A DNA stretch of 62,650 nt from a virus, in IMG/VR virus record IMGVR_UViG_3300028840_001431, positions 1 through 62,650 of that record; one strand, given 5' to 3'. The notes beneath the pieces were generated by a model. It searched no databases and was not told the origin of the DNA. It saw only the letters and a program-made list of their open reading frames with translations. The translations under genes and the position numbers were made by a program. This document shows, in pieces, positions 1 to 62,650 of this stretch. How positions within the stretch are numbered: position 1 is the first letter of the stretch; every line of letters starts with the position of its first letter.

Positions 1-429
1 AAGCATATCTCGATCTTGGACGTGAGAAAGGGCAAGTGGGCATCGGATAGGATTGCAGATGAGATGCTTGACGTTCAGTTAGAGTGGAACCCCATTCTTT
101 TCACGGCTGAACAGGGCCATATCAACAAGACCTTGGGACCTTTCCTGAAGCTCATGATGAAGCAAAGGGGCATTACGATCAACCTTGATCCCCGAGTCCC
201 CGTGACCGATAAGGTGTCCCGAGCCCGCACGGTCCAAGGCCTGAGCAAGCAAGGGATGGTCAGTTTGCCGAAGAGAGGTCCCGATCAGCCAGCATGGTTA
301 TCTGATGTCCGAATGCAGTTGAGGCGTTTTCCCTACGGGAAAAATAAGGACTTTGTTGATGCCTTAGCATGGATGGGGCAAGCGATTGATGAGGTATTCA
401 AATCCAAGTGGGTTGGGGTAGCGACATGA
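1..429 (+). CDS. terL: Terminase large subunit, C-terminal part (continues from 62650)
   Basis: The reading frame is open from base 1 and is the same frame as the partial gene that runs off the right end; the first 144 bases duplicate 62507-62650. This part is the end of the RNase-H-like nuclease domain, which cuts concatemeric DNA during packaging. An AEQG segment about 35 residues in and an acidic KDFVDALAW segment near the end fit the second and third metal-binding positions of terminase nucleases; the first (AIDFA) lies near 62430. Joined across the ends, the protein is about 500 residues, normal for the family. Its stop overlaps the next start as ATGA. Confidence 0.88.
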   Translation, partial: KHISILDVRKGKWASDRIADEMLDVQLEWNPILFTAEQGHINKTLGPFLKLMMKQRGITINLDPRVPVTDKVSRARTVQGLSKQGMVSLPKRGPDQPAWLSDVRMQLRRFPYGKNKDFVDALAWMGQAIDEVFKSKWVGVAT

Positions 430-626
430 TCAAGACGATATGGGCGGTCATTCGGTGTTACTCGCATTGCCTGTTTGCTCTCCATCGGCCATTCATTCAA
501 GAATACAAGGGGAAGCTCTTCGTTGTGAGCTGTTGGGAGTGTGAGCGTTCGTTCTATGGACCTGATGACGTGGTAAAGAAGCAGATCAGATTGTTCAGGG
601 CTCTTTCCCGAGCCTTTCATAGGTGA
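426..626 (+). CDS. Small protein of unknown function
   Basis: 66 residues. I chose the ATG at 426 because it overlaps the terminase stop as ATGA, implying translational coupling; an upstream in-frame start at 408 would lie inside the terminase gene. The product is basic, with a C-x-x-C pair in its middle (VVSCWECERSF) that could bind metal. I do not recognise a family. It could be a small packaging-associated or early accessory protein. Confidence 0.6.
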   Translation: MIKTIWAVIRCYSHCLFALHRPFIQEYKGKLFVVSCWECERSFYGPDDVVKKQIRLFRALSRAFHR

Positions 627-697
627 TACTCGCGTCCCTGCTAATTGGAACTAATATCGACCGATTGAGTCAAATTAACCTTTAGAGGAGGAGCATC

Positions 698-910
698 ATG
701 GATCAAAAAGACCTTCATCATCGTTTCACGTATCATCCACCGACCGGGAATCAGCCTGAGAAGTATGAGCAGATCAGGACGATAGCCCGTAATTTCTCTG
801 ATAACCTAAACCTTGCTTGCCCGGACAGCCGGGAAAAGAGTCTTGCGATCACCAAGCTTGAAGAGGCGGTTATGTGGGCAAACGCCGCTATTGCCAGAAA
901 TCCGAAGTAA
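698..910 (+). CDS. acb2: Acb2-like anti-CBASS cyclic-nucleotide sponge
   Basis: 70 residues. The segments HHRFTYHPPTGNQPEKY (residues 7-23) and TKLEEAVMWANAAIARN (52-68) are the hallmark of the small helical Acb2 (T4 Vs.4-like) family. Known members form hexamers that sequester cyclic di- and trinucleotide signals of CBASS and some Thoeris defences. It should act in the host cytoplasm early in infection. An AGAGGAGG-type ribosome site sits just upstream of the ATG. Family members are often somewhat longer, but both signature segments are intact here. Function is inferred from sequence similarity recalled, not from a search. Confidence 0.85.
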   Translation: MDQKDLHHRFTYHPPTGNQPEKYEQIRTIARNFSDNLNLACPDSREKSLAITKLEEAVMWANAAIARNPK

Positions 911-930
911 TATCCACAACTAAAAATTCG

Positions 931-960
931 TTGACTTCAGATGATAGCAGATGAGAGGAT
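931..960 (+). promoter_or_regulatory. Possible sigma70-type promoter for 1092
   Basis: TTGACT at 931 is a near-consensus -35 box. With 18 bases of spacing the -10 would be GAGGAT at 955, with GATATG just beyond. The match is only fair. Its position, just before the long untranslated stretch ahead of the 1092 gene, favours a real start site. Confidence 0.3.
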
Positions 961-970
961 ATGAGAGACT

Positions 971-1057
971 AGGACGGGGGAGTAATCGTGGTTTTTTCAC
1001 CTGACCGGGTTTCATAGGGTTCCCCCTCAAGTGTCCTTTCCCATGGTATCCCCCGTC
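971..1057 (+). promoter_or_regulatory. Long-range inverted repeat in the leader of gene 1092
   Basis: GGACGGGGGA at 971-980 is exactly complementary to TCCCCCGTCC at 1048-1057, so a leader RNA could close a 10-bp GC-rich stem around a 67-base loop. The loop contains a run of T and a small GTG/CAC hairpin. The ribosome site of gene 1092 (GGAGGG) lies just 3' of the stem. It may be a structured leader or an attenuator. Confidence 0.4.
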
Positions 1058-1091
1058 CCCTTACTAATCCCTTAAATGGAGGGACCTCGCA

Positions 1092-1601
1092 ATGGAGGAA
1101 GCTCAATGGAGCACCGAATTGACCCTTGATGAAGGGTACATGATTGGATCTCTCGCCGCTTGTCGTATCGTCCGAAAATTCCACTACAAACGAAAGAAGA
1201 GTCACGGTGGTCATTCCCGGAGAGATAATCGGATCATTTGGGCCGATTCGATCAATGGGTTGATGGGTGAGTATGCCGCGTCAAAGGTCCTTGGCTTGCC
1301 TTGGACCCCCGGCGGGCCGATGATTACCCATGGTGATATTGCCGAGGCTATTGAGGTCCGAACCCCGTGGAAACGGAATGGGAACCTCCTCATCTACAAG
1401 AGCGATACCTTACAGGTCCCGTTCGTCAAGATGAAGGGTGAGTTCCCGGTCTACCATGCGGTGGGTTGGATCTTGGGTGATGAGGCCCGATGTGATGACT
1501 TTTGGTGGAAAGGGGGTGATCCTCCATGTTGGAGCGTACCTGACCGATGCCTGACATCGATGGAACGATTCAAACCTTGGCTTGAAGGACGGTATATATG
1601 A
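1092..1601 (+). CDS. Putative PD-(D/E)XK-fold phage protein
   Basis: 169 residues. The pattern GLMGEYAASKVLGL (57-70), then GDIAEAIEVRT (81-91), then a GNLLIY strand and a YHAVGWILGDEA strand near the end resembles the E...D...E-x-R/K core of phage proteins with a restriction-endonuclease-like fold. Candidate active residues are E60, D82 and E88. The final lysine is replaced by R90 or supplied elsewhere, so activity is uncertain. GGAGGG precedes the ATG. The stop overlaps the next start as ATGA. Confidence 0.5.
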   Translation: MEEAQWSTELTLDEGYMIGSLAACRIVRKFHYKRKKSHGGHSRRDNRIIWADSINGLMGEYAASKVLGLPWTPGGPMITHGDIAEAIEVRTPWKRNGNLLIYKSDTLQVPFVKMKGEFPVYHAVGWILGDEARCDDFWWKGGDPPCWSVPDRCLTSMERFKPWLEGRYI

Positions 1602-1768
1602 GCACGTTGTTGGATCTAGCTTGGCAACATACGATTGGAGCCATCGCCTCTTCATTGGTGGGGTTCCTGACGTTCTTGGTGATTGTTGCCTTTGTTGGCC
1701 TCTTAATCCTGATAACCCGATATCGGTCAAAGCCTGAAGGTCCCATGAAACCCATCGACGAAGAGTGA
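1598..1768 (+). CDS. Small single-pass membrane protein
   Basis: 56 residues. The ATG overlaps the previous stop (ATGA), which supports the start. One strong hydrophobic span covers roughly residues 12-40 (IGAIASSLVGF, then VIVAFVGLLILI), followed by a short basic tail (RYRSK). The topology predicts an inner-membrane anchor. I do not recognise a family. It could be a small holin-like or superinfection-related peptide, but nothing decides this. Confidence 0.55.
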   Translation: MSTLLDLAWQHTIGAIASSLVGFLTFLVIVAFVGLLILITRYRSKPEGPMKPIDEE

Positions 1769-1811
1769 ACCGCAAAGAGTATGAAACCCTTACAAACTAT
1801 CGTGAAAGGAG
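1743..1811 (+). repeat. Four half-sites of the 36-bp intergenic repeat
   Basis: ATGAAACCC at 1745, GTGAACC at 1764, ATGAAACCC at 1781 and CGTGAAAGG near 1800 are spaced 19, 17 and about 19 bases. This is the rhythm of the large array at 2009-2430. The last site runs into the ribosome-binding site of gene 1819. Confidence 0.6.
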
Positions 1812-1818
1812 GAAGTCA

Positions 1819-2001
1819 ATGCGAGCATTGCAAGAGCAAGTAAGAATACAATGTTCAGATGGAAATTGGAATTATGATCCGTACATGCACGGCATGGCTA
1901 ATGGTTTGATTTGTGCTTTAGCTACCATCGAGGGGAAAGAGCCGAAATATCTCAACCCGCCGGAGAAGTGGCTATGTGATAACGAGGTTGAATGCGGCTG
2001 A
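1819..2001 (+). CDS. Small protein of unknown function
   Basis: 60 residues. I chose the ATG at 1819 because AAAGGAGG sits at 1804-1811. A longer in-frame version could start at a GTG at 1765, which overlaps the previous stop, but that extension consists of repeat half-sites rather than ordinary coding sequence. The product has a YDPYMHGMANGLICALATIEGKEP core and two late cysteines, a pattern I associate with unnamed small phage proteins. Confidence 0.55.
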   Translation: MRALQEQVRIQCSDGNWNYDPYMHGMANGLICALATIEGKEPKYLNPPEKWLCDNEVECG

Positions 2002-2008
2002 TTCCCAC

Positions 2009-2430
2009 GTGAGCCTGAATATTGCTGGAACCCTTAAAGACTGTGTGAAGCCTTGTCGCGTTGGAACCCATAATAATCATGTGAGCCGTGGCCGTATGAA
2101 ACCCTGATTATACCTGTGAGCCGAGAGAATTGTGAAATCCTTATGACCGACTGTGAGCCTAAAAACCGTGAACCCCTACGACCTTCAGCGGAGTTTGGTG
2201 GAGGTGGACCCCATCCCCCCGTGATGAATCGATGATCCTTGGAACCCGATTAAGCTCAAGTGAGCCTAGCACACCCTGAAACCCTGAGTGGCTTGCGAGT
2301 CAACAGTTGATGAAGCCCATTAATACGGTATGAAGTTTGGACTCAATGAATCCCTACCATCATGTATGAAGCCATAGTTATCTTGGACCCCAATCCTAAC
2401 AAGTGAGTCTAATGGAGATCGTGAAACCCT
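2009..2430 (+). repeat. About 12 degenerate 36-bp tandem units in a 463-base gene-free stretch
   Basis: No gene fits 2002-2464. Instead two related half-sites alternate every 16-21 bases. GTGAGCC-like sites lie at 2009, 2045, 2081, 2116, 2152, 2188 (weak), 2223, 2260, 2295 (weak), 2328, 2364 and 2403. GGAACCC or TGAAACCC-like sites lie at 2027, 2063, 2097, 2132, 2168, 2205, 2240, 2277, 2310, 2345, 2383 and 2421. Each series has a period near 36 bases while the spacer sequence differs in every unit, unlike a recent tandem duplication. The array ends about 25 bases before the ribosome site of gene 2465. It looks like a protein-binding array, either regulatory or centromere/origin-like. Confidence 0.75.
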
Positions 2431-2464
2431 AACAATATTACGCCTTTGAGCAAGGAGGACAGAG

Positions 2465-2923
2465 ATGAAGCATCAACTAGACCCCGATATGATGGCCAAA
2501 GAAGAAAAGCGTCCCGAGATGCCAGATAACGCCGGGATGGCTAAGGACCCTTATCGTATGCCTGTTACAAGCGTTAATGAAGCAATTCTCAGGAACATGG
2601 AGGGCATGAGATCCCTCATGGAAGAGATGGTTCAGCTAACCCGTGAGATGGCGGGCCATGAGGTCAGGATCTTCCCCCCTGCCATGGATGAGAAATATAC
2701 CGGGGAGGTCTACAAGCGGGACAACGGGGAAGAGGTCCCGGAGAGTGAGTGGGTGATCTTCCGCGTGACCGATCATCTCCTTCCGAACGTGCTCAGGGCC
2801 TATATGGACCTTTGCAAGTCGGTGGGATGTAGTGAGAGGCACATCAACGGCATTGGTGGGCTTCTTCAGCGGGTGGAGCATTGGCAAGCTACCCATCCCC
2901 ATCGGGTACACATGCCGGATTAG
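2465..2923 (+). CDS. Hypothetical phage protein
   Basis: 152 residues, with AAGGAGG just upstream of the ATG. The N-terminal 35 residues are polar and rich in M and P. Residues 40-66 form a likely amphipathic helix (ILRNMEGMRSLMEEMVQL). The rest contains EVPESEWVIFRVTDHLLPNVLRAY and a C-S-V-G-C segment. I do not recognise the family. It lies directly downstream of the 36-bp array, which may control it. Confidence 0.6.
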   Translation: MKHQLDPDMMAKEEKRPEMPDNAGMAKDPYRMPVTSVNEAILRNMEGMRSLMEEMVQLTREMAGHEVRIFPPAMDEKYTGEVYKRDNGEEVPESEWVIFRVTDHLLPNVLRAYMDLCKSVGCSERHINGIGGLLQRVEHWQATHPHRVHMPD

Positions 2924-2960
2924 CCATTACGAATTGAAACCCTTGCAATCATAGGTGATC
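2919..2960 (+). repeat. Intergenic 36-bp repeat half-sites
   Basis: A weak TTAGCC at 2919, a strong TTGAAACCCT at 2934 and GGTGATC at 2954 keep the 16-20 base spacing. The last one doubles as the AGGTGA ribosome-binding site of gene 2962. Confidence 0.45.
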
Positions 2961-2961
2961 A

Positions 2962-3876
2962 ATGTACGCTCATCAGGTTATGGAGTGGCTCGACAATCAA
3001 GCGGTGCATCCGGGGCAAATGCCGGATAACTACCGGAGAGACTTGAAATTTCTACGGGAGGCTATTCGCAAGGCCGTCAAGTATCATATGGGATTCATCG
3101 GTGATTTCTATGATATTTTCAAGCATAGAGTCCTTGGTGAGCCGCTCTTTACTGATGACGTGGTTTGCATCCCCCCTTACAATTCGATTTGGGTGGATTG
3201 GAAAACCTCCAAGAGTGCGGGGATCAAGAGGCAAGCGATATTGTGTCATCACTTCAACGATCATAGCCATCCCCATAGGCGACTTGATTTCACCCCGTTC
3301 ACGTATCAAAACCATAATGGATGGGATTGGACTTACATTCCGATCATAGCTCATGTGGATTTCGACAAGAAAGGGGAGTCAGAGAGATCTGTCAGCTATA
3401 GTTCATCTCTTACCCCTGAGGAGTGGGATCAGTACGGGAACCCCGATAAGAATGATAAGAAAGACCGCGGCCAAACAGGGGCCATCAGGCATATGGCGGT
3501 TCATATGACGGCCATGGATATGCTGTTTTCTTTCCTGAATTGTAAAAACGTCAAGACAATTCCCGTTGATCCTGATAAGAAGCTATTGAAGAAGAGGGCC
3601 AAGAGAAACAAGCTCCCCATTCTGAGATATCACGTCCTGAAGGTCACGGGAGTCAAGATCAAGCAGGATGGGACGATTGGACGGGGCAATCGAGATCTTC
3701 CCCTTCATACGGTATGCGGTCACATCAAGGACTATACCGATAAGGGCCTATTCGGTAAGATCAAGGGGCGGTTCTTCTTTGCCGCTCATCTCAGGGGCTC
3801 AGCCGATCACGGTATGGTGATGAAGGATTACGAAACAGTACCGGAGGAAAGACATGAACAGACGATCATTTGTTAA
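2962..3876 (+). CDS. Conserved-type phage hypothetical protein
   Basis: 304 residues. AGGTGATC lies 5-6 bases before the ATG. The C-terminal half (LPLHTVCGHIKDYTDKGLFG, then KGRFFFAAHLRGSADHG) matches a pattern found in phage proteins of unknown role with an R/C-G-H-x-K-x-Y motif, a G-L-F-G segment and a final H-x-R-G. Residues 200-240 are very basic. The end overlaps the following Tat-signal gene by 23 bases, so the two are probably co-translated. It may bind nucleic acid, but no catalytic motif is certain. Confidence 0.6.
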   Translation: MYAHQVMEWLDNQAVHPGQMPDNYRRDLKFLREAIRKAVKYHMGFIGDFYDIFKHRVLGEPLFTDDVVCIPPYNSIWVDWKTSKSAGIKRQAILCHHFNDHSHPHRRLDFTPFTYQNHNGWDWTYIPIIAHVDFDKKGESERSVSYSSSLTPEEWDQYGNPDKNDKKDRGQTGAIRHMAVHMTAMDMLFSFLNCKNVKTIPVDPDKKLLKKRAKRNKLPILRYHVLKVTGVKIKQDGTIGRGNRDLPLHTVCGHIKDYTDKGLFGKIKGRFFFAAHLRGSADHGMVMKDYETVPEERHEQTIIC

Positions 3877-4462
3877 GGCAATCATAGCGGTTGGAGCCTC
3901 TACCATAGTGAAACCCGCTCTTTCTCTGCTCCCCAAGGCTAAAGCCGTGAGTTCTCCGGCGAGTTCTCCAATTGGAGATTTGGAGATCCCCAAAAATGCC
4001 TTTGTAACGTCCGAGCAGATCAAGGCCATAAGGAGGTTGCTTGCTCGTGGCGAAGTGGCCTTTAATTGGCCTCGGGTCCATGGGAAGGCCTCGGTGGTCG
4101 ATGATATGTATCGACAAAACAGGCCGATAGGGCATTTCAAACACCTTGAGCTTCCAAAGGCTAAGACGGTGAGTTTCAGGCGATATGAGGAGCTTCCCAC
4201 GGTGCCTGAGCCCTTAGCTGAGGGGATGATCCCGAGTGGTGAGCGATTGGCCTATGCAGAGTTTGTCCCTTGGGATCATTACTATAATGCCGCGAAGTTA
4301 AACGAGGAATGGTTGAAGAGGTTTGAGGTTGCTTCAACCGCTTCTGAGGTCCCTCTTATCCAGCAACAGGACCTCAATAAAATGGCTAAGCGTTTGGGCG
4401 AGAACGTTGCCCGAGTGAAGGAAAGCCTTATCAAGGCATTGATCAAATCAGCAGTCAGGTGA
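3854..4462 (+). CDS. Tat-signal protein that is a truncated paralogue of the major capsid protein
   Basis: 202 residues. The N-terminus NRRSFVK followed by a hydrophobic AIIAVGASTIV stretch is a twin-arginine signal peptide, predicting export of a folded protein. Residues 60-137 resemble capsid protein residues 22-82: RRLLARG against ARLLMRG, QNRPI against QSRPI, SFRRYEELP against KFRRYESLP, PLAEGMIPSG against PLAEGIPPKG. Residues 147-163 (KLNEEWLKRFEVASTAS) resemble the capsid C-terminus (ILNQLWMARLEVAATA). The capsid middle, about 235 residues, is absent. The last 40 residues form a helical tail (KMAKRLGENVARVKE). GGAGGA precedes the ATG inside the preceding gene. It could be an exported capsid decoy, assembly regulator or structural part. 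Confidence 0.75.
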   Translation: MNRRSFVKAIIAVGASTIVKPALSLLPKAKAVSSPASSPIGDLEIPKNAFVTSEQIKAIRRLLARGEVAFNWPRVHGKASVVDDMYRQNRPIGHFKHLELPKAKTVSFRRYEELPTVPEPLAEGMIPSGERLAYAEFVPWDHYYNAAKLNEEWLKRFEVASTASEVPLIQQQDLNKMAKRLGENVARVKESLIKALIKSAVR

Positions 4463-4527
4463 TAGCGGAACCCTAGTGAGTATCTATGTTAAAAAGCGAT
4501 TAACAATGTTAATTTTGAGGTAACACC

Positions 4528-5085
4528 ATGAAGATAACAAGACGCGGATTCCTGAAGCTGTTAGGCGTTGGTGGTCCGGGATTAGCGGCGACCGCTACGG
4601 CTAAGATGAACCCCGTCAAAGGCCTTGAGGCCCTATTTCGGAACCTTCCCCAAGCAAAAGGGATTAGGGATGGGCAAGTCATCCTTGGATTTGATCCTAA
4701 GGTGATGTATGGTGATTGGATGAAGTCCGGGATTATCGTAAAACCGGAGATGTATGGAGTCTATGGGCCGTGGCGACCGTCCCCGAAACCGGGAAAGAAG
4801 CCGGGAGATTTGGGGTATTATGACTTGAGCCAAGTCCCTGATGAAACGATGAGGAAGGTACGGAAGAGCATTGAAACCTTTATCCCGAGGAAATGGCGAC
4901 CCCATGTAGTCATTGACCTTTCGGCTTCGGGTGATATCATTTGGTGGAGGTATCTTCCACCGGGGATGAGTCCGATCAGGAACCAGAAGCCCCCGGTTGA
5001 TACGTTCTTCCCCGAGAAGAGGAAGTCAAAGTTGACCGGAAAGCCCTTGAGAGAGGGTGAGCGTATCTCGTATTGGGATGATTGA
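4528..5085 (+). CDS. Second Tat-signal protein, function unknown
   Basis: 185 residues. TRRGFLKLLGVGG is an almost ideal twin-arginine motif, followed by a hydrophobic stretch ending near GLAATATA, so cleavage is likely around residue 25. The mature part is basic and rich in proline and glycine (YGPWRPSPKPGKKPGD) with a HVVIDLSASGDIIWWRYLP strand pair. No cofactor-binding motif typical of redox Tat substrates is visible, and I do not recognise the fold. GAGGTAA lies upstream of the ATG. It follows the capsid-like Tat protein and precedes a Sec-exported protein, so 3854-5663 looks like an export block. Confidence 0.7.
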   Translation: MKITRRGFLKLLGVGGPGLAATATAKMNPVKGLEALFRNLPQAKGIRDGQVILGFDPKVMYGDWMKSGIIVKPEMYGVYGPWRPSPKPGKKPGDLGYYDLSQVPDETMRKVRKSIETFIPRKWRPHVVIDLSASGDIIWWRYLPPGMSPIRNQKPPVDTFFPEKRKSKLTGKPLREGERISYWDD

Positions 5086-5160
5086 GCCATTTGAAAGTAG
5101 GAACCCAAGATAGATTTTGTGAGCCTAATGACTGCTGGAGCCCTAGATAGTGTGTGAAAT
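5082..5160 (+). repeat. Five half-sites of the 36-bp repeat between 4528 and 5181 genes
   Basis: TTGAGCC at 5082, GGAACCC at 5100, GTGAGCC at 5119, GGAGCCC at 5137 and GTGAAAT at 5154 are spaced 17-19 bases, alternating as in the main array. They end 8 bases before the TTTGGAGG ribosome site of gene 5181. Confidence 0.65.
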
Positions 5161-5180
5161 CAAAACTTTGGAGGTATGAA

Positions 5181-5663
5181 ATGAAGAGAATGAATTTGAG
5201 AGATTGGATTGCTTTCGTTTGTGTCGTCATTATCCTTGCGTTTGTCCTTACGCCGATGTTTGCAAATGCTCAAAACAAGGTCTATCAAGCGGATCTTCAC
5301 TTGATGTGGGAACATTCCGAGCATCCTTCCAACATGGCCGGGGGTGGATATCGGATCTATTGGGGTCCCGATGAGGGTGGACCGTGGCCTCAGTCTAAGG
5401 ATATCGACTTTGCAACTGTGGCCCCCGGTACGCCTTTGCCGAGTGGAGTGACGACCTATGAGGTCCCTCAGATCTTGATCCCGATTGACAATCCTCAGGC
5501 CTTATCAGCGGTCACGCGGTACATAGTCATGACGGCTTGGAATCAGGGAGGAGATGAATCAGATCCATCGAATGAAGTCACGGTTCCCATGAAATTCAAG
5601 CTTGCGGGGGTCAATGCTTTGAAGATCATCTTCAAGGCACTCATTGAAATCACGATTCCATGA
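5181..5663 (+). CDS. Sec-exported protein with fibronectin-III-like domain
   Basis: 160 residues. I chose the ATG at 5181 because TTTGGAGG sits 6-7 bases upstream; an in-frame GTG at 5154 lies in a repeat half-site. The N-terminus has basic residues (KRMNLR), a hydrophobic core (WIAFVCVVIILAFVL) and an ANA-Q cleavage site, a textbook signal peptidase I substrate. The mature part (VYQADLHLMWEHS, GGYRIYWGP, RYIVMTAWNQGGDESDPSNEV) has the strand pattern of a fibronectin type III domain, common in surface or adhesive proteins. The stop overlaps the next start as ATGA. Confidence 0.7.
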   Translation: MKRMNLRDWIAFVCVVIILAFVLTPMFANAQNKVYQADLHLMWEHSEHPSNMAGGGYRIYWGPDEGGPWPQSKDIDFATVAPGTPLPSGVTTYEVPQILIPIDNPQALSAVTRYIVMTAWNQGGDESDPSNEVTVPMKFKLAGVNALKIIFKALIEITIP

Positions 5664-5944
5664 CCCGAAAAGCAAAGCCCCAAAAAGGAAGGAAGGTCGA
5701 TTTTTGGTCCTTTTGTACGGGGGCAGGAATGGGAATCTTCCTTGGACTACTCGCGGGTCAAGCCATCTATCAACCGGACACACCAAGGCCCGAGAGTTTT
5801 CGACCTGTCCAAGTGATGAGGCCTCTCCCTGATGGGAAATTTCAGGAAGGGCGAATGGGTCCGAATGGACGATTCATACCCGTTGGACCTCCAAGGGAGT
5901 TGACAGAGAAAGAAAAGGCCATGGTCCCGGCTGAATTGAGGTAA
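5660..5944 (+). CDS. Small membrane-anchored protein
   Basis: 94 residues, with an ATGA overlap with the preceding exported protein. After a basic N-terminus (TRKAKPQKGRK) a glycine-rich hydrophobic span covers residues 15-36 (FWSFCTGAGMGIFLGLLAGQAI). A proline- and glycine-rich tail follows. The basic N-terminus suggests an N-in topology with the tail in the periplasm. No known family recognised. Confidence 0.55.
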   Translation: MTRKAKPQKGRKVDFWSFCTGAGMGIFLGLLAGQAIYQPDTPRPESFRPVQVMRPLPDGKFQEGRMGPNGRFIPVGPPRELTEKEKAMVPAELR

Positions 5945-5947
5945 GGC

Positions 5948-6595
5948 ATGATCAAGCCCCCCGCAATGGTTAAGGCCTACCCTGAGAGGAAATTCCATCG
6001 ATTCTTCTTCGATGAAGGTCCCCCATGTGACTTCTATGTGAGAGGGGCTATTGCTTGGCCTTGGATAGGTCAATTAGGCTTTGGAGTCCTAGGGGCTCAA
6101 GAGATCAATACGAAGATCGTCTATGTCTTTGAAGAATATGAGTTTCTCCACATTGACCCCGTTTTCGACCCTGACACAACTAAATACGTTGGATTGGCCG
6201 ACTTCCTCAATAGGATGGCCTCAAAGTATCAGGCAACCGAGTATTTCTGGAATGACCGCCCTGACCTCCACGATTATTATCACAAGCTTGTCATCAGATC
6301 CCCCCAAGTGAACGTTCAGCCCGCCATGATCAAAGCCCATTACGACAAGGATGAGGTTGCAGATGGGATTCTCCATGCTCATGTTGACCGGAAAACGGTT
6401 AGGGTATCATTGCAATCTCAGGTGTTACAGCATTTGCAAGGGGGTGATCCCGATCAATTCAGGGGATATCATGCTTTGAGGGTCCTTTTGATGGGGTTCA
6501 CTAATTTTCCATGGAGGGACCCCGGACCACCGACCGAGGACGTGGTTGAGATTTGGGACCCCACTCCTCGTATTTGGTCGAAATGGAGCAGATGA
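5948..6595 (+). CDS. Hypothetical phage protein
   Basis: 215 residues, no signal peptide. It is rich in aromatic residues (FHRFFFDEGPPCDFYV, IAWPWIGQLGFG) with a middle section (YQATEYFWNDRPDLHDYYH) that looks like a compact cytoplasmic alpha/beta domain. A D-P-x-x-D-P-D-T motif near residue 72 could be a metal-binding loop, but this is weak. It sits between the export block and the head genes. Function unknown. Confidence 0.55.
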   Translation: MIKPPAMVKAYPERKFHRFFFDEGPPCDFYVRGAIAWPWIGQLGFGVLGAQEINTKIVYVFEEYEFLHIDPVFDPDTTKYVGLADFLNRMASKYQATEYFWNDRPDLHDYYHKLVIRSPQVNVQPAMIKAHYDKDEVADGILHAHVDRKTVRVSLQSQVLQHLQGGDPDQFRGYHALRVLLMGFTNFPWRDPGPPTEDVVEIWDPTPRIWSKWSR

Positions 6596-6611
6596 AAGGA
6601 GGTGATGGCAG

Positions 6612-6665
6612 ATGCCTTGCGGATCAAAGAAGGGTAAGAAGAGAGGGGGCCGGAAAGGCCGTTAA
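6612..6665 (+). CDS. Very small basic peptide
   Basis: 17 residues (MPCGSKKGKKRGGRKGR), with AAAGGAGGTG about 9 bases before the ATG. Highly charged peptides of this size occur in head modules of many phages, and the ribosome site is good. With so short a sequence there is no independent support for coding. Confidence 0.4.
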   Translation: MPCGSKKGKKRGGRKGR

Positions 6666-6673
6666 GAAAACTA

Positions 6674-6702
6674 TTGACTTTTCAGCGAAATTGTGCTTTA
6701 AC
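6674..6702 (+). promoter_or_regulatory. Sigma70-type promoter
   Basis: TTGACT at 6674-6679 and TTTAAC at 6697-6702 with exactly 17 bases between them. The predicted start, near 6709, is only about two bases before the ATG of gene 6711, so that gene may be translated from a nearly leaderless message. Confidence 0.5.
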
Positions 6703-6710
6703 CCCCGGCA

Positions 6711-6911
6711 ATGATCAGGGGGATAAAAAGAGTTGAACTCACGATTGTCTGTGAGAGGTGCGGGAGGAAGGCTCAAGTTGAATCATTAGATGATACGGTT
6801 TGCCTGTCCTGCCTAGCGTTTGCCGATAGGAGAAAGAAGGTTGGAAAAGTCATCTCCCGAGTTGTCTCTGACGCGGCAAAAGGAAAGTTTTCTCCAAAGG
6901 TTACGCCGTGA
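6711..6911 (+). CDS. Zinc-ribbon protein
   Basis: 66 residues with two C-x-x-C knuckles (CERCGRK at 14-20 and CLSCLAF at 31-37), separated by 13 residues, forming a likely zinc ribbon. A basic C-terminal tail follows. There is no convincing ribosome-binding site before the ATG, and a promoter ends just upstream. It is probably a small nucleic-acid or protein-binding factor. Confidence 0.55.
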   Translation: MIRGIKRVELTIVCERCGRKAQVESLDDTVCLSCLAFADRRKKVGKVISRVVSDAAKGKFSPKVTP

Positions 6912-7024
6912 CCATGGCATAACTCCCACCGTTTGCATCGAAAAATACCCCGGAACAAACAGGCCTTGCTTACACGCTTTCATTCGGAAGGATGGAGGCG
7001 TTCATCATTTTAGGAGGATGATCC

Positions 7025-7339
7025 ATGAAGCTGATCTCACTTAGAATACCCAAGAAGAAAAAGAAAGACATGCCTGAGGCCGTAACCGCCTATGAGGGTG
7101 ATCGGTATCCATGGGGGCTCAGGATCAGCATGAACAAGGATGAGATCAAGAAGCTCAATGCTTCAGGCCTGAACGCCGGGGATATGGTCAAGATCGTAGC
7201 GACCGGGAAGGTTATCGAAAAGCGGGTGAGTGATGAGGTTCCCGATAAACGGAGCGAGCACATCTCGATTCAAATCCAGACGATGGGGTTCACGAACAAA
7301 TCTGACTTTGCCGGGGCTTTCAAAGAAGCATCCAAGTAA
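7025..7339 (+). CDS. Capsid staple-like small head protein
   Basis: 104 residues, with AGGAGG before the ATG. The core (YPWGLRISMNKDEIKKL, then GDMVKIVATGKVIEKRV, then SISIQIQTMG-like strands) matches the small beta-rich phage proteins annotated as capsid staple proteins, which lie next to portal and capsid genes and reinforce the head. Position at the start of the head module agrees. The assignment rests on recalled family pattern. Confidence 0.6.
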   Translation: MKLISLRIPKKKKKDMPEAVTAYEGDRYPWGLRISMNKDEIKKLNASGLNAGDMVKIVATGKVIEKRVSDEVPDKRSEHISIQIQTMGFTNKSDFAGAFKEASK

Positions 7340-7606
7340 ATGCTAAACCTCAGAAGAAAAGTTCAATCTATGGCCGATTTTGATCCTGAAGGGTCAGGCT
7401 ATGATTACAAGACCGCTATCAAAGATCGCGTTCTCCCTAAGAGGGGCCATTGGTCGAGCAGAAACCCGAAAACGGGGCAAATATTGAAAGGCCGGAAACA
7501 CCGGACCCATAAGAAAACGGTCAAGGGTGAGAAGAAGGCCGGATATCGAATCATCAAGGGAAAGGACGGGAAATATTATTCAGTACCCCGAGGGAGGTAT
7601 GACTAA
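7340..7606 (+). CDS. Conserved small phage head-module protein
   Basis: 88 residues from an ATG directly after the previous stop. An in-frame ATG at 7370 is an alternative start, because the conserved-looking part begins there (MADFDPEGSGYDYKTAIKD). The GHWSSRNPKTGQILKGRKH segment is a common signature of small basic proteins encoded beside portal genes in podovirus-like phages. Role unknown. It overlaps the next start by one base (TAATG). Confidence 0.6.
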   Translation: MLNLRRKVQSMADFDPEGSGYDYKTAIKDRVLPKRGHWSSRNPKTGQILKGRKHRTHKKTVKGEKKAGYRIIKGKDGKYYSVPRGRYD

Positions 7607-7998
7607 TGGCAAGATCAAGGCTTATGCAATCAGTTGAGAGAGAAGCTCAGGCTATGGACCGAAGGACGGTCAGGCCTGTCAGGCGTTCAGCCTTACATCG
7701 TGGGGTCAGCAATGTCAGGGACTATTGGAAAACCAAGGTCCAGACGATGGCCTCTAAACGCCGTGGGCGAAAGATGAGATCGGCCCTGAAGGAAAAGAAA
7801 CGGTATCAGCGTTCTTTTGGGCGGGCTATGGGTGAGCGGGCTAAGTACATCCAGAGAATGAATAAATATGGTCGAACCCAAGGGGCCGGATTGAAGGAGT
7901 TCGGTGAGGCCCTGTTTAGCCCTGAAGAGAGGGCAAGGCGTCAACAAATCAACCGTCAACGTAGAGGCTTCACCCGAAGAAGGGAAGTCCGAAGATAG
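7606..7998 (+). CDS. Arginine-rich basic protein
   Basis: 130 residues with many R and K (KRRGRKMRSALKEKKRYQR, then RRQQINRQRRGFTRRREVRR) and few hydrophobic residues, so probably largely disordered and nucleic-acid binding. It could neutralise packaged DNA or act in the capsid interior. The start overlaps the previous stop by one base. No family recognised. Confidence 0.55.
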   Translation: MARSRLMQSVEREAQAMDRRTVRPVRRSALHRGVSNVRDYWKTKVQTMASKRRGRKMRSALKEKKRYQRSFGRAMGERAKYIQRMNKYGRTQGAGLKEFGEALFSPEERARRQQINRQRRGFTRRREVRR

Positions 7999-8005
7999 GA
8001 GAAAA

Positions 8006-8311
8006 ATGAACGGAATATATCTACCAGACTCAGAGATCCTAGAGATCCGGGAAGAGGCTCAGACCTTGCTAGGGATCATTCAAAAGTTCGTTTGGGAGGT
8101 TCAGGCAGAACTAAACCTAGACTCTTCTGAATTAGAATCCCTGTTTACTTTCATGGGTGACATGGGTTGGGGGAATAAACCTAACACCATGATTGAATTA
8201 ACCAATTTATTGCGAAAGTTTGCAGAAGCAAGGAGGTTGACTGATGGGCCTGTCAATGACCGAGAAGGCAAGAGTGATGAAGGTGATCAACCAAGAGATT
8301 CCGGCACTTAA
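8006..8311 (+). CDS. Small acidic helical protein
   Basis: 101 residues. I chose the ATG at 8006, which follows AGGAG; the longer upstream frame overlaps the preceding gene. The product is predicted helical (EILEIREEAQTLLGIIQKF, LNLDSSELESLF) with a charged tail. Function unknown. Its last 68 bases overlap the next gene in another frame. Confidence 0.5.
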   Translation: MNGIYLPDSEILEIREEAQTLLGIIQKFVWEVQAELNLDSSELESLFTFMGDMGWGNKPNTMIELTNLLRKFAEARRLTDGPVNDREGKSDEGDQPRDSGT

Positions 8312-8417
8312 GGCGTTGGTAACGTCAGAGATTGCGGCTTTGAATGCCAAGATCGATGCATTAACCCCGCCGGAACCGAAGTCGAAGAAGAAGGGAAATT
8401 CCAAGAAAAAGGGTTAA
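8244..8417 (+). CDS. Small lysine-tailed protein
   Basis: 57 residues. AGGAGGT lies 6-7 bases before the ATG. A helix (EKARVMKVINQEIPALKALV) is followed by a proline break and a lysine-rich tail (KSKKKGNSKKKG). It is nested partly in the previous gene and ends 3 bases before the portal start. Role unknown; a coding call is supported by the ribosome site and the tight spacing. Confidence 0.5.
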   Translation: MGLSMTEKARVMKVINQEIPALKALVTSEIAALNAKIDALTPPEPKSKKKGNSKKKG

Positions 8418-8420
8418 GCC

Positions 8421-10373
8421 ATGGCCGATGATCCCAAATCCGGCCTTGAGCAATTCTTGGCCAAACGCATAGAGGATGCCGCTGAAGAGCGAAAGCGTTT
8501 CCTTGAGTTGAAGTGGAAGGCCAACCTCAATGCCGTCACCAATCAGGATTCCCGCGTGACTCGTTGGAAATCCAAGGAGGGTGATGAGGAGTGGCAATCG
8601 ACCACGTATATCGGATTGACCAAGGCCAAGGTTTGGACCCTTTACGCTATTATCTTGGATACGGCCCTTCAGCGGGGTCAGGTTCCATTCATCCTTAAGC
8701 CGAGCCCTCATGAGAGGGAGCCATTGGGTGAGGCTGAGATCTCATCCCGTGACAAGAACATGAACAAAATGGGGGATAAGATCAGGGAACAATTCGCAGA
8801 TCGCCACTCTGATCGGGAATATATGAACAAGTTCCTATCCCTTGCCTATTACGGCATGACCTTTAGCAAATTCAACGTTGCCCCCGTTACCCGCCGAGGT
8901 TTTTCCCCTACCAATTACGCCGAACCCGGATTGCCCGAGGCTGAGGCTCAGGAATTCACACGTCATGAATATTACGAATATGAGGAACAGGTCCCCGGCT
9001 TTGAGTATCGCTCAGTTTGGGATATATGGTGGGATTTTGAGGCCGATAAATTTGAAGAGGGATGGGGTGTCATCGAAAGAGAGATGCTTTCCCTTTTTGA
9101 GTTGAATGCCAAGAAGGGAACGGTTGGGTATCTCGATGATCGCGTTGACGTTGTAATCAAAGAGCGTAAAGATAACAAGCTTTCAGATGAGGATTCTTTG
9201 AGGCCGGGATTAAGACACATCAAGACCCGGACCAAGGATATTGATGCTCGGGAGTATTGGGGCCGAGCCCCCGTTCAATTGGTTGAGGACTTTGAGAAAC
9301 ACGATATCGGGAAGAAGGGTGGGGGTGAATCTCAGATATCCTTAGAGGAATGGAACGAATCGGACGAAACCGGGGATGAGGTTGAGATCATTGCAACGAT
9401 GATCAACGGGAAATGTGTCCGATTCCTGAGAAGCCCTGACGGGTATCGACCTTATAAGAAATGTGTCCTTGAGAGTGAACTCGATTCGACAACAGGGACC
9501 GGGGTTGCTGATAACCTTGAGGACGTTCAGTATTCCTTGAATGGGATGGTTAGGGCCTTTGAGGATAACAAGAAACTTTCAGCCAACGTAATAACAGCCG
9601 TCAAGAAACGTTACTTTGCAAACCCAAAGCAGGGTGAGAAACTCCATCCGGGGATGCAAGTCGATATCTCCGATGAGTGTCCCGATGTACGTCACGCCAT
9701 CTTGCCTATCGTCATTCCCGATGTCGGTGAAACGCTGATCTCCGGGATTGAACGAATGGAACGATGGGGTGACACCGTTTCTCTCCTTCCGAACATCCTT
9801 CAAGGTTTCGTATTGCCCAAGCATACCCCGGACACGGCTTTTGAGATGAATCAACTCCAAGAGAATGCCGGGAAATATGTGGGTCAATGCATGAGGAACA
9901 TTGATGAGATGCTCATTGAGCCCGAGGTATGGGATATCTATGTTTACAACATGAGAGATCCCAACCGTGACGAGGAAGGAAACGTTCTCGACCAAACCCT
10001 AGAAGAGGCCAAGGGAAACTATGTGCCTCATGCCCAAGGATTCACGGGCTTTCAGAATAAGGTGATCCGAGGTCAGAAGATCAAGGAGATCCTTGCAATG
10101 GTGCTATCAGCCGAGCAATTGGCCATCGAAGCCAAGGTTAGGCCGCACCTTGAGGTAATCTATCGGTCTTATGACGCTGATCCTGATGAGTTCCTGAAAT
10201 CGCCTGAGGAGAAAGAGCAAGAGCTTCAGGATGAGGCGACACGTCAGGAAAAGGCAAAACAAGAGGCCATCCTTGCCCTGAAGGCCGAGAAAGACCTTGA
10301 AGACGCTAACGCTGAGAAGGACTTTCAACGGGACGTAATCAAGGAAGGAGTGAAGGCGGCGGTTAATCAATGA
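8421..10373 (+). CDS. Portal protein
   Basis: 650 residues. Size, position (before scaffold and capsid) and composition match portal proteins of podovirus-like phages with N4-type capsids. Residues 60-90 (STTYIGLTKAKVWTLYAIILD) hold an early conserved helix, and a clip/stem-like middle contains the repeated D-I-W-W-D aromatic cluster near residue 200. A long charged coiled C-terminus (QELQDEATRQEKAKQEAILALKAEKD) is typical of portal barrels or tails. As a dodecamer it would form the DNA entry vertex, bind terminase and anchor the neck. No signal peptide. The stop overlaps the next start as ATGA. Confidence 0.75.
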   Translation: MADDPKSGLEQFLAKRIEDAAEERKRFLELKWKANLNAVTNQDSRVTRWKSKEGDEEWQSTTYIGLTKAKVWTLYAIILDTALQRGQVPFILKPSPHEREPLGEAEISSRDKNMNKMGDKIREQFADRHSDREYMNKFLSLAYYGMTFSKFNVAPVTRRGFSPTNYAEPGLPEAEAQEFTRHEYYEYEEQVPGFEYRSVWDIWWDFEADKFEEGWGVIEREMLSLFELNAKKGTVGYLDDRVDVVIKERKDNKLSDEDSLRPGLRHIKTRTKDIDAREYWGRAPVQLVEDFEKHDIGKKGGGESQISLEEWNESDETGDEVEIIATMINGKCVRFLRSPDGYRPYKKCVLESELDSTTGTGVADNLEDVQYSLNGMVRAFEDNKKLSANVITAVKKRYFANPKQGEKLHPGMQVDISDECPDVRHAILPIVIPDVGETLISGIERMERWGDTVSLLPNILQGFVLPKHTPDTAFEMNQLQENAGKYVGQCMRNIDEMLIEPEVWDIYVYNMRDPNRDEEGNVLDQTLEEAKGNYVPHAQGFTGFQNKVIRGQKIKEILAMVLSAEQLAIEAKVRPHLEVIYRSYDADPDEFLKSPEEKEQELQDEATRQEKAKQEAILALKAEKDLEDANAEKDFQRDVIKEGVKAAVNQ

Positions 10374-10651
10374 TTGAAATAACTGAAGACATCCTTGAGG
10401 GCCTGAAAGAGCGGATTGACCAAGAGGTTGAGAAGCTTTTGAAGGCTTTTCATGGAAGGCACAAGATCAAACAGGCCTATGATGAGTGGGTCAAGTCCTT
10501 GGATCGGGGGCTTTATCCTGATGATCCTGATGCCCTCTTCAGTTTGTTCTATCTTGACAAGGCCATCCTTCATGTGAGAAAAGGGGAAAACCCCTTATTT
10601 ATCAAATTCATAGAGCCCCAAGGAGGGAACTTAGATGCCGAAGAAGCCTGA
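10370..10651 (+). CDS. Small helical head-module protein
   Basis: 93 residues, with an ATGA overlap with the portal stop. Predicted mostly helical (EDILEGLKERIDQEVEKLLKAF, SLFYLDKAILHVRKG). Translational coupling to the portal suggests a structural or assembly partner made in similar amounts. No family recognised. Confidence 0.55.
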   Translation: MIEITEDILEGLKERIDQEVEKLLKAFHGRHKIKQAYDEWVKSLDRGLYPDDPDALFSLFYLDKAILHVRKGENPLFIKFIEPQGGNLDAEEA

Positions 10652-11039
10652 GAGCAAAAGCCTAGGAGAAGTTTACAAGGGAAAGGTTGTTCACATCGTT
10701 GGTGCGGGTGCAAGTGATTACATGGGAAGGATCGATGATTCCCCTCATCCTCTCGGGTGGGGATGGGTCAGAATCTTAGATCCCTGCATCGTTAGGATCA
10801 GGGTTGCGAATCAGACGGTTGAAACCGGAGTTTCCCGTCTTGGAGGGCCTGAGCAAGCTTACGAGATGAGCGTTGACGTTTTCATTGGGGACCTGAGCAT
10901 TGAAATCAGGACCTTGCGTGAAGGTGGGGAGCTTATGGCTTCATATGAGCGTCAACTTGCAAACGTCACGAAGAGGATTGTCTCTCCGAGTTCTAGGGAC
11001 GTTGCAAACATCTCCGCTCAAAAGAAGTTCTTGCAGTAA
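10635..11039 (+). CDS. Hypothetical head-module protein
   Basis: 134 residues overlapping the previous gene by 17 bases; CAAGGAGGG precedes the ATG. The first two thirds are predicted beta-rich (GKVVHIVGAGASDYMGRIDD, GWGWVRILDPCIVRIRV), the end helical. It may be a minor capsid-associated protein. No catalytic motif seen. Confidence 0.5.
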   Translation: MPKKPESKSLGEVYKGKVVHIVGAGASDYMGRIDDSPHPLGWGWVRILDPCIVRIRVANQTVETGVSRLGGPEQAYEMSVDVFIGDLSIEIRTLREGGELMASYERQLANVTKRIVSPSSRDVANISAQKKFLQ

Positions 11040-11275
11040 TGCCCTTAGATGCCCAAGACATAGCTACAATAGCAACCCTTCCCCGTTCCGAGTATTGGAG
11101 GTCATTAAGGAAATGGCTTGACGACGAAAAGGCCACGGTCAGAAACAAGATCAGGAACAACCCTCAGGTGAATGACAAGGATTTTCGTCAGGATATAAAG
11201 TGGTTACTCTCACGGGAAGCTTTGATTGATGAGTTGATTGAGCTTCCAAACAAGATCAGGGAAAGGGAGGAATAA
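11039..11275 (+). CDS. Small head-module protein
   Basis: 78 residues. The ATG overlaps the previous stop by one base. The product is charged and helical (RSLRKWLDDEKATVRNKIRN, LLSREALIDELIELPNKI). Unknown function; probably part of the same translationally coupled run as the portal and its neighbours. Confidence 0.5.
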   Translation: MPLDAQDIATIATLPRSEYWRSLRKWLDDEKATVRNKIRNNPQVNDKDFRQDIKWLLSREALIDELIELPNKIREREE

Positions 11276-11279
11276 GAAA

Positions 11280-11876
11280 ATGAACAAACGATTTGCAATT
11301 GTAGCGTTGACGGCATTGATGGTTTTCGTTTTTGCGGGAATGGCCTTGGCTGACCCTTTCACCGGAAGGCCTCACACTTGGAGAGGTGAGCAGATTTACC
11401 GGGGAGAGATGAAGTTCAGGGGTGATAACGCGGATCTCACTTTGGAATCCGGGTCCGAGATTACCCTGACCACGGCTCCCCGATATACGACCACAACCCT
11501 TACTTGGACTGCTGGCACGGGATACACGGTTCCCTCGACCGTAAAAACCGGGGCCGTCTATCAATTCGATATCTCTTCGGCCACAAGTTCAAGTGCCGGG
11601 GGCGATAATGGCATCATGGATGTCGGCACGGCAGGGGTGACAATTCATATTCCCACCCCAACCGCAGTTAATCATGATACGATCTTCGGGCTTCAGAAGA
11701 TCGACTCCGGGACAACGGACGCTATTCTCTACTGTGCGGGCCTTCCGATCTTTTGGGCTTCGTCCGGTACAACCAATGTGAGCAAGGAAATGGATGCCCA
11801 AGGGGATATCGTTTGGTTGCAACTTAATTACAATGGTGCGGTTAGTGTCTTTGCGGTCAACGAGTATATGCATTAA
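11280..11876 (+). CDS. Sec-exported beta-rich protein inside the head module
   Basis: 198 residues. AAAGGGAGGAATAAG lies before the ATG. The N-terminus (MNKRFAIVALTALMVFVFAG) ends in an ALA-D cleavage site, a clear signal peptidase I substrate. The mature part is rich in T, S and G with alternating strands (TTTLTWTAGTGYTVPS, GVTIHIPTPTAVN), as in fibre, spike or decoration domains. Its place between portal and scaffold genes would normally predict a cytoplasmically assembled virion protein, so the signal peptide is unexpected. Alternatives are a secreted accessory factor or a displayed adhesin. Confidence 0.65.
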   Translation: MNKRFAIVALTALMVFVFAGMALADPFTGRPHTWRGEQIYRGEMKFRGDNADLTLESGSEITLTTAPRYTTTTLTWTAGTGYTVPSTVKTGAVYQFDISSATSSSAGGDNGIMDVGTAGVTIHIPTPTAVNHDTIFGLQKIDSGTTDAILYCAGLPIFWASSGTTNVSKEMDAQGDIVWLQLNYNGAVSVFAVNEYMH

Positions 11877-11915
11877 TCCTTAGAGTTCTGAAATCCTAAA
11901 TACATATGTGAATTG
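11872..11915 (+). repeat. Intergenic 36-bp repeat half-sites
   Basis: ATTAATCC at 11872, CTGAAATCC at 11889 and GTGAATTGG at 11908, spaced 17 and 19 bases. The third merges with the TTGGAGGAG ribosome site of gene 11927. Confidence 0.4.
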
Positions 11916-11926
11916 GAGGAGTTGAG

Positions 11927-12982
11927 ATGGTCGATGAGAGTCAGGCCCTAGAGGCAACGGAAACCGAATCAGAAGATGTGAGCTTAGACGAAGGCGAATC
12001 CGTCTTTGATGATGCTTTCGATGAGGCCATAGGCGACAAACCCGATGAAGGATCTTCCGAAGAGAAATCCGAGGAGGATGAAGGGGATAAGGACAAATCC
12101 GAGGCCGAGGGTGAAGCTGAATCCGATGAGGCTGAGGCTGAGGATGAGTCTGAGGAGGACAAAGACGAATCTGAAGAAGATGAGGAGAAAGGTCAGGAAG
12201 ATGAAGACGACAAGGACAAGGATGAGGGTGACGAAGATCTGACCCCGGCTCAGAAGCGGGGAAAGATCCTGATCGAGTCCGAAAAAGGTGGGGTAGGCGA
12301 TGAAGAAGGGGATGAGGACCTTGAGGATGAGGGTTATTCCCCCGATGAAGGCCAACCACCCCCGATTGAAGCCATTGATGATCGAGTTGCCGGGGCTTAT
12401 ATCGGGATGCTTGATGTCGGAAAGCTTCCTGAGTCCCTTAAGGTTGGGGATGAAGTGATCAACCTTAAGGCGTATTATGAGGACAATCCTGAAGTTCCTG
12501 TCATTACAACGTTGATGGCCCGTCAGATCATTGGTCGGTTGGTTGATTCCGGTGTCCTGATGACGGGTGACGATGCCGCTGAAATGATGGAGGAAGTTTC
12601 TGATCGTGTCTATCGGTTAAGACTTACTCAAGAATGGCCGGATACCAATATGGAAGAGGTCATTGACAGTAAGGAATTTATCGATTGGGTACAAAACGAA
12701 GCTCCCGAGGAAACTCAGGCTCTTTTCAGATCCGATGACCCTGAGGATCATGTCTTAGGGTTCCGGGAGTATTTTGATAATTCCCCGGCCAAGAAAGGAT
12801 CGAAAGAGAAGGCCTCAAAGGCTGATGCTCAGGCCCGCAAGAGCAAGGCTGAGTTTGATGCCGTACACACTTCATCGGCTAGAAGGACCTCTAAGAAGGG
12901 TGGAGGAACCCCGGCGGTCGAGGAAGATTATGCTTCCGCTTTTTCGGACGCCGCTGATGCCGTGGAGAAGGAAGGGGTATGA
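11927..12982 (+). CDS. Acidic scaffolding-like protein
   Basis: 351 residues. Residues 15-110 are extremely acidic low-complexity sequence (runs such as EDESEEDKDESEEDEEKG), then a more ordered part (residues 145-285) and a lysine- and alanine-rich end. A charged, mostly helical or disordered protein encoded immediately upstream of the capsid gene fits an internal scaffold for procapsid assembly, as in N4-like and T7-like phages. Start supported by TTGGAGGAG upstream. Ends with an ATGA overlap. Confidence 0.65.
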   Translation: MVDESQALEATETESEDVSLDEGESVFDDAFDEAIGDKPDEGSSEEKSEEDEGDKDKSEAEGEAESDEAEAEDESEEDKDESEEDEEKGQEDEDDKDKDEGDEDLTPAQKRGKILIESEKGGVGDEEGDEDLEDEGYSPDEGQPPPIEAIDDRVAGAYIGMLDVGKLPESLKVGDEVINLKAYYEDNPEVPVITTLMARQIIGRLVDSGVLMTGDDAAEMMEEVSDRVYRLRLTQEWPDTNMEEVIDSKEFIDWVQNEAPEETQALFRSDDPEDHVLGFREYFDNSPAKKGSKEKASKADAQARKSKAEFDAVHTSSARRTSKKGGGTPAVEEDYASAFSDAADAVEKEGV

Positions 12983-13164
12983 ACCCTGATTCACCAACCG
13001 CTAAATTTGATGGAGAGTGGCCTGATATAGATGTCAACTATGACGTTGAAATCAGGTGTCCAGAGTGCGGGAAGCTCATAGGCAAAGGAGAATATTCCGA
13101 GTCAGGTCAGGAATTCCGTTGCCCTAAGTGCTTTCACATTTTTGCAGTTAAAAAAGCTAATTGA
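12979..13164 (+). CDS. Com-like zinc-ribbon protein
   Basis: 61 residues, ATGA overlap with the scaffold stop. CPECGK (28-33) and CPKCFH (49-54) make a compact C4 zinc ribbon of the type seen in Com-like translational regulators and other small phage proteins. Location between scaffold and capsid genes would suit a regulator of capsid translation, but this is inference. Confidence 0.6.
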   Translation: MNPDSPTAKFDGEWPDIDVNYDVEIRCPECGKLIGKGEYSESGQEFRCPKCFHIFAVKKAN

Positions 13165-13181
13165 TCAAACGTTACGTTTGA
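13165..13181 (+). promoter_or_regulatory. Perfect 7-3-7 palindrome before the capsid gene
   Basis: TCAAACG, TTA, CGTTTGA forms a perfect inverted repeat starting right after the stop of gene 12979. A second weak GGCC...GGCC stem and a CTTTT follow at 13190-13210. It may be an operator, an RNA-processing stem or part of a weak terminator ahead of the capsid message. Confidence 0.4.
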
Positions 13182-13242
13182 CCATGCCCGAGGCCCTGAG
13201 AGGCCCTTTTGGTCGGTAACATGATCCAGAAGGAGATCTCTC

Positions 13243-14265
13243 ATGGGAGAAACCATTAATACCTACGGGGACATTTCCCCGAGAACAGCGGCTTATGCGG
13301 CGGCTCGGTTGCTCATGCGGGGACAGCATGACATGATCACCGAGCGTTTTGGGCAATCCCGCCCGATTCCGAAACGTCACACGAAGAGCATCAAGTTTCG
13401 GAGATACGAGTCTCTCCCCCGTGCCACGGCCCCCTTGGCCGAAGGCATCCCGCCCAAAGGTCGGAAGCTCACCTATACCGATGTCACCGCGACACTTGAG
13501 CAGTACGGTGATTTCGTTGAGCTTACCGATGTCATCAAGGACACTCACGAAGACGATGTATTCAAGGAGTCGTTTGACCTCTGCGGGGAGCAAGCGGCTG
13601 AAACGGTTGAGGTTGTCCGTATTGCGGTAATGAAAGCGGGAACCAACGTCTTTTATGCCAACAATGCCGGATCTCGATCAGCTATTAATTCTCCGGGTGT
13701 CCGGGGTGACTTCCGAAGGATTTATCGTTCCTTCCGAAGGAACAAGGCCCGTCAGATATCCAAGATGGTCCGAGCTTCCGCGAAGATCTCCACCGAGCCC
13801 GTGAATGCGGCCTTCTTCGTATTGGGTCACACCGATTGTGATTCCGATATCCGAGGACTTGAAGGGTTCGTTCCGGTCGAGCAGTATTCCGATTCGACCA
13901 AGGCCCTTCCCACCGAAATCGGGAAGATGGATCAGTTCCGTTTTTGCCTGACGGCCCTGTTTGAGCCTTGGGAAGCGGCGGGTACGGCTGGTCAAACCTA
14001 TCTGAGTGGTGGGGAGATTGTCACGTCCGACACGGCGGCTGATGTCTATCCGCTGATTGTCCTTGCAAAGAATGCCTATGGCATCGTTCCCTTGCAGGGT
14101 CAGAACGCCGTGAAACCCGCCGTGAGGAACCCCGATCAGCCTGCCGTGGGTGATGAGCTTGGGCAAAAGGGATTCGTTTCGTGGAAAATGTACCAAACAG
14201 CCGTAATCTTGAATCAATTGTGGATGGCCCGCCTTGAGGTGGCCGCTACAGCCGTCCCGAGTTAA
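13243..14265 (+). CDS. Major capsid protein, N4-gp56 family
   Basis: 340 residues. The N-terminus (TINTYGDISPRTAAYAAARLL), the SIKFRRYESLP segment (49-59), APLAEGIPPKGRKLTYTDVTATLEQYGDF and the AAETVEVVRIAVMKAGTNVFYAN segment are the recognisable core of the N4 gp56-type HK97-fold capsid proteins. It forms the icosahedral head in the cytoplasm and has no signal peptide. AAGGAGA precedes the ATG. Parts of its N-terminal 82 residues and its final 21 residues recur in the Tat-signal protein at 3854. Confidence 0.9.
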   Translation: MGETINTYGDISPRTAAYAAARLLMRGQHDMITERFGQSRPIPKRHTKSIKFRRYESLPRATAPLAEGIPPKGRKLTYTDVTATLEQYGDFVELTDVIKDTHEDDVFKESFDLCGEQAAETVEVVRIAVMKAGTNVFYANNAGSRSAINSPGVRGDFRRIYRSFRRNKARQISKMVRASAKISTEPVNAAFFVLGHTDCDSDIRGLEGFVPVEQYSDSTKALPTEIGKMDQFRFCLTALFEPWEAAGTAGQTYLSGGEIVTSDTAADVYPLIVLAKNAYGIVPLQGQNAVKPAVRNPDQPAVGDELGQKGFVSWKMYQTAVILNQLWMARLEVAATAVPS

Positions 14266-14282
14266 TCAATAGCCTATCCAAC

Positions 14283-14320
14283 GGGGCCGGGGGGTGAGGC
14301 CCGAAAAGCTGATCCCCCCG
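14283..14320 (+). terminator. Possible stem-loop after the capsid gene
   Basis: A CGGGGGG near 14289 pairs with CCCCCCG near 14314 around a loop of about 19 bases that contains a GGCC/GCCC pairing option. No T run follows, so it may be an RNA stabilising or processing stem rather than a terminator. Confidence 0.35.
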
Positions 14321-14374
14321 AATATCAACTTAACGAAGTTGCTTGGCCGATGGGTTGAGCAAAGGAGAATGGTC

Positions 14375-15103
14375 ATGCGTAGAGTAGCAGGAACGTGGAA
14401 CGGAACCGCCGCCGATGTCTATCTTTGCATCGGATTTGTCCCGGATTGGGTCAAGATCGTCAACATTGAAGGAACCGCCCAAGAGCAAATCGAATGGTCC
14501 CGAATGATGCTTCGTTCCGATGGAACGATGATCGAAGGTGTCCAGACGACCGGGGATTATGTTGCTACCGAATTGACAGCCGGGAACGGAATCTTGCCGT
14601 ATTACGGTGGGGATCTTTTGACCTCTTCAAACCAAACCTCGACTACATACGGGGAGGGAGTCTATCTCGGTTGGGATAACAAGGATTACCGTTATCTCAC
14701 GAATTCGGCACTCGGGATTGTGGGTGATGCCGCCGATGCCGATATCACCACTTGGACCCTTGGGAGTTCGGCCAATAGGACCGGGAATTTCAACTCCGAT
14801 GTGACCGGAACTTATATCGGGCCGGGGTCGAAGATCCTGATCCAAAGGCCTCAGGGTGCGGCAAACAGCGGGGAAGTCGAGGAACATGCCATTAACACCC
14901 TAGCGGCGGGTGCGGGAGTGTCGGCCAATGAGGTGACTCTTTCGGCCTCGATGGCTTCCGGTAACGTTCGTTTCATTGGTGGGAAATATTCCATGGCTCC
15001 CATTGCCTTGAACAAGACCACCTTGGACGGTTTCCGAGTTTCCAACACAACTGTCAACGTAAACGATGAGATCATCATGTTTGAGGCCGGAACTTACAAC
15101 TAA
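14375..15103 (+). CDS. Putative head decoration or structural protein
   Basis: 242 residues. I chose the ATG at 14375, six bases after AAAGGAG; a longer frame from 14294 would read through the stem-loop region. The product is beta-rich and glycine/threonine-rich (TWNGTAADVYLCIGFVPDWVK, VTGTYIGPGSKILIQ, VSANEVTLSASMASGNVRF) with no signal peptide. Proteins of this type directly after the capsid gene are usually decoration or vertex proteins. No specific family recognised. Confidence 0.55.
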   Translation: MRRVAGTWNGTAADVYLCIGFVPDWVKIVNIEGTAQEQIEWSRMMLRSDGTMIEGVQTTGDYVATELTAGNGILPYYGGDLLTSSNQTSTTYGEGVYLGWDNKDYRYLTNSALGIVGDAADADITTWTLGSSANRTGNFNSDVTGTYIGPGSKILIQRPQGAANSGEVEEHAINTLAAGAGVSANEVTLSASMASGNVRFIGGKYSMAPIALNKTTLDGFRVSNTTVNVNDEIIMFEAGTYN

Positions 15104-15121
15104 ACCTTTTTGAATGATTCC

Positions 15122-15153
15122 GGGGACGGGGGAGAAATTCCCCCTCCCCTTTT
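15122..15153 (+). terminator. Rho-independent terminator after the head operon
   Basis: GGGGGA pairs perfectly with TCCCCC around a 5-base GAAAT loop, extended by a GGGG/CCCC outer stem and followed by TTTT. The ribosome site of the next gene begins right after it. Confidence 0.7.
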
Positions 15154-15166
15154 GAGGAGAGAAGCT

Positions 15167-16027
15167 ATGACGACCGAAAACTTACCCTTAGAGGTCATGG
15201 AATTCATTGAGGCTTTTGCCTCGATTCAAAATGAGGCTGTTCTTAGGCAGTTTGAGCATACCAATCGTGGCAGGATTCAGGATCTCCCGTCATGTTGGAT
15301 GAAATGGAATGAAACGTGGCAAAGGGTGACAGGAACCCCGTATTTCAAGGCGATCACCGAGACTCCAATAAAATCTAGCCTTGCCGGGGGTAGCCGAGTT
15401 GATCCGAAGTCCCGAAATTATAAAACCCTTATTAGATTCAAGCAGATCGATTGGAATAAAACCCTTGAGCAGTACGGGAGAAGGAAGAAGGGGATTGTCT
15501 ATGCCCTCAGGGGCATACCCGTTGAAGACGACCAATACCGTTCGATCATCCACAAAACATCCCAAAACCAGTTGATCAAGCTGGTTGGTGAGGAAATATC
15601 GGAAAGGATCATCGAAGATTCTAAGGGAACCAATTTCCAAGGGTCAATAACCCACCTAGGCAAAGGGAAGGATAAGACTCCGTTGGATATTGAGGTTGAA
15701 TGTTGGGGATATTGGGAGGTTCTATTTGCTCCCGCCTCGGGCAAGGATGACTTCAGAGAGGTTGTCCTTCAATGGGAAGGGCAATGCCTTCAGATCCAAA
15801 GGAACGTCCCGGTTATCCTCCCCGGCTATTACCTAGAGGTGAATGATAATGCCACTTATCCCGTTTACACGCAAACTCCCGAGCAATCCCGAAAGATCAC
15901 CGGATACGTCCAGTTTTTCCCTTGCACGGTCATGAGAGAGGCGACTGAGAAGGAATACTTCATTATGAAGAAGCAAGGGGACAGGATCACTCGGGAAGCC
16001 CGAAGGAGGGAAGAAGAGGCGGCATAA
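15167..16027 (+). CDS. Hypothetical neck/tail-region protein
   Basis: 286 residues. I chose the ATG at 15167, which follows GAGGAGAGAAGC; an in-frame start at 15110 would put the terminator stem inside the coding region. The sequence has mixed strands and helices (KTLIRFKQIDWNKTLEQYG, DIEVECWGYWEVLFAP) and ends in a highly charged helix (RITREARRREEEAA). Its stop is immediately followed by the next start. It may belong to the neck, but I recognise no family. Confidence 0.55.
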   Translation: MTTENLPLEVMEFIEAFASIQNEAVLRQFEHTNRGRIQDLPSCWMKWNETWQRVTGTPYFKAITETPIKSSLAGGSRVDPKSRNYKTLIRFKQIDWNKTLEQYGRRKKGIVYALRGIPVEDDQYRSIIHKTSQNQLIKLVGEEISERIIEDSKGTNFQGSITHLGKGKDKTPLDIEVECWGYWEVLFAPASGKDDFREVVLQWEGQCLQIQRNVPVILPGYYLEVNDNATYPVYTQTPEQSRKITGYVQFFPCTVMREATEKEYFIMKKQGDRITREARRREEEAA

Positions 16028-17053
16028 ATGAGCCAAACACCAATATCAAACAAAGCCTTGATTCAGAATTGCAAGGACTTTGTTCAGGATGATCCAACGG
16101 GCCAAACTCTTGAGCCCATGATCAAGGTTGCCCTCAAGACTGCGATTCGTGAGATCAACGAAATCGATGAGCAAGAGCCCCTTGGATGGAACCGCCAATC
16201 TTATGATGAGCTTTTTACGAAGGCTTATTGTGAGATTTCCGCTATCACGGCGGCGGCTCCCGGAGTCATTACCGCTGAATCAGTCCATGAGGATCTTGAG
16301 GATGAGCACGGCCTTGTAAGTGGGGAAATTGTTTGGATTGATGGAATCTACGGGATGGATCGTCTAAACCGCCGCTTATATCGGGTGGTAAAAGTTGACG
16401 ACGATCAGTTCTCATTGCTTCAATTGGATGGGACAAATGCAATAAACACTGATGGATATGATGCTTATACATCCGGTGGGCATGTTTATTCATGCGGCAT
16501 GGTCTTAACGGCTTCCGATATAGAGCCTGATACCGGGGACGCTGAGGACAGGTGGAAAATCAAGAGGGTGTTTGATATCCAGTTCGATGGATATCCTGCT
16601 GATCCGATCACCGATGGAGAGGTCAAGGGGGATCAGAAATGGCTCAGGCCGGGAGGTAGGCCAAAGCGTTGGCAATATAAGCGGTTTTCCAATGCGGGCC
16701 TTGACGCCGGATTTGAGCACATCATTATGTGGTATCCTCCATGTAATGATCGATATAATGTTTCAATCGATATCGAGAAGGCATACCCGGATATTGCAAG
16801 CTGGACTTCAGGCAAATACCCGAATCTTCCTCCCGAGGTCCATGATTGCATATGGCATCGGGCTCTTCACACCTTGGCCACGAATGCCGAAAAGGCAAAG
16901 CGTGAGTCAGGTGATAGAATGATGGGTAAGATTGAAGTCCTCTATAAGGCCCATTGGGCTGAGCAAGTCATCAAGGATGACAGGTTCATTAAGAACTTCA
17001 GTCGTCAGTTAATTGGGGATCAGCCTAGGTCATCCTCGGGGTGGTCAGCTTAG
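16028..17053 (+). CDS. Probable neck/adaptor protein with FCCH-like insert
   Basis: 341 residues. The N-terminal part (LEPMIKVALKTAIREINEIDEQ) resembles the helical start of phage head-tail adaptors. Residues 70-155 (VHEDLEDEHGLVSGEIVWIDGIYGMDRLNRRLYRVV, then DDQFSLLQLDGTNAINTDGY) resemble the small beta domain related to the E1-enzyme FCCH fold that occurs in phage structural proteins. The end is helical and basic. It follows the previous stop directly. No signal peptide. Confidence 0.55.
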   Translation: MSQTPISNKALIQNCKDFVQDDPTGQTLEPMIKVALKTAIREINEIDEQEPLGWNRQSYDELFTKAYCEISAITAAAPGVITAESVHEDLEDEHGLVSGEIVWIDGIYGMDRLNRRLYRVVKVDDDQFSLLQLDGTNAINTDGYDAYTSGGHVYSCGMVLTASDIEPDTGDAEDRWKIKRVFDIQFDGYPADPITDGEVKGDQKWLRPGGRPKRWQYKRFSNAGLDAGFEHIIMWYPPCNDRYNVSIDIEKAYPDIASWTSGKYPNLPPEVHDCIWHRALHTLATNAEKAKRESGDRMMGKIEVLYKAHWAEQVIKDDRFIKNFSRQLIGDQPRSSSGWSA

Positions 17054-17094
17054 TCCCGTCCCTAAAACTCTTGACTGAGATTTAGGAGTATGAT

Positions 17095-17805
17095 ATGAAA
17101 GCCCTCATCTCTTCGTTTTGTGTCCTCCTTATCATGCTTGGGGGCCTCGATCTTGCCTTCGGCGGCTCCCAAGCCACCTCCTCTTTAACAGCCGCGACAA
17201 TTGAAACCCGAGCAAGACGTGACCTCGATGAGGATACGGCCCAATATTGGAATCAGGATGACATGATCCAATGGATTGATGAGGCCGTTAGGGAGATCGT
17301 TTATACCACCAAATGTCTTGAATCCGGGACCTCTCTTATCGTTATCAAAGATAGCGTTTTCACTTATGATATTACCGGGAATTGGCTAACCGTTGAGACT
17401 GTCACTTATGATAGCGGGGTTACTGATGACCGGGATTATCTCTTCACCCTCAAAAGAATCAATCTGAGATCCCTCGGGCATAGCAAGGAAACGGGAAACC
17501 CGAAATACTTTGCTGTTTGGAATGATGATCTCATCATTGAGCCCGTCCCCGGAGCAGATCAATCAGGAACGACTCTCTATCTTTATCGAACCGATCTTCC
17601 TTCGGGCGTAACCCTCATCACAAGCCCAATCGAAACGCCCACCTATTTTGACACAGCAATCCTTGATTATGTGAAGGCCAAGGCCCTTTATAAGGATAGC
17701 AAGGAAGTCCGGGGTGACTACCATATGTCACGGTTCAAAAGCCGGATTGCTTCATGGATGATTCATATGTTGCCGGGAGGGTTGTCCCTGACCGAAGAGG
17801 ATTAA
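17095..17805 (+). CDS. Head-tail adaptor-like protein with an N-terminal Sec signal
   Basis: 236 residues. TTAGGAG precedes the ATG. Residues 1-23 (MKALISSFCVLLIMLGGLDL, then AFG) look like a signal peptide with cleavage near AFG-G. The mature part (TIETRARRDLDEDTAQYWN, DDMIQWIDEAVREIVYTTKC, FDTAILDYVKAKALYKDS) matches phage gp6-type adaptor proteins, which normally bind the portal in the cytoplasm. A signal peptide on such a protein is very unusual. Either the start region is a fusion, or the neck assembles on or across the inner membrane. Confidence 0.65.
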   Translation: MKALISSFCVLLIMLGGLDLAFGGSQATSSLTAATIETRARRDLDEDTAQYWNQDDMIQWIDEAVREIVYTTKCLESGTSLIVIKDSVFTYDITGNWLTVETVTYDSGVTDDRDYLFTLKRINLRSLGHSKETGNPKYFAVWNDDLIIEPVPGADQSGTTLYLYRTDLPSGVTLITSPIETPTYFDTAILDYVKAKALYKDSKEVRGDYHMSRFKSRIASWMIHMLPGGLSLTEED

Positions 17806-17806
17806 A

Positions 17807-20449
17807 ATGATACGCCTCAGATATGCCATTCTTGCAGTCCTAGCGGGATTCTTGGCTTTTGCTTATAACAATGTGTCATTAGGCCAAGATGACGATGAGC
17901 AGAAATGGGCAATAACTGACAAGACAAAGACCCCGAAAGAACGCCATCGTGCAACTTCATTCGCTCTTGCCGGGAAGCTTGACAGGACAAGCCCGTTTGT
18001 TGCTTTGGATGGGAGCAATATCAAGGAAGCCGTCAATATGCGGCGACCCGCCCCCGGCTTGCCCGTTGGTTGGAAGGCTCGGGGAGGATGCACTCCTTAT
18101 AATACCACCGCAATAGCATCAGCCGAAGTTAAGGGCCTTGCTCAGCTAATCGTTACCGAAACAGGCGTTGAGAAGTTTTACGCTCAATGCAATGATGACT
18201 TTTATGTTTCCTCAGGCACTCCCCCTGATACCGTTACCACTTTCGGGACAAAGCTTCTTGACCTTGCCTCGGATGCGGGGCCAATGCATTGGGGAAAGAT
18301 TGACGATGAGATCACTTGTGCCGCCTCAGGCCAAACCCCTTGGGCTACCTCGGGGGGCTCAACCTACCCTGACTCCTTCCTGACTCAGCATACCACCGGA
18401 ACCACGGCTTACAATGATGGAAGCATGTTGGTTGCCGATGAATTGGACACCACTTCAATCGGTATGCCTAACCATTCAGGAACCTCGGAATATGCCTATC
18501 TAGGGTTTCACAGAAGGCTTGACGGGGCCGAGCTTCAGTTAATCGCCGGAACCACCAACATAATGGCCGCTAAGACGGGTGTTTCAGCCTATACGTCTTC
18601 AGGGTGGACCTCATGCACGAACATCGTTGACGGTACGGCTGATGGCTCAGGCGTAACGACTCTCTATGAATCCGGCTACATTGCATGGACAAACCCCGCA
18701 AACATGATCCCATATGTTTTGCCGGGGACGAAGAACCATCTCTTTTGGTATCGATTCCGCGTAACCGCCGATGTGACCGACAATGTTCAGGTCAAGAGGA
18801 TCTTGGTTGCCGATATCTGCGAAGAGGTTACTCACTTATGGTCAGGACTCTATGAGATCGTTCTTGGAGCCCTAGAATCTCATACGACCGGATTTTACGA
18901 TTGGACCCCTGAGGTCACAGATGGAAGTGATGTCGAATACATGGATGCCGATATCACGAATTCTCAGGCCATCTATCTCGGGTTTGCTCAGCCTGTCATG
19001 GGCTTCTTCATGGAAATTACCTCTGACTCGGGGAACGTGGGGACAGCTACGGGATGGAGGGTCTATTATTGGGACGGGGATGAATCTGATTGGTCTGAGA
19101 TAACCGGAGTGACCAACGATAGCACGGGTGAGGGATACCCGCTTCAGCATACCGGGGTCATGCAATGGGACACCAACGGAATCAGGCCTGATCGAAGGCA
19201 ACTCGCGGGGCGGTTGACTCCGTTCTATTGGTACAAATGGGAGCCGATTGTAAGTCTTGCCTCAGAAACGATCAGCCTTTATGAGATCGGTGGGATAGTT
19301 GATCCGAATGGGGTCCGGGATATCAGCAAGTACGAAGGGGTGATGCACTACAATGGAAGGGCCATGTATTGGCCGGGGCAAGACTATAAGAACGGGATGG
19401 ATTACTCTCAAGAGTATGAACCCCAAATCATAAACGGCCCCAAAGCCGGAAGCACGGGCGGGATTTTCGGTCCCGGTCGAGTTCACCTAGCCCTTGAATA
19501 TTCCTCGTATGGAATCGTGTTTACAAAGGACCCCTATCGAACCTATGTGCTTCAGGGCAAGGTTCCGGGTGAATTTGATGAGCTTTGCATATCAACAAAG
19601 GTTGGGGCTATTGGGCCTCACGCGGCTTGCGTTGTCGAGGATGGGATTCAAGCCTTTGCCAAAACCCGAATTGTTCATGCTGTCTTTTTCGTGGCTCAGG
19701 ATGGTCTATATTTGACCGATGGGATGACAGTCACGAAGATCAGTCAACCGATATCGGATTATTGGGACACCGGGGCAACCCCTTACATCCAACCCGAGTA
19801 CGCCTATAAATGCTATGTTTGGTATAATTTTATTGACAAGACGGTTCACATCGGGGCTCCCGTTAATTTTGAAAACGATGATACGCCTCAGACGACTTGC
19901 AACGTTGAACTCATTTACAGTCCGATTGGGGAGGAATTCTATGACAGGTACGTGAGGAATAGTCCTGCCGCTTGCGGCCTCAGTTTAATCGGCAATGATG
20001 ACCAGAGGTTGACATACATTGGTGATTACTCAGGGACGGTACATCGGCTCGATACCGGAAAAAACGACAATAATAATGTCATCACCCACCATATCAAGAC
20101 CGCCGATTTTAACCCATTAGAAGGCAAGCTTGAAGATGCCTTAAATCATAAATTCAAACTTCGTGCGGTCAAGATCAAGGCGAAAGCTCAGACGGTGGGA
20201 GTAGCTGAAATATTGGTTTACCCGGACGATGCCGATTCGGGTGTGACCCCTCCCGGCGGGACTATTTCCTTAGTAAATTCAGGGTACAAGCTTGCTCAAG
20301 GTAGGACCTTGATGGGGAGAGATATTACATACCTGATGGAGACTAATTCCATAAGATTCAGAAGCGGAGTTTCGACCGCTGAACTAGATACTGTGATGGA
20401 ACTCTATGGTTATACAGTCGATTATTACGAGGTCAGGCCGACTCACTAG
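17807..20449 (+). CDS. Tail nozzle-like protein with an N-terminal Sec signal
   Basis: 880 residues. The first residues (MIRLRYAILAVLAGFLAFAY, then NNVSLG-Q) fit a signal peptide. The body resembles large podovirus nozzle or tubular proteins with a beta-propeller: IKEAVNMRRPAPGLPVGWKARGG-type start (residues 72-95), and a later segment with GIVFTKDPYRTYVLQG, FFVAQDGLYLTDGMTVTKIS. It would form the distal part of the short tail. Its end overlaps the next gene by 44 bases. The combination of nozzle and signal peptide repeats the pattern of the adaptor gene upstream. Confidence 0.6.
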   Translation: MIRLRYAILAVLAGFLAFAYNNVSLGQDDDEQKWAITDKTKTPKERHRATSFALAGKLDRTSPFVALDGSNIKEAVNMRRPAPGLPVGWKARGGCTPYNTTAIASAEVKGLAQLIVTETGVEKFYAQCNDDFYVSSGTPPDTVTTFGTKLLDLASDAGPMHWGKIDDEITCAASGQTPWATSGGSTYPDSFLTQHTTGTTAYNDGSMLVADELDTTSIGMPNHSGTSEYAYLGFHRRLDGAELQLIAGTTNIMAAKTGVSAYTSSGWTSCTNIVDGTADGSGVTTLYESGYIAWTNPANMIPYVLPGTKNHLFWYRFRVTADVTDNVQVKRILVADICEEVTHLWSGLYEIVLGALESHTTGFYDWTPEVTDGSDVEYMDADITNSQAIYLGFAQPVMGFFMEITSDSGNVGTATGWRVYYWDGDESDWSEITGVTNDSTGEGYPLQHTGVMQWDTNGIRPDRRQLAGRLTPFYWYKWEPIVSLASETISLYEIGGIVDPNGVRDISKYEGVMHYNGRAMYWPGQDYKNGMDYSQEYEPQIINGPKAGSTGGIFGPGRVHLALEYSSYGIVFTKDPYRTYVLQGKVPGEFDELCISTKVGAIGPHAACVVEDGIQAFAKTRIVHAVFFVAQDGLYLTDGMTVTKISQPISDYWDTGATPYIQPEYAYKCYVWYNFIDKTVHIGAPVNFENDDTPQTTCNVELIYSPIGEEFYDRYVRNSPAACGLSLIGNDDQRLTYIGDYSGTVHRLDTGKNDNNNVITHHIKTADFNPLEGKLEDALNHKFKLRAVKIKAKAQTVGVAEILVYPDDADSGVTPPGGTISLVNSGYKLAQGRTLMGRDITYLMETNSIRFRSGVSTAELDTVMELYGYTVDYYEVRPTH

Positions 20450-21884
20450 CATATGCCTTGTGCTCTTCTTCCTCATTGCGGGGGTGTCTGACGGGAAGAT
20501 CATTCGTCCGGGCTCGGGTGAGGAATATGAGACTTTCACCGAGAGGATCAGAAAGACCCACGAATCGGATATCAAGGCTAGGTTCCCGAAAGATGAAATT
20601 CGACCTGATACTGTGCATGGGGTCAAGGAGAGTCTTGATGCATTTAGGAAAGCATCGAAAGATAAAAAGCCTTGGGCTCATAACGACTTTAACGAGATGG
20701 AGGAAATTGCTTGGCCCCATTTCGATATCAGTTTCCCAAATTGGGACTATCCCGACATGCCTTGGTGGCCGGGGTTTGATCCATGGCCAACGGGGCCGTA
20801 TGGGCCTCAGCATCCTGACGATATCCTTGACGTTCCGGGTTGGTATTTACACGGTTGTTGGATTTCATGTTTTCCGGGGATTATCGAGTGCGTTGATGGA
20901 GAAGCCGAATGTGTTATCACGACTTCACAAATCATATGTGGGATTGATGTAGTCGGACAGGTTCAGGATTGGAGGTTAGAGGGGAACAACCTTATCATCG
21001 TTCCGGCCATCTCGGCGGTCGATAATAGCGTTATCGAAGTCGAGGTTTGTACCTGTCCCCTTGATTGGCAATTAAAAGGCGGTTGTTGTGATGCTCGGAT
21101 CATTATCAACTGTGAGGAAGAAGAGGAAGATATATGCCTAGGGGCCACTCCAACAATCGTTGCAGATGCCACGACCGAGGCGGCTTATGGTGATATTTGC
21201 TCAGGTGGAAACACGTCTGGAACCTTCAGCGTTCAGAGTGGAGGCCTCGCGGTTCCACCATATGAGTGGACTCTCACCTGTGCGGGGTCAAATTTCACTC
21301 TCGATGGTCAGGCTTGCCCCGCCACGGCTGAGACTAGTTCTGATGGGTCCTCGGTCACGGTTGCTTCATCAGGGGCATGTGGAGGGGCCACTTTAAGGGT
21401 CGAGGATGCTTGTGGTGAAACCGATACATATACGATCATGTGCTCAGATTCGGGGTCTTGGGTCACGATTTATAGCACGGCCCTTGGAGATCCTGAGTCA
21501 GACGCATGTAATATGCCGGGAGAATCAACTCATATCGTGGCGGGTCAAATGCGGCTTGATGCCGGATACCGAAGGCAATACCATAATTACATCACGGTTG
21601 GGGCCGGGGCTGTCCAATGCGTCGGATCAGGGTGCGGAAGCCCACCCCTCAATGATTGCCAGTATGATGGATCTCCGGGACGTTGTTGCGGTGGTGGGTG
21701 TCCCTCATGGGGTTGCTATGATTGCCTTTGCGGAAACGGGACCCTCGTAGGGTGTGCGGCCCTTACTTTCAGGATTTGTGATATGTGCGGTTGTGATGAT
21801 TGTTGGCATATAACGGGTGGGTATTATCAATGTGCCTGTAACTGCTCAGTTGACTTCGTTTATCAGGAATGGCAATGCCCATAA
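20406..21884 (+). CDS. Exported protein with 36 cysteines
   Basis: 492 residues. The N-terminus has R-S-G-R-L then TSICLVLFFLIAG, a signal peptide or anchor. I count 37 cysteines, 36 of them beyond the signal, clustered at residues 135-275 and in the last 110 (for example PGRCCGGGCPSWGCYDCLCG). The middle has immunoglobulin-like strands (VPPYEWTLTCAGSNFTL, SDGSSVTVASSGACGGATLRVED). This density implies disulfide bonds or metal clusters; disulfides would need the periplasm. It overlaps both neighbours, so it belongs to the tail operon. It could be a tail tip or adhesion protein. Confidence 0.6.
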   Translation: MVIQSIITRSGRLTSICLVLFFLIAGVSDGKIIRPGSGEEYETFTERIRKTHESDIKARFPKDEIRPDTVHGVKESLDAFRKASKDKKPWAHNDFNEMEEIAWPHFDISFPNWDYPDMPWWPGFDPWPTGPYGPQHPDDILDVPGWYLHGCWISCFPGIIECVDGEAECVITTSQIICGIDVVGQVQDWRLEGNNLIIVPAISAVDNSVIEVEVCTCPLDWQLKGGCCDARIIINCEEEEEDICLGATPTIVADATTEAAYGDICSGGNTSGTFSVQSGGLAVPPYEWTLTCAGSNFTLDGQACPATAETSSDGSSVTVASSGACGGATLRVEDACGETDTYTIMCSDSGSWVTIYSTALGDPESDACNMPGESTHIVAGQMRLDAGYRRQYHNYITVGAGAVQCVGSGCGSPPLNDCQYDGSPGRCCGGGCPSWGCYDCLCGNGTLVGCAALTFRICDMCGCDDCWHITGGYYQCACNCSVDFVYQEWQCP

Positions 21885-22213
21885 TCTTACTTTTGCTGAT
21901 ATTCCCAAGCTTTGCAAACGCGGCCCCGTTTGATATTGGGGAAGTTGTGAGGAGGGACAGGACCGGAAGGCTCCCCGAGTACAGGCAGATTACTGTAAAA
22001 GTCGAAAAACGCAATGATTGGAGAAAACGAAGATATGCCAAAATAATGGCCGATATCCAAGAGGAGAGGAGAAAGAAGGAATCAGAATGGGCATTGTGGA
22101 AGCTCGGGAACATATTGGACAAGATGAAGCCGTTCTTGATTTCCGTGGACTCAGATCTAAATCCTACCCTTGTGTTAAACCCAAAATATATGCAGTTCAG
22201 GGCCAAGGGCTGA
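21869..22213 (+). CDS. Small exported charged protein
   Basis: 114 residues, overlapping the previous gene by 16 bases. MAMPIILLLLIFPSFANA-A is a canonical signal peptide with an ANA-A cleavage site. The mature part is a highly charged helix (EKRNDWRKRRYAKIMADIQE, RRKKESEWALWKL). After its TGA the same frame stays open to the TGA ending at 22319. Confidence 0.6.
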   Translation: MAMPIILLLLIFPSFANAAPFDIGEVVRRDRTGRLPEYRQITVKVEKRNDWRKRRYAKIMADIQEERRKKESEWALWKLGNILDKMKPFLISVDSDLNPTLVLNPKYMQFRAKG

Positions 22214-22301
22214 GGGGACAAAAAGAAGCCGGAGTTCCCGGATGACCCTGACCAAATGACAGAGGAAGAACTTCAAGCATGGCTAGAAGGGGAGGATGAA
22301 G

Positions 22302-22925
22302 ATGAGCATATACACTGAGAATCTCTTGAGAGGTATGCAATCAGGGTACGGTGGGGGTAGGGGATATAACCCTTACCAGATTCACGCGGCTGTACTTGGT
22401 GAGGCTTCAGGGAAACTCGCGGCCCGGAGATGGAAAGATCAGTTTGAGGAGGGCCGAAGGCAGTTTCAAAAGAGCTATGAGCTTAAGTCTCGGGACCTCG
22501 ATGAGATCATCAAAGAGCGGGAAAGACAATATCAGCTTGACTTGAAAGAGCTTACCCAAAGACAGAACGAATTCAAGACGAATGTAGCGGCAAACCTCTT
22601 TCAGAGTGGAGCCGGGACCCCTTCCGAGCGTATTGATTGGATGAGTGCCTTCGGATTCTCCGATGAGCCACGGGCAACCGTTCCGGGGGCCGGGAATATC
22701 TATGGATCTGAGGCGGTTGATTATAAGATAGGTGAGGGTCAGCCTCTCTCGGCGGGTGGAACTGGCGGGGGGAATCTTGCCGACAAGATCAGGAATATTG
22801 CCGCCCTTGAAAGCATGGCGACTCAGGCCGCTTACTCTAAGGGGTTTGGGAGTGGCATAGGCCCCGCCGCTCAGCGTCATGGGGAACTCATGAATAAAGT
22901 CAGGCAACTGACAAGAACCCTCTAA
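22302..22925 (+). CDS. Putative internal virion or tail-associated protein
   Basis: 207 residues. I chose the ATG at 22302, six bases after GGGGAGG; an ATG six bases earlier is too close to it. A glycine-rich start (GYGGGRGYNP) precedes a long coiled-coil (residues 45-95, FEEGRRQFQKSYELKSRDLD, IKERERQYQLDLKELTQRQ) and a glycine-rich end. Its location before a second coiled protein and the giant protein is like the internal or ejection proteins of podoviruses. No signal peptide. Confidence 0.5.
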   Translation: MSIYTENLLRGMQSGYGGGRGYNPYQIHAAVLGEASGKLAARRWKDQFEEGRRQFQKSYELKSRDLDEIIKERERQYQLDLKELTQRQNEFKTNVAANLFQSGAGTPSERIDWMSAFGFSDEPRATVPGAGNIYGSEAVDYKIGEGQPLSAGGTGGGNLADKIRNIAALESMATQAAYSKGFGSGIGPAAQRHGELMNKVRQLTRTL

Positions 22926-22937
22926 GGAGTACCGAAA

Positions 22938-24698
22938 ATGGCAACTTCAGCTTATACGCGGCTTTTTGGATCTCAGGGGTTGGAGCCCACCTCTGAGGAT
23001 TTGTACGCTCAGGATAAGGCCGAGGCCGCAACTCTGATCGGAAAGATCAAGTCTCTTCAACAAGCGGCCAAGGCTCCCTATGTGCCATCAACAAGCCCCT
23101 TCCCTTCTGAGCAGAGATTATCGAAGTCAAACTATGCTCAGCGGCAATATGAGGCCAACCGCCGGATAGCTGATGCCATCAGTATGCTTGCCGATGTGGA
23201 GGGTAGGACAACAGAATTTGAGGCCGGATTAGCGGCCCAAGAGGTTCAGCAAAAGCTCGACAAAGAGCAAGAAGAGATCGAGCAGATGAAAACCTCCCGA
23301 GACATCCTCAAGAGCTATGAGGACACCGGGGGACGGGCAACGGGTGGTTTTGTTCCTACCATGAAGAAGGATGGGACCATTGGCTTGAAGTGGGCAAAAC
23401 CCACGAAAAGGAAGCTCACCGTTGAGGAGGAGTCCATCAAGAAGGGCTTGCAGGATGATTATAAATTTTACCGGGATCAGATCAGGGCAATCCAAGCCAA
23501 CGATGAAGAAGCAATGCAAAAGGTCCTGAACATGAGGATACCTGAGCAAACTCAGGAAAACGTGATGAGAGGGCTTAGGGAACAGCATGGGGACAATGAG
23601 GAAGCCATCCAGCAAGGGTATGTTGATTATCTGAAGCAACAAGTAATGATTCCACTTAAGAGGGGGATGCTCGATACTCAGAGATCCATGGCTCAATTCA
23701 ATCAATCTCTTGGTGGTGGTCAGGCAGGATTTATGCAGGGAGCCCGGAAAGGTGAAGGCCCGATATATGTTGAGCCGGGATACAGGACCGAAAGCGGTGA
23801 GATCGAAGGGCTAAGGGCAACCAACGTGCCTTATTCTGATATCATTGCTGAAGCCATTGCAAGGGAGCAAGCGGGGCAACCCACGGCAAGAGAGGCCGAA
23901 ACCCCCGCCGCACCTCAGGGCCGAGGGGGAGCCGCCGAGGAAGCTTTTCAGATCCTATTGGATTCTCCGAAGAGGGGAACCTCTGATTGGAGAAAGGCCG
24001 CTGAGGAATTCATTAGCCGATTCGGTGATGACCCCGCCGCCGCTGATATGATTGCCGCCCTTGATATGGAACTTAGGAACATTCCGAGTGATGGACCCGT
24101 CAGGACCGACATTGCAAATTGGCAGAGGCCATCAATTCAGGAAGGCCTTAGGAGTGGAGTGAGGGCGATAGCCGCCGCATTGGAAGGGATGCCTACGGGT
24201 GAAACTAGGGTTCCGGGGGCTGAACATTTGACCATTCCCCGAGCAGATAGAGGGGACGCCGGGAGATCCGCTTTCGCCGCTGAAGAGGCCCCGAGGGGTA
24301 GGGCTCCCCAAGATGTACCGAGAAGAAGGACTCCGGCCACTCAGCCGATCACCGGGAGATCAATCGGTGAGGTCTTGGTTGATCAGTACGAACAGCACAG
24401 GAAAAAAAGGATGGATGACCTAGTTGCTAACAGAGGTTCAGCCATTCGGGCCATAAAGGAGGGCTTGGGAAGGATTACCGATTATCAGGAAGAGCGTCTT
24501 GACAACATTGCAAAGCAATTAGATTCGGAGTTAGAGGGGGGATTGTCAATCGATATGCCAACGGGGGATGTGGTGAATGCTTTGAAAAAAGCGATACCGG
24601 AACTCAAGGACGATACACCCACCTTGGAAGCTCTTGCCAAATACCTCAAATCTTTGAATCCGGGGGCGGGCTTTCCTCAAAAGCGAAGGACTTTCTAA
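22938..24698 (+). CDS. Putative internal/ejected virion protein
   Basis: 586 residues. A predicted coiled region (residues 60-120, EFEAGLAAQEVQQKLDKEQE), a charged helical middle (residues 150-260) and an alanine/arginine-rich, probably disordered second half (APQGRGGAAEE, RRRTPATQPITGRSIGE). AAGGAGT precedes the ATG. The stop is followed immediately by the start of the giant polyvalent gene, so the two are likely made together and may be packaged together. No enzymatic motif recognised. Confidence 0.5.
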   Translation: MATSAYTRLFGSQGLEPTSEDLYAQDKAEAATLIGKIKSLQQAAKAPYVPSTSPFPSEQRLSKSNYAQRQYEANRRIADAISMLADVEGRTTEFEAGLAAQEVQQKLDKEQEEIEQMKTSRDILKSYEDTGGRATGGFVPTMKKDGTIGLKWAKPTKRKLTVEEESIKKGLQDDYKFYRDQIRAIQANDEEAMQKVLNMRIPEQTQENVMRGLREQHGDNEEAIQQGYVDYLKQQVMIPLKRGMLDTQRSMAQFNQSLGGGQAGFMQGARKGEGPIYVEPGYRTESGEIEGLRATNVPYSDIIAEAIAREQAGQPTAREAETPAAPQGRGGAAEEAFQILLDSPKRGTSDWRKAAEEFISRFGDDPAAADMIAALDMELRNIPSDGPVRTDIANWQRPSIQEGLRSGVRAIAAALEGMPTGETRVPGAEHLTIPRADRGDAGRSAFAAEEAPRGRAPQDVPRRRTPATQPITGRSIGEVLVDQYEQHRKKRMDDLVANRGSAIRAIKEGLGRITDYQEERLDNIAKQLDSELEGGLSIDMPTGDVVNALKKAIPELKDDTPTLEALAKYLKSLNPGAGFPQKRRTF

Positions 24699-27600
24699 AT
24701 GGCCTACTTTACAACGAAGTTGTCAGATATTGTGCCGGGAATCGATGACACCAACCCCACTAGGCACTTAGTCCAACCCGCTCAACAACCGAGTGCATCT
24801 CAGCAAATCGAGAGTTCCTTGATGAGTCGAAACGACCGGGAATATCTCGATCAGTTGCGGCGGGCTCATGTGCCTAAGGGTAGGCCCCACCTGATGGGAG
24901 CCGTAAAGAGTACCGCTCTTGAGGCTCTTGGAGGTTTGGGAGGCCTTTTGGAGATCCCCGGCGAAGTCATTTCTCCCCTAAAGCAAGCGGGTGAGAACGT
25001 CAGGAATTTCTATTCTCAGATTGCCGATGAGGACCCCGATGTTCAGGAATACACCAAATCAGTCATCGAAGGGCGGGAACCATGGGTTGGAGAATTCGCG
25101 GGCTCCCTTGGTCCAACGGGTATGGCCGCTCTTCTGCATACCGTTCCGCTTGCTGGTCGAGCATTGGCAACGGCTTATTTCTATAAGCTCAACAAAGAAG
25201 AGGCTGAACAACTTGCACTCGACAAGGGAGCAGATCCGCAAAGAGCCCTATGGACCGGAAGGGTTGCCGGGGCCATCAATTCAGCCTTGGATATATGGGG
25301 ATTAGATCGGATTTTTGCGGCCTCTCAACCCGCTAAGAATATTGGAAGATTCCTTCTCAATCTTGGGATGGCCGGAGTTTCCGAGGGTGCAACTGAGGGC
25401 CTTCAGGAAGTCATCTCCGATATGTCGTCCGAGTTTGCGGCAAAGCCCCCTGAGCAGGACTTTGGTGAGTTTATCTCCGGGATGGAGCAAAGGCTCCCAA
25501 CCTTCTATAATCGTTTCAAGGAAGCCGCCCTTATCGGTGGTCCCATGGGTGCTCTATTTGGTGGAGCCGCCGGGGGAGCCGCCGCTCTTCAGAGGCGGGG
25601 ACGTGCAAAAGAAGCCGAGAGGCAAAGAGTACAGACCGAGCAAGAGGCACAAGAACGGGCTCAGGAAGCCGCCCAAGACCAAAAGCGTACAAACATAGCC
25701 GATGCCGTCCAAATGGCCCTTGTGGCCGAACCGGGGGGTCCTAGAGACTTTATTTTGAAGGGGGCCTTGATTCCGGCTATGACCGAGCAAACGGGTCCCG
25801 CAACCCCGGCCCAACGTCGAGCCTTGCCGGAACCTCAAAGAGCCCTCCCTGAACCTCAGAGGATGCTCCCTCATTCCACTATCCCACCAATTGAAGCTGG
25901 TCCTTTCCCGCTAGTACCGACTGAACCGCGTAGGCCTACCGAGGCCCCCACAACGGTCTTGCCGATAGGTGAAGAGGCCGTTGAGGCGGGTCCCTACCCC
26001 ATAGTTCCTACCGAAGGACCAAGAACAGATATCGGAAGAGCGGGCCTTGCTCGGAGAGTTCAGCAAGTTGCCGGGATAGGAGAACCGACCGGGGAAGTCA
26101 TAGAGATGGCTCAACCCGCCGAGGAGGAAGCCTTTGAACCCGTCGAGCCCACGGTTGAGGTCGGTGAAGCCGCCGAGGTTCCCGAGCTTACCAAAGAAGA
26201 GGTTGATCTTAAAGAGGCCTTCAGAAAAGCCCAAGAGAAAGCCGCCGCCGCTGAGCCCAAGCCGGAGAGGGAGAGAACTCGATTTGATGACATTGCCGAT
26301 GAGCTTGGGATTACATATGACGGCCCCCATCAGGGCCTAGAGCAGTTCACCACCGATAGCGGATATACGTTCTCACTCCCGCCGGGGCAAGTAACCATTA
26401 CATCAGTTCGTAAGGCAATGCCGGAAGATGAAAGGCCCGATTTTGTTCCCGGCCCTGAGCGTGAGGGAGCCGAGCCGCTTGAATTTACCGAGCCGAAACT
26501 TCCCGCCGATGTTCACGGCATTGTCATGGCTGACCCCGTTGACCCTGATAGGCAAGTCTTTTACCGAAGGGAACAGGCCGGATTTCTTCCAGAGTATGAC
26601 ACAGACGATGCCGATGCCGCTGAGCTTCTTGGGAAAAGGATAGCTTTGAAACGTGGGGTTGGGCGACCTCACAAATATGGGAATCTTATCAGGATTCTTG
26701 AGAGGAAAGGCATTCCTTACCGATTGCTTGGAAAGGATGAAACCGAGGATTTCTCTGATAAGAGGATCTCAGGCATTGGGAGCATTGATTACATTCAGGA
26801 TGAATACGCGGTCAAATATCAGGGAATCAATGAAGATGGAACCCGCCGATGGACCTATGAGGGTCAGGTTGAGGAGATAGCCGGGAAAGAGTTTACAACA
26901 AAGGGACTTGATGAGGATGAGGTTGCCGCTGAAATAGGGAAGCTTGAAGATGAGTATATAGCCGAGCAGACCGAAGCAGAGGAAGCCCTCCCGCCTGAAG
27001 AGGAGGTTGAGGTTGAAGAAGAGCCGGAAGGAGAAACCCCGCCGAAAGAGCCTAAGCCCGAGCCAACGGCTGAGGCAAAACCCGACAAAGAAGCAACCTT
27101 AAAGATACTCAGAAGGCGTCAAGAGGATTGGAATAAACAAGCGTTGAAATATGAAGGGGGGAAAGGGATACCCGTAGGGGCCGAGGGGGTTCAATATCGT
27201 TGGGCCTCTGATGCAATGATCATCATGCAAAAGGCGGTTGAGGCAGGAAAGACGATTGATGAAGCCGCGACCGAAGCCAAAGCTACGGCCCGTGGGTGGA
27301 TAGAGAAACATAATGCAAGACGGCCCAAAGATATCAATTGGAAGAGATGGGAGGGGGCCGCTGATACCTATATTGACGATGCCGTTAGGGAAGTCAAGCG
27401 GTTGGAGCCGGAAGCAATCACCGAAGAGCCTGAGGAAGTCACCGAAGAGGCTCCCGAGGTTCGGGAGGTTGCCCCTGAGGATGTCGTCAATGATGCAATG
27501 AAGAGAGTTCAGGAAGCCGCCGAGAATGCCGGGGCCGATTACTCAAACACCCCCATGATCGAAAAGGCCAAGATTGCCGATGTTCTTTGGGCCAATACCA

Positions 27601-30600
27601 TATTGACCGAAATCGAGGATGCCGCCGGGAATGAATATTTCTCTGATGGGCATTGGGCAATCAAGAAAGACCAAAAGAAAGCATACACCCCGCTTCAGAA
27701 AAGAGCAGATAAGGTCAAGAGCATTCAGCCTTATAGGGGTGAGATGAAGGTCAAACTAGAAGATATCATTAGCACAGAGAACAACCTTCCGCTTACCTAT
27801 GTTGGAACTACCCAAGAGGAAAACGCTGATCCTCAGGCTTGGTATGTTGACGGGATGGGAAACCTCAGGGCTATCAATGAAAACATAGGGACCTTTTTCA
27901 AAAGCAGAATTGGGGCTTTGAACTTCCGGGGAGATCCGGCTAAGGATATCTCATTTAATATGTATGCAGGGGATGAGCTTGTTGGTGTGATTATGCCAAT
28001 GAGAGCCCCCTTCCCCGTGGAGGAGGTTCAGCTTCCTGAAGGGGCCGAGATCGAAGAGCCCGAAATAGAGAAGGGTGAAGCCGCCGAAGGGGAGAAGCCC
28101 AAGAAGAAGAAACGAAAAGGACGTTGGACCGATACCGGGAGAGAGATCCACGGGAAACGTGCTTCTAAGGATAAGAGTGAACGAATTGAAGCCATCAACG
28201 TTGAGCTAGACTCAAACATCGATGAGAAAGCCGACCCTGAGGCCTTCCTCAAGGCCATCAATAAACTCACCAACAAATCGAAGATCCTGAAGCTTGACCT
28301 CCCTGAGGGGGCGACTCCGGGGACTCTTAGGTTCCTCAAGACCTTCCGAAATAAGATCAACGGTTTCAACCGTTGGGCGGCTAAGGAGTACAAGAACTGG
28401 CAGGATTCAACCGACAAGGGGGCCATCCTAAGGCATCTTGAGGCCAATCCAGAATATCAGGTCAATGTCAAGAATCAGGCCTCTGAATACATAGCAACCC
28501 TTGAGCTTCTTGAGGAAGCCATCGAAGAGACTTCGACTGTCCAAGAGGCTCGGGATAAGCTTTGGGAATTATTCGTTGAAGATCCCGCGATTGACAAAAT
28601 GAGAAAGGTGTATCCGAGCAGATTCAAGTTTACCCCGTTCGGTGAGTCAATCGTTGGAATGTTTGCTCAGGCTTTTCCGGGGGCCGATCAATGGACCCGG
28701 AGTTCAAGGAACGCCTTCAAGTGGACTTTCGGTAAACATGCTGATTCCGAGATGGCCGATGAGGAGGGGGCTGATAGAAATCAGGCCTTTGAGCATCGAC
28801 CGGGAAGGCGTTTTAACTTCATGGATATCGAGGATGACCCAAATAAATACAGGAATGGCAAGGACGTTGACCCGAAGACTCTTGAAAAAGTCTTTGGGTT
28901 TACCGGGATTAAGTGGGGAAATTGGGTAAGCGGAAGAGAGCAACAACACGTTGCAAATCTGTTTTATGACGGCTTTCACGAACTAATGAAGGCCATCGGC
29001 GGGGCTCCCGCAAGGGCTATTTCGGTTCCCGCGACTGATCCGGCCTTGGCTATTGGCTTTGGAGGTTGGGGCCGTGGTGGAAGGACAGCCGCCCATTACC
29101 AACCATCAGATCACTTCATCCACCTTACCAAAACAAAGGGTGACGGTTCTGTTTCTCATGAATGGGCTCATTCTTGGGACAAAGGTTCCAAGATTGACAT
29201 GAGCAACAATAAAGACGAAAGCCTCAGGGATATTGATCCACTTAAAGATATCAAAATAGCCCTCAGGACAAAGTATAACTTTGAAGCCATCAGGGAAGAG
29301 GCCTATCAGCTTCTCAAGGGGTTACACCACGAAACAAGGCAATCAAGAAAGAATCGGGTTGACAAGGCAAAGGCATGGCTCAGGTCACATTGGAAGCAGA
29401 TATCAGAGGAAGAAACTCAATTCTATCGGGATGCAAAGAAGCTTGATGCCGGGAAAGACCCGTATTATCGGACAGAAGTTGAAATGTTTGCACGGGCCTT
29501 TGAGTCATGGATTGCTGATAAGATTGGTTCTGATGCACTATTCATCGTTGATCCTGAGTTTGTGAGCGGTAGCTATATCAAGGATCACTTCAATTGGGAC
29601 GTTGATGCTTACCCGAGTGGTGAGGAACGGGAAAGACTGAACTCACTCTTTGAGAATCTATTCCGAAATATTACATGGGACAAGAATGGGATTCCGACCG
29701 TTGGGCCTGATTTTGTTCCCCTCTTCATCAATACCCAACGAGAGGTTGAGGCCGAGCTTGAAAAGTTCCTTGAGAAGCTTGATGAAATCTATAATGCAAT
29801 TTATGGCGGCAAGCCTTCCAATGACGGGCTTTACTGGTATGCCTATCTCGACACCTCCCGAGCCCCCGGAATGCAACCCTCTGGAATGGTTGCCTATGAC
29901 GATAAATATAAAGTAGCCGAGCAGATTGAAGAGCATGAAGAACGGGGCGGCATTGGAGCCATAGGGTATTCTGGACCGCTGATAGCCGATGACGTTGTTG
30001 AGATGGGCCTTGTCCCGATCAATCACGACAAGAACGATGATACCCTTTATCTAGGGGGAGCAAATGGCCAAACTTCAGAGAATTGGACAGATGGCAATGG
30101 AGCATTGGGGGAAGTATCGTCCCAAGATGGTAAGCAGTTTGAAGAGAAGGGGACTATTGTTACCGATCCTGAAGGAAGTGGAAGAAGCTTGGGAGAGGGG
30201 GATGACGGACTTGGTATCAACGAAGGGGGTGAATCCTCGGATAGCGGAGGAACTGATGAATCGGGGGCTGATATTTCTGCCGGAGGAACCCGAGCCGATC
30301 CCGGAAATGGTCCGGGGGCTGATCCCGCTAGAATAAATGAAGATTATGCAATAGGTCCGAGGGATTATATTGATGCCGATCTCGATCAGGTTAGAACCTT
30401 CACCAATGCTATCTCAGCCATTAGGATTCTAAAGGAGGTTGAAGAGGGACGATATCCGGCAACTGAGGGGGAGCAAAGAATCCTCCAAGCCTTTCCGGGT
30501 TGGCAAGCTATCAAGGCCGAGCTTGATCGGTATTCGTATGGAGCCATTCAAAACCGTCATGACATGATCTCCGGGATGCTCAGCCGGAGTGAGATGAACT

Positions 30601-33600
30601 CGGCAAGGAAATTCAAGAACGATTCCCATGCAACCCCATTGCCTGTGATTGATGCCATATGGGAAACGCTCCAAAGGTTCGGCTTTACGAGTGGCCGAAT
30701 CCTTGACTTTGCTATGGGTAAGGGCTCGATTTTTGGGGCTATGCCTAAGTCCATGAGGAAAACTTCTGTCCTGACCGGAATTGAACCCGATCAGATCCAA
30801 AGGAGAATTGCCAAAAAGCTTTATCCTAATCAGTACATAACGGATACCAGATTTGAAGAAACTCCCTTAGCAAACAATTACTTCGATCTAGTTTTCACCG
30901 ATATGCCCCATACAGCCAATCGGTTGAGCAAGCCTGATCCCGAGCATAATCCTCTTGGGTGGGAGTCTGATCCTCATTGGCTCAATAAGGCAATCAATCA
31001 CACGCGGGAGGGAGGTCTAATTGTAGCCATTGCGGAAACGGAGTTGATGGATGCTCCTAACAATGCCGATGCCCGGAAGAATATCGGTGATAAGGTTGAC
31101 TTCCTTGGGGCTATTAGGCTTCCGAAACAGTTATATGGGGATATGAGCAAGGATGTCATCTTCCTTCGCAAGAAAGGCGGGGGAGGTGTCGAGATAAAGA
31201 AGAAGGCATGGGAAAAGGTGAACGCCGGGGCTCGGATTCCCGTCAATGAGTATTTCGTTGAAAATCCCCAAATGGTTCTAGGTCAACTTGAACTCGACAA
31301 TGACCCGATATCGTACAGAATAACGAAGTATGCCCTCAGCCAAGACAAAGCTGATAACGTTGAAAGGGAAATCAACGATCTTGCAACCACCGATCTTCCG
31401 ATAAACATCTATTTTGAGGAGATCCCCGGAACCGAGATAGATCTTCTCAAGACTATCCCTGAGCCTGACTTTGTAAAGGATGGGGCCTTTGTAATTGAAG
31501 GAAAGAAGCTTTATCAAAGCATTGGAGGGAAGCCCGTTGAGGTGAAGGATTCTCCCCGTATTCGTGGCATGGTCGGAATGAGGGGAACCATCAGGGGGTT
31601 GCTCAGGTCCTATGCCGCCGGGGAAACAAAAGCCAAAACGGAGAAATGGAGGAAAGCCCTCAATAAGCAGTATGATGAATTTGTCAAAAAGTTCGGCTTC
31701 GTGAATGCGGTTCCGAATGTCAAGGCATTCATCCAAGATCCTGATGCCCCTCTCCTTCTCACCCTTGAGCGGTGGGATCATGAGCGGCAAAAGTCTCTAG
31801 GTAAAACCGCAATCTTTGAGCCGGGATTCTTCAAGCCTGTTACCCCTCCAACCTCGGCTAAGAATTCATCGGAAGCCCTGAATCTCTCGTTAGCATGGAA
31901 GAGCCGAATTGACTTCCCGTGGATGACCCGTTTGAGCGGGGTTCCTCGGGATCAATTGATTAGCGAATTGAAGGGCAAGATCTATGATGATCCAGAGGTG
32001 GGGTGGGTAACGGCTGATGAATATCTGAGCGGCAATGTGAAGCATAAGTTGAGAGTTGCTCAGAAGATGGCCGAGGTCAACAAGAAGCAATATGGTCCGA
32101 ATGTCAGGGCCTTGAAGAAGGTCATCCCCGCCGATTTGCAATCCCATGAAATCAACGTAAGGCTCGGGGCGGCATGGGTTCCCCCTAAGGTTATTGGGGA
32201 GTTCATGAAAGACCTCACCTTTGAGTATAATGTCAAGGCCGAGTATAGCCCCGTTCTCGGGAAATGGCAGATCAAATTTACGGGAGCCAGCAAAGCCGCC
32301 GCTAAACGAAACAAAGATTCAGCGGTAAGAAGCACAGAGGCAACCTCTGAATGGGGGACCTCTGATGTCAATTTCTTCGATCTCCTAGGGTATGCCCTCA
32401 ATGGTGGGTTCCCCGATGTGAAGAGGGTTGCAGTCGATTCAAAGGGAATGCCTCACACAGATGAGAATGGCAGAAAGATCATGGTTCCTGACGTTGAGGC
32501 TACTGATGCCGCAAATTACAAGCTTGAACAGATCAAAGAAAGGTTCTCTCAATGGGTATGGGAGGATCAGGCTAGGCTTAGGAATCTGACGCGGATCTAC
32601 AATGAAAAGGTCAATGCCTATGTGAAGAGGGTTCACAAGGGGGATCACCTCGTATTTCCGGGCAAAGTCCCAAATGCAATCTTTGATTTTATGGATCACC
32701 AAAAGAATGCCGTTTGGAGATTCCTACAGCAAGGGAGTGTATATTTTGCTCATGAGGTTGGGACTGGGAAAACCTTCTCAATTATAGGTTCAGTAATGGA
32801 AGCCCGAAGGCTTGGGCGGGCGAAGAAACCCATTGTTGCCGTCCAAAATGCCACGTTCGATCAGTACAAAAGGGATTGGGCCACGGCATATCCTGCCGCA
32901 AATGTGCTATTTGCCAAGATCCCAAAGAAGGAAGGCCCCGAAAGGAGTGCCATCCTGAAGAAGATTTCATCAGGAGATTATGACGCAATTGTTGTCAATC
33001 ACCACTCCTTGAGTTTCCTTGAGGTGAGCCCAACCGCTCAGATTGAACAACTGAGGAAGGAGCAAGCCGAGCTTAATGAGTCATTGGGAATATTGAGCTT
33101 GCAGGGAGCCGGAGAGGAAACCATAAGGAAGATATCAGGTGCGGTTGCAAGGTTGGAGGATAGGATTGAATCTCTATCCGGGGCTCCAACCACCAATGAA
33201 GTCTATTTCGACAACATTGGGGCTGATATGATTGTTGTCGATGAGGCTCACAGCTTCAAAAACCTCGATATCAAAACAAGCTATGGGAATGTCAAGGGAA
33301 TCGACTCAGCGGGGGCTCCATGGTCAATGAATCTGTACCGGAAGATTCAGTATATCCGAAACAGGTACGGAAAGAATATCATCCTAGCCTCAGGAACTCC
33401 GCTAACCAATAGCGTGGGTGAGCTTTACACCATTGCAAGGTACGTTCAGCCCGATATGCTTGCCGCCCATCACCTCCAAGGCTTCGATGCATGGGCTAAC
33501 ACCTTTGGCTTGATCTCCAACGAATCGGAACTAACACCAACCGGGACGGGCTATGTGAATTCAACCCGATTTAAGAGCTTTGTCAACATTCCCGAGTTAG

Positions 33601-36600
33601 TGAACATTTTTCAGCAAAACGTTGACCTAATCAGAGTGACCGAGAGCAAGAAGGAAGCTCAGGAAAAGGATGAGTTTATTTGGATTCCTCGACCGAAAAT
33701 CAAGGGAGGCAAGCCTCAGACTATCATTGTTCCGCAAAGTGATCATGTTAAAGAGTTTCAGAGGGAGCTTGTCCATCGAGCCCTTGCCCTGAAGAATGAC
33801 CGTCAGGCCCAATGGGACGGCAAACAGGACGCCATGACTCGGATGATCAAGGAAGGTCGGACCATGGCCATTGATGCACGGCTTCATGATCCGAAGCTTT
33901 CCGATCAGCCTGACACAAAGCTGAATTATGCCGTGAAAGAGATCAAGCGTATTTACGACAAGAAACATAAGGCCCACGATTGGGATCAGGGCGGGAAGGA
34001 ATACACCGAGGATAAGGGAGTTGTTCTAGTCTTTCTCGATATCGGGACTCCGGGAGGGGCATTAGAAAAGAGAACGAAGTTTTCACCTTACGGGGATATG
34101 AAGAAGAAGCTAATCAAGGCGGGTATCCCTGAGAAGGAAATAGCCTTCATTCATGACGTTCCTGACAAAGAGGGACGAAGAAGGCTCATGGGACAGGTCA
34201 AGGAAGGCAAGATCAGGGTCCTGATGGGTAGCACCAACAAGATGGGAATCGGTGTCAACGTCCAAACTCGGGTTGCCGGGATTCTTCATGTTGACGTTGA
34301 TTGGAACTATGCAAACTATGAGCAGAGAAACGGGAGGGGCCTCAGGTACGGGAATAATATCGATGAGATAGAAATCATCAATATCGGGACAGCCGGGACG
34401 GTGGATGCCTTCATGTGGGAGGTGGTTGCCCGCAAAGCTCATGTTCTTGGTCAGGTCCTCTCAATGAATCCAAACCTCAGGGAAGTGGAGGATATCAGTC
34501 AGGATGCAAGCAATGCTTACGAATATGTGAGTCACCTTGTCGATGACAAGCTTGCCAAGAAAAAGGTTGAACTCGATAGAGAGGTGAGGATTCTCAGAAA
34601 TGCTCGATCTTCACATCAGGCCGGGACGAACAGGGCTCGATTCAGGGCCGCAACAATACCGGAAGAGATAGCGGCGAATGAAGCAAACGTTGAGGCCTTG
34701 AATGAGCAATTGGAAAAGCACAAGAATATCACCCATGTTCAGATAGGTGATGAGCCCTTCTCTCTCAAGAAGAAGGGACCGGAAATCACCAAGAGGATCA
34801 AGGAGAAATGGGACAAAACTAGCAAGGCAACAAAGGAGAAGCTTAAAAAAGATCCGACCCTGAAAGCTTCGGTTGCCTTGCTTGGTGGAGAGGTCAAGGA
34901 TACTCAGGGTGATGGCAAAAGTTTCGTGGGCAACGATATCAAGATTGTCATTCAATGGGGTCCTGTCACCAAGAAATGGCTCATGAGGTTGGACGGTGAG
35001 GGTGTGAGCAGTATAATGGATGACCTAGGTAAGAGCGTTTCCCGGTTGATATCCAGAATCAAGGCCCCCATCCAAAGCGAGATAGATTCCCTCAACGAGA
35101 ACACCCAAAAACTCAATGATGAGCTTCCTAAGATTGCGGCTAGGATTGATGCCCCCTTTGAGAAGGAGGAGGAGTTCAGGGTAAAAGACGCGGAGAGGCG
35201 GGACCTTGAAAAACAACTGCTCGACAAACAGAGGAAAATGGAGAGGGAGTTTGCTGAGCAACAAAAGAAGAAAGGCAAAGAGCCAACCCATCTAGCCGTT
35301 GATGAGGCCCCTTATACTTTCAGCAAGCGTCAGATGATTAGTGCGAAGAGGGTTGCAAAGCTGATCCCGAAATGGCTGAGATCAGCCGGATTACCCAAGG
35401 AAGTCATCGATAAGATCAACGTGAAATTACAGCCATTCGTTGATTTAACGGACCTCGATATCGAGCAAACCCTAACCTCTTACGGGGAAATGGGGGTTCC
35501 GGTCACAAACATCCTCGGGGCCACAACCTTTAATGAGTACAAAGCGATAATGCAACTCTCTCTTGCAATGCAGAATCAGGCAAAGCTTGAGGAGACTGTC
35601 ATCCATGAGGCATGGCACATTATCAAGGGGTGGTTGATGCCGAAGGCTGACATCGATGCCATTGGCAAACACTACCGGAACGAAGAGGAGGAGGCTAGGG
35701 CTTTTGCAAGGTTTGTTCTTAGATACCGAAACCGACTCAAAGGGGTTCCTTCACCGATACGCCGGATTTTCATGAAGATCAAGCGGGCTCTTCAGCTTAT
35801 TGGGAATGGGCTTAGGGGGAGAGGGTTCACAAGGCCTGAGGATTTCTTTGGAACGGCAATGGTGGGGGCCTACTCAAGGCCGCATTATGTGAGGGGCAGG
35901 ACGGCTGATTTCGGTGGGACTACCATAGCTTTGGCCGGGGAGCCTAATCCGGTTCCTTGGGCCTCACATCAACTGATTTATGCTGTCCGAAACAATTATG
36001 ACAAAATGCCCCGGAAGGTTCAGTCTCTCAAGAATTGGGTGAGGAAACAAGCAAAGCCCTCTGAAATAGAGTGGCTTGATGTCGATGCAATCATCGATGA
36101 AGTTCAGAAGGATGGGAAAGTTCAGCCAGAATCCTTGCTTATGGGGCTTGCTAGAAACCAAGTCCACCTTCAGGAAGTTCTCAAGACTAGCCCTCTTGAC
36201 GCTACGGAAGACCCTTGGAAGGGCGAAGATATCTATTATGATGAAGATGGGAACGTTGCTGGTCATCCTAAGGTGTATGAGCCTTGGTGGTTGGATTATT
36301 GGGCAAGGGACGTTGATGAGCTTAGGAAAGAGGTGGAATCAAACCCGAATCATGAGTTGCATTTCACGGCGGCTATAGATCCAGATATGTCTTGGGAAGA
36401 ATTCAAGGCTTTCAAGAGGGCCGCTGATCGACCGCCGATATTGAATACCCCTAATCGATATCAGGCAAACACCTCGATAGGGACGATTGATGCTAACCCC
36501 GTTGTCGAGGTAAAAGACGGGAAAGCCTATGTAAAAAAATATGAGTATTTCGTTGAGGGTTCCAAGGTTTTTGAATCACCTGATCCGAGATTCAAGGAAA

Positions 36601-39600
36601 TTGAGATCAATATAAAGGATATCTATGAGCAACGGGCTGATCGTGAAAGGCCCGAAATTACCCAATACCATGGATACACAATTCCCGGCGGGGAAGGATA
36701 TCGTGAGCTTCTCTTCATATATGACAGGGATGGGGCAAAGTGGGAACATCCCCATTGGTCGAAAGAGAATGTTCTTGGGTGGGTGAGGTTTGATGAGAGA
36801 GTTGACAAGGACGGCAAGAAGCTTCTCTTCATTGAGGAGATACAATCGGATTGGTTGCAACGAGCCAAGAAGGTGGGCTTTGATGAGGACGACTTTGAAG
36901 CCGCCGCAGGACAAAGACTAGAAGAAATACCAAAGGCCCCCTTCCTTAAGAACTGGCATGAGGTTTTCTTCAAGAGAATGCTCCGATATGCCGCTGAGAA
37001 TGGATACGATAAAATTGCGTGGACTACCGGGGATCAGCAAATTGCAAGATATCCGGGGGTTGGCAAGCCTGAAGGCCTGAAAGTTTTCTATGATGAGAGG
37101 ATTCCCGGATTCGCTAAGAGATATACAAAGCGATGGGGGGCTAAATATGGGAAAGGGTCCATAGTCGAGTCAAATGTAGAAATCAACGTAATGCCAACAA
37201 GCAAATACGACAAGATCAACAAAACAGCAATGGCTAAATTTTACCCTGACGATAAGTGGATGGTGACGATCAGGAACAAGGGGAACAAGGGGACGGGCAA
37301 CGAAGAAAGAAAGTTTCCAACCGAGGAACAGGCAAGGAACTACGCTAAAAGAAAGGAGGACTCACTTGGTGCTAATATCGGTGAAGTCCACCACGTAAGC
37401 ATCACCCCTGAGATGAGAGAGTCTGTCATGTTCAAAGGACAGACGTGGTTCAACGTCGATGCAACCCGAGAGGCCAATGAGGCCATCAGGGGGCTCAATG
37501 AAGTTGATCCGATGACCACGATCAAGGACGGGTACAAAGGGCTCTTCCAATCGATTGATGATAGGTTTGGGAAGGGATACACCGACAATGATATGAAAGT
37601 CCTAAGAAAGATTCTCGGGCTCCCTTATTTTGTTGGTAAGAAATTCAAGTCAACTGAAGAACTTGTTGATACTGAGATCAAGGCCCATGAGCGAAGGGCA
37701 AAGGAGTTGTTTGATGACTATGAAGGAGGGCTCGGACAGGTTCAGGAAGAAATCCCAAAAGATAAACAAGCCCTTGCAGATCTCAAAGAACTTATTTGGG
37801 GATGGAACGGAAAGAGGATGCCTAGGTCACACGTCCCCACAAATGCAATCAATGTGCCTTCCGAGCCTAGGGAGGACCTCACCGTTAATGAGAATCATTA
37901 TTCCGAGGTAAGGAATTACCTTGTCAAGCATGAGGGTTTCAGGCCTGATGTAGTTGAGGCTTTTCTCACAATCAGAAGGACCCTTGATAGGAAACTTGTC
38001 GATATCGATAAGACGATGAGAGTTGAAAGCCTTGATCCTGATCTCATTGCGGAGTACCGTGCTCAGATTGGTCGGATTGATAATTACTTTCCGATGAGGA
38101 GGACCGGGGACTCATACGTTCAGATCATCAACGAATTGGAGGAAGATCCTGAAAAGAGGGTTGTTTACCGTGAGCATTACAATAGCCTCAACCGTTTCAA
38201 GAATTCCGGGAAAAAGGTCAGGGCTCGGGCCGAACAATGGTTGCAGAATGCTATTGCAGATGGAATCGTTGACGGTAGGCCTCAAGATTTCGATATCTCT
38301 CTAGGAAAAGTGACCTCACTTCCTGATGAGGTCTTCTTTCAGATCCCGGTGGAGGGGATGCAAAAGGTAGCCGAGGAAGCCGGAAGGCGGCTTGAAAGGT
38401 CGAGAGTCAAGCGAGAAGCTGAACGGCTCATGAGGCTTGCCAAAAAGGAAGGGAAGGAACTCACCGAGGAACAAGCCTATAAGAAGGCCTCAAATATCCT
38501 CAGGGCCGATATGGAGAAAGCCCTCTCCAAGGCCATTGCCGAGGTACTCAAAAGCCGTGGGTGGGCTCGACACGCAATCAGAAGGAGAGGCGTTCCCGGT
38601 CATGAGACTGAGGATATCTTTGGAATTCTCCATGACTACCTTGCAGGATATGCCGGATTCAAAGCAAAGATTTGGAGGGCAAGGCGACACCATGAGACTC
38701 TAAGCAAGATCCCGGCCAAAATAAGGCCTAAAGAGTATGAGTTTAACTCCAAGTATGTGAGGGATGTGCTTGCCAATCAAGGAAAAACAGATCGAATCAT
38801 AGACGGGCTCAGGTCTGTTTTCTTTGTCAAATATCTCGGGTTTGTCCCGAAATCGGGGCTCATCAATTTGACTCAGAATGTAGTTGTGGCGGCTCCCATC
38901 CTTTCGCAGTACACCAAAAATCCCCATCGGAAGCTTGCTCGGGCCATGAAGGATGCACGTCAGGCCTTGACTACTGTTGAGGCATGGAAGGGCAAGACCC
39001 CGAAATATGCGTCCCTTACCGAGGAAGAGCTTGAAGCCGTGAAGGCACTCCATGAAGAAGGGGCCGTCATGGATATGATGCTTCGGGAACTCAAGGGGAG
39101 CTTGCCCGGATCAGGGTGGGGTAAATATTGGAGGAAGGTGGTTGATAAATCCGGTATCTTCATGCAGATGGCCGAAAAATTCAATCGAGTTTCAACGGGC
39201 CTTGCGGCTTTCAGGATTGCAAAAAATGAATTAGGCATGGGTCAGGCTGAAGCCGTTGAGTGGGCGAAGAAGAGGATCTATGACTCTCACTTCCTTTATG
39301 GTTCCGCGAATCTGCCTGAGTGGGCTCGGGGTGGAGATTGGCAGAAGTATGTAAGATCTGCATATACATTCAGATCATTTACCCATAATTATCTATCATT
39401 GATGCACCACCTACTTTCTCAGCAAACCCCGGAAACTAGGAGGGCCTTTGCTCTTTCGATGAGGAACCTCTTCATCGTTGGTGGTCTTACCTCAATGCCA
39501 TTCTTCAAACTGTTTGCCGATATGCTGTATTCATTGCTTGATTGGGATGAGGATGATATATTCACCGACATTAGGCAGGGGTTGCCCTACGATTGGACAA

Positions 39601-40247
39601 AGGACGTTGTAACCTACGGGCTCCCCGGCTTGCTCGGTTGGGATCTTACGGGCTCCCTGAGCATTGAGGCTCCAAGTAACTGGAAAGACATTCTTGGGGT
39701 TCCTTATGCGGCTGTTACCGATACCATAAACATGGCTAAAAGCTTGGGATCAGGTCAAGCTTTCAGGGGCCTAGGAGAAAGCCCTTTCACTCCCTTAGTG
39801 GTTCGGAATATAATGAGAGGGATCGAACTTAGAACCGTTGGAGCCCGAACAAGGGGCGGGAGGGATATCAATGTTTACGGGGCCGAGGGGCCAAGAAAGA
39901 TAAGCCTTGGTGAAGCCATTGGGAAGGGGTTTGGGATTCAACCAGTATCATCAACGAAGGCATATGCTCAATATCAGGCCGTTCAGAAACTTGACACCTC
40001 TCTCAAAAATAGAACACGCTTATGGGCTGATAGATATACAAATGCTCTGAGAAGCAATGATCACCGAGAGATGAAGAAGATTATGAGTGAGGTAGGGGCA
40101 TGGAATGCCTCGGCTCGGAGAGATGGGAAATACCATCTGATCATTGATATCAAACGGTCAGTTGAGAACAGGCTGAAACCGGGGATATCCCGGCTGAGCA
40201 AAAAGGTCAGAAGCAGAGCATTAGAAATTTCAAAGACTTGGGATTAA
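24699..40247 (+). CDS. Giant polyvalent protein: LPD domains, two zincins, DNA-methylase-like and SNF2-like domains
   Basis: 5182 residues, about a quarter of the genome. Order: hydrophobic/glycine-rich N-terminus (to about 300, IGGPMGALFGGAAGGAAAL); long acidic linkers; LPD1-like segment (about 1390-1440, FGFTGIKWGNWVSGREQQ); zincin HEWAH at 1487-1491; N6-methylase-like fold (about 1965-2170, motif I LDFAMGKGSIFG, motif IV DMPH at 2068); SNF2-type ATPase (HEVGTGKT 2685, DEAH 2848, QRNGRG 3209); coiled coil; second zincin HEAWH at 3636-3640; an LPD domain with EIQSDW at 4047 and a RYAAENGYDKIAWTTGDQQ block; helical end. Polyvalent proteins of phages and plasmids are thought to enter the recipient with the DNA and protect it or modify the host. 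No signal peptide. Confidence 0.85.
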   Translation: MAYFTTKLSDIVPGIDDTNPTRHLVQPAQQPSASQQIESSLMSRNDREYLDQLRRAHVPKGRPHLMGAVKSTALEALGGLGGLLEIPGEVISPLKQAGENVRNFYSQIADEDPDVQEYTKSVIEGREPWVGEFAGSLGPTGMAALLHTVPLAGRALATAYFYKLNKEEAEQLALDKGADPQRALWTGRVAGAINSALDIWGLDRIFAASQPAKNIGRFLLNLGMAGVSEGATEGLQEVISDMSSEFAAKPPEQDFGEFISGMEQRLPTFYNRFKEAALIGGPMGALFGGAAGGAAALQRRGRAKEAERQRVQTEQEAQERAQEAAQDQKRTNIADAVQMALVAEPGGPRDFILKGALIPAMTEQTGPATPAQRRALPEPQRALPEPQRMLPHSTIPPIEAGPFPLVPTEPRRPTEAPTTVLPIGEEAVEAGPYPIVPTEGPRTDIGRAGLARRVQQVAGIGEPTGEVIEMAQPAEEEAFEPVEPTVEVGEAAEVPELTKEEVDLKEAFRKAQEKAAAAEPKPERERTRFDDIADELGITYDGPHQGLEQFTTDSGYTFSLPPGQVTITSVRKAMPEDERPDFVPGPEREGAEPLEFTEPKLPADVHGIVMADPVDPDRQVFYRREQAGFLPEYDTDDADAAELLGKRIALKRGVGRPHKYGNLIRILERKGIPYRLLGKDETEDFSDKRISGIGSIDYIQDEYAVKYQGINEDGTRRWTYEGQVEEIAGKEFTTKGLDEDEVAAEIGKLEDEYIAEQTEAEEALPPEEEVEVEEEPEGETPPKEPKPEPTAEAKPDKEATLKILRRRQEDWNKQALKYEGGKGIPVGAEGVQYRWASDAMIIMQKAVEAGKTIDEAATEAKATARGWIEKHNARRPKDINWKRWEGAADTYIDDAVREVKRLEPEAITEEPEEVTEEAPEVREVAPEDVVNDAMKRVQEAAENAGADYSNTPMIEKAKIADVLWANTILTEIEDAAGNEYFSDGHWAIKKDQKKAYTPLQKRADKVKSIQPYRGEMKVKLEDIISTENNLPLTYVGTTQEENADPQAWYVDGMGNLRAINENIGTFFKSRIGALNFRGDPAKDISFNMYAGDELVGVIMPMRAPFPVEEVQLPEGAEIEEPEIEKGEAAEGEKPKKKKRKGRWTDTGREIHGKRASKDKSERIEAINVELDSNIDEKADPEAFLKAINKLTNKSKILKLDLPEGATPGTLRFLKTFRNKINGFNRWAAKEYKNWQDSTDKGAILRHLEANPEYQVNVKNQASEYIATLELLEEAIEETSTVQEARDKLWELFVEDPAIDKMRKVYPSRFKFTPFGESIVGMFAQAFPGADQWTRSSRNAFKWTFGKHADSEMADEEGADRNQAFEHRPGRRFNFMDIEDDPNKYRNGKDVDPKTLEKVFGFTGIKWGNWVSGREQQHVANLFYDGFHELMKAIGGAPARAISVPATDPALAIGFGGWGRGGRTAAHYQPSDHFIHLTKTKGDGSVSHEWAHSWDKGSKIDMSNNKDESLRDIDPLKDIKIALRTKYNFEAIREEAYQLLKGLHHETRQSRKNRVDKAKAWLRSHWKQISEEETQFYRDAKKLDAGKDPYYRTEVEMFARAFESWIADKIGSDALFIVDPEFVSGSYIKDHFNWDVDAYPSGEERERLNSLFENLFRNITWDKNGIPTVGPDFVPLFINTQREVEAELEKFLEKLDEIYNAIYGGKPSNDGLYWYAYLDTSRAPGMQPSGMVAYDDKYKVAEQIEEHEERGGIGAIGYSGPLIADDVVEMGLVPINHDKNDDTLYLGGANGQTSENWTDGNGALGEVSSQDGKQFEEKGTIVTDPEGSGRSLGEGDDGLGINEGGESSDSGGTDESGADISAGGTRADPGNGPGADPARINEDYAIGPRDYIDADLDQVRTFTNAISAIRILKEVEEGRYPATEGEQRILQAFPGWQAIKAELDRYSYGAIQNRHDMISGMLSRSEMNSARKFKNDSHATPLPVIDAIWETLQRFGFTSGRILDFAMGKGSIFGAMPKSMRKTSVLTGIEPDQIQRRIAKKLYPNQYITDTRFEETPLANNYFDLVFTDMPHTANRLSKPDPEHNPLGWESDPHWLNKAINHTREGGLIVAIAETELMDAPNNADARKNIGDKVDFLGAIRLPKQLYGDMSKDVIFLRKKGGGGVEIKKKAWEKVNAGARIPVNEYFVENPQMVLGQLELDNDPISYRITKYALSQDKADNVEREINDLATTDLPINIYFEEIPGTEIDLLKTIPEPDFVKDGAFVIEGKKLYQSIGGKPVEVKDSPRIRGMVGMRGTIRGLLRSYAAGETKAKTEKWRKALNKQYDEFVKKFGFVNAVPNVKAFIQDPDAPLLLTLERWDHERQKSLGKTAIFEPGFFKPVTPPTSAKNSSEALNLSLAWKSRIDFPWMTRLSGVPRDQLISELKGKIYDDPEVGWVTADEYLSGNVKHKLRVAQKMAEVNKKQYGPNVRALKKVIPADLQSHEINVRLGAAWVPPKVIGEFMKDLTFEYNVKAEYSPVLGKWQIKFTGASKAAAKRNKDSAVRSTEATSEWGTSDVNFFDLLGYALNGGFPDVKRVAVDSKGMPHTDENGRKIMVPDVEATDAANYKLEQIKERFSQWVWEDQARLRNLTRIYNEKVNAYVKRVHKGDHLVFPGKVPNAIFDFMDHQKNAVWRFLQQGSVYFAHEVGTGKTFSIIGSVMEARRLGRAKKPIVAVQNATFDQYKRDWATAYPAANVLFAKIPKKEGPERSAILKKISSGDYDAIVVNHHSLSFLEVSPTAQIEQLRKEQAELNESLGILSLQGAGEETIRKISGAVARLEDRIESLSGAPTTNEVYFDNIGADMIVVDEAHSFKNLDIKTSYGNVKGIDSAGAPWSMNLYRKIQYIRNRYGKNIILASGTPLTNSVGELYTIARYVQPDMLAAHHLQGFDAWANTFGLISNESELTPTGTGYVNSTRFKSFVNIPELVNIFQQNVDLIRVTESKKEAQEKDEFIWIPRPKIKGGKPQTIIVPQSDHVKEFQRELVHRALALKNDRQAQWDGKQDAMTRMIKEGRTMAIDARLHDPKLSDQPDTKLNYAVKEIKRIYDKKHKAHDWDQGGKEYTEDKGVVLVFLDIGTPGGALEKRTKFSPYGDMKKKLIKAGIPEKEIAFIHDVPDKEGRRRLMGQVKEGKIRVLMGSTNKMGIGVNVQTRVAGILHVDVDWNYANYEQRNGRGLRYGNNIDEIEIINIGTAGTVDAFMWEVVARKAHVLGQVLSMNPNLREVEDISQDASNAYEYVSHLVDDKLAKKKVELDREVRILRNARSSHQAGTNRARFRAATIPEEIAANEANVEALNEQLEKHKNITHVQIGDEPFSLKKKGPEITKRIKEKWDKTSKATKEKLKKDPTLKASVALLGGEVKDTQGDGKSFVGNDIKIVIQWGPVTKKWLMRLDGEGVSSIMDDLGKSVSRLISRIKAPIQSEIDSLNENTQKLNDELPKIAARIDAPFEKEEEFRVKDAERRDLEKQLLDKQRKMEREFAEQQKKKGKEPTHLAVDEAPYTFSKRQMISAKRVAKLIPKWLRSAGLPKEVIDKINVKLQPFVDLTDLDIEQTLTSYGEMGVPVTNILGATTFNEYKAIMQLSLAMQNQAKLEETVIHEAWHIIKGWLMPKADIDAIGKHYRNEEEEARAFARFVLRYRNRLKGVPSPIRRIFMKIKRALQLIGNGLRGRGFTRPEDFFGTAMVGAYSRPHYVRGRTADFGGTTIALAGEPNPVPWASHQLIYAVRNNYDKMPRKVQSLKNWVRKQAKPSEIEWLDVDAIIDEVQKDGKVQPESLLMGLARNQVHLQEVLKTSPLDATEDPWKGEDIYYDEDGNVAGHPKVYEPWWLDYWARDVDELRKEVESNPNHELHFTAAIDPDMSWEEFKAFKRAADRPPILNTPNRYQANTSIGTIDANPVVEVKDGKAYVKKYEYFVEGSKVFESPDPRFKEIEINIKDIYEQRADRERPEITQYHGYTIPGGEGYRELLFIYDRDGAKWEHPHWSKENVLGWVRFDERVDKDGKKLLFIEEIQSDWLQRAKKVGFDEDDFEAAAGQRLEEIPKAPFLKNWHEVFFKRMLRYAAENGYDKIAWTTGDQQIARYPGVGKPEGLKVFYDERIPGFAKRYTKRWGAKYGKGSIVESNVEINVMPTSKYDKINKTAMAKFYPDDKWMVTIRNKGNKGTGNEERKFPTEEQARNYAKRKEDSLGANIGEVHHVSITPEMRESVMFKGQTWFNVDATREANEAIRGLNEVDPMTTIKDGYKGLFQSIDDRFGKGYTDNDMKVLRKILGLPYFVGKKFKSTEELVDTEIKAHERRAKELFDDYEGGLGQVQEEIPKDKQALADLKELIWGWNGKRMPRSHVPTNAINVPSEPREDLTVNENHYSEVRNYLVKHEGFRPDVVEAFLTIRRTLDRKLVDIDKTMRVESLDPDLIAEYRAQIGRIDNYFPMRRTGDSYVQIINELEEDPEKRVVYREHYNSLNRFKNSGKKVRARAEQWLQNAIADGIVDGRPQDFDISLGKVTSLPDEVFFQIPVEGMQKVAEEAGRRLERSRVKREAERLMRLAKKEGKELTEEQAYKKASNILRADMEKALSKAIAEVLKSRGWARHAIRRRGVPGHETEDIFGILHDYLAGYAGFKAKIWRARRHHETLSKIPAKIRPKEYEFNSKYVRDVLANQGKTDRIIDGLRSVFFVKYLGFVPKSGLINLTQNVVVAAPILSQYTKNPHRKLARAMKDARQALTTVEAWKGKTPKYASLTEEELEAVKALHEEGAVMDMMLRELKGSLPGSGWGKYWRKVVDKSGIFMQMAEKFNRVSTGLAAFRIAKNELGMGQAEAVEWAKKRIYDSHFLYGSANLPEWARGGDWQKYVRSAYTFRSFTHNYLSLMHHLLSQQTPETRRAFALSMRNLFIVGGLTSMPFFKLFADMLYSLLDWDEDDIFTDIRQGLPYDWTKDVVTYGLPGLLGWDLTGSLSIEAPSNWKDILGVPYAAVTDTINMAKSLGSGQAFRGLGESPFTPLVVRNIMRGIELRTVGARTRGGRDINVYGAEGPRKISLGEAIGKGFGIQPVSSTKAYAQYQAVQKLDTSLKNRTRLWADRYTNALRSNDHREMKKIMSEVGAWNASARRDGKYHLIIDIKRSVENRLKPGISRLSKKVRSRALEISKTWD

Positions 40248-40260
40248 GAGGAGAGAGAAA

Positions 40261-41094
40261 ATGGGAAAACGAATCTTGATGCTTTTGGTGGTTTTTGCGT
40301 TTACCCTTTTGAACGGGGACGCATTTGCTAAGGTGAGAACCTATGAGATGTTTCTGAATACGGGAATCATCCAAGGGGAAGGAGAACCATTCAACGTTGA
40401 TGCCGGAACAACTGTGACAGGCGTAACCAATGTCATTGTTGGTGGTTCTGGCATGAATCGTCAAGCGGGCTCCAAAACCATTCCATGGGAAGATGACGCC
40501 GGAAAGGTTTGGGTGGTCGAGCTTGCCTCAGCCGTTGTGAGTGAACATGCTCAAGGCCAAGGGGGTGATAATTCAGGTACGACCTTCAGCCTTTGGGCTC
40601 TTGGTGCGATCAACGGGAACTTTGACGCGGCTCGGCGGCAATACCTGTTTTTTGAGCAGGACCTAGGAGCAACTTCCCCTTATGTTACATCTTGGGAGCC
40701 GATACCGGGATGTGATTATCAATTTCGGTTTGAATCCGTTGGAGTAACAGACTTTGATAGGGCAAAGTTTGTGCTCAAGACAGGATTCCCCGCAAATTTC
40801 AAGCTTAGCGGGGCCTTTGTTCTGGATGAGTCTCAATATGTAATCAATGCTAATTCGGGAGTTAGTACCCTGACCATACCTGATGGGGCGTGGAAGATGT
40901 TCATTGGAGTGAAGGGGAACGATGTAGCTTGGTCCCTTGATCCTGATGAAAATGTCATCACATCAAGCGGTATGGTTTTGAATGATGGAGATTATTTGAC
41001 TCTCGATGATTATAACCAAATTAACAACTTTTCATTCGCCTTAGAGGATGGCGGCTCGGGTGCTACCGTTTGGGCGGTTGCCTTGAGTAAGTAG
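40261..41094 (+). CDS. Sec-exported beta-rich protein, possible fibre or spike
   Basis: 277 residues. AAGAGGAGAG precedes the ATG. MGKRILMLLVVFAFTLLNGD then AFA-K is a clear signal peptide. The mature part alternates strands and turns (AGTTVTGVTNVIVGGSG, FEQDLGATSPYVTSWEPIPG, SGVSTLTIPDGAWKMFIGVKG) like phage fibre or spike domains. It lies after the ejected-protein block, where fibres are commonly encoded, and before a LamG-type protein with its own signal. Confidence 0.6.
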   Translation: MGKRILMLLVVFAFTLLNGDAFAKVRTYEMFLNTGIIQGEGEPFNVDAGTTVTGVTNVIVGGSGMNRQAGSKTIPWEDDAGKVWVVELASAVVSEHAQGQGGDNSGTTFSLWALGAINGNFDAARRQYLFFEQDLGATSPYVTSWEPIPGCDYQFRFESVGVTDFDRAKFVLKTGFPANFKLSGAFVLDESQYVINANSGVSTLTIPDGAWKMFIGVKGNDVAWSLDPDENVITSSGMVLNDGDYLTLDDYNQINNFSFALEDGGSGATVWAVALSK

Positions 41095-41107
41095 GAGGGT
41101 TCAACCT

Positions 41108-42013
41108 ATGAAAAAGCTTTTTGCTCTGACTTCAATTTTTCTTTCTCTTCTGTTTTGTGGTTTCGCGTTTGGGGCCGGGAACGTTGTCATTGAGGACCAA
41201 ACCCTCACGACCGATCAACTAACAGGCCCCGGCATGATCATGAATGATGTGACTCTCCATGCCGGAGAAATCATCATTTGGGATCAGGGGACTAGCACGA
41301 ACCCGGATGGCCCCGGTACGTGCTCGGCCCCGGAGCAACCCACTACAACGGTTCTTCTGCTCCATTTTGATTATGGGGAGCTTGAAGAGTCCGGGTCCAC
41401 CAATTTCGTTGATTGTAGCGGGTCAACCGATTCTCCTCATTCCATCTTTGCTGGTCCTCCCCCCGGAGTTCAAGGTGATATTCACATGAATTCAGGGGCA
41501 AAAAAGTTCGGAAGGTCCGGGGCTCGGCTTGATGGTACGGGGGATTATCTCGTTTGGGAATGCGTTGACGGTGATGACCTCGACCCCCGCAAGATGGAAT
41601 TTACCGTTGAGTTATTCATTAAGACCACCCAAAACGTTGGGTTTTCAGTCATCTTTGCTACGCAAGAAGCGGCTCCCGATTTCTGGTTTGGGATGAATGA
41701 TGGTAAGGCCGCTGTATATAACTCGGTCCATGGGATGAATACTTCGACCGGGGCCGATATTGCTAACGGTCAATGGAATCATATTCTATGGTCACGGGAC
41801 TCGACCAATACGATGAGAATCTTCGTGAATGGGTCCGTTGATCATACCGTCAACAACTGGACCGATGACATCTATGATGGGGATTCAAATAGAACCGTTG
41901 GATGGGACGGGGCAAACCCCGCGTTCAATGGTGACATGGATGAACTTCGGTTTCAGATCGGTGATGGGGTTGGTGTGAGCCAAGCATTCAATCCACCTGA
42001 AGAGCCATATTAA
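41108..42013 (+). CDS. Sec-exported LamG/concanavalin-A-like lectin-domain protein
   Basis: 301 residues. MKKLFALTSIFLSLLFCGFA then FG-A is a signal peptide. Residues 85-290 form a LamG-like jelly roll: VLLLHFDYGELEESG, RSGARLDGTGDYLVWE, FTVELFIKTTQN, NGQWNHILWSRDSTNTMRIF, FNGDMDELRFQIGDG. Such domains bind glycans and are common in receptor-binding tail fibres. A secreted version could be displayed on the cell surface or added to virions outside the cytoplasm. Confidence 0.7.
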   Translation: MKKLFALTSIFLSLLFCGFAFGAGNVVIEDQTLTTDQLTGPGMIMNDVTLHAGEIIIWDQGTSTNPDGPGTCSAPEQPTTTVLLLHFDYGELEESGSTNFVDCSGSTDSPHSIFAGPPPGVQGDIHMNSGAKKFGRSGARLDGTGDYLVWECVDGDDLDPRKMEFTVELFIKTTQNVGFSVIFATQEAAPDFWFGMNDGKAAVYNSVHGMNTSTGADIANGQWNHILWSRDSTNTMRIFVNGSVDHTVNNWTDDIYDGDSNRTVGWDGANPAFNGDMDELRFQIGDGVGVSQAFNPPEEPY

Positions 42014-42041
42014 ACCCTCTTAAATCCACGAAGGGAGGGTT
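42013..42041 (+). promoter_or_regulatory. Stem that could hide the ribosome site of gene 42045
   Basis: AACCCTC at 42013-42019 pairs with GAGGGTT at 42035-42041. The 3' arm contains the GGGAGGG ribosome-binding site of the next gene, so folding would limit its translation. Confidence 0.4.
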
Positions 42042-42044
42042 GTC

Positions 42045-42407
42045 ATGACCCCCGATAGCATATTTGTCATCATTAATGACTGGCTTTTACATTTGCTTGC
42101 CGGAGTTCTATTGTCGGCGTTTGCATATCTGATCGGAGTCAGGAAAGCAGAGAAAACGACCATGAGCAAAGCAGATTGTGAGATACTCCGCAAATCGAGT
42201 GATGAGTTGCATCAGAAAGACGATGTGATTCATGATCAAAAGCTTCAATTAATCCAGAACGATGTTCAAGCATTGTCTAGGAAAGTCGATGACATATGTA
42301 AGGGGTTAGCCTCTCTTCGTGGAACTGTTATTGATTACTTCGGAAGGCAGGGATATCAGGATAGGAGAAAGGCTCCCGGTGAGGTATGTGATCTTGACTC
42401 AGATTAA
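42045..42407 (+). CDS. Membrane-anchored coiled-coil protein
   Basis: 120 residues. A hydrophobic span at residues 6-30 (FVIINDWLLHLLAGVLLSAFAYLIG, interrupted here only by notation) is followed by a charged coiled coil (CEILRKSSDELHQKDDVIHD, LIQNDVQALSRKVDDICKG). This layout is common in phage lysis cassettes, as inner-membrane spanins or holin accessory proteins. The start follows GGGAGGG. Confidence 0.5.
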   Translation: MTPDSIFVIINDWLLHLLAGVLLSAFAYLIGVRKAEKTTMSKADCEILRKSSDELHQKDDVIHDQKLQLIQNDVQALSRKVDDICKGLASLRGTVIDYFGRQGYQDRRKAPGEVCDLDSD

Positions 42408-42452
42408 TAAATATGTTACCATAAATAAAAACTAAGATTGGAGGATCAAAAA

Positions 42453-42935
42453 ATGCTAGACAGATTGTTAAACAGCAAATGGTTTTTGAATGGAATCCTG
42501 TGCCTTTGCCTGACCATTATCCTCGTTTTCTATGGGTGCGGGACGATGCCCGTCAAGGCTCCCCCAATCCCCGAGGGGTGCGAAGATTCCCTATGGTATA
42601 AGCACTATGGGGAGTTCAAGGTTGGGAGCCTTCTGATCAAAGGCGGGATTAGCGAGTTCGTTGCCGCGTATCCTGAGCATCAGGAAGAGGTCATCTCTGG
42701 ACTGAAAGAAATAGAGAGGCTTCTCAAATCCCCCGCCGCAACATACGCAATGCTTGGAACGGCTATCCTTAATGATATTGAATGGCTTGCGGAAAAGGCG
42801 GGAGGAAAGAGGATTGTCCTTGCGGGTGAGATGGTCAGTCTTTTCGTTGAAAGCGATCTTACCATTAATCAGCTATGTGATGCACCCGCGTTCCTCAGTG
42901 AAGCAAGACAACTCATTTGGTATGCCGGGGGGTAA
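42453..42935 (+). CDS. Lipoprotein-like membrane or lysis protein
   Basis: 160 residues. I chose the ATG at 42453, nine bases after GGAGG; a TTG at 42438 is also in frame. A hydrophobic stretch (FLNGILCLCLTIILVFYGCG) contains FYGC, a weak lipobox with cysteine at about residue 29, then a proline-rich segment (TMPVKAPPIPEGC). This resembles Rz1-type outer-membrane lipoproteins but is longer. A helical C-terminal domain follows. It may be a spanin component or another envelope protein. Confidence 0.45.
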   Translation: MLDRLLNSKWFLNGILCLCLTIILVFYGCGTMPVKAPPIPEGCEDSLWYKHYGEFKVGSLLIKGGISEFVAAYPEHQEEVISGLKEIERLLKSPAATYAMLGTAILNDIEWLAEKAGGKRIVLAGEMVSLFVESDLTINQLCDAPAFLSEARQLIWYAGG

Positions 42936-42936
42936 A

Positions 42937-43251
42937 ATGCCGAGCTACCGAGACATCATATCAGGTGTTCTTGTCTTAGCCGTGGCCGCTATTTTTGCTC
43001 AGTCATTCGTCATCCTTCCGAACAAGATCAACGATGACAAGGAAAAGATAAAGGCGAAGGTTGAGGACAAGTATGCAAGTAAGGGAATGGTCCTCGGTAT
43101 TACGGGCAAGCATGAAGATAGAATCAGAGATCTTGAGGCTATTCCACGTTTGACAGAAAAACTTTGTGCTCAGATCGAATCCTTACAGAAGGACGTTGTT
43201 AGGCTGAGGACTCTTGTTGATCGGCTAGATCAAAAGATTGACCGCATGTAG
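42937..43251 (+). CDS. Spanin-like membrane coiled-coil protein
   Basis: 104 residues, starting one base after the previous stop, with GGGGGG upstream. One N-terminal membrane span (residues 7-27, ISGVLVLAVAAIFAQSFVIL) is followed by coiled coil (KEKIKAKVEDKYAS; EKLCAQIESLQKDVVRLRTL). An N-in anchor with a periplasmic coiled coil is the design of inner-membrane spanins. Assignment by layout only. Confidence 0.45.
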   Translation: MPSYRDIISGVLVLAVAAIFAQSFVILPNKINDDKEKIKAKVEDKYASKGMVLGITGKHEDRIRDLEAIPRLTEKLCAQIESLQKDVVRLRTLVDRLDQKIDRM

Positions 43252-43263
43252 GGGGGGGATAAG

Positions 43264-43560
43264 ATGGCAAACGGAATTGAGGTCATTCAAAACAAGTTCC
43301 TGAAGCTCGTGTGGATACTCACTAACCGCGATTGGACCAACGAGATGGTCATTATCGGGGTCATCGTTCTTGCATGTTGGGATCTCTCCAATGTTGGGAA
43401 AGACGGGACCGCGACTCTTGCTAATACGATTGGTGGGGGTTTGATCGGGTATCTTACGAGGGCCGTTCAGGATATGAAGGAAAGTGCAAAGATCCTTCAG
43501 TTTCCCGCCCCTACCCCGGAACCTAAGGAACCTGAGGCAAGGACGGGAACTGACAACTAA
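43264..43560 (+). CDS. Putative holin-like membrane protein
   Basis: 98 residues. Two hydrophobic segments, residues 28-44 (MVIIGVIVLACWDLSNV) and 51-67 (ATLANTIGGGLIGYLTR), and a charged proline-rich tail. Size, topology and neighbours fit a holin. No endolysin is recognisable nearby. Its end overlaps the end of the convergent minus-strand gene by four bases. Confidence 0.5.
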   Translation: MANGIEVIQNKFLKLVWILTNRDWTNEMVIIGVIVLACWDLSNVGKDGTATLANTIGGGLIGYLTRAVQDMKESAKILQFPAPTPEPKEPEARTGTDN

Positions 43561-44339
43561 TCCCCTACGGGATCATCTTCGTTCGTTGTTCCCTTGCTCT
43601 TCTTAGCTTTCTCTAAGCCCCAAAGAACATCGAGGACGGTTTTCCGGCCCGCGTCTTGGTCTGGAACGTCCTCGATTCCTTTATAACCAAATCCTTTGAT
43701 TATCTCATCGAATTCGTTCCCCAATAGCTTCTTGAGCCTTTCCCCTTCCGCAATGAATGCAAACCTGTCCTTCAGGGGATCAGGGGTTTCTTTCGGTTCC
43801 GGGCTCCCGCCGATGATACTGGCAAGGGATTTGATTTTTTCAACCGCTTTATCGTAATTATTGAAATAGAAATAATGACGGTTGACAAGATACCCGTGCA
43901 TAGCCGCGTAATCATCGAGCCTCAGTTTTTCTAGGGCCTCGGGATGAACGCTGAGCCATGCTTTAAGGGCCTCTTGAGATGCCGCGACGAAAAAGGTTCT
44001 AATGTCGTCCCTTCCTTTGCCGTTTGTGGGTTGCTGTCCTGTAGGACCCCTAGAACCTGAGGGTTGACCATCGGGAGGTGGCGAAGGGGAATCGTCGGAA
44101 ACCTTGATCTCATCAACCTCATAGTTCGTATATTCTCCATCCTGCTTCTCCTCATATTCAAGGAGGTCTATCTTCATCCCCTTGAATGGTTTGGGCCTTT
44201 TCTTCTTGGATGGGAAAACAGAGAACCACTTATCTGATTTGTCGGTTTTGAATTTCCAAAACTCCCAAGGCCCGTTTTGATTCTCCCCTTTTTTCTTGAG
44301 AGTCGCTTCTGTTACGACACTCCCGATTTCTCTAGGCAT
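43557..44339 (-). CDS. Hypothetical protein, possible OB-fold single-strand-binding role
   Basis: 260 residues. The first 85 residues (GPWEFWKFKTDKSDKWFSVF, PKPFKGMKIDLLEYEEKQDG, YTNYEVDEIKV) have the five-strand feel of an OB fold with many aromatics and lysines. A proline/glycine linker follows, then a helical C-terminal domain ending in acidic residues (TTNEDDPVGD), reminiscent of SSB tails. Being last in the replication/recombination operon supports DNA binding. No direct family match. Confidence 0.4.
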   Translation of the reverse strand: MPREIGSVVTEATLKKKGENQNGPWEFWKFKTDKSDKWFSVFPSKKKRPKPFKGMKIDLLEYEEKQDGEYTNYEVDEIKVSDDSPSPPPDGQPSGSRGPTGQQPTNGKGRDDIRTFFVAASQEALKAWLSVHPEALEKLRLDDYAAMHGYLVNRHYFYFNNYDKAVEKIKSLASIIGGSPEPKETPDPLKDRFAFIAEGERLKKLLGNEFDEIIKGFGYKGIEDVPDQDAGRKTVLDVLWGLEKAKKSKGTTNEDDPVGD

Positions 44340-44682
44340 AGAGCAACTCCTCGTAATTGACCTCTTTCCATATGCTCACCTTTCTACCGTTGCAACTTTT
44401 GAGGCAAGCATAGGGAACGTCACGATCATGGAAATGTTTGACCCAATTATATAGGTGAGGATCATTCGGAAGCAAGTCAGGAACAAAATCGTCAAGGTGA
44501 CGTTTTGGGTCCCTGAGAATGCTCATGATCTCACCTATCTTCCAATGGGGCTCAAGACTCGGATGGCCTGATCTGTGAATGCTACCATGGATAATGCGAT
44601 CAAACCGAAACCGGGACTCGTTATAAAGCCTCTTGTGTAATACCTTCGGTTGAACGATTTGAATGACGGTAGCCCTACCCAC
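44332..44682 (-). CDS. Hypothetical protein in the recombination operon
   Basis: 116 residues, overlapping both neighbours by 8 bases, so translationally coupled. Rich in histidine and arginine (RIIHGSIHRSGHPSLEPHWK, HLYNWVKHFHDRDVPYACL). No metal-binding spacing is certain and no family recognised. Confidence 0.5.
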   Translation of the reverse strand: MGRATVIQIVQPKVLHKRLYNESRFRFDRIIHGSIHRSGHPSLEPHWKIGEIMSILRDPKRHLDDFVPDLLPNDPHLYNWVKHFHDRDVPYACLKSCNGRKVSIWKEVNYEELLYA

Positions 44683-45589
44683 GATATGACCTCCCCATCT
44701 GCCAGCATTCGTTAGCTACTTCACAGTAATCAGCACAACGCCGACCGTTCCAAGCATCCTCGGGAGAGCATTCATTAACGTCCCCGGTCTTGTGAGCATG
44801 GTCAACCTGAGCCCTGAGGTCCTCATAGTAGGCTTCAACGATGTCATCGGGCTCAAAGGGAACATCAACTAGGTAGGTGTTTTCCCGGAGTCCCCGGCTG
44901 TTTGCAACGGCGAGGCCCCCATCTCGGACGATGAAAAAGACCTTCATTCGGGAAACCGTTCGGCCCGTTTTCTGGACAAGAATCCGATACATATTGATTT
45001 GGAAAACAAGGCCATAATCGAGCTTTGATTTCTCGATATCAAAGGCCATTGTCGTCTTGGGTTGGCCCTTCTTCTTGCCTTTCACATAGAGGATGGGCTC
45101 ATTGGTTACGGGGTCAAGAAGCTGAGTCTCATATCCACCGACCGCCGGGACAACCTTGAAAGATCCCCAAGTCTTATGATCGATGAGCACATAAGGGTCA
45201 TCATACTTGGCAAACTTGCTAGGTGGGTACTCATCGGGCTCAAGGAGATCGAGGATGCCCTTAATCTTGCTATCCCCAACCTCTTCCTCAGCAAAAAGAT
45301 CATAGGTGAATTCAGACATAGCAAGCTTTGCATGGGTAGCGACACCAAGGACAGAGAAGGCACGATTAGAGGGCTTGACGGCATAATCAACCACCCTCTT
45401 GAGGTGGATTAGCCTTGCCCCGTTCCCTGCCATGGAAGGGGTGATTCCCCTCCATTCACGGTCAAAAGCGATTGATCTAAGGTAAGGTATGGGAGCACAC
45501 CTTTTTTCAAGACGACAACCCCGGTGAGATAGACAATCCCCGGTGAGGATCTTCCCGTCATCAGGGCAAATGAATTGGGTTAATGGCAT
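44675..45589 (-). CDS. Cas4/RecB-like PD-(D/E)XK nuclease with cysteine clusters
   Basis: 304 residues. I chose the ATG at 45589 because AAAGGAGAAG lies just upstream. Active-site pattern: H86 (GVATHAKL), D114 (GILDLLEPD), D137-H-K139 (VLIDHKTWGS), then a Q-containing helix (YGLVFQINMYRIL). Cysteines C8, C19, C25, C31 and four at the end (CSPEDAWNGRRCADYCEVANEC) suggest an iron-sulphur or zinc cluster as in Cas4 and AddB. Such enzymes process DNA ends in recombination-dependent phage replication. Confidence 0.7.
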   Translation of the reverse strand: MPLTQFICPDDGKILTGDCLSHRGCRLEKRCAPIPYLRSIAFDREWRGITPSMAGNGARLIHLKRVVDYAVKPSNRAFSVLGVATHAKLAMSEFTYDLFAEEEVGDSKIKGILDLLEPDEYPPSKFAKYDDPYVLIDHKTWGSFKVVPAVGGYETQLLDPVTNEPILYVKGKKKGQPKTTMAFDIEKSKLDYGLVFQINMYRILVQKTGRTVSRMKVFFIVRDGGLAVANSRGLRENTYLVDVPFEPDDIVEAYYEDLRAQVDHAHKTGDVNECSPEDAWNGRRCADYCEVANECWQMGRSYRG

Positions 45590-45743
45590 GTTTCTTCTCC
45601 TTTTGTTGTGGGACCTCTTGAGTCCCTTTCCTGAGAATAAACCGGGAGGGTATGAAGTCACACTCCTCCCGGTCGGCCCATGTCATACCGAGGGCTTTAC
45701 ACCTCGGAAAATGAAAACAATCATTGCAAGTTAGGACCCTCAT
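45561..45743 (-). CDS. Small cysteine-rich metal-binding protein
   Basis: 60 residues. I chose the ATG at 45743, preceded by AAGGAAA; a longer upstream frame overlaps the gene before it. The CNDCFHFPRCKALG and REECDFIPSRF pattern is a common phage zinc-binding motif of unknown role. It overlaps the start of the Cas4-like nuclease gene by 29 bases. Confidence 0.55.
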   Translation of the reverse strand: MRVLTCNDCFHFPRCKALGMTWADREECDFIPSRFILRKGTQEVPQQKEKKHAINPIHLP

Positions 45744-45744
45744 T

Positions 45745-45927
45745 TCAGCTTTCCTTATTTTCTGTTTGGAGATCGATCTCAATGATTGTATCGATTCCTT
45801 GAATATACATATCCCGCTCACACTTAGAGCAATTAATGGTATCACCAACGCCTAGATCATAGTAATCATCAATTTGCTGTTCATGCCCACAATGCAAACA
45901 GGTTATCATTGGGAGTGATTGCCACAT
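45745..45927 (-). CDS. Small zinc-ribbon protein
   Basis: 60 residues, with AGGAG before the ATG. CLHCGHE (10-16) and CSKCERD (33-39) form a C4 zinc ribbon; the rest is acidic (GIDTIIEIDLQTENKES). It is located between the SMC-like ATPase and nuclease genes and may be an adaptor for DNA-processing proteins. Confidence 0.55.
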   Translation of the reverse strand: MWQSLPMITCLHCGHEQQIDDYYDLGVGDTINCSKCERDMYIQGIDTIIEIDLQTENKES

Positions 45928-45930
45928 TAG

Positions 45931-47187
45931 CTACTCCTTAACTGCCCCATCCTCAATGATTACCGAAACCTCATCACCCTCACCAACCCGCTCAATCCAC
46001 AACTGAGCATCTTCAGTCTCAGCCATATCCATTAGGATCTTGAGATTATCCTCATCAAGAAGGCTTGCATCTCTGATGAGCAGGATTTTGAGCTTTGGGT
46101 TGAGGGCTATGCCCATTGCAACGGATACCCTGATTTGCTCAGCAAGGCTTGCCTGATCGAGTGGGAGCCCGTTAAACGTTACCCCATCCTCATCGAATCC
46201 TAGGCCTTCAACGGGGAACTTGGCATCAGAAATCATTTTGTCTTTCTTCTGCCTCAACTGCTCAAGGGTATTGGTGTATTCGGTTGCCGCTTGCTCATCG
46301 TTGGCAATCTGGTTTCGGGCAATTCTATAGTTGTTGTTTTCCACTACCTTGAGGTTATTCCGCTCAGCTTCTTTTACCTGACGCATGACAGGTTGTGGGT
46401 CTTGCTTATCACCAAGCTTCCCAATCCTATCCTCGTAGTTTTTCACCTCAGCCCTGAGGACCTTTTGACGGGCCTTGAGGCGGGCTATTTCGTCTTGAAT
46501 ATCCGATATCTGTTTTTGATATCCCTCAATGGAGTCCTCAGCCATTTCAATTCGGCTTTCAGCACTTTCAATTTTGTGCTCAAGATTATCAACCGCTTTG
46601 TTATTATCCGCGATTCGACCGACTTCCTTAACTAATTCCTCGGTGTCTATTCGTTCCGGCTCATCCTCATGAAAAGGCATACCCTCAAGGCGGGCCTTAT
46701 CGGCTTTGATTTTGACGTTGAGCCCCTTTCTGAGATCATAGACCGTGGAAATATCTCCATCGATTTCGGTGAAATCGACTCCAATCAATTGCCGGAGAGT
46801 AACCTTTTGCTCATCGGCTTTCATGCTCAGGAATTGCATGGGATCAAAGCTGATCTTCCCGGTGAGCCTATCAAGGATTGATTGAGGGGAGGGGTATCGA
46901 GCCCCGTCCTTATTGGAGATAACGAGGTTCGTTCCCCCGGATTGAGTGAAGGTGCGAGTGACCGTGATATCCCCGAGATCGGCAATGACCTTGGCTTTCT
47001 CCTTGCCCTTCTTGACGGGCTTTTTGGGGATTGCTCCCTTCCCGCCGAGGGCATAGGCGATTGAATCAAGGACAGAAGTTTTTCCCGCCGCGTTCTTGCC
47101 CCCAACAACGACTACATTCCCCTCGGGAGTGATATCCACGGCTGAGAGGCGTTTGATGTTTTCAGCCTTCAAATTGATGATCTTCAT
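45931..47187 (-). CDS. SMC/Rad50-like ATPase
   Basis: 418 residues. Walker A GGKNAAGKTS at 29-38 follows the typical N-terminal strand (IINLKAENIKRLSAVDI). Residues 155-290 are a coiled coil (ESAESRIEMAEDSIEGYQKQ, KARQKVLRAEVKNYEDRI), and the C-terminal lobe has PLDQASLAEQIRVSVAMGIA (signature-like) and ILLIRDASLLDEDN (Walker B and D-loop region). It resembles short phage Rad50-like ATPases that act with nucleases in end processing. The Cas4-like nuclease two genes downstream is a plausible partner. ATGA overlap with the gene upstream. Confidence 0.75.
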   Translation of the reverse strand: MKIINLKAENIKRLSAVDITPEGNVVVVGGKNAAGKTSVLDSIAYALGGKGAIPKKPVKKGKEKAKVIADLGDITVTRTFTQSGGTNLVISNKDGARYPSPQSILDRLTGKISFDPMQFLSMKADEQKVTLRQLIGVDFTEIDGDISTVYDLRKGLNVKIKADKARLEGMPFHEDEPERIDTEELVKEVGRIADNNKAVDNLEHKIESAESRIEMAEDSIEGYQKQISDIQDEIARLKARQKVLRAEVKNYEDRIGKLGDKQDPQPVMRQVKEAERNNLKVVENNNYRIARNQIANDEQAATEYTNTLEQLRQKKDKMISDAKFPVEGLGFDEDGVTFNGLPLDQASLAEQIRVSVAMGIALNPKLKILLIRDASLLDEDNLKILMDMAETEDAQLWIERVGEGDEVSVIIEDGAVKE

Positions 47188-47528
47188 AGTGTTATGGTCC
47201 TCCTTTTTGTGAGCATAGGTTCAACGTTCGTTGTCTTTTTGGCTTCTTGAATGAATTCGTTTATTGAAATGCAACCATAGGTGAAGTGACTCAGGAAGGT
47301 GATGATGTTATCCCAACCAAAAATTGTGAATGAGTTCGGCTTGGTAACGGTCCCGTCCTCTTCGTAGTAGCTAGGTTCTATGAGGTCAAGCCTAGCATTG
47401 TTGATAAGGCCTGAGGCGGGATGAAGGCTCCCGGTTATGACAAGGGTTGATTGGCCAAAAATTATTTCGGAAAATTCAAAATCAACTCCAAAATGGCCTT
47501 TGCCTTTGAAAAACTTGACGTTATTCAT
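47184..47528 (-). CDS. Hypothetical protein
   Basis: 114 residues. I chose the ATG at 47528, which has AAGGA at a good distance and overlaps the stop of the preceding gene; an ATG six bases upstream is too close to the ribosome site. The first half is beta-rich (HFGVDFEFSEIIFGQSTLVITG), the second has an aromatic helix (FTIFGWDNIITFLSHF). It is coupled to the SMC-like ATPase gene (ATGA overlap) and may be an accessory to it. Confidence 0.5.
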   Translation of the reverse strand: MNNVKFFKGKGHFGVDFEFSEIIFGQSTLVITGSLHPASGLINNARLDLIEPSYYEEDGTVTKPNSFTIFGWDNIITFLSHFTYGCISINEFIQEAKKTTNVEPMLTKRRTITL

Positions 47529-48300
47529 CGTCATCCTTCCCCTTTGAGGGATCATGATCCGGGTCATCGTCCGGGACGTAAATCGGAGTAAGCCCGCGTT
47601 TTGTGATATCCCGATGGAGGGTTTTGACCTCATCCCTGAGAACGTCAAGCCTCCAATACTCCTCATCTTTTTTGCCGTGGTTCATTTCTCTCCATGCCGG
47701 AAGAGCATCGAGCCTTTCTTGATACATCGACCGATGGGACTCCGGGTAAAGCTTTTCAATTCTCTTGGCCATGAAAGCAGTAATGATCCCCGGCTTGTTG
47801 ACTCCGCGTTTCACCTTCCCGTTGCGGTTGAGATCCTCGGTGGTACACATAGCGTGAGGGTGGGCAATGAAGATGACCGTCTTTGAAACCTCAAAATCAT
47901 GAGGGACCTGAGAGATCCGCTTACTGACTCCCATTTTTGCGGCTTCATTCATGAAGCTTGCCGGGGAGTAATGCCGGGAGCCTATCCAAAGCAGGGCCGA
48001 ATTGAATTCCTTATGCCTGATGATTGCGGGGCGGCAAACATAGCAATGATCTTCAGGGCAAGGAATCACCCTATCCTTCATTGGCCAATTCCGCTTTGCA
48101 AAGATTTCGTGGTCCCCTTTCAGGAAATTTTCCGGGTCAATCCACGTCCAACCCCGGCTTTGCTTGATGCCTTGCCCGCAAGTTGTGCAAATCGTCAAAG
48201 GGATGGGCATTCGGTCACATCCCACGGCTAGGGGGTCAGAAACCAAATAGATCCCACCCTTCTTCCGATATCCGCAACCCCGTTTTCCTTCAACTGCCAT
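47521..48300 (-). CDS. Cysteine-rich hypothetical protein
   Basis: 259 residues. CTTCGQG near residue 38 and CPEDHCYVC near 81-89 suggest one or two zinc sites. The middle has an FIAHPHAMCT segment and a charged helical region; the tail is very acidic (PDDDPDHDPSKGKDDDE). I do not recognise a family. The operon context suggests a DNA-processing role. Confidence 0.5.
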   Translation of the reverse strand: MAVEGKRGCGYRKKGGIYLVSDPLAVGCDRMPIPLTICTTCGQGIKQSRGWTWIDPENFLKGDHEIFAKRNWPMKDRVIPCPEDHCYVCRPAIIRHKEFNSALLWIGSRHYSPASFMNEAAKMGVSKRISQVPHDFEVSKTVIFIAHPHAMCTTEDLNRNGKVKRGVNKPGIITAFMAKRIEKLYPESHRSMYQERLDALPAWREMNHGKKDEEYWRLDVLRDEVKTLHRDITKRGLTPIYVPDDDPDHDPSKGKDDDE

Positions 48301-48424
48301 CGTGCATCCTCCTTAACTTGTTAATCTGCCATCTCGTTATAAGATGGGAATAGGTTATAGAGAGGTACAGGGCAATCATTGCGAGAACCTGTACCCCTCC
48401 AAGGATATAGTGCCAAACCGTCAA
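48290..48424 (-). CDS. Possible small membrane protein
   Basis: 44 residues from a TTG start, with one hydrophobic span (YILGGVQVLAMIALYLSITY) and a basic tail (RWQINKLRRMH). It fills the gap between genes 48426 and 48300 and overlaps the latter by 11 bases. There is no clear ribosome site for the TTG; an internal ATG is possible. Coding is supported mainly by the tight packing and hydrophobic pattern, as with the membrane peptide at 50705. Confidence 0.35.
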   Translation of the reverse strand: MTVWHYILGGVQVLAMIALYLSITYSHLITRWQINKLRRMHDGS

Positions 48425-48425
48425 G

Positions 48426-48689
48426 CTATCTATTAGCGTTCTCAGCACGTTTCCTCTCTTTTTTGGCTAAGCCCAAAAGACGATGATACTGAAGCTTTTT
48501 CATGCAAAGCTTGCAATCAACGTTGAAGGCGGTTTTTGTGTCGTCCCGATGGAAGGTGAGGAACCGTGAGTCCTTTCGACAAAGAACCCCCTCTGTTATG
48601 GTTCCCCACTTCCAAAGGACGTGAATTCTTTTGCCCATTTCTGAGCCATCCTCTATCTTTCCGAAGAAATATTCTACCTCACTCCCCAT
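48426..48689 (-). CDS. Small basic protein of unknown function
   Basis: 87 residues, overlapping the SNF2 gene end by 11 bases. Strands (HVLWKWGTITEGVLCRKDSRFLTF is typical, here interrupted) are followed by CKLCMKKLQYHR and a basic helix (LAKKERKRAENANR). The C-x-x-C could bind zinc with an upstream cysteine or histidine. It may bind nucleic acid. Confidence 0.5.
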   Translation of the reverse strand: MGSEVEYFFGKIEDGSEMGKRIHVLWKWGTITEGVLCRKDSRFLTFHRDDTKTAFNVDCKLCMKKLQYHRLLGLAKKERKRAENANR

Positions 48690-50700
48690 TGATCATCCTC
48701 ATGAGATCTTCACCTAATTGGCCGCGATACTTTGTGATTACGAGCTTGCCAAGGGCCGCTTGCTTAGGTGAGAGGAATAGATTTGAAGCAAGATCCCTGC
48801 CTATGCGGGCATCGAATTTGTTGAAGCCGTGGCCATCGAGGGCCATTGCTCCATCACAAACGGTCGCTAGTCTCTTCAGGCCTATGTGAATGGCTTTGAT
48901 TTGAGATTCTGACAGGCTTTCCGCGATTGTTTCAAGGCCCTTGCGGGATTTCTTCTTTGACTCTGACTCCTTGAGTTCCTGGCTTGCCGCGAATTCTGCT
49001 GTCTTGAGGGCCTCAGCGTCAAACTGAGAGGCCTCTTCCGGGGACAGGTCCAAGGCCCTGTCTATGACCTTTTGCTTCTCTACGAGGCGTTTGGCTATCT
49101 CAGAATCGATGGAACCGTCCAAAACCAAATGTTGGACAAGGACGTTATCGGTTTGTCCGATACGATGAAGCCTATCTTCGGCTTGGGTCACGTTTCCGGG
49201 AACCCAATCGAGTTCGGCAAAGATAACCAATGAGGCGGCTGTCAGGGTGATTCCGACTCCGGCGGCGGTTATGGAGCCAATGAAGAGCTTTATATCGGGG
49301 GACTCTTGGAAGGCTTTCACGGCTTCGTCACGTTCCTCAAAGGGTGTCTTGCCTGTAAACTTGACCGCGATATCTCCGAAATGATCTGCAATGGCATCTA
49401 TAACAGAATGGTGATGAGCAAACAAGACAATTTTTTCATTCGCCTCAAGTGCATCGGTTACATGATCGATCACGGCGGGGACTTTAGACTCAGCCGTTTC
49501 CCGCCTGACGGTTGACATTTCATTGAAAGCAACCCTGTAACCATCGCTAAGGGCGGCAACCGCCTCTTTGTAATCATCGGGGTTATCAGAGGTCTTGGCC
49601 AATTCAACCTTATACTCCAATTCCTCAAGGCGGGCTCGATGCTCGGCAAAGAACTTTTGCTCCCGGTCGATGACCCTTTGAAACCCATTGGGTGGAACCT
49701 CTATGATCTGCCTGAACTTTGGCGGGAGTTCGGTGAGGACCTCTTTCTTGAGGCGGCGAATCATGATAGTTGATCTCAATTTCTCATGCAATTCCTCAAG
49801 ATTAGAGGCCCCCTTGACGTTCCACCCCCACCCGTCATGATGGGCATCACAATATCGCTGAGTGTAATACTTCCATGATCGGAATGTATCCGGGGCGAGA
49901 TTCCGGGCAATGTTCCACAACTCGATTGGCCTATTGACTATCGGCGTTCCGGTCATGAAGACCTTCCTAACCGCCTTGATTGGCCCTTGCTGAGCGTACT
50001 TCTTGCCCTTGTATCCAAAGACGTGGCGGGTACGCTGAGCCTTGGAGTTTTTGAGGTAATGGCATTCGTCCACGATGAGCAGATCCCAAACGAAGGACTT
50101 GATATGAGCCTCATATTTCTTGAGGATGTCATAGTTGATGATCTGAACCATGACCTCGGGGTTATCATCCCGATATCGGTCCTCTCTCCATTTCTTCTTA
50201 TCTGAATTGATGATAAAGATATTAGCGGGACGAACCAACCACTTGCGGGCCTCCCTTGCCCAATTCATTTTGAGGCTTGCGGGGCAAACAACTAGAACGG
50301 TTTGGATTGATCGGTTCATGTTAATGAGCCCAAGGGCTTGAATCGTTTTGCCAAGGCCCATTTCATCACCAACCAAAGAATTGACGTGGTTCTTTAGGAA
50401 AGAAATTCCCCCACGCTGAAAAGGGAGGTAATCCTCACCCTCGGGGGCCGGGACGTTGATATCAGCGTCCAATGCTCGGCTTTCCTCAAGGGCCTTTTCC
50501 CGTTTGCGGGCGGCATCCTCAAGGTGCGGCTTGGCCGTTTCGTCGGCGTATTGAATGAGTTTTGCAGCTTTTTCAGGGTCCCGAGTTGACCACTTTTTGC
50601 TGATTGGATTATTCCACCAAAGGCCCGCCGCTTTGCAAATGTGCCTCTCTTCGTAAGAAGCTTCAGCGACAAAGACCCCGCTCTTGTAAGTCAATCTCAT
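48679..50700 (-). CDS. SNF2-family DNA-dependent ATPase
   Basis: 673 residues. Motif I GDEMGLGKT (111-119), motif Ia VVCPASLKMNW, motif II DECH (211-214), motif III MTGTPIVNRP and motif VI HRIGQ all present, with a short N-terminal domain (YEERHICKAAGLWWNNPISK) like that preceding SMARCAL1/HARP-type remodellers. It should translocate on DNA, remodelling forks or removing proteins during phage replication. The C-terminus has a coiled end with two helices. It heads the larger genes of the minus operon. Confidence 0.8.
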   Translation of the reverse strand: MRLTYKSGVFVAEASYEERHICKAAGLWWNNPISKKWSTRDPEKAAKLIQYADETAKPHLEDAARKREKALEESRALDADINVPAPEGEDYLPFQRGGISFLKNHVNSLVGDEMGLGKTIQALGLINMNRSIQTVLVVCPASLKMNWAREARKWLVRPANIFIINSDKKKWREDRYRDDNPEVMVQIINYDILKKYEAHIKSFVWDLLIVDECHYLKNSKAQRTRHVFGYKGKKYAQQGPIKAVRKVFMTGTPIVNRPIELWNIARNLAPDTFRSWKYYTQRYCDAHHDGWGWNVKGASNLEELHEKLRSTIMIRRLKKEVLTELPPKFRQIIEVPPNGFQRVIDREQKFFAEHRARLEELEYKVELAKTSDNPDDYKEAVAALSDGYRVAFNEMSTVRRETAESKVPAVIDHVTDALEANEKIVLFAHHHSVIDAIADHFGDIAVKFTGKTPFEERDEAVKAFQESPDIKLFIGSITAAGVGITLTAASLVIFAELDWVPGNVTQAEDRLHRIGQTDNVLVQHLVLDGSIDSEIAKRLVEKQKVIDRALDLSPEEASQFDAEALKTAEFAASQELKESESKKKSRKGLETIAESLSESQIKAIHIGLKRLATVCDGAMALDGHGFNKFDARIGRDLASNLFLSPKQAALGKLVITKYRGQLGEDLMRMINGE

Positions 50701-50704
50701 AATT

Positions 50705-50797
50705 TCACCTCATCCTTTTGATTGCATCAATCATGATTAGAAAGCATCCGACCACTAAACAAGCGGCCCCTGCAAAGAAAATGATATATGGGATCAT
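50705..50797 (-). CDS. 30-residue membrane peptide
   Basis: MIPYIIFFAGAACLVVGCFL then IMIDAIKRMR. The ATG overlaps the stop of the upstream gene as ATGA, and the stop lies 4 bases before the SNF2 start, with GGATGAGGTGA serving as that gene's ribosome site. A single membrane span with a basic tail. Coupling and composition favour a real microprotein. Confidence 0.5.
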   Translation of the reverse strand: MIPYIIFFAGAACLVVGCFLIMIDAIKRMR

Positions 50798-50982
50798 GCC
50801 GGGACCTCCTCAACCAGAATTCCACCATCAACCTCAATGGCTTCATCAAATGAGCCCTGAATTGCATTCTCAATTTCACTATCGGAACCATAATCATTCA
50901 ACTGATCAAAAACCCATTGGGCTGATCGGTCGGTTGGAAGATAGAACTCCACGGTCAATTTGAATTTTCTCATCACTGCCAT
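50794..50982 (-). CDS. Small acidic protein
   Basis: 62 residues. The start overlaps the previous stop (TAATG). FKLTVEFYLPTDRSAQWVFD gives strand-helix-type structure with an acidic end (EVDGGILVEEVPA). Function unknown; it belongs to the early minus-strand operon. Confidence 0.5.
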   Translation of the reverse strand: MAVMRKFKLTVEFYLPTDRSAQWVFDQLNDYGSDSEIENAIQGSFDEAIEVDGGILVEEVPA

Positions 50983-51293
50983 TAGATGATTTCCTCACTT
51001 TCAATGCTACCAAGCTCCCACCCGGAGACTTTGAGCATTTCTAAGGCATTGGTTTTGTTTTTTCTGTAATCTTCGGTGTCTTTGCCCTTGATGATCTTCG
51101 ACACCATGACAACCATTTCCCCTTTGATCGGATTGATCTCGGTAGCCATTTCCATGACCCGAGGCCCACCAAATTTCCTAACGAGGGCCGAGAGCCCCTG
51201 AGCATATGAGAGGTTGGCCGGGAATGCTCCAATATGTTTTTCATAGAGGGTTCTGATTTCTTCCAATGTTAAGACAACTTCATTTTGCCTCAT
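50982..51293 (-). CDS. Hypothetical early protein
   Basis: 103 residues. I chose the ATG at 51293, six bases after AAAAAGGAG. The product is helical (LTLEEIRTLYEKHIGAFPAN, PIKGEMVVMVSKIIKGKDTE) with an acidic tail. No family recognised. Confidence 0.5.
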   Translation of the reverse strand: MRQNEVVLTLEEIRTLYEKHIGAFPANLSYAQGLSALVRKFGGPRVMEMATEINPIKGEMVVMVSKIIKGKDTEDYRKNKTNALEMLKVSGWELGSIESEEII

Positions 51294-51299
51294 TACCAT

Positions 51300-51426
51300 C
51301 TCCTTTTTAAGATTGCCGACCCCTCAAGACGCGACCTCACAGATTTCTTTTCCATCCCCATCGGTAACGCTTTGAAAGCCGCACCTCTGTCCGGGCTTGC
51401 TCCCGGTTGCGGGGGAGGGTTAGGCC
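51300..51426. other. Gap in the minus operon with a GC-rich hairpin
   Basis: No convincing gene. A CCGGG-CTTGCT-CCCGG stem lies near 51399-51415 and a C/G-rich stretch follows; a 22-codon open frame ends at the ribosome site of the next gene but has no ribosome site of its own. Confidence 0.3.
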
Positions 51427-51612
51427 CTAACGCATGGGCTTATCGGCTGTTCTCCACTTGATTTTGGTGGATTCAGGCAAGACCATGATCTTCGGGTTTT
51501 TTACCCCAAAGGTAAAGGCAAGGCTCCCCTCGCTATTGTGCTCCACATTGACGAACGGGAGCCATCGCCTTTCAGCCCAAACCCATCCCTTGAAACTATT
51601 CTTTGTGCTCAT
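51427..51612 (-). CDS. Small early protein
   Basis: 61 residues. I chose the ATG at 51612 (MSTKNSFKGWVW), which overlaps the upstream gene by 17 bases and has GGTGGA upstream; a longer frame starts at 51651. Predicted strands (RRWLPFVNVEHNSEGSLAFTF). Unknown function. Confidence 0.45.
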   Translation of the reverse strand: MSTKNSFKGWVWAERRWLPFVNVEHNSEGSLAFTFGVKNPKIMVLPESTKIKWRTADKPMR

Positions 51613-51952
51613 ACCATCCACCATCAAGATCTCTCCAAAGCTTAGGACCATCGATCAAGGCGTCAAAGGCCTGATAACCATACCCGGAAGGATCATTGAC
51701 AATGCCGATCATATCCAATACAACCGCAGGATTTTTGTCATCGAAATCGTTTGGATACCACGGGAAAGCGGCTATGATGGGATCTTCGTTGCCGTATTCA
51801 TCAGGATTTGAATAACTTACATACACCCGATTAGTTGAGGTCATCTTTGTGACGCTGAACCGATGGCAATGGCCGCTGAGTTCCTTGCACATTTGCCGAA
51901 GATTCTCTAAGCTCACGACTCTCTTGGACCAATCAAATTGGGTTCCTACCAT
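51596..51952 (-). CDS. First gene of the minus-strand early operon, hypothetical
   Basis: 118 residues, with a strong AAAGGAGGTGA ribosome site. The product has an N-terminal basic helix and beta-rich remainder (CHRFSVTKMTSTNRVYVSYS, AVVLDMIGIVNDPSG). No recognised family. It is about 100 bases downstream of a good minus-strand promoter. Confidence 0.55.
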   Translation of the reverse strand: MVGTQFDWSKRVVSLENLRQMCKELSGHCHRFSVTKMTSTNRVYVSYSNPDEYGNEDPIIAAFPWYPNDFDDKNPAVVLDMIGIVNDPSGYGYQAFDALIDGPKLWRDLDGGWYEHKE

Positions 51953-51996
51953 GTGCTCACCTCCTTTCTTTAGTATTTTCGATAACTAAAAAATGT

Positions 51997-52025
51997 TTGA
52001 CAAAACGAAAAACCAAGACTATCAT
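51997..52025 (+). promoter_or_regulatory. Strong plus-strand early promoter
   Basis: TTGACA at 51997-52002, exactly 17 bases, then TATCAT at 52020-52025. The start would be near 52032 and the transcript runs into the HTH gene at 52149 and the primase operon. Confidence 0.65.
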
Positions 52026-52062
52026 GTTACCCACAATCGAACCTGCCTTTGAAGGCTTTTCA

Positions 52063-52091
52063 ACTATACAGTATCATCGGAACATTGTCAA
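52063..52091 (-). promoter_or_regulatory. Strong minus-strand early promoter facing the plus promoter
   Basis: Read on the minus strand: TTGACA (52091-52086), 17 bases, TATAGT (52068-52063). Start near 52056, driving genes 51952 down to 43557. It points toward the plus promoter 40 bases away, so the two transcripts cross. Confidence 0.65.
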
Positions 52092-52109
52092 GAGTACAAA
52101 AGAGTTTTT

Positions 52110-52124
52110 TTGCAATCTTTGCAA
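52110..52124. promoter_or_regulatory. Candidate operator for the HTH protein
   Basis: TTGCAA at 52110-52115 and again at 52119-52124; each hexamer is self-complementary and the pair is separated by three bases. It lies between the early promoters and the HTH gene. A near-palindrome, ACTATACAGT, also covers the -10 box of the minus promoter. Confidence 0.4.
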
Positions 52125-52148
52125 TTTTTTTGAGGAAGGGGTAAAGAG

Positions 52149-52364
52149 ATGTCAAACGTTCCCGCCGGATTCAGTAATCGTGAGTTTGCAAGGGAGGTGA
52201 ATGACTTCCTTAGACGAAGAAAGAAAAAGCCTTATTGGCTTGCTAAGCAATGCAAACCACCGATGAGCTTTCCAACCATCTACAAAATGTTAAATGACCC
52301 GACTAGGGATATCAGGCTTTCAACCATTCGCAGAATTCGTGAAGTCATGGCTCGATACGTCTGA
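52149..52364 (+). CDS. HTH DNA-binding protein, Cro/XRE-like
   Basis: 71 residues. FAREVNDFLRRRKKKPYWLAKQ then SFPTIYKMLNDPTRDIRLSTI and RRIREVM fit a four- to five-helix XRE-type domain, with the recognition helix around SFPTIYKML. GAGGAAGGGG precedes the ATG. As the first gene to the right of the divergent early promoters, it is a natural regulator of both, in the manner of Cro. Confidence 0.65.
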   Translation: MSNVPAGFSNREFAREVNDFLRRRKKKPYWLAKQCKPPMSFPTIYKMLNDPTRDIRLSTIRRIREVMARYV

Positions 52365-52366
52365 GA

Positions 52367-54181
52367 ATGATTCTCCCGGAACTGCAAAGTAGGGGCTATG
52401 CCCCCAAGAAAAAGACCGCAAAGGAGTGGTCATCTCCATGCCCTTTTTGCGGCGGGACTGATCGATTCTGCATCTTTACTGATGAGAATCGGGCTTGGTG
52501 TCGTCAATGCAAATGGGAGGGGGACGATATCCAATTACTGAGGGACCTAGACAATATGAGCTTTCCTGAGGCGGCTGAGGCGGCGGGTCATCCTGAGAAA
52601 ATTAAGAACAGTCAATCAAAACATGCAAAACCAAAGAACAAAACTAACCGCAATGCAACTGTGACCGATGAATATGATTACGTCGATGAGCGGGGCGAAT
52701 TAAAGTATCAGGTTTGCAGGACAGATCCAAAGGGGTTCTTTCAACGTAGGCCGGGGAAGAAAGAAGGGTCTTGGGTCAAGGATATGAAGGGGGTCACGCT
52801 GATTCCCTATCGCTTGCCCGATATCGGTTCAAAAAAGGGCATCTTCTTCGTTGAAGGTGAAAAAGATGTCAACGAATTATGGAGGGTGGGGCTCCCCGCG
52901 ACATGCAACCCCGGCGGGGCGGGCAAGATTCCAAGCCAGCAAGAGAAATTCGGCATCCTTGATCATTTGGCCGGGAAAAAGGTTTATATCATCCCGGACA
53001 ACGATGAGGCCGGATTCAAACACGCTGAGCAATTGGCCGAAATGCTTTATGGGATCGCCTCTCATGTGTCGATTATCAATCTTCCGGGGATTGGCAAATC
53101 GGGTGATGTATCAGACTTTATACTTGATAATGGGGACAGCAAGGCAAAGGAATGGCTCATAAACCTTGCAAAGTCATCAGTCCCATGGAGGCCCCCATCT
53201 AATTTCCTAGACTTCAATGAATACATAATGATCCAGACTGAGAACCATATCCCGGTTCTTCAGGATGGCATTCTCCCGTTCGGTGAAAACCTCTTGATAG
53301 CCGGAGAGGGAGGGGTAGGGAAGTCCTTGGTTCGTCTTGAGCTATCAATCCACTTAGCCGTTGGTTGGGATTACCTGAACTTCAAAACCGCAAAGCCCCG
53401 CAAAGTCGCAATCTTCCAATGGGAGAATTCTGAGTTTAACGAGGTCAAGCGGGCTCGGAGAATGATTGAGGGTCTTGGAATCAACGATATCCCAAACGGT
53501 CAAATCAAATTCATGGATAGGAAGGTCAGGCCGAATATCAGTCAGAAGGGTGGGCAAGAAAAGCTTTTGGAATTAGTCAAGGAGTCTGAAGCTGAGGTTA
53601 TTTTCTATGATTGCCTCACCAACATGCATTCATCCAAGGAAAACGATAACGTGCAAATGAGGTCGGTTTTAGATTTCTTGAGTGATATCAATGCGAAAGT
53701 AGGTGTTACCTCTGTCTTGATCCATCACTTCGGCAAACCGTCTGATGGGGAGGAAACAGGGAAAAATTCAAAGCATCGAATTCGGGGGGCCTCATCTATC
53801 ATCGATTGGGGGACTACGATCTTCACCTTTGCTCACCGACCGAATAAAGAGCATCGTCCTTGGTTTGAGATCCGGGTTCAAAAGATGAGGGAAGGCCCGC
53901 TTTATAAATGGACCACTCCTATCTTAATGGAGCGGGACGGGGACTATCTTACTCATAAGATGATATCCGAGGAAAGCACATGCCCGCCTGATAAGGTCCG
54001 AGAGATGCTTGAACAGCTTGGTGGGGAGGTTTCATCCAGAGGCCCTCTCATCGATAAGATCATAGAAGAAACAGGGGCTCAGAAGTCGAGTGCCTACAAT
54101 TATATCAATAAGGCTTTGGAAGATAATATGATCTCAAAGAAGGGGAAACGAGGGCTTACGGTTGGTGATTTCCATAAATGA
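52367..54181 (+). CDS. Primase-helicase (zinc finger, TOPRIM, RecA-like ATPase)
   Basis: 604 residues. CHC2-like zinc ribbon C25/C28/C45/C48 (CPFCGG; WCRQCKW); TOPRIM with FFVEGEKD near 160 and IPDNDEAG near 207; RecA/RepA-like ATPase with Walker A GEGGVGKS near 313 and a FYDCLTNMHSS Walker B region near 411; C-terminal winged helix (SSAYNYINKALEDNMISKKG). It should prime and unwind DNA during phage replication. The next 215 bases hold an iteron cluster, the likely origin it or a partner uses. Confidence 0.8.
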   Translation: MILPELQSRGYAPKKKTAKEWSSPCPFCGGTDRFCIFTDENRAWCRQCKWEGDDIQLLRDLDNMSFPEAAEAAGHPEKIKNSQSKHAKPKNKTNRNATVTDEYDYVDERGELKYQVCRTDPKGFFQRRPGKKEGSWVKDMKGVTLIPYRLPDIGSKKGIFFVEGEKDVNELWRVGLPATCNPGGAGKIPSQQEKFGILDHLAGKKVYIIPDNDEAGFKHAEQLAEMLYGIASHVSIINLPGIGKSGDVSDFILDNGDSKAKEWLINLAKSSVPWRPPSNFLDFNEYIMIQTENHIPVLQDGILPFGENLLIAGEGGVGKSLVRLELSIHLAVGWDYLNFKTAKPRKVAIFQWENSEFNEVKRARRMIEGLGINDIPNGQIKFMDRKVRPNISQKGGQEKLLELVKESEAEVIFYDCLTNMHSSKENDNVQMRSVLDFLSDINAKVGVTSVLIHHFGKPSDGEETGKNSKHRIRGASSIIDWGTTIFTFAHRPNKEHRPWFEIRVQKMREGPLYKWTTPILMERDGDYLTHKMISEESTCPPDKVREMLEQLGGEVSSRGPLIDKIIEETGAQKSSAYNYINKALEDNMISKKGKRGLTVGDFHK

Positions 54182-54396
54182 TTCCATTGGAAATTCCATT
54201 GGAACAATAGCCCCCCCTTGGAAATTGTATCGGTAAGGATATCAGTATGTTAAGTTATGTTTTTAGAATTTCCAACGTAAATTTCCAATACCCCCCCTTG
54301 GAAACTCTGAAAGCCTTACCAGTAAAGGGTTTGCAAATTTCCAATCGTCCCTATAAAGGGAATTAAGTTCCAGAATTCCAACCACGGTGGAAAAAA
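54182..54396. repeat. Iteron cluster, candidate replication origin
   Basis: Eight copies of TTGGAAATT or close variants in both orientations: 54187, 54199, 54218, 54267 (reverse), 54280 (reverse), 54298, 54336 (reverse) and 54374 (reverse, shorter). A 14-base C7-TTGGAAA block repeats at 54211 and 54291. AT-rich stretches separate them. Position right after the primase-helicase gene suggests an origin or a dense operator. Confidence 0.65.
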
Positions 54397-54657
54397 ATGG
54401 ATGAGCTTTTACCCCTAGGAAATCATGAAGATGAGGTTGAATTCAGGCCTTGGTCTGACGATGATCCTGACTTGATCGGAGATCCCCCAAAGAGGGGAAA
54501 GCATCTCTCTCAGATATGCCTTGGATATTACCCGGATGAGATCGTCTATGTTGATTGGGAGGTTTGCGTTTGGCATTGGAAGGAGAGGGACCCGAAATGC
54601 AAGGACTGCAAGACCTTCAAGCGGATAGGATGGGAAAGGAGGTTTAGACGTGATTAA
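54397..54657 (+). CDS. Small cysteine-containing early protein
   Basis: 86 residues. Acidic start and a C-terminal RDPKCKDCKTFKRIG segment with C-x-x-C; CLGYYPDEIVYVDWEVCVWHW supplies two more cysteines. The pattern suggests a zinc-binding knuckle. The upstream region is the iteron cluster; the ribosome site is GGTGG. Confidence 0.5.
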   Translation: MDELLPLGNHEDEVEFRPWSDDDPDLIGDPPKRGKHLSQICLGYYPDEIVYVDWEVCVWHWKERDPKCKDCKTFKRIGWERRFRRD

Positions 54658-54808
54658 GGACCTAGCTGATACGATCATATGGACCGCTGAGGAGAGGGTT
54701 AAAGAGCAGGGAGTTCATGTGAACTCAGCTATCCATGCAATCACCCTTGAGGTTGATCAGTTCCTTATGGAGTACATGAAGGACCATAATCCTAGAAAAG
54801 CCAAATAG
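54650..54808 (+). CDS. Small helical early protein
   Basis: 52 residues from a GTG, supported by AAAGGAGG at 54635-54642. It overlaps the previous stop. Sequence IKDLADTIIWTAEERVKEQG and AITLEVDQFLMEYMKDH suggests two amphipathic helices. No family recognised. Confidence 0.55.
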   Translation: MIKDLADTIIWTAEERVKEQGVHVNSAIHAITLEVDQFLMEYMKDHNPRKAK

Positions 54809-54837
54809 ATAATGAAGCCCTAGAGTTGAGGTGATCC
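54797..54837 (+). repeat. Intergenic 36-bp repeat half-sites
   Basis: A weak AAAGCC at 54797, ATGAAGCCC at 54812 and GTGATCC at 54831, 15-19 bases apart. The last overlaps the GAGGTGATCC ribosome site of gene 54838. Confidence 0.4.
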
Positions 54838-55023
54838 ATGATCGAGTACACTATGCCGCATTGGGTGAGGGATTACGCCGGGGAGGATATCTCTAACGTT
54901 CCAAGAAAGAACCTTGAAAGCTTGCTTGAGTGGGAAGAAGAGAACGGGGAACCTCATCCAGATTTGATTGAAGCCATAGAGGATCAACTTGCTATCAGAG
55001 ATCGATCTTACGACAATTTTTGA
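54838..55023 (+). CDS. Small acidic early protein
   Basis: 61 residues, with GAGGTGATCC before the ATG. Acidic helical composition (NLESLLEWEEENGEPHPD, IEAIEDQLAIRDRSYD). No family recognised. Confidence 0.5.
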   Translation: MIEYTMPHWVRDYAGEDISNVPRKNLESLLEWEEENGEPHPDLIEAIEDQLAIRDRSYDNF

Positions 55024-55111
55024 GTACCTACGCAATCCTTGGTTTTGGTGGGGAGTGGTTGGAGTGGTGGTGGTATTGATTGCGGTTAGGGGAGATCCAT
55101 GGTCAGACTAA
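54989..55111 (+). CDS. Small tryptophan-rich membrane protein
   Basis: 40 residues from a TTG preceded by AGAGG. LSEIDLTTIFEYLRNPWFWW then GVVGVVVVLIAVRG gives one membrane span after an aromatic interface. It overlaps the genes on both sides in other frames. Coding is inferred from the ribosome site and span. Confidence 0.4.
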   Translation: MLSEIDLTTIFEYLRNPWFWWGVVGVVVVLIAVRGDPWSD

Positions 55112-55503
55112 GTGAAGAAGAGTATGACAATATCATGAAGAGGAGAACCCCGCCGCCTCTCTGTGAGCTAACCGTGAAAACCCAACCTCGACACAAAGAA
55201 CCGAAAATGAATAAGACTGAGGCACGATATCTGCAACATATCATCATGCCTGATATCCATTCTGGTCTTATTTCAAAGTGGAGATTTGAGGAGATTAAGT
55301 TCAGGCTAGGAAAGGCCTGTTACTATACCCCTGATTTCCTTATCGTTTATAGGAACTCTATTGAGATACATGAGATTAAGGGCGGGCATATAAGGGAAGA
55401 TGCCCTTGTTAAGTTCAAAGCGGCTTCTGAGCGTTTTCCTTTCTTTATTTGGAAAATGATTCAATGGAAGGGTGGAACATGGACGGTAATTCACTCACTT
55501 TGA
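55099..55503 (+). CDS. DUF1064-like PD-(D/E)XK nuclease
   Basis: 134 residues. Active-site pattern YTPDFLIVY (D79) and EIHEIKGG (E92, K94), with an early E41/A42 helix (KTEARYLQHI), as in DUF1064/resolvase-like phage nucleases. These may resolve recombination or replication intermediates. Start supported by GGGGAGATCC. Confidence 0.7.
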   Translation: MVRLSEEEYDNIMKRRTPPPLCELTVKTQPRHKEPKMNKTEARYLQHIIMPDIHSGLISKWRFEEIKFRLGKACYYTPDFLIVYRNSIEIHEIKGGHIREDALVKFKAASERFPFFIWKMIQWKGGTWTVIHSL

Positions 55504-55775
55504 GATCGGAAGAATACAGGGAATTCATTCAGCATAGGCGTTGCGTTATTTGCAACAATCTCCCGCCGAATCAAGCTCACCATCATAGTGAGAATAATCA
55601 GGGATGGGGGACGAAACCACCTGATAGCTTTTGCGTTCCTCTCTGTTATGGGTGTCATCGATTTATAGAGGATCACGGCCTTGACGAAGTTAATAGGGCC
55701 GCATTTAATCTATCAATCGTTGCAAACCTGACTTTATTTCTAATAAAACTCAAAGAAGAAGGGAGGTTAAAATAA
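55479..55775 (+). CDS. HNH/NinG-like zinc-binding endonuclease
   Basis: 98 residues. I chose the ATG at 55479, preceded by GGAAGGGTGG; a longer frame starts at 55449. CVIC (22-25), NQAHHHS (31-37) and CVPLCYGCHRF (52-62) form an HNH-like beta-beta-alpha metal fold with structural zinc. Such proteins accompany recombination genes in many phages. Confidence 0.65.
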   Translation: MDGNSLTLRSEEYREFIQHRRCVICNNLPPNQAHHHSENNQGWGTKPPDSFCVPLCYGCHRFIEDHGLDEVNRAAFNLSIVANLTLFLIKLKEEGRLK

Positions 55776-55957
55776 TGTTCGGAATAGGAGTCCCTGAGTT
55801 ATCGATCATCCTGATTATCGTGATAATCCTTTTTGGGGCCAAAAGGATTCCGCAAATCGGGAAGGATCTCGGCAAGGGTCTGAAAGAGATGAGGAAAGTA
55901 GGAAAGGAACTCAGGCCCGAATGGAAGGACGATGACGATGAAACCAGACCTAGTTGA
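55775..55957 (+). CDS. tatA: TatA-family twin-arginine translocase subunit
   Basis: 60 residues. A short N-terminus and VPELSIILIIVIILFGAKRI is the classic TatA membrane helix, with the conserved FG hinge at 20-21, then the amphipathic helix IPQIGKDLGKGLKEMRKV and an acidic tail. It would oligomerise in the inner membrane as the pore component and needs host TatC to function. GGGAGG precedes the ATG. It overlaps the previous stop by one base. The same genome has two genes with Tat signal peptides. Confidence 0.9.
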   Translation: MFGIGVPELSIILIIVIILFGAKRIPQIGKDLGKGLKEMRKVGKELRPEWKDDDDETRPS

Positions 55958-56408
55958 TTACGGTGAGGGATACCTCAGCTTTAAGAGGAAACCCACGTTT
56001 GATGAAGCCAAGGATGTGATGACCTTCATTGATTTTGAGGAGGAAAACCTTGCTTGGCATCATGGGGACCTCTTAAATGCCATCGATGATTATTTTGGTG
56101 AGGAAGCTTCTCAATTGGTGGGGCCGAAGCTTGCAAGGAAGGCGACCACCCGTAAGCATGTAGCCGGGAAATTCAAACCACCTCAAAGAATTCATACCCT
56201 TAGCTTCAGCCATCACCAAGAAGTGGCTCCAATTAAGAATATCGAGATGAGGCAGGAACTATTGAACTTGGCCGATGACAATGGGTGGAACGTCACTCAG
56301 TTGAGGGATGAAAAGAATAGGCGGCTTGGGAAGATCCCCAAAGCCAAAACGGTTGAATGCCCCGGCTGTCATTTGGTCTTTGACCCAAAGAAAATAGAGG
56401 GAGAATAA
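55938..56408 (+). CDS. ParB/KorB-like HTH protein with C-terminal zinc knuckle
   Basis: 156 residues. I chose the second ATG (55938), spaced correctly from GGAAGGA. LSFSHHQEVAPIKNIEMRQE then LLNLADDNGWNVTQLRDEK matches the HTH region of ParB/KorB-type proteins. The end has CPGCH, perhaps half a zinc site. It may recognise the repeat arrays (partition-like or transcriptional silencing role), but that is inference. The stop overlaps the next start. Confidence 0.55.
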   Translation: MKPDLVDYGEGYLSFKRKPTFDEAKDVMTFIDFEEENLAWHHGDLLNAIDDYFGEEASQLVGPKLARKATTRKHVAGKFKPPQRIHTLSFSHHQEVAPIKNIEMRQELLNLADDNGWNVTQLRDEKNRRLGKIPKAKTVECPGCHLVFDPKKIEGE

Positions 56409-57472
56409 TGCCTAAGCGGAAAGAGCCTTTGAGCGAAGAAGAGATTGCCGCTATTACATTAGAAACCAAACTGAAAACCGAGGTCATGTACGCAATCCAA
56501 AAGGCAAGGATTGCCGCCGATCTTAGGATTCAGGCCTTTGTCAGAGATAAGAGGATGACCGAAGTCAAGGCTAAGGCCCTGCATATGTGGCTAAGCGATA
56601 TGGCTTCGGGCATGGAAAAGCACGTCAACGGGGAGGTGAGGGTCCTCCTCAAGGACGTTCCGATCTATAACAGATGGCTTGTGAATGTTTACGGTGTGTC
56701 AACCGCCTTAAGCGGCTCCCTCATTGCCGGGATAGGCGATATATCGCGGTTTGAGAAGGCATCGAGTCTTTGGAAATATTGTGGGCTCGATGTCATCCAT
56801 TGGTGTGATACTTGCCATATGCCCGCCCCTCCCGATCTCAAGGTTACGACCGGGGACGTTTGCCCCATGTGTCGGAAGGGGGAATTCATTGGTGAGGCTC
56901 CCCGCCGAATGTCAGGTCAGAAGATCCATTGGAGCCCCTTTCTGAGGTCAACGGTCTATAAGATAACAGAAAGCATCGTCAGGGCCGTCAGGGCTCCCGA
57001 GAAGAACTTCTATCGCAAGCTTTACGAAGAGAGGAAGGCAAGACACCAAGAGGAGCACCCTGAGTGCCGAATCTGCTATAAATGCGGGGCTCCATTGGTT
57101 GAGCATGAGAGAGTGAGAGTCAAGAAGGTCAACAAGAAAACCGGGAAAGAGACTGAGGAATGGTACAAAAAGCAAGATGAATGCCCAACCAAGGGTTGCA
57201 AGGGCAATCATGGGGGCTCAACCCATCCCTTCAGGAAAACGAAAGCCGGAGATCCCCTTTACCGTTACAGCAAGGGCCACATCCATCGGATGGCTAAGCG
57301 GTACATGGGGAAGGTCTTTATGCTCCACCTTTGGCTTATTTGGAGGAGTATCGAGGGTTTACCGATCAGCGGGCCATGGATTATCGAGCATGGTGGGCAT
57401 ATTCATTTCACTCAGCCGCCGCATTGGGAGCCTTTTGACATTGGTAAAAGTGGGGAGGTGGTAACACCCTGA
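56408..57472 (+). CDS. IS110/IS116-type transposase C-terminal domain protein with zinc inserts
   Basis: 354 residues. VYGVSTALSGSLIAGIGDIS (95-113), FEKASSLWKYCGLDV (115-129) and WSPFLRSTVYKITES (175-189), then FYRKLYEERKARHQEEH and GHIHRMAKRYMGKVFMLHLW match the Transposase_20 (IS110) domain. The N-terminal RuvC-like DEDD domain is missing, replaced by about 90 helical residues. Two insertions carry C-x-x-C pairs (CDTCHMP, CPMCRK; CRICYKCG, CPTKGC). No flanking inverted repeats seen. It is probably a domesticated phage protein rather than an active element. Confidence 0.65.
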   Translation: MPKRKEPLSEEEIAAITLETKLKTEVMYAIQKARIAADLRIQAFVRDKRMTEVKAKALHMWLSDMASGMEKHVNGEVRVLLKDVPIYNRWLVNVYGVSTALSGSLIAGIGDISRFEKASSLWKYCGLDVIHWCDTCHMPAPPDLKVTTGDVCPMCRKGEFIGEAPRRMSGQKIHWSPFLRSTVYKITESIVRAVRAPEKNFYRKLYEERKARHQEEHPECRICYKCGAPLVEHERVRVKKVNKKTGKETEEWYKKQDECPTKGCKGNHGGSTHPFRKTKAGDPLYRYSKGHIHRMAKRYMGKVFMLHLWLIWRSIEGLPISGPWIIEHGGHIHFTQPPHWEPFDIGKSGEVVTP

Positions 57473-57539
57473 TATGCTTATATAACATATTAAACCGTAT
57501 TGACAAAGGGGTTGAAATCTGATATGGAGGTCAGGACAA

Positions 57540-57977
57540 TTGAGGAAGTTTCACTATCAGAAGAACGGGAAAATCATTAGAGTTGCGTCGGATTGTCCTT
57601 ATAGGTGGAAACAATGCCCTAAAATCAGATGCTCACAACATATAATTTGGTGTAGATGGAAACCGGGAGATTTGATTTCCCTACCTGAGCGGATAATCTT
57701 CCATCACCTCAATAGCTTGGACGTTCATTGCTATCTTGATTGGATAGATGAGCCTCACACCTTAGAGGAGATCGGGAAGGTTTTCCATTTGACCCGAGAA
57801 CGTGTTAGGCAGATTCAAGACAAGACGATCAGAGTAGTCAAAACGAGGGTCCGGGCAAAGGTTTGGAGGAATGGCAAGCTCATGGAGAAGTACCCCGTCA
57901 AGGACTTCGTTCGTAAGAGGCTTAACATTCCTGAACCGCAATATGCTCATCAGCGTGTGAGCGAAGATTATGCCTAG
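57540..57977 (+). CDS. Sigma-70 region-4-like transcription factor
   Basis: 145 residues from a TTG with TGGAGG upstream. LEEIGKVFHLTRERVRQIQD (75-94) is a typical sigma region 4.2 HTH, followed by KTIRVVKTRVRAK. An N-terminal cysteine set (C19, C26, C31, C38) could bind zinc. No region 2 is present, so it likely acts as a regulator or a partner of host RNA polymerase, perhaps for later genes. Confidence 0.65.
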   Translation: MRKFHYQKNGKIIRVASDCPYRWKQCPKIRCSQHIIWCRWKPGDLISLPERIIFHHLNSLDVHCYLDWIDEPHTLEEIGKVFHLTRERVRQIQDKTIRVVKTRVRAKVWRNGKLMEKYPVKDFVRKRLNIPEPQYAHQRVSEDYA

Positions 57978-58003
57978 ACCTTTTGCCCTTAGAGGTACAC
58001 GTC

Positions 58004-58375
58004 ATGTCAAACATCAATACTCCGTTTATCATAGGCCCCGGCGGGGAGATTCCACCTCTCCTCACGGGGCTTTTTTCGTCTAACCCCATGACAATAGATG
58101 AGTTCCATAGGAACCTTGCCGTGGTGATACTGGAAGGATACCCGATATCGGAGTTATCCAAGAGATCACCCGCGTATGATTATCGAAGGCTTTGGATTGT
58201 CCTTCAGGCCTTTTGCATGAATACCCTCCCCGGCCACTACCGACAAGCTCATCGAATGACAATCGAGAAATATTGCAGAGTCAACCCCGAAACCCGAGAG
58301 ATTGGGTATCAACCGGGATGGGCGGCGTTGGAGTTCCTGAGGGAGTTTAAGGATGATTTCATAGCCAATTCTTAG
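58004..58375 (+). CDS. Small regulatory-region protein, start uncertain
   Basis: 123 residues from the ATG at 58004, which has GAGGT upstream; starts at 57983 and 58088 are also in frame. The first start would place a strong terminator-like stem inside the coding sequence, the last puts the gene right after it but has no ribosome site. Mature sequence IDEFHRNLAVVILEGYPISE, LSKRSPAYDYRRLW suggests a small helical protein. Function unknown. Confidence 0.45.
   Translation: MSNINTPFIIGPGGEIPPLLTGLFSSNPMTIDEFHRNLAVVILEGYPISELSKRSPAYDYRRLWIVLQAFCMNTLPGHYRQAHRMTIEKYCRVNPETREIGYQPGWAALEFLREFKDDFIANS
58035..58077 (+). terminator. Terminator-like stem with T6 tract
   Basis: GCCCCG pairs with CGGGGC, followed by TTTTTT. 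The loop contains a second GGAGA/TCTCC hairpin. It follows the sigma-like gene and overlaps the 5' end of gene 58004. Confidence 0.6.
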
Positions 58376-58400
58376 TCCCGAGGATGTGAAACCCTTTGAA
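58371..58400 (+). repeat. Intergenic 36-bp repeat half-sites
   Basis: A weak TTAGTCCC at 58371 and a strong GTGAAACCC at 58386, ahead of ACGAGGAGG, the ribosome site of gene 58419. Confidence 0.35.
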
Positions 58401-58418
58401 ATGATACGAGGAGGTCAG

Positions 58419-58610
58419 ATGGAAGGTAAAGTGACCGGATGTTTTCCGGGTATGCAAGTCATGATTGAAGGGCAATGGTATCAAGTCACAGATGTCAGGA
58501 AGCATGGTCGGACGGTCAGGATGAAAAGGATATCTGAACCGCCTCAAGTGAAGAAGAAAAGGAAAGAGTTTGAAAGCCAAATTGACCCTAATATGCCGAG
58601 GATAACATGA
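58419..58610 (+). CDS. Small basic protein with KOW-like start
   Basis: 63 residues. I chose the ATG at 58419 after GAGGAGG; an in-frame GTG at 58386 is a repeat half-site. GKVTGCFPGMQVMIEGQWYQ then VTDVRKHGRTVRMKRI looks like a small SH3/KOW-like barrel, which often binds RNA or ribosomal partners. Ends with an ATGA overlap. Confidence 0.5.
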   Translation: MEGKVTGCFPGMQVMIEGQWYQVTDVRKHGRTVRMKRISEPPQVKKKRKEFESQIDPNMPRIT

Positions 58611-58843
58611 CATATATGTTCAGCAATTACTTAGCGATCATTACTGATTGGATAGAGGGTCCTGATGACCCTGTAATCATTGAAACATTAGCCGACCTAG
58701 GGGTAACGTGGGATGAGGTTGCATTATTGAGGATGGGTGAGGAGGATGACCCCTTGACCATGAAAACCATGGTCTTTAGGCGGGAGGTCCTTGATGGACA
58801 CATCGAACGACAAAGAGAGATTTTGGGAATGCCCGCGTTGTGA
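58607..58843 (+). CDS. Small early protein
   Basis: 78 residues, with an ATGA overlap. Acidic and helical (DDPVIIETLADLGVTWDEVA, REVLDGHIERQREILGMP). No family recognised. Its last 50 bases overlap the next zinc-ribbon gene. Confidence 0.5.
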   Translation: MTYMFSNYLAIITDWIEGPDDPVIIETLADLGVTWDEVALLRMGEEDDPLTMKTMVFRREVLDGHIERQREILGMPAL

Positions 58844-58937
58844 AAACCCGATATCGGTTGGAAGCAACCAATGTGAGAATTGCGGGTTTGTAGATGAGGA
58901 AGGTGAGTTCTCTCATGAGTCAGAAATTGAAAGCTGA
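58794..58937 (+). CDS. Small zinc-ribbon protein
   Basis: 47 residues. GGGAGG lies 6 bases before the ATG. CPRCENP and CENCGFV form a C4 zinc ribbon; the tail is acidic (DEEGEFSHESEIES). It overlaps its neighbours in other frames. The cysteine pattern and ribosome site support coding. Confidence 0.55.
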   Translation: MDTSNDKERFWECPRCENPISVGSNQCENCGFVDEEGEFSHESEIES

Positions 58938-59130
58938 AAGACCGGATTGGTGGCCTGAAAACCCGTGGCCTGATGATATCTTTCCGATGACGTTGGAGGA
59001 GTATGTTGAAGCCATACCGGACCCCCACCTCAGATCTGCGATCAGCGGCAATCTTGCACGGTGGGCATTTGAGGTCACGTCCGACATGATACTAAAAACC
59101 CTAAAGGACAGAGGATACGAAATCGAATGA
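58915..59130 (+). CDS. Small helical protein
   Basis: 71 residues. I chose the ATG at 58915 after GAAGGTGAG; 58894 is an alternative in the same frame. The segments DWWPENPWPDDIFPMTLEEY and NLARWAFEVTSDMILKTLKD suggest a compact helical protein. ATGA overlap with the next gene. Unknown role. Confidence 0.5.
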   Translation: MSQKLKAERPDWWPENPWPDDIFPMTLEEYVEAIPDPHLRSAISGNLARWAFEVTSDMILKTLKDRGYEIE

Positions 59131-59471
59131 AGAGAACCTTGACAGTAGCAATTGGGATACTCTTTGGATCTATTGCTATGCTCGTTTGGCAAGACGTTGA
59201 GAACATGAAAGCGATAGAAGCCCTTGAGGACAGGCTCAAAAAAGCTGAGCTTCACAATGAATACCAATGGGAAACCTTGACCCATGTACTTGAGAAGGAG
59301 TGGAAGGAGATAAGCCCCGGCCAAGGGGTTGAGATCGAATTCATCATTGATGACACGTTTAAGGGGGCTCCAACATGGAAATATAAGGTTATGCCGTTCC
59401 CGGAAGGGTCGGTTATACCCATGGAGGATATCAAGGAAACGGATGCCGCCATTCAGAGGCCAAAAAGATGA
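59127..59471 (+). CDS. Membrane-anchored protein
   Basis: 114 residues with one N-terminal span (LTVAIGILFGSIAMLVW), a coiled segment (KAIEALEDRLKKAELHNEYQ) and a beta-rich end (VEIEFIIDDTFKGAPTW). The span has no clear cleavage site, so it is probably an anchor. ATGA overlaps on both sides couple it to an exported protein next. Confidence 0.5.
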   Translation: MKRTLTVAIGILFGSIAMLVWQDVENMKAIEALEDRLKKAELHNEYQWETLTHVLEKEWKEISPGQGVEIEFIIDDTFKGAPTWKYKVMPFPEGSVIPMEDIKETDAAIQRPKR

Positions 59472-59959
59472 AGGGTAAACTATGCATTGCAATCATTGCG
59501 TTGATCCTCGTTGCGATATGGGGACCGATATCGGGAGAATGTAGCGATAACCCCAAAGTTCAGCGGTTCAACGTGTTTCTCTGCAATTGGAAAGAGGCTA
59601 AGGAGATCTATACGGCCTCAGAATATGAAAGCCTCATAGGCCTTACCCCATTCGTTGGGTGGTTGAATGCCTTGGAGGACTATCGCATTCTCGATATCTT
59701 TGAGCACCCCGGCCTTGGGACTTGCGTTCGGGTCTACTTGGTCGAGTACACGGCTTTGAAGGGAGTCAAGGGCGGCGGGAGGTTCAAGGTAGAGAAAGAG
59801 CCCGTGGACCATTGGAGGATGAAAGCAAACGGGAACGCATGGGAGATCTATTATCACGGCAAGCGTTTTCTTCTCCTGCTTAGGGATGAAGATATTCCAG
59901 AAGAGATGTATGATAACTTCGTGATATTCTTGGTCAATACCTTGAATGGAGTGCAATGA
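59468..59959 (+). CDS. Exported early protein
   Basis: 163 residues. MKGKLCIAIIALILVAIWGP then ISG-E is a signal peptide. The mature part is alpha/beta (RVYLVEYTALKGVKGGGRF, NAWEIYYHGKRFLLLLRDED). No family recognised. It is encoded in the early operon, so it may alter the host envelope, for example by excluding other phages. ATGA overlap at both ends. Confidence 0.55.
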   Translation: MKGKLCIAIIALILVAIWGPISGECSDNPKVQRFNVFLCNWKEAKEIYTASEYESLIGLTPFVGWLNALEDYRILDIFEHPGLGTCVRVYLVEYTALKGVKGGGRFKVEKEPVDHWRMKANGNAWEIYYHGKRFLLLLRDEDIPEEMYDNFVIFLVNTLNGVQ

Positions 59960-60234
59960 TGCCAAATAAAGAAAAGAAACTTGAGCCATATGACAATGAT
60001 GACCGGGATTGGGAACGGTTGGCTTGCATGAAGGGCTGTATATTCTATGAGCCGGGAGCAAGTCACCATAATGCTCCGCACGGTGATTGCCACTATAAGA
60101 GATCGGGCCGGAGAGTCTCGGGGTATTATTGGTGTCGTCATCATAGCCTTTTCCCAATATGGAAGTGGAGGAGTTCGGAACTACAAACGCTCAAATATGA
60201 GGATGAGCTTGTTGCTGTGAGGAAGTATAAGTGA
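59956..60234 (+). CDS. Cysteine/histidine-rich small protein
   Basis: 92 residues. CMKGCIFYEPGASHHNAPHG, DCHYKRSGRR and YYWCRHHS make a likely zinc site. The N-terminus is charged. Coupled by ATGA to the exported protein and by GTGA to the next gene. Unknown role. Confidence 0.5.
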   Translation: MMPNKEKKLEPYDNDDRDWERLACMKGCIFYEPGASHHNAPHGDCHYKRSGRRVSGYYWCRHHSLFPIWKWRSSELQTLKYEDELVAVRKYK

Positions 60235-60620
60235 GCGTTTACAATGATATGGCAAATGACGCGGGATACCCATTCGGGACCGATGAGAATGAGCAGATGG
60301 CCGCGTTGATTCAATCCAATGAAATGGAGGAATATCACCGAGCTATGGAAGAGCAAGAACGAAGAGAGATAATCAGCAAGGCATTCGATGAGGTTTTGAT
60401 GGAGCTTGGGCGGGCAACAAAGAAGTTCGGGCCTATGGCCTCTCCTCATGAGGGATATGCTGTCATCAAGGAAGAGCTTGATGAGCTTTGGGATGAGATC
60501 AAGAAGAAGATCAGCATTGTAAACACCGAGGATGAGCGGCGAACTAAGATGAGGAAGGAAGCTATTCAAGTCGCGGCAATGGGGTTGAGATTCATTATCG
60601 ACCTTGGGGGTGCGGAATGA
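60231..60620 (+). CDS. MazG-like NTP pyrophosphohydrolase-fold protein
   Basis: 129 residues from a GTG overlapping the previous stop. KKFGPMASPHEGYAVIKEEL then DELWDEIKKK and KMRKEAIQVAAMGLRFI contain the E-x-x-E and E-x-x-(Q) helices of all-alpha NTP pyrophosphatases. It would hydrolyse nucleotides or alarmones. ATGA overlap with the next gene. Confidence 0.65.
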   Translation: MSVYNDMANDAGYPFGTDENEQMAALIQSNEMEEYHRAMEEQERREIISKAFDEVLMELGRATKKFGPMASPHEGYAVIKEELDELWDEIKKKISIVNTEDERRTKMRKEAIQVAAMGLRFIIDLGGAE

Positions 60621-60919
60621 GCGACAAATACGTGACGTTATTGGGGGCTGAGGACGTTCAATGTGCTGGTCATCGGATAGCACAAGCGGCTGATGCTATG
60701 CAAAGGGCGGCTTCTCAGCTTGAAGATACCTTCCATCGTCAGAGGATATTCCTTGATGATTGGTTGATGAGGTTTGAAGCGGCCATGAAATCACCCGAGT
60801 CCTGCAACCATAGGGACACCATCTCAATCAATAAGTGGTTGGGCAAGAGGAATTTCCTCCTGCGATGTAACAATTGCGGGGCCATGAGGGATGATCATGG
60901 GGTTTGGGAGAGGTTGTGA
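60617..60919 (+). CDS. Small protein with C-terminal zinc knuckle
   Basis: 100 residues. A helical first half (CAGHRIAQAADAMQRAASQL) and a C-terminal part with a C-N-H motif and CNNCGAM, a likely zinc site. Its stop overlaps the terminase small subunit start by one base. Confidence 0.5.
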   Translation: MSDKYVTLLGAEDVQCAGHRIAQAADAMQRAASQLEDTFHRQRIFLDDWLMRFEAAMKSPESCNHRDTISINKWLGKRNFLLRCNNCGAMRDDHGVWERL

Positions 60920-61605
60920 TGGGCAAGAAAAGCGGTAGAGATGGGCCTGATCCGGGAGAGGGGGGAAGGCCAACAAAGTATAATCCCGAGCTTCATGATT
61001 GGGTTGCTTACAATTGTGCTGTCAACTATGGGCTAAATGCCCCAAAACACGTACAAAAACAGATAGGTATCTCACGTCCCACGTTTTACACTTGGTTAAG
61101 GGAGCATGAGACTTTCTTTACAATGTATTGGCAGGGCATTGATGACAATGCTAATCCGAGGATAGTGCGGTCAGTTCTCAAGGAAGCTGAGGGGTACGAT
61201 TACAACGAAATCACTTGGGAAAGGATACCCGTTGGGGATGATGGCAAGCCTCTGTTTGAGGCTAAGCCTCAGTTCTTTGGGAAGTATAAGATCCCGGCCC
61301 GTGATGGGATGATTGCCACTAAGGTAGTGAGGAAGAGGGCTAGGCCAAATGGACGACTTGCAGAGTTCTGGCTCAGGAACAGGGATAAGCGACGATTTGC
61401 AGATGTTAAACAACTCGGGGTTGGTGGACCTGATGGGGGTGCAATCCCTATTGAGGTTGCTCCGGGATCAGAATTATGGGAAGCCCTTCAAGAGTTTACT
61501 AAGGCAATTAGAGGTGGAGGGGAATCTCAGCCGGGAAGCAGTCAAGGAAGCCCTAAGGTGGTTGTGTCTGAACGACCTTTACTTCCTGAGCAAGTTCCTT
61601 CTTAA
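60919..61605 (+). CDS. terS: Terminase small subunit
   Basis: 228 residues. GGRPTKYNPELHDWVAYNCA then GISRPTFYTWLREHETFF is an N-terminal HTH like those of phage small terminases that read a pac or cos site; the end is flexible and glycine/proline-rich. I chose the ATG at 60919 (TGATG overlap, GGGAGAGG upstream) over 60904. The large subunit begins in another frame inside its last 173 bases. Confidence 0.75.
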   Translation: MGKKSGRDGPDPGEGGRPTKYNPELHDWVAYNCAVNYGLNAPKHVQKQIGISRPTFYTWLREHETFFTMYWQGIDDNANPRIVRSVLKEAEGYDYNEITWERIPVGDDGKPLFEAKPQFFGKYKIPARDGMIATKVVRKRARPNGRLAEFWLRNRDKRRFADVKQLGVGGPDGGAIPIEVAPGSELWEALQEFTKAIRGGGESQPGSSQGSPKVVVSERPLLPEQVPS

Positions 61606-62650
61606 TTTCTGGTGGTTAGAGTGGAAGCCTCACAAGGAATTCTGTGATGAGATCCAAAAGAATGAGCACCTTTCTCTTTACCTTCTCCCTAGAGGGCATT
61701 GTAAGACAATCTTGTTCAGCATTGCCGATTCTATCCGGCAAGTTTTTATTGATCCCGTCCCCGTCATTGGGATTGGTTCTGATTCCAGTAAGCGGGCTAG
61801 AAAGCGGATCAGGGTTATCCGTTTCCATTGTACCTCCAACAAGCATCTTCGGCTTCTATTCAATGACAAGGTTTGGGAAAACCCGGAAGCTCAGTCCCCT
61901 AAATGGACTTCAGAGGAATTGATCTTCCCCGGCCATGATGGCCGTCAGGAAGCTACGATCACGGCGTTCGGTGTCAACTCGATGCCGACCGGAAGCCATT
62001 TCCCCATTATCAAGTTCGATGACTTGGTTACGCCTGAAAACACCAATACCGAGGACCTGATTCGTCAAACCCGCGATGATTACGGTATGGTGAGATCCTC
62101 CATCCTTCAGCAAGAAGGAGCCAACCTTCAGATATGTGGGACAATTTATAATGATGCCGATCTTCACCGGGATATGGAGAGATCCGGGCAATATCGAATT
62201 TATAAGCGTCCCGCGATTGATCCCGAGTCAGGTGATTGCCTTTGGCCGGAACAGTTTAGTCATGAGGTCCTTGAGGCGATCAGACGTGATCCTTCGGTGG
62301 GTGAATACATCTTCTCATGCCAATATCTCCTTGATCCCGTCCCGAGTGAGGAGGATGCTTTCTTCAATCTGGTCAATTTCCCCGAGTATGAGGGTTGGCC
62401 ATCGTTCTTCTCGACCTATGCGGCCATTGATTTTGCCATCTCCGAAGAGGACGTTCAGCAAGCTAATGAAACGTGTATCGTTGTGGGTGGGGTCAACCTT
62501 GCGGAGAAGCATATCTCGATCTTGGACGTGAGAAAGGGCAAGTGGGCATCGGATAGGATTGCAGATGAGATGCTTGACGTTCAGTTAGAGTGGAACCCCA
62601 TTCTTTTCACGGCTGAACAGGGCCATATCAACAAGACCTTGGGACCTTTC
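61433..62650 (+). CDS. terL: Terminase large subunit, N-terminal part (continues at base 1)
   Basis: In-frame from ATG 61433; earlier (61403, 61349) and later GTG/TTG starts are possible. ATPase motor: Walker A region YLLPRGHCKTILFS near 61680 and Walker B PIIKFDDLVTPE near 62010, then a coupling-like LQICGTIYND segment. The nuclease domain starts at YAAIDFAIS near 62415. Walker A has H-C-K-T where H-G/A-K-T is usual. Bases 62507-62650 repeat 1-144, so the gene finishes at 429 and the whole protein is about 500 residues. Confidence 0.85.
   Translation, partial: MGVQSLLRLLRDQNYGKPFKSLLRQLEVEGNLSREAVKEALRWLCLNDLYFLSKFLLNFWWLEWKPHKEFCDEIQKNEHLSLYLLPRGHCKTILFSIADSIRQVFIDPVPVIGIGSDSSKRARKRIRVIRFHCTSNKHLRLLFNDKVWENPEAQSPKWTSEELIFPGHDGRQEATITAFGVNSMPTGSHFPIIKFDDLVTPENTNTEDLIRQTRDDYGMVRSSILQQEGANLQICGTIYNDADLHRDMERSGQYRIYKRPAIDPESGDCLWPEQFSHEVLEAIRRDPSVGEYIFSCQYLLDPVPSEEDAFFNLVNFPEYEGWPSFFSTYAAIDFAISEEDVQQANETCIVVGGVNLAEKHISILDVRKGKWASDRIADEMLDVQLEWNPILFTAEQGHINKTLGPF
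62507..62650 (+). repeat. 144-bp terminal overlap with bases 1-144
   Basis: Identical over all 144 bases to the window start, within the terminase gene. This is best read as a circular assembly closing on itself. A true physical terminal repeat is less likely because it would lie inside a coding region. Confidence 0.9.

What the first reader, a model, noticed from the sequence alone, without database searches (positions are those of the whole stretch)
1743..1811. The same half-site rhythm recurs upstream of many ribosome sites
Short clusters of the half-sites occur at 1743-1811, 2919-2960, 5082-5160, 11872-11915, 54797-54837 and 58371-58400, nearly always just before, or merging with, a ribosome-binding site, keeping the 16-20 base spacing. 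That suggests a genome-wide regulatory element, perhaps acting on transcription or translation, rather than a single locus.
Basis: seen in the sequence. Interest (0 to 1): 0.75.

Follow-up and report, generated by a model that had tools for sequence, protein, structure and literature searches.

The report
Guide-RNA units between phage genes
The repeated half-sites are small copies of a recently discovered viral guide-RNA array (TIGR-Tas), here scattered one or two at a time in the gaps between genes of a bacterial virus and fused to the start signals of the next gene.

Summary
A model trained only on the main array (2008-2440) finds eight strong units elsewhere on the + strand. They lie in exactly the six clusters named, 7 of 8 in intergenic gaps (300 shuffles: mean 0.48, maximum 3). 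The units are not DNA operator half-sites. They are TIGR (tandem interspaced guide RNA) repeats: edge TGTGAGCC, 9-nt spacer, loop TGRAACCC, 9-nt spacer, 36 nt in all. The phage also encodes the partner protein at 56408-57472: NCBIfam TIGR_Tas 159 bits (cutoff 100), and its predicted fold best matches solved TIGR-TasR (Z 20.3), without the RuvC domain, so TasA-like.

What seems not to be described is the layout. One- or two-unit mini-arrays fill intergenic gaps at six junctions. In 5 of 6 the upstream stop codon abuts the 5' edge, and in most the truncated 3' edge runs into the Shine-Dalgarno of the next gene. Another phage record with a distant Tas shows the same design, and 19 of 33 phage TIGR arrays sit between a stop codon and a start signal (random 4%).

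Best reading: guides harvested from operon mRNA, possibly coupled to translation. The natural targets are unknown.

The parts
2008..2440 (+). Main TIGR array: 12 loop repeats (TGRAACCC-like) alternating with edge repeats (TGTGAGCC-like), 8-10 nt spacers, partly eroded in the middle
   Evidence: at least 5 stops in every one of six frames
1729..1811 (+). Mini-array m1, two units; first unit overlaps the last codons of ORF 1598-1768; 3' edge runs into GTGAAAGGAGG before ATG 1819
   Evidence: unit scores 25.8 and 20.7; junction
2921..2961 (+). Mini-array m2, one unit; stop TAG then CC box, loop at 2935, 3' edge GGTGATC just before ATG 2962
   Evidence: score 26.2
5082..5160 (+). Mini-array m3, two units; stop TGA of the upstream gene is inside the edge TTGAGCC; loops 5099 and 5136; 3' edge TGTGA at about 5153
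   Evidence: scores 20.2 and 24.3
11874..11920 (+). Mini-array m4, one unit; stop TAA then TCC, loop 11889, 3' edge TGTGAATTGGAGG before ATG 11927
   Evidence: score 22.3
54797..54837 (+). Mini-array m5, one unit; 5' edge AAAGCC inside the end of ORF 54650-54808, loop 54813, 3' edge GAGGTGATCC before ATG 54838
   Evidence: score 23.7
58373..58410 (+). Mini-array m6, one weaker unit; stop TAG then TCC, loop 58387, no clear 3' edge, SD GAGGAGG before ATG 58419
   Evidence: score 19.3
56408..57472 (+). tas gene (354 aa, TasA-like: Nop/RNA-binding region without nuclease domain, with two cysteine-rich inserts)
   Evidence: NF052498 TIGR_Tas 159 bits, cutoff 100; 9mty_A E 9.9e-27; model pLDDT 81, TasR Z 20.3 and TasH Z 19.5

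Best explanation
The clusters are mini TIGR arrays: one or two 36-nt guide-RNA units placed in intergenic gaps of the phage's + strand gene blocks, serving in trans the TasA-like protein encoded at 56408-57472. Shown by sequence: repeat anatomy, spacing, position between the stop codon and the Shine-Dalgarno, and the presence of a Tas protein. Inferred: the units are transcribed with the operon mRNA; TasA binds each unit through the UG (box D) and CC (box C) motifs; host RNase cuts within the edge repeats as in published TIGR systems; and the 36-nt guides direct TasA, which lacks a nuclease, to DNA whose two strands match spacers A and B. Also inferred and less certain: because the 3' edge abuts or is the Shine-Dalgarno, binding or cutting there would change translation of the next gene, linking guide supply to operon expression.
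For: Repeat scheme matches the published one (edge/9 nt/loop/9 nt, UG start, CC(N) end, A-rich loop, truncated outer edges; PMC12045711). Tas assigned by curated model, PDB sequence match and fold. The same DNA pattern found blind in IMG/VR contigs is accompanied by a Tas gene in 16 of 18 non-coding array loci and 0 of 14 loci where a long ORF runs through the repeats; some of these contigs are near-duplicates. Eight units outside the array against 0.48 in shuffles. Loops in mini-arrays are about as intact as in the main array (4 of 8 against 6 of 12 exact TGRAACCC; sequences). All 20 spacer pairs differ. Record G020 (L124/L244) has the same stop-edge-units-edge/SD layout around and after its tas, twice ending in GTGAAAGGAGG as in m1; this loop-spacer-GTGAAAGGAGG string is found in only one IMG/VR contig, that one.
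Against: No RNA data: transcription and processing are not shown. The published minimal arrays needed full edge repeats, whereas the outer edges here are truncated or replaced by stop codon and SD. The third base of box C is T, A or G here instead of the usual A. No self target above chance (5 sites at <=3 mismatches against 1, 1, 6, 1 for shuffled spacers) and no other target known. Widely dispersed mini-arrays far from tas were clear only in this window; of 21 other records scanned, one single unit (G004, L207:5807) and one cluster of small arrays near tas (G020) were comparable, and 18 of 21 had none before a start signal. No relative of this phage's operon was found, so conservation of the mini-arrays could not be tested.
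Confidence: 0.72

Rival explanations
1. Translational operators: the junction units are not guides but binding sites for the Tas RNP (or bare TasA) on phage mRNA, which blocks or exposes the ribosome site of the next gene.
For: 3' edge overlaps or abuts the Shine-Dalgarno in m1, m2, m4, m5 and in two places of G020; 21 of 33 phage arrays have a start signal within 64 nt of their end, random 19%.
Against: Each junction keeps two free, distinct spacers of guide length, which an operator would not need; arrays of 10-50 cores sit in the same position as single units.
Confidence: 0.15
2. Relics: the mini-arrays are decaying remains of formerly longer arrays and do nothing.
For: The middle of the main array has lost clear repeats (about 2180-2235 and 2295-2345); m6 lacks a 3' edge; a possible trace at 4466.
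Against: Boxes and spacing in mini-arrays are about as good as in the main array while spacers vary freely; recurrence at six junctions and in G020.
Confidence: 0.09
3. DNA operator or promoter half-sites, as first read.
For: Regular spacing upstream of genes; strand-specific.
Against: 18-base spacing is not a multiple of the helical repeat; each unit begins at a stop codon and ends at an SD, which fits RNA; promoter-like sites in 900-5400 at shuffle level, 6 against 5.3; Tas present.
Confidence: 0.02
4. Coding lookalike: 12-residue protein repeats read on the other strand.
For: 14 of 32 contigs with the same DNA rhythm have a long ORF (298-1228 codons) through it.
Against: In the window every frame has at least 5 stops across the array, spacing jitters by single bases, and units lie in gaps.
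Confidence: 0.02

Closest known systems
TIGR-TasA systems (Faure et al. 2025, Science, PMC12045711)
   Same: Alternating edge and loop repeats with 9-nt spacers, 36-nt unit, UG/CC boxes, truncated outer edges, Nop-domain protein without nuclease, in a tailed-phage genome
   Different: Array is not beside tas; six extra mini-arrays of one or two units at gene junctions; no + strand terminator detected in 900-5400, the arrays instead run into the Shine-Dalgarno; box C is CC(T/A/G)
TIGR-TasR (PDB 9mty) and TasH (9w04, 21kl)
   Same: Protein fold, model residues 10-342
   Different: No RuvC or HNH domain; two cysteine-rich inserts (about 131-160 and 221-275)
IS110 family transposases with bridge RNA (IS621, 8wt9)
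   Same: RNA-binding domain fold (Z 13.4); Pfam Transposase_20 weak match
   Different: No DEDD catalytic domain; NCBIfam IS110 model far below cutoff (17 against 140 bits); arrayed guides
Polycistronic or operon-embedded box C/D snoRNAs
   Same: Works like: guide units with C/D boxes released from longer transcripts (published analogy in PMC12045711)
   Different: DNA target in TIGR; no K-turn; not tested here

Membership tests
TIGR-Tas system | Array of two alternating 8-12 nt repeats with about 9-nt spacers, 36-nt period | tested here: met
   12 loops at mean 36.0 spacing, edges between
TIGR-Tas system | Both repeats start with UG and end with CCA, or a covarying form | tested here: met
   Loop TGRAACCC(T/A), edge TGTGAGCC(T/G); third base of box C differs from A in both repeats
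TIGR-Tas system | Nop-domain Tas protein encoded in the same genome | tested here: met
   56408-57472, NF052498 159 bits against cutoff 100; TasR fold Z 20.3
[quoted passage not shown] not required by the mechanism) | tested here: not met
   Main array about 7 kb away round the circle; nearest unit (58387) 0.9 kb downstream
TIGR-Tas system | Array followed by a rho-independent terminator (the paper says 'typically'; not required by the mechanism) | tested here: not met
   No + strand terminator-like site in 900-5400
TIGR-Tas system | Transcription and processing to 36-nt tigRNAs bound by Tas | not testable with these tools
   needs RNA
TasA (solo Nop) subtype | No RuvC or HNH domain | tested here: met
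   Model residues 18-341 align to TasR 112-322; the N-terminal RuvC part of TasR has no counterpart
IS110 transposase | N-terminal DEDD RuvC-like domain and an IS110 model match above cutoff | tested here: not met
   Only the C-terminal family matches, below cutoff

The most novel reading that the evidence does not exclude
In tailed phages TIGR guides are gene-junction elements. The upstream stop codon and the downstream Shine-Dalgarno are parts of the edge repeats, so Tas-dependent maturation of each guide cuts the operon mRNA between cistrons and sets translation of the next gene. The phage thereby couples RNA-guided DNA binding to the expression of its own gene blocks.
Probability: 0.3. Interest if true: 0.82.

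Novelty: new variant of a known kind. Interest (0 to 1): 0.62.

Why it matters
The natural role, targets and regulation of TIGR-Tas are open (stated in PMC12045711). A phage that scatters single guide units through its operons, fused to stop codons and ribosome sites, points to guide production during normal phage gene expression, and offers junctions small enough to test in E. coli. It also shows that looking only beside tas misses units, and that many contigs with this DNA rhythm (14 of 32 here) are protein-coding lookalikes.

Tried and rejected
Operator, promoter or iteron reading: rejected once the alternating 36-nt unit and the Tas protein were found. Coding repeats: rejected for the window, accepted for 14 of 32 pattern-picked contigs; these lookalikes were dropped from later counts. 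Rfam: no match in the window; no tRNA. Self targets of the 20 spacer pairs in the order A.rc(B), gap 0-2: chance level; the other order rc(A).B gave 8 sites at <=3 mismatches, best 2 mismatches; no shuffle control was run for that order. Target order was derived by me from the cleavage geometry in the paper, not read from a figure. Whole-collection target scans were not made, since 18-base matches would be mostly chance. Bacterial genomes: two strict three-repeat patterns gave 0 hits in the genome collection (84,980 species); strict patterns, so weak evidence of absence. Relatives of the portal, SNF2-type helicase, capsid and gene 2962-3876 were sought: 0, 1, 16 and 0 loci, none with the operon. 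Only one named phage record (Microcystis phage Mvi-JY20) has a weak match to this Tas, covering 19% of it; not followed. PADLOC has no hit for this Tas. In one search no box C/D Nop protein is listed among the rows shown; that shows nothing.

Literature: PMC12045711 seen as outline, parts 1-2 of the text, sections 8, 10 and 24 and found passages; PMC12385481 found passages only; the rest search listings. No mention of mini-arrays at gene junctions or of Shine-Dalgarno fusion was seen there. Supplementary figures (S4, S14) could not be read, and subscription papers and preprints are not held.

Full report
CHECK. The window is a circular phage record: its last 144 bases repeat its first 144 and the terminase gene reads open across the join. 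The clusters named in the finding are all there. The main array, 2008-2440, alternates two short motifs, TGRAACCC and TGTGAGCC, every 16-20 bases; one full cycle is 36 bases. I built position weights from the main array only and scored edge-gap-loop-gap-edge units over the genome. At score >=19 there are eight + strand hits outside the array and they are exactly the six clusters; the - strand has one; 300 shuffles average 0.48 with maximum 3; 7 of 8 loops are in called gaps, 7.8% of the genome. At lower thresholds there is no clear excess. Gene calls are my own simple ones.

IDENTITY. The scheme (edge repeat, 9-nt spacer, loop repeat, 9-nt spacer; both repeats starting UG and ending in CC plus one base; A-rich loop; truncated outer edges; 36 nt) is that of TIGR arrays (PMC12045711). 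The prediction that a Tas protein must exist was then tested. ORF 56408-57472 matches PDB 9mty_A at E 9.9e-27, NCBIfam TIGR_Tas with 159 bits against a cutoff of 100, and its AlphaFold model (pLDDT 81) aligns best to TIGR-TasR (Z 20.3, rmsd 2.6, 199 residues), then TasH (19.5) and IS621 (13.4). TasR's N-terminal nuclease region has no counterpart, so it is TasA-like.

RELATIVES AND A TRAP. Two DNA-pattern scans of IMG/VR (95 and 27 contigs) gave 32 contigs with repeated arrays. In 14 of them a long ORF (298-1228 codons) runs through the repeats and no Tas is found: protein-repeat lookalikes. Of the other 18, 16 have a Tas homologue in the same locus; several are near-duplicates (L042/L057, L120/L126, L122/L136). 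Of 10 records picked by DNA pattern alone and searched whole with the Tas model, 8 match; the two without (L118, L123) are lookalikes. A search with a Tas alignment gave 63 loci, of which seven lie in contigs already held.

LAYOUT. In the window the junctions read: stop codon of the upstream gene, CC box, spacer, loop, spacer, (TG)TGA edge, Shine-Dalgarno, start codon. Stop codons abutting box C: TGA-ACC (m1), TAG-CC (m2), TGA-GCC (m3), TAA-TCC (m4), TAG-TCC (m6); m5 has AAAGCC inside the upstream ORF. 3' edges: GTGAAAGGAGG (m1), AGGTGATCA before ATG (m2), TGTGAAATC (m3, about 15-20 nt before the SD), TGTGAATTGGAGG (m4), GAGGTGATCC before ATG (m5); m6 has no clear edge. In m1 the first unit lies inside the last codons of ORF 1598-1768. 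Gaps are 29-95 nt. There is no + strand terminator-like site in 900-5400.

GENERALITY. I scanned 21 other Tas-bearing records with weights from their own arrays (14 of them earlier). Their arrays lie close to tas (places). Isolated units followed by an SD and start: window 6 of 6 + strand hits, at four places (m1 and m2 fall inside the 700-base exclusion around the main array, and one cluster is counted in both registers); G004 1 (L207:5807, about 9.5 kb from tas); G008 1, barely above threshold; G020 5 of 9; the other 18 records none. G020 (L124/L244) has three arrays around tas: one before it ending TGTGAAAGGAGG; one between tas and the next gene, starting at the stop codon TAA-GAGCCA and ending TGTGTA before the SD; and one after that gene, ending TTGTGAAAGGAGG. 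A last scan for TGAAACCC, 9-12 bases, GTGAAAGGAGG hit one contig in IMG/VR, G020's, twice (the window's own record is left out of that collection). Over 33 arrays (window included; near-duplicate contigs left out; ends of the window array and of one G020 array set by hand), 28 begin near the stop of an ORF of at least 60 codons, 21 end within 64 nt of an SD with start, and 19 have both; random placement gives 21%, 19% and 4%. So lying between stop and start is general for phage TIGR arrays; dispersal over many distant junctions is, so far, special to this phage.

MECHANISM. Shown: anatomy, Tas, position. Inferred: co-transcription with the operon, Tas-dependent processing by host RNase as published, and guide use by a TasA without nuclease, hence binding, bending or blocking DNA and not cutting. 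The merge of the 3' edge with the SD suggests that binding or cutting affects translation of the next gene; this is the boldest step and untested. Against: the published minimal arrays needed full edges, and no target is known; self targets are at chance.

NOVELTY. Array and protein are a new member of TIGR-TasA; the scattered, SD-fused mini-arrays are a variant that I did not find in the papers held, with supplements and closed papers unseen.

Noticed in passing
window 1-144 and 62507-62650: Exact 144-base end repeat; terminase large subunit is one open frame when read across it, so the genome is 62,506 bases and circular or circularly permuted.
   Followed up: yes
window 24699-40247: One ORF of 5182 codons, a giant phage protein; not analysed.
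   Followed up: no
window 57540-57977: Gene after tas carries a sigma-70 region 4 domain (Pfam 36 bits, cutoff 24.1); a possible transcription regulator next to tas.
   Followed up: partly
window 55464-55775: HNH endonuclease-like small protein (DUF968, PHROG HNH) a few genes before tas; no sign that it is part of Tas.
   Followed up: partly
window 4463-4527: Gap with GGAACCC and GTGAG close together; may be a decayed unit (score 11.4, within background).
   Followed up: partly
L115, L117-L119, L121, L123, L125, L128, L130, L131, L133, L134, L137: Long ORFs antisense to a TIGR-like DNA rhythm with 36-base period; a trap for TIGR searches by DNA alone.
   Followed up: yes
L138:10802-11082: Array beside tas in which the Shine-Dalgarno of the next gene lies inside the last spacer and the truncated edge just before ATG.
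   Followed up: no
L207:5807: Single unit right before an SD and ATG, about 9.5 kb from tas, in record G004.
   Followed up: partly

Follow-up and report, generated by a model that had tools for sequence, protein, structure and literature searches.

A putative Tat-targeted, internally deleted paralogue of the major capsid protein in an SU10/N4-like podophage

The capsids of tailed phages are regarded as purely cytoplasmic. The capsid sensors known so far also act in the cytoplasm, where rival phages assemble. In phage T4, the vertex protein gp24 is a homologue of the capsid protein. It is a second subunit with a complete HK97 fold and no export signal. The substrates of the Tat pathway, for their part, are normally exported folded. 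The island SaPIbov5 encodes Ccm, a complete homologue of the capsid protein that is incorporated in the shell and redirects helper capsids (PMC8569155).

The window analysed here is the whole stretch of 62,650 nucleotides of the virus record IMGVR_UViG_3300028840_001431. Direct repeats of 144 bp stand at the termini of the record, which is consistent with a complete, circularly permuted phage genome of ~62.5 kb. The portal, the adaptor and the capsid are encoded by genes of the SU10/N4-like podophage type. In the late morphogenesis block, with the terminase on one side and the portal on the other, lies a small ORF that we call the mini-capsid. Its features and the gene of the major capsid protein (MCP) are as follows.

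3843 to 3847, + strand: Shine-Dalgarno sequence GGAGG of the mini-capsid ORF (from the sequence)
3854 to 4462, + strand: mini-capsid ORF, 202 aa, with a Tat-like signal, a segment of the MCP N-arm/E-loop, a segment of the MCP last strand and a new C-terminal helix
3854 to 3946, + strand: putative Tat-type signal peptide, residues 1-31, with an NRRSFVK core and an AKA site (predicted by eye; Pfam sub-threshold; unlisted by NCBIfam)
4031 to 4051, + strand: RRLLARG, residues 60-66, matching ARLLMRG of the MCP (residues 21-27, end of the N-arm helix)
4076 to 4261, + strand: residues 75-136, homologous to MCP 25-80, with the E-loop up-strand (49-55) and the E-loop tip PLAEG..P
4262 to 4342, + strand: residues 137-163, homologous to MCP 311-337, the last P-domain strands
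4343 to 4459, + strand: residues 164-202, a helix by prediction; a weak alignment, given by MAFFT only, would place it on the MCP spine helix
13243 to 14265, + strand: MCP, N4-gp56 type, HK97 fold (model and Foldseek match to the phage N4 capsid, E 5e-20)

A sequence-only reading had placed the ORF at 3854-4462, and both coordinates and frame are correct. It starts with ATG at 3854 and overlaps the upstream gene by 23 bp. The coding potential is +0.24 bits per codon in frame and negative in all five other frames. The codon usage equals that of the MCP, as in active genes, and the frame is still open at ~55% divergence from the capsid protein. An assembly chimera as the source of the gene was considered and rejected, in view of the intact frame, its own ribosome-binding site, the 38-46% identity to the MCP and the terminal repeats of the record. 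Positions 2002-2464 form an apparently non-coding stretch of ~460 bp. It holds ~15 spaced, degenerate elements (TGRAACCC / GTGAGCC) at intervals of roughly 15-40 bp, and such elements also occur at 2935 and 5119-5136.

The same reading described a shortened copy of the capsid protein, made of capsid residues 22-82 and the last capsid strand, with roughly 235 residues missing between them. Our comparisons bear this out. In blastp against the phage's own MCP, mini-capsid residues 75-136 match MCP 25-80 (38% identity, E 6e-11), and residues 129-163 match MCP 303-337 (46% identity, E 1e-7). The two matches are collinear, and the deletion comprises ~230 residues (about MCP 81-310). The Smith-Waterman score of the pair is 112, against 58 for the best of 2,000 shuffles. 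A chance likeness of the C-terminal block to the last capsid strand was considered and rejected, as the block beats 5,000 of 5,000 shuffles. With an HMM built from 45 related MCPs, the mini-capsid scores 52.6 bits (E 7e-16) over two domains, and the best of 3,000 shuffles 7.4 bits. Among the 440 ORFs of the window, it forms with the MCP by far the strongest paralogue pair. Thus blastp, paralogue ranking, conserved sites and the family HMM agree on a common ancestry with the N4-gp56 MCPs.

In a blind NCBIfam scan, the sole match of the mini-capsid is TIGR04387 (N4-gp56 capsid; E 3.9e-5, 23.1 bits), over residues 96-135 only. The cut-off of this family for a full-length match is 60 bits. The match is sub-threshold because only a fragment is compared, and the mini-capsid is to be classed as a derived fragment, not as a member capsid protein of TIGR04387. 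The own MCP ranks second among 105 MCPs in similarity to it, so the duplication most likely happened within the clade of this phage. Judged by sequence, the mini-capsid is a real and maintained gene, a diverged paralogue of the capsid protein of this phage with an internal deletion. A different alteration of an MCP gene was seen in a Verrucomicrobiota MAG contig (L103, 6540-8306). There, the gene is split just past the E-loop by ~700 bp with a homing-endonuclease-like ORF, and this insertion looks like a self-splicing intron.

The MCP model is confident (pLDDT 86.6). Mapped on it, what the mini-capsid retains of the E-loop is the first strand (49-55) and the tip; it also retains the end of the N-arm helix and, past the deletion, the last P-domain strands (310-334). 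It has lost the spine helix (105-131), the A-domain and the second E-loop strand. The elements kept are those that contact neighbouring subunits in the HK97 fold. Conversely, the spine helix and A-domain, which a capsid subunit needs, are absent (about residues 81-310), so the mini-capsid cannot serve alone as a capsid subunit. The global MAFFT alignment pairs its C-terminal helix with the MCP spine helix; local searches give no support to this pairing. An AlphaFold2 model of the mini-capsid, with MCPs as a shallow alignment, reached a pLDDT of 44 and is uninformative.

A Tat signal had also been read at the N-terminus of the mini-capsid (MNRRSFVKAIIAVGASTIVKPALSLLPKAKA). By eye, it shows an RRxFxK core, a moderate h-region broken by one lysine, and an A-K-A site. 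Pfam TAT_signal gives 14.2 bits against a cut-off of 22.7, and the mini-capsid is not among the matches of NCBIfam TIGR01409 (Tat signal). The signal is plausible by its motif; the profiles are equivocal, and the genomic context described below, with TatA and the adjacent Tat protein, is firmer support. We consider it probable that the N-terminus is a Tat signal and that it targets the ORF product to the Tat pathway.

The related loci, 1.78 Mb in total, contain seven Tat-like ORFs when a Shine-Dalgarno sequence is required and 12 without this filter. Of the seven, we judge only the one at L111:3107-3307 to be convincing. The window has two, side by side. The chance of such an adjacent pair is 6e-4 if one per 1.78 Mb is real, and 0.03 to 0.07 with the raw counts. 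The L111 ORF encodes a protein of 66 aa whose Tat-like signal (MKRREFIKSIGALALAPLACLLGG) is a textbook one, and lies in the terminase-portal interval of a related phage. No tatA was found in the L111 record.

The window also contains the following export-related genes.

4528 to 5085, + strand: second Tat-signal protein, 185 aa, MKITRRGFLKLLG...ATATA (NCBIfam TIGR01409, 19.0 bits, above the cut-off of 16.7)
5181 to 5663, + strand: Sec-signal protein, next in the cassette (sequence features)
5660 to 5944, + strand: small membrane protein, last of the exported/membrane cassette (sequence features)
55775 to 55957, + strand: phage-encoded TatA, 60 aa (Pfam PF02416, E 1.6e-15; NCBIfam tatAE, 53.7 bits against a cut-off of 53.9)

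The TatA has a single TM helix, the FG motif and the amphipathic helix of TatA/E proteins (Pfam 56.5 bits against a cut-off of 21). It lies ~10 kb from its proposed substrates. TatC was not found in the window phage, so the TatC of the host would be needed. TatA was absent from the 69 other records searched (36 + 33), mainly phages with a related capsid. The gene at 4528-5085 adjoins the mini-capsid ORF. Four neighbouring genes, from the mini-capsid to 5944, have export or membrane features.

Viral tatA genes were also sought with an exact-pattern motif scan of 2.9 million viral contigs, whose counts are therefore lower bounds. It gave 14 stretches, with a TatA in 10. A Tat-signal ORF lies close to tatA in eight of these 10 contigs (L131, L133, L134, L135, L136, L137, L138 and L139). 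Six of them were counted automatically. L139 and L137, below threshold or with a non-ATG start, were added from the ORF scan and by eye. A scan that requires a Shine-Dalgarno sequence missed several tatA neighbours and found 4/10; removing this filter gave the six. In L142, whose TatA is identical to that of L133, the sequence ends 195 bp past tatA. The pairing is in very large excess over background even when collapsed to lineages, with a tally that is partly by eye and with some contigs interrelated. Taken together, window 55775-55957, L130-L139 and L142 show a viral tatA, usually with a small twin-arginine-signal gene nearby, as a recurring module without TatC. This gene pair is a separate lead that is easy to test. 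A wider proposal is that some phages operate Tat export as a programme of their own, from a phage tatA and dedicated RR-signal substrates. In this lineage, one substrate would be made from the capsid protein, and this capsid-derived module would reach the periplasm or cell surface in folded form and act on virions outside the cytoplasm. We hold this wider proposal to be doubtful.

Signals of the Sec type are also present on virion-type proteins.

11280 to 11876, + strand: head-module protein with a Sec signal (conserved in the homologues of L104, L108, L109 and L122)
17095 to 17805, + strand: SU10-type adaptor with a Sec signal (PF24175, E 4e-15; domain from residue 32, past the signal; signal kept in L108, L109 and L122)
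20406 to 21884, + strand: cysteine-rich protein of 492 aa with a Sec signal (sequence features)

The signals of the head-module protein, the adaptor and their homologues have clear A-x-A sites. With a home-made predictor, signal-like genes amount to 8/47 in the window and 52/940 in the relatives (p = 0.006). This clade seems to send virion-type proteins beyond the cytoplasm. Over the virion module, Sec-type signal peptides were noted at 11280-11876, 17095-17805, 17807-20449, 20406-21884, 40261-41094 and 41108-42013. The window also holds a single ORF of 5182 aa (24699-40247) with an LPD1 domain in its N-terminal third; its product is apparently an injected polyvalent protein. In L109 (13257-16524), three SU10-adaptor paralogues stand in tandem, each with a signal peptide, and FG-GAP repeats are fused to the third.

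We tentatively read the mini-capsid as an accessory protein that binds capsids; it would reside in the periplasm or at the inner membrane and meet virions at lysis. The mini-capsid would carry a Tat signal, and the phage TatA would boost the Tat flux late in infection. This flux would serve the mini-capsid and the adjacent Tat protein. The capsid-derived module, kept in the periplasm up to lysis or located at the inner membrane, may then bind the virion shell; this is the weakest step. That it binds the shell through the retained contact elements has, in our judgement, slightly less than an even chance. This reading fits a clade in which further head and adaptor proteins carry export signals. 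Export is strengthened by the phage TatA, by an adjacent protein above a curated Tat cut-off and by the pairing of tatA with Tat-signal genes in other viral contigs. On the other hand, it is weakened by a signal below the Pfam cut-off, unlisted in NCBIfam and with a lysine in the h-region. The Tat route is also weakened because Tat normally exports folded proteins and the model of the mini-capsid, from a shallow alignment, has a pLDDT of only 44. The ~10 kb between tatA and its substrates, and the lack of a signal on the mini-capsids of two related contigs, weaken it further. If this holds, the envelope would serve some phages as a late compartment for parts of the virion.

The sequence-only reading had proposed a search for the same gene in other phages. 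It brought two comparable mini-capsids, reached by a scan with an alignment, but neither carries a signal peptide.

L109, 4510 to 5037: mini-capsid ORF directly upstream of the portal gene
L108, 2492 to 2905: mini-capsid ORF directly upstream of the portal gene

The exact gene had no match in IMG/VR by direct pattern search. By tblastn in named phages, only weak capsid-like matches appeared. Single-sequence scans with the portal, TatA and terminase gave no relatives. L108 and L109, of the same clade, agree in gene order: the terminase is followed by a 211-aa protein, the mini-capsid, the portal, a head protein, the scaffold and the MCP. As in the window, each mini-capsid is a separate late gene with a capsid E-loop fragment in the terminase-portal interval. 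They differ in the absent signal, in a fused coiled coil with a lysine-rich tail, and in a likeness to the window mini-capsid confined to the E-loop. More precisely, the L109 protein (175 aa) has the E-loop block (KGTTLKFRRYDPLPPCTEPYTEG) and then a coiled coil. The latter resembles small coiled-coil proteins that precede the portal in L104, L105, L122 and others. The window and L109 proteins align over 23 residues only, in the E-loop, and so may be independent. At least one conversion of a capsid fragment into a gene of its own, and perhaps two, took place in this clade. Among these genes, a putative export signal was found in the window phage only, so export is no defining feature of such capsid fragments.

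These signal-less proteins upstream of the portal suggest another explanation, a capsid-assembly factor that works in the cytoplasm, close to portal or scaffold. At most, the hydrophobic N-terminus would be an anchor that tethers assembly to the inner membrane. The inter-subunit elements retained and the position in the late morphogenesis block agree with it. Against it stand the RR core followed by A-x-A, the curated Tat signal next door and the phage TatA, as well as the short alignment with the L109 fragment, which may be independent. We consider this explanation rather unlikely.

The mini-capsid could also be an evolutionary relic. It would be a decaying, functionless capsid duplicate that recombined behind a signal peptide. 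The failure to find the exact gene elsewhere in IMG/VR or in named phages points this way, as does the lack of a confident fold. However, both blocks preserve residues that are conserved among capsid proteins. The mini-capsid keeps 21/27 of the family-conserved sites and 17/54 of the variable ones (Fisher p = 9e-5), a comparison in which slow residues are always easier to align. This preference, together with normal codon usage, makes it unlike a decaying relic, and coding potential, a strong ribosome-binding site and the open frame also speak against decay. The pattern argues for selection on capsid-type contacts over decay, and a relic is unlikely.

A host-directed role is less probable still. 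The mini-capsid would be an exported envelope modifier, for example in superinfection exclusion, working with its neighbours (4528-5944), and the capsid piece would be a reused stable segment. The four adjoining genes with export or membrane features are in line with it. Likewise, the Tat-signal proteins of the other tatA-bearing contigs are small and unrelated, which suggests envelope functions. Nevertheless, a mere spacer would not need the capsid-conserved residues kept in both blocks.

The decoy or assembly poison against rival phages proposed at first, or a bait for capsid-sensing immunity, is very improbable. Ccm, a homologue of the capsid protein, does redirect helper capsids (PMC8569155), but it is a complete HK97-fold protein built into capsids. 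A Tat-exported product would leave the compartment of rival assembly and of the known sensors. Nor is the mini-capsid a decoy for incoming phages, whose capsids stay outside the cell.

Our preferred reading, an exported accessory protein, can be set beside the known systems. The statement that no example had been described agrees with our search. In open-access full text, with most subscription papers outside its scope, neither a phage-encoded TatA accompanied by Tat substrates nor an exported paralogue of a capsid protein was found. Compared with the N4-gp56 MCPs (TIGR04387, PHROG 1357, Pfam PF25209; solved phage N4 capsid 9e99/9lbz), mini-capsid residues 75-163 correspond by homology to two distinct blocks and share the RR, E-G, P, W, R and E-V-A positions. 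The mini-capsid lacks ~230 residues of these proteins and has, in addition, a new helix at the C-terminus and a putative signal at the N-terminus. The nearest described case is SaPIbov5 Ccm, as a second MCP-derived gene alongside the helper capsid. However, Ccm has the complete HK97 fold and no export signal, and a redirector of its type is a complete homologue in shells. The mini-capsid consists of two blocks only, a fragment behind a Tat-like signal. Finally, the window phage resembles bacterial Tat systems (PF02416, TIGR01409) in combining RR-signal proteins with a TatA subunit. It differs from them in being viral, in lacking TatC and in having one putative substrate derived from a capsid protein.

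What the first reader, a model, noticed from the sequence alone, without database searches (positions are those of the whole stretch)
11280..22213. A whole set of head-tail module proteins carries Sec signals
Within the structural block, genes 11280 (ALA-D), 17095, 17807, 20406 and 21869 (ANA-A) have predicted signal peptides, while portal, scaffold and capsid do not. The same is true for the fibre-like 40261 and 41108. Established knowledge is that tailed phages assemble in the cytoplasm. The split suggests that heads form inside and neck, tail or fibre parts are added at or beyond the inner membrane, perhaps producing the tail in the periplasm.
Basis: partly seen in the sequence, partly recalled or inferred. 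Interest (0 to 1): 0.92.

Follow-up and report, generated by a model that had tools for sequence, protein, structure and literature searches.

The report
Phage that may export its tail
An uncultured group of short-tailed bacterial viruses carries conserved cell-export signals on the second neck ring, the tail nozzle and fibre-like proteins but not on head or injected proteins, which suggests that head and tail are made on opposite sides of the host's inner membrane, something not known for tailed phages.

Summary
The window is an SU10/Bcep22-like short-tailed phage. Sec-type signal peptides sit on a fibre-like gene (11280), the second neck ring (17095, Pfam SU10_adaptor), the nozzle candidate (17807), a cysteine-rich tail protein (20406) and 40261/41108; 21869 is weaker. 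Portal, scaffold, capsid, the first adaptor (16028) and the internal ejected proteins have none.

In relatives under 90% identity, signals occur on 18/20 second adaptors in contigs that also encode the 16028-type adaptor, 9/11 nozzles and 7/7 of the 11280 family, against 3/296 control head and neck proteins, 0/31 second adaptors elsewhere, and 0/92 structural genes of 11 cultured or complete relatives. The signals have diverged, yet keep an AxA-like cut site just before the mature adaptor. No ribosome-site-backed internal start was found. Both neck-ring families are virion proteins in cultured phage JC1.

Best reading: heads with the first adaptor form in the cytoplasm, distal tail parts are exported through Sec, and the two meet when the inner membrane opens at lysis. 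Export and joining are inferred, not shown. I found no published precedent for tailed phages in the open-access literature searched.

The parts
8421..10373 (+). portal protein; no signal peptide
   Evidence: phrog_332/phrog_1216, SU10_portal weak; SP+ 0/43 in non-redundant homologues
11280..11876 (+). F1, fibre-like protein between portal and scaffold; signal peptide MNKRFAIVALTALMVFVFAGMALA^DPF
   Evidence: 7/7 non-redundant homologues SP+; an SP+ fibre-like gene lies in this interval in 25/49 clade contigs and in 0/18 isolate, cultured or cellular relatives
11927..12982 (+). acidic scaffold-like protein; no signal
   Evidence: 0/60 homologues SP+
13243..14265 (+). major capsid protein (N4-gp56 type); no signal
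   Evidence: PF25209, phrog_1357; 0/61 SP+
14294..15103 (+). conserved gene after MCP, decoration-like by position only; no signal (true start probably further downstream)
   Evidence: homologues in L003/L019 and others; 2/51 weak calls
15110..16027 (+). conserved head-region protein, function unknown; no signal
   Evidence: 1/64 SP+, a displaced Tat-like paralogue in L035
16028..17053 (+). AD1, first portal-adaptor-fold protein with an inserted E1_FCCH-like beta domain; no signal
   Evidence: AF2 model pLDDT 81; VIA Z 10.2-11.9 to adaptors of cyanophage A4, KHP30, GP4 and SU10; 0/17 SP+
17095..17805 (+). AD2, second adaptor ring; Sec-type signal peptide
   Evidence: PF24175 SU10_adaptor residues 32-219, E 4e-15; profile match to 8jov_2 and 26fb_T; 18/20 SP+ in AD1+ contigs, 0/31 elsewhere
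17095..17163 (+). signal peptide of AD2, MKALISSFCVLLIMLGGLDLAFG^GS
   Evidence: aligned site: -1 A/G/S in 17/18, -3 small or aliphatic in 17/18, -2 aromatic in 15/18
17807..20449 (+). nozzle/stabilisation-type tail protein (880 aa); signal peptide MIRLRYAILAVLAGFLAFA...
   Evidence: position after adaptor, weak profile match to the Y3 'stabilization protein'; 9/11 SP+
20406..21884 (+). cysteine-rich (37 Cys) receptor-binding-type tail protein with signal peptide; start overlaps the end of 17807 by 44 bases
   Evidence: homologues L024:17714, L032:8983, L111:8535, all SP+ and 5-6% Cys
21869..22213 (+). small protein with signal-like N-terminus lacking positive charge (weaker case)
   Evidence: sequence; not called by the rule set
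22296..22925 (+). ejection/internal-type protein; no signal; ends the exported block
   Evidence: homologue in L024 after its SP+ block, also SP-
22938..24698 (+). internal-type protein; no signal
   Evidence: sequence
24699..40247 (+). 5182-aa DarB-like protein (LPD1, methyltransferase-like, SNF2 helicase); no signal; presumably packaged in the head
   Evidence: Pfam; JC1 gp69, a 4515-aa DarB-like protein, is in purified virions
40261..41094 (+). fibre-like protein with signal peptide MGKRILMLLVVFAFTLLNGDAFA^K
41108..42013 (+). Laminin_G_3/ConA-like lectin fibre-type protein with signal peptide MKKLFALTSIFLSLLFCGFAFG^A
   Evidence: PF13385 E 1e-13

Best explanation
A two-compartment assembly line. 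Portal, scaffold, capsid, first adaptor (AD1, 16028) and ejected internal proteins are made and packaged with DNA in the cytoplasm. The second adaptor ring (AD2), nozzle, cysteine-rich receptor-binding protein and fibre-like proteins are exported through SecYEG, trimmed by signal peptidase, and fold (with disulfides, and in some relatives perhaps with added glycans) in the periplasm as a separate tail or as tail parts. Filled heads and tails meet only when the holin opens the inner membrane at lysis. Shown here: signal peptides on exactly these genes, their conservation and cleavage-site register, absence of alternative starts, adaptor identity of AD1 and AD2, virion membership of both families in a cultured phage. 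Inferred: translocation, cleavage, the compartment of tail assembly, and joining at lysis.
For: Signals on 18/20 AD2, 9/11 nozzle and 7/7 F1 non-redundant homologues against 3/296 controls. Signal segments are mostly 10-45% identical between lineages yet all keep n-, h- and c-regions and the AxA^G[ST] register. Mature AD2 begins about where signal-less AD2 proteins have their initiator Met. No RBS-backed internal start that would give a cytoplasmic AD2 or nozzle in 27 proteins, and no second signal-less AD2 copy was found in the window. The export block is contiguous, AD2 to nozzle to further tail genes, then stops at internal proteins. AD1 is an adaptor fold without signal. Homologues of AD2 and AD1, JC1 gp51 and gp52, are in CsCl-purified virions (PMC9144972). 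The exported 20406 family has 19-37 cysteines and a swappable C-terminus, suited to an oxidising compartment. Relatives carry O-antigen-ligase (Wzy_C) genes, whose active site is periplasmic (established knowledge), inside the structural operon beside exported genes.
Against: No experiment; no SignalP; host unknown. AD2 and nozzle themselves are not cysteine-rich, so the disulfide rationale covers only 20406. Two AD1+ contigs (L046, L110) have AD2 without a signal, and most relatives export only fibre-like genes, so export of the neck is not essential to this body plan. The nozzle identification is weak (AF2 pLDDT 47; hhalign probability 64%). Which of the two adaptor rings touches the portal was not determined.
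Confidence: 0.6

Rival explanations
1. The hydrophobic N-termini are exported-type signals but the proteins stay attached to the inner membrane, so tails assemble on a membrane platform on its periplasmic face and heads dock there before lysis.
For: The n/h part would serve equally well as an anchor; cleavage was not observed.
Against: The -3/-1 small-residue rule and fixed register just before the mature adaptor are expected for cleavage, not anchoring; a cytoplasmic head cannot reach a periplasmic tail without a membrane opening.
Confidence: 0.15
2. The N-terminal segments are uncleaved virion parts, membrane-active helices at the neck and nozzle used during DNA delivery, and the proteins never leave the cytoplasm.
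For: Podophage tails and ejection proteins must breach membranes; a hydrophobic arm could help (established knowledge).
Against: Strong hydrophobic starts on Sec-type n-regions would normally be recognised by SRP/Sec; signals also occur on fibres and a lectin-type protein; cleavage motifs are conserved.
Confidence: 0.1
3. The host is single-membraned or has an unusual envelope, and the exported tail proteins are released outside or into a wall space, joining heads only after the cell bursts.
For: Host unknown; export plus lysis would work there too.
Against: Signal lengths of about 19-34 residues fit Gram-negative hosts; the window has a lipoprotein and a single-TM coiled-coil small protein resembling spanins among its small membrane genes; the nearest cultured MCP relatives infect Gram-negative gammaproteobacteria.
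Confidence: 0.1
4. Artefact: wrong start codons or chance hydrophobic N-termini.
For: Rule-based caller rather than SignalP; 21869 fails it.
Against: RBS-supported ATG starts; no alternative starts; 3/296 controls and low shuffle rates; conservation across deep divergence.
Confidence: 0.03
5. The exported forms are not for virion assembly but for another role at the cell surface, such as blocking superinfection or acting as a decoy, with virion copies encoded elsewhere.
For: Periplasmic and outer-membrane phage proteins are known for superinfection exclusion (established knowledge).
Against: The signal-bearing copies occupy the canonical operon position; no second AD2 or nozzle copy was found in the window; nearly all AD2 in AD1+ contigs are signal-bearing.
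Confidence: 0.05

Closest known systems
Bcep22-like podophages (Lessievirus: BcepIL02, JC1)
   Same: Same two adaptor-type neck proteins next to each other, a DarB-like giant virion protein, about 62 kb; JC1 gp51 and gp52 proven in virions (PMC9144972)
   Different: No Sec signal on AD2, and none on any of the 14 complete structural CDS checked in BcepIL02; gene order of the two adaptors is reversed
SU10 / kuravirus tail (adaptor gp11, nozzle gp17; PMC9509320)
   Same: Adaptor family (PF24175) and an adaptor-nozzle-fibre organisation
   Different: One adaptor; no export signals are described in the passages read; the SU10 genome itself was not scanned here
GP4 portal-tail complex (PDB 8jov)
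   Same: Contains relatives of both rings: chain G (fold match to AD1) and chain 2 (profile match to AD2)
   Different: Signal status of GP4 proteins was not tested; no export is known to me
Filamentous phages (pIII, pVIII)
   Same: Virion proteins carry Sec signals and are assembled at or beyond the inner membrane (established knowledge)
   Different: ssDNA, no capsid or tail, extrusion without lysis; no homology
Periplasmic tailed-phage accessories (SAR endolysins, spanins, T4 Spackle, T5 Llp)
   Same: Tailed phages do export individual non-structural proteins
   Different: None is a neck, nozzle or other core virion part

Membership tests
Tailed phage (Caudoviricetes), short-tailed SU10/Bcep22-like | portal and HK97-type MCP in a structural operon | tested here: met
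Tailed phage (Caudoviricetes), short-tailed SU10/Bcep22-like | portal adaptor and nozzle proteins | tested here: met
   AD2 PF24175; AD1 adaptor fold; nozzle weaker, by position and C-terminal motif
Tailed phage (Caudoviricetes), short-tailed SU10/Bcep22-like | virion structural proteins without export signals (cytoplasmic assembly; usual, not a taxonomic criterion) | tested here: not met
   AD2, nozzle, F1 and further tail genes carry Sec signals; 0/92 in cultured or complete relatives
Sec/SPase I signal peptides | positive n-region, hydrophobic core, small residues at -3 and -1 | tested here: met
Sec/SPase I signal peptides | actual translocation and cleavage | not testable with these tools
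   needs fractionation or N-terminal mass spectrometry
Lipoprotein (SPase II) signals | lipobox with Cys at +1 | tested here: not met
   no Cys at +1 of the AD2 mature start
Filamentous-phage-type envelope assembly | Inovirus coat or assembly homologues (pI/pIV/pXI) | not tested
   no dedicated search made; none of the window proteins run against Pfam or PHROGs gave such a match

The most novel reading that the evidence does not exclude
A lineage of tailed dsDNA phages builds the head in the cytoplasm and the distal neck, nozzle and fibres in the periplasm, and completes the virion only when the inner membrane is breached at lysis; some relatives also encode their own periplasmic glycan ligase in the same operon, perhaps to modify the exported tail.
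Probability: 0.55. Interest if true: 0.96.

Novelty: categorically new. Interest (0 to 1): 0.9.

Why it matters
Textbook tailed-phage morphogenesis is entirely cytoplasmic until lysis. A conserved set of export signals on the second neck ring, nozzle and fibres, with a boundary between two stacked adaptor rings, would mean that tail assembly can happen in a different cell compartment, couples virion completion to inner-membrane rupture, opens tail proteins to disulfide bonding and periplasmic glycosylation, and makes the question of where phage parts meet directly testable by N-terminal proteomics and tomography.

Tried and rejected
Single-protein scans with portal and nozzle found no relatives and the MCP scan found mostly unrelated modules; an MCP alignment opened the family. 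Adaptor and MCP scans of cellular genomes gave no host-integrated copy of the exported type; five adaptor-like matches in 395 genomes of the Desulfobacula phylum showed no signal on the adaptor. The A8 profile hit to 8jov_2 at E 2.6e-31 was inflated by mixing in signal-less adaptors; with the exported set alone it is 2e-4. The nozzle AF2 model was too poor to use (pLDDT 47). Internal-start hypothesis: no RBS-backed start in 27 proteins. Cysteine enrichment as a general property of exported proteins: not supported for AD2, nozzle or F1; only 20406-type proteins are Cys-rich. 'One gain of the signal on the capsid tree': not supported, since the MCP tree needs about 5 changes, while the AD2 domain tree needs 1-2, so the exported AD2 lineage seems to move as a module. 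Literature searches in the open-access library found no report of exported tailed-phage neck or tail proteins; subscription papers and preprints are not covered.

Full report
What is there. The window is a 62.65-kb uncultured virus record with an SU10/Bcep22-like short-tailed structural operon: portal 8421, scaffold 11927, capsid 13243, two conserved head-region genes, 16028, 17095, 17807, 20406, 21869, then internal-type proteins and a 5182-aa DarB-like gene. In 17095 the SU10_adaptor domain begins at residue 32, directly after the signal.

Is it more than chance? I wrote a rule-based caller (positive n-region, 10-residue core, -3/-1 motif). It recognises 7/7 textbook E. coli signals. An MCP alignment then opened the family: 77 loci, followed by further loci from a scan with the 16028 family. 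In sequences under 90% identical, signals are on portal 0/43, scaffold 0/60, MCP 0/61, 14294 family 2/51, 15110 family 1/64, 16028 family 0/17, but on 18/20 of the 17095 family in contigs that carry the 16028 family, 9/11 of the 17807 family and 7/7 of the 11280 family; 17095 homologues in other contigs are 0/31. Eleven cultured or complete relatives show 0/92 signals in their structural genes.

What kind of signals? In the aligned exported adaptors the predicted site has A/G/S at -1 in 17/18, a small or aliphatic residue at -3 in 17/18 and an aromatic at -2 in 15/18, always just before the first residues of the mature adaptor, which begins about where signal-less adaptors have their initiator Met. 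Signal segments are mostly 10-45% identical between lineages while the function-like features are kept. No start codon with a usable ribosome site lies between signal and domain in 27 exported adaptors and nozzles.

Which proteins? The 16028 protein, which lacks a signal, folds like portal adaptors: its AF2 model (pLDDT 81) matches adaptors of cyanophage A4, KHP30, GP4 and SU10 at Z 10.2-11.9, with an inserted E1_FCCH-like domain. The 17095 protein belongs to the second ring family (8jov chain 2). In cultured Burkholderia phage JC1 homologues of both (gp51 and gp52) were found in CsCl-purified virions (PMC9144972). So the export boundary runs between two neck rings. The nozzle assignment rests on position and a weak C-terminal match; its structure prediction failed.

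Context. In each contig long enough to see, the exported block is contiguous: adaptor(s), nozzle, usually one to four further genes, then a return to signal-less internal proteins. L032 and its near-copies L033/L111 have one gene in the block, the multi-TM ligase, that is not called. A fibre-like gene between portal and scaffold is exported more widely (25/49 clade contigs, 0/18 isolate, cultured or cellular relatives), so export of fibres may have come first and export of the neck later. On the capsid tree the exported label needs about five changes, on the adaptor tree one or two, which fits a module that moves between capsid lineages.

Corroboration. The 20406 family is exported, has 19-37 cysteines, and two relatives that are 92% identical over most of their length (L032, L111) differ completely in the C-terminal part, as receptor-binding proteins do. 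Several relatives carry a Wzy_C (O-antigen ligase) gene, an enzyme class that works on the periplasmic side, inside the structural operon next to exported genes. It could decorate exported tail proteins, or alter host polysaccharide; the second reading is not excluded.

Mechanism. Most likely the head with AD1 is completed in the cytoplasm and the distal tail is exported and assembled in the periplasm, the two meeting when the inner membrane opens at lysis. Translocation, cleavage and the joining step are inferred. Rivals are a membrane-tethered platform, uncleaved virion helices, or a single-membraned host with joining outside the cell. I know of no tailed phage with exported neck and nozzle proteins, and the searches of the open-access library found none; filamentous phages export virion proteins but are unrelated in structure. 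I rate the finding categorically new because the proposed assembly route fits neither known tailed-phage nor filamentous-phage morphogenesis; if only the signals prove real and the route is ordinary, it would drop to a new variant of a known kind.

Noticed in passing
L032:7307-8518, L036:6490-7608 and 7578-8714, L102:3763-4890, L035:6898-7980: Multi-TM O-antigen-ligase (Wzy_C) type genes embedded in phage structural operons beside exported fibre/tail genes, with a TPR neighbour in L102 (L035 has 10 predicted TMs but no Pfam match; L036:6490 is below the Pfam cut-off).
   Followed up: partly
L035:5111-5548 and 5824-6216: Two proteins between portal and scaffold begin with twin-arginine (Tat)-like signals (NRREFIK, DRRTFIK; the second matches PF10518, E 2e-4, just under its cut-off).
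   Followed up: partly
L032:8983-10221 and L111:8535-9779: Cysteine-rich exported tail proteins 92% identical over about 315 residues, then with unrelated C-termini: receptor-binding-type domain replacement.
   Followed up: no
window 3854-4462; L029:4510-5037: A partial capsid-like protein upstream of the portal (42% identity to MCP residues 26-80 in the window), also present in L028/L029.
   Followed up: no
window 24699-40247: 5182-aa DarB-like gene: LPD1, methyltransferase-like and SNF2 helicase domains.
   Followed up: partly
window 16028-17053: First adaptor carries an inserted beta domain (about residues 64-157) structurally close to the E1 ubiquitin-activating enzyme FCCH domain (Z 8.7, 28% identity over 80 residues).
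   Followed up: partly
L029:14668-16524; L102:12108-16622: Exported adaptor fused to FG-GAP repeats; exported 1504-aa nozzle carrying three Laminin_G_3 matches.
   Followed up: no
window 5181-5663 and 59468-59959: Two further signal-bearing small proteins outside the structural block.
   Followed up: no

Follow-up and report, generated by a model that had tools for sequence, protein, structure and literature searches.

Predicted Sec signal peptides on an SU10-type neck adaptor and across the tail proteins of a podovirus-like phage clade

The adaptor protein encoded by ORF 17095-17805 of the virus record IMGVR_UViG_3300028840_001431 (62,650 nucleotides, the whole stretch analysed and here called the window) is predicted to carry an ordinary signal peptide of the Sec/signal-peptidase-I type in front of a complete SU10/T7-gp11-type domain. 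Judged from the sequences of related viruses, such signals mark the tail proteins of this clade as a group and not the adaptor alone. It is proposed that the phage is podovirus-like and that several of its tail proteins are made as Sec precursors. The boundary of export would fall between two stacked neck rings, the products of ORF 16028 and ORF 17095 (genes are named here by their first position; Table 1). Assembly of tailed phages is described as cytoplasmic until lysis, and assembly in two compartments, if confirmed, would be a new kind of phage assembly.

Table 1. Neck, head and tail features of the window; hyphens within motifs mark predicted cleavage sites
Feature	Position	Strand	Basis
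Shine-Dalgarno (SD) sequence of the adaptor gene, AGGAG	17084..17088	+	sequence upstream of ATG
Predicted Sec signal peptide, residues 1-23 (AFG-GSQ)	17095..17163	+	predictor, relatives' alignment, AlphaFold
Mature SU10/gp11-type adaptor ring protein, domain ~residues 33-225	17164..17802	+	Pfam, AlphaFold, structure comparison
Further neck protein of adaptor fold, signal-less, probably the ring that docks on the portal	16028..17053	+	fold, clade clustering
Fibre-like protein with signal peptide (ALA-DPF)	11280..11873	+	signal rule, clade clustering
Nozzle-like tail protein, signal peptide, predicted site AFA-YNN	17807..20446	+	signal rule, clade clustering
Signal-bearing, Cys-rich product of the tail region; SD not found	20406..21881	+	signal rule, Cys count
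Small protein, signal-like start MAMPIILLLLIFPSFANA, no n-region charge, uncalled by the rule	21869..22210	+	
Distal protein with signal peptide (AFA-KVR)	40261..41091	+	signal rule
Lectin-fold (Laminin_G_3) distal protein with signal peptide	41108..42010	+	family match, signal rule
Portal (PHROG 332), without signal	8421..10370	+	PHROG match, clade clustering
Putative scaffold (by position), without signal	11927..12979	+	clade clustering
Major capsid protein (PHROG 1357), without signal	13243..14262	+	PHROG match, clade clustering
DarB-like protein, 5182 aa, presumed ejected, without signal, without cysteine	24699..40244	+	

The coordinates and plus strand of ORF 17095-17805 (236 amino acids, ATG start) were confirmed exactly, and the gene sits between the capsid and nozzle-like genes. 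Its product opens with MKALISSFCVLLIMLGGLDLAFGGSQATSS behind a good ribosome-binding site, and n-, h- and c-regions can be told apart in the N-terminus, MKALISSFCVLLIMLGGLDLAFG-GSQATSS. The match to the Pfam family SU10_adaptor (PF24175; E 4e-15, 57.1 bits against a curated cut-off of 27) spans residues 32-219 and profile positions 2-179 of 194, and PHROG 399 is matched as well. With the family profile covered almost in full, the signal is additional to a complete adaptor domain. The AlphaFold model, built from an alignment of 12 rows (pLDDT 82.8), has a lone helix at residues 2-17, a disordered joint at 19-26 and the domain from residue 33, where helices 33-43, 54-72, 183-200 and 204-225 enclose a beta insert (77-167); the C-terminal residues 229-236 fall below pLDDT 50 in this single-chain model. 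The initial annotation had named a gp6-type adaptor, of which the adaptor fold was upheld; the type is better called SU10/T7 gp11/P22 gp4.

Among solved adaptors, the model resembles 8jov_2 of phage GP4 (Z 15.3, rmsd 4.4, 195 residues aligned), 9k09_d of cyanophage A4 (Z 14.7), SU10 7z47_A (Z 12.5) and the DEV adaptor (Z 10.6). In most of the leading alignments residue 1-2 of the solved chain pairs with residue 28-31 of the model, an exception being SU10, whose residue 9 pairs with model residue 29; a profile search of PDB sequences placed profile position 30-33 on chain residue 2-5. Adaptors of the SU10/T7 gp11/GP4 type (PF24175; 7z47, 8jov, 9k09) thus have the helix bundle with beta insert, the gene order and the fold in common with ORF 17095, but they begin at the domain without a signal, whereas 23 Sec-signal residues stand ahead of it here. 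The helix-bundle-plus-dock layout of the model is that given for the SU10 adaptor in the available part of its report (PMC9509320), and the corresponding part of the DEV report describes a C-terminal adaptor arm lodged between portal subunits (PMC10925440).

Relatives were collected by a scan of viral contigs with the ORF 17095 protein, which gave L001, and by scans with alignments, which gave the remainder. The aligned adaptor set (A6) has 12 rows, L004 and L005 contributing two each, at 26-43% identity to the window protein. The signal-like segment reported in the initial annotation is present in all 12 rows, each with a hydrophobic start and an SD match of 4-6 bases, and so is a conserved cleavage column: glycine stands at +1 throughout, and residue -1 is small (alanine in nine, serine in two, glycine in the window). 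Small residues occupy -3 and -1 apart from a leucine or cysteine at -3 in two relatives. Homologues with a conserved non-hydrophobic start were looked for and occur only outside the clade.

Signals were called by an in-house script built on a von Heijne-type matrix, which called 8/8 positive controls and 6/52 E. coli genes (five membrane or lipoprotein genes and trkA). That the signal reflects a wrong start codon or chance hydrophobicity is hardly credible. The rule does pass 15% of N-termini whose first 40 residues were shuffled (561/3800); nevertheless, with one adaptor taken per locus, 18 of 19 were called as signal-bearing, against 0/19 when the same proteins were begun at residue 33. An SD sequence precedes every signal start in the alignment, and none of the 12 aligned adaptors has a start codon with an SD of at least 4 bases between the h-region and the domain; in two rows a GTG with an SD of 4 lies within the domain. 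The artefact was rejected on these SD sequences, the conservation and the controls.

Loci were also chosen independently of the signal, by a search with the signal-less upstream gene (A7). It gave 24 loci, 11 of them on contigs already in the set, and the other 13 were examined. An A6-type adaptor lies downstream in 10 of these 13 (11 genes), and 10 of the 11 genes pass the signal rule, as does the nozzle-like gene after the adaptor in 7/7 of the loci that hold it. The exception, the L085 adaptor, has n- and h-regions and a poor cut site (GLA-RGG). The contig of L087 is cut off, and its terminal stub has a signal with no match to the adaptor profile. In two outgroup loci, L088 and L089, nothing matched the A6-type adaptor and none of the genes inspected carries a signal; the adaptor likeness of the gene at 8085 in L089 was judged by eye only.

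Between the window and L001 adaptors, identity is 17% in the signal versus 48% in the mature part, and between the second adaptor copies of L004 and L005 it is 39% versus 97.6%; the first copies run contrary, with 90% versus 85%. Divergence in sequence without loss of signal character is what functional signal peptides show. The pair L004:11923 and L005:13965, with the latter disparity of 39% and 97.6%, looks as though a signal had been swapped. L005 also encodes a 618-residue signal-bearing protein (14668-16524) whose C-terminal adaptor domain is the third adaptor module of that phage; L004 holds a cut counterpart. An alternative is that the signal is translated and goes unused, fast folding or capture retaining the proteins in the cytoplasm while the hydrophobic end becomes buried or is removed by a different protease. 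In its favour, the cytoplasm is where a neck ring would be expected, and the available parts of the SU10 and DEV descriptions mention no such segment on those adaptors. On the other side, a segment whose sequence varies while its signal character and cleavage column are kept fits selection for Sec use, and the signal spans several unrelated proteins, so that this alternative is considered unlikely.

The initial annotation had framed the signal as a matter of one protein, and this framing was abandoned: confinement to the adaptor was ruled out, since several unrelated tail proteins were also called. The rule called 8 of the 70 genes in the window, including 11280, 17095, 17807, 20406, 40261 and 41108. 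Over ten viruses, with duplicates removed and with tail and head classes chosen after the signals had been seen, signals occur on 28/29 tail genes versus 2/52 head genes. The tail count becomes 26/27 once two genes placed by position (L047:3364 and L053:8624) are dropped, and the two head positives are weak scores in one decoration-like family. Clade clustering, in which row counts include near-identical contigs, gave signals for 18/18 adaptor rows, 3/3 fibre-like rows and 8/10 rows of the nozzle-like family, which also took in window gene 41108. The two misses in that family are a single gene in two near-identical contigs; the nozzle-like gene of L043/L044 scores below the rule (2.5 versus 3.5). 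Signal-less were the capsid (0/13 rows), the 16028 family (0/11), the 15110 family (0/10), the scaffold (0/8) and the portal (0/6), and the 14294 family had one weak call in eight rows.

Isolates whose capsids or adaptors are related gave no signal call on their annotated adaptors and nozzles. Counted over genes that exclude some on the minus strand or cut, the rule picked out in L060, of 27 genes, a lysozyme, a spanin-like gene and one hypothetical gene, and there were no calls in L061 (0/23), L062 (0/27), L063 (0/7) or L064 (0/6). Of 28 loci that hold a capsid gene and extend far enough beyond it, counting near-duplicates, 14 are without an SD-backed signal in the stretch examined. Four capsid relatives (L009, L013, L014 and L028) have signal-less neck genes and signals further along the tail region; some of these downstream genes are possibly fibres or lysis genes, and the arrangement is perhaps an earlier step.

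The term nozzle-like for the 17807 product is weakly held, on its position and on an N-terminal motif that we take to be nozzle-type. The tail-tubular-B-like region begins near residue 50, comparison with isolate nozzles gave a weak match (hhalign E 0.0012, probability 20%), and the PHROG match is labelled amidase. A search for solved relatives found none, returning one unrelated match at E 0.02. The neighbouring 20406 protein has 36 cysteines in 462 mature residues, and its relatives in L043 and L045 have a signal plus 19 and 22 cysteines. The cysteine counts of the adaptor and the nozzle-like protein are unremarkable, and disulfides as an argument for all the tail proteins were rejected because the excess lies nearly all in 20406. 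Three consecutive presumed ejection proteins in the window (22296-40247, plus strand: 22296, 22938 and the 5182-residue protein) contain no cysteine, and in G001 four sequences presumed to be counterparts or portions of them likewise lack it; the 5182-residue DarB-like protein has helicase, methyltransferase-like and LPD1 matches. Agrobacterium phage Milano also has Cys-rich structural proteins, but with cysteines throughout the neck, capsid and tail; the available portion of its text (PMC10491603) lacks the term 'signal peptide'.

The signal-less product of 16028 also has the adaptor fold, matching 9k09_d (Z 11.7), 8jov_G (10.8) and SU10 (10.3), with the alignment extending to its C-terminal end. 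ORF 17095 reaches higher Z values, and the Foldseek ranking mixes adaptors with E1 matches. The beta insert of 16028-17053 (plus strand) is the larger of the two and is similar to the FCCH domain of ubiquitin-activating E1 enzymes (Z 6.8; 79 residues at 27% identity). Kinship of the two neck proteins by profile was rejected, hhalign finding nothing (probability <1%), and their link is one of fold only. Several adaptor-fold genes per genome are seen here, 16028 and 17095 by fold in the window and further copies in L004 and L005. A second adaptor-fold protein upstream, which is signal-less, sets the window apart from the SU10/T7 gp11/GP4-type systems. GP4 itself is represented among the matches by two distinct chains of adaptor fold, 8jov_2 and 8jov_G. 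According to the available part of its description, crAss001 stacks five adaptor-fold rings, R1-R5, with disulfides in the tail barrel (PMC10172136), and that text does not contain the term 'signal peptide'; its chains 7qog_B and 7qoj_D match ORF 17095 by fold (Z ~9), with no sequence match seen.

From gene order and by analogy, 16028 is probably the better candidate for docking on the portal, and ORF 17095 would be the next ring beyond it. The earlier idea that ORF 17095 must itself dock on the portal thus found no support. It had also been argued that an exported adaptor would prevent the neck from forming; the signal was confirmed, but the impossibility does not follow, because a 16028 ring that never leaves the cytoplasm could close the head, and the paradox is partly resolved.

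A scheme that joins these observations has close to an even chance of being right. The head (portal, scaffold, capsid and ejection proteins) and the 16028 ring would be made and assembled in the cytoplasm, where the ring would dock on the portal. The 17095 ring protein, the nozzle-like protein, the Cys-rich protein and the fibres would be exported through Sec, trimmed by signal peptidase I and folded outside the cytoplasm, with disulfides in the Cys-rich protein. Head and tail would then join across the opened membrane at lysis. The broader proposal that the whole clade assembles its particle in two compartments, with the parts joined at the membrane or at lysis, is held somewhat more tentatively. 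No precedent was found for an exported neck ring joining a filled head, which counts against two-sided assembly.

The same signal evidence would also fit assembly tethered to the membrane, the signals bringing tail proteins to the inner membrane with translocation incomplete or late, and the neck and tail being built there and freed by signal peptidase. Adaptor rings normally form on a cytoplasmic portal, which favours this version. Positively charged n-regions and conserved signal peptidase I sites predict a mature part outside, and a 36-cysteine protein suits an oxidising compartment, so that membrane tethering is rather unlikely.

The exported proteins might instead not be virion parts and act outside, for example against superinfecting phage like Spackle of T4. 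That protein, gp61.3, is exported by means of a signal that is cleaved off, and it binds a component of the tail (PMC7650644); it differs in being a small inhibitor and neither a ring nor a tail protein. This role is improbable for the proteins of the window. The genome is complete, with a 144-base direct end repeat (1-144 and 62507-62650), and holds a single signal-bearing adaptor ORF and a single nozzle-like ORF, both in the usual neck and tail places. There is therefore no cytoplasmic copy to replace the signal-bearing forms, and a phage that used them outside would lack those tail parts. The frame of the large terminase runs across the end repeat, as in a complete circular or permuted genome.

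The literature surveyed, mostly titles and abstract openings, did not bring to light Sec signals on structural proteins of the neck or tail, and the available text on rumen phages gives 0-2 signals per genome (PMC5723332). A conserved export boundary between neck rings would make the building of a tail outside the cytoplasm a testable question, together with how the filled head stays closed and whether the gain is disulfide folding or escape from cytoplasmic defence. It also cautions that a phage gene with a signal peptide need not be a lysis or host-interaction gene.

A host search, run without a positive control on 387 genomes from the phylum to which a Lentisphaerae bin belongs, gave no match, and neither did a search of plasmids. 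One related capsid was found among genome_contigs, in a genome without an A6 match. Two further window genes on the plus strand have Tat-like starts. ORF 4528-5085 begins with MKITRRGFLKLLGVGG and has no family match. ORF 3854-4462 begins with MNRRSFVKAIIAVGAS, and its relatives, L004:2426 and L005:4510, are without a signal; its 202-residue product aligns with the capsid-protein profile in two separate stretches (E 6.5e-11), like a miniature capsid arm plus C-terminus.
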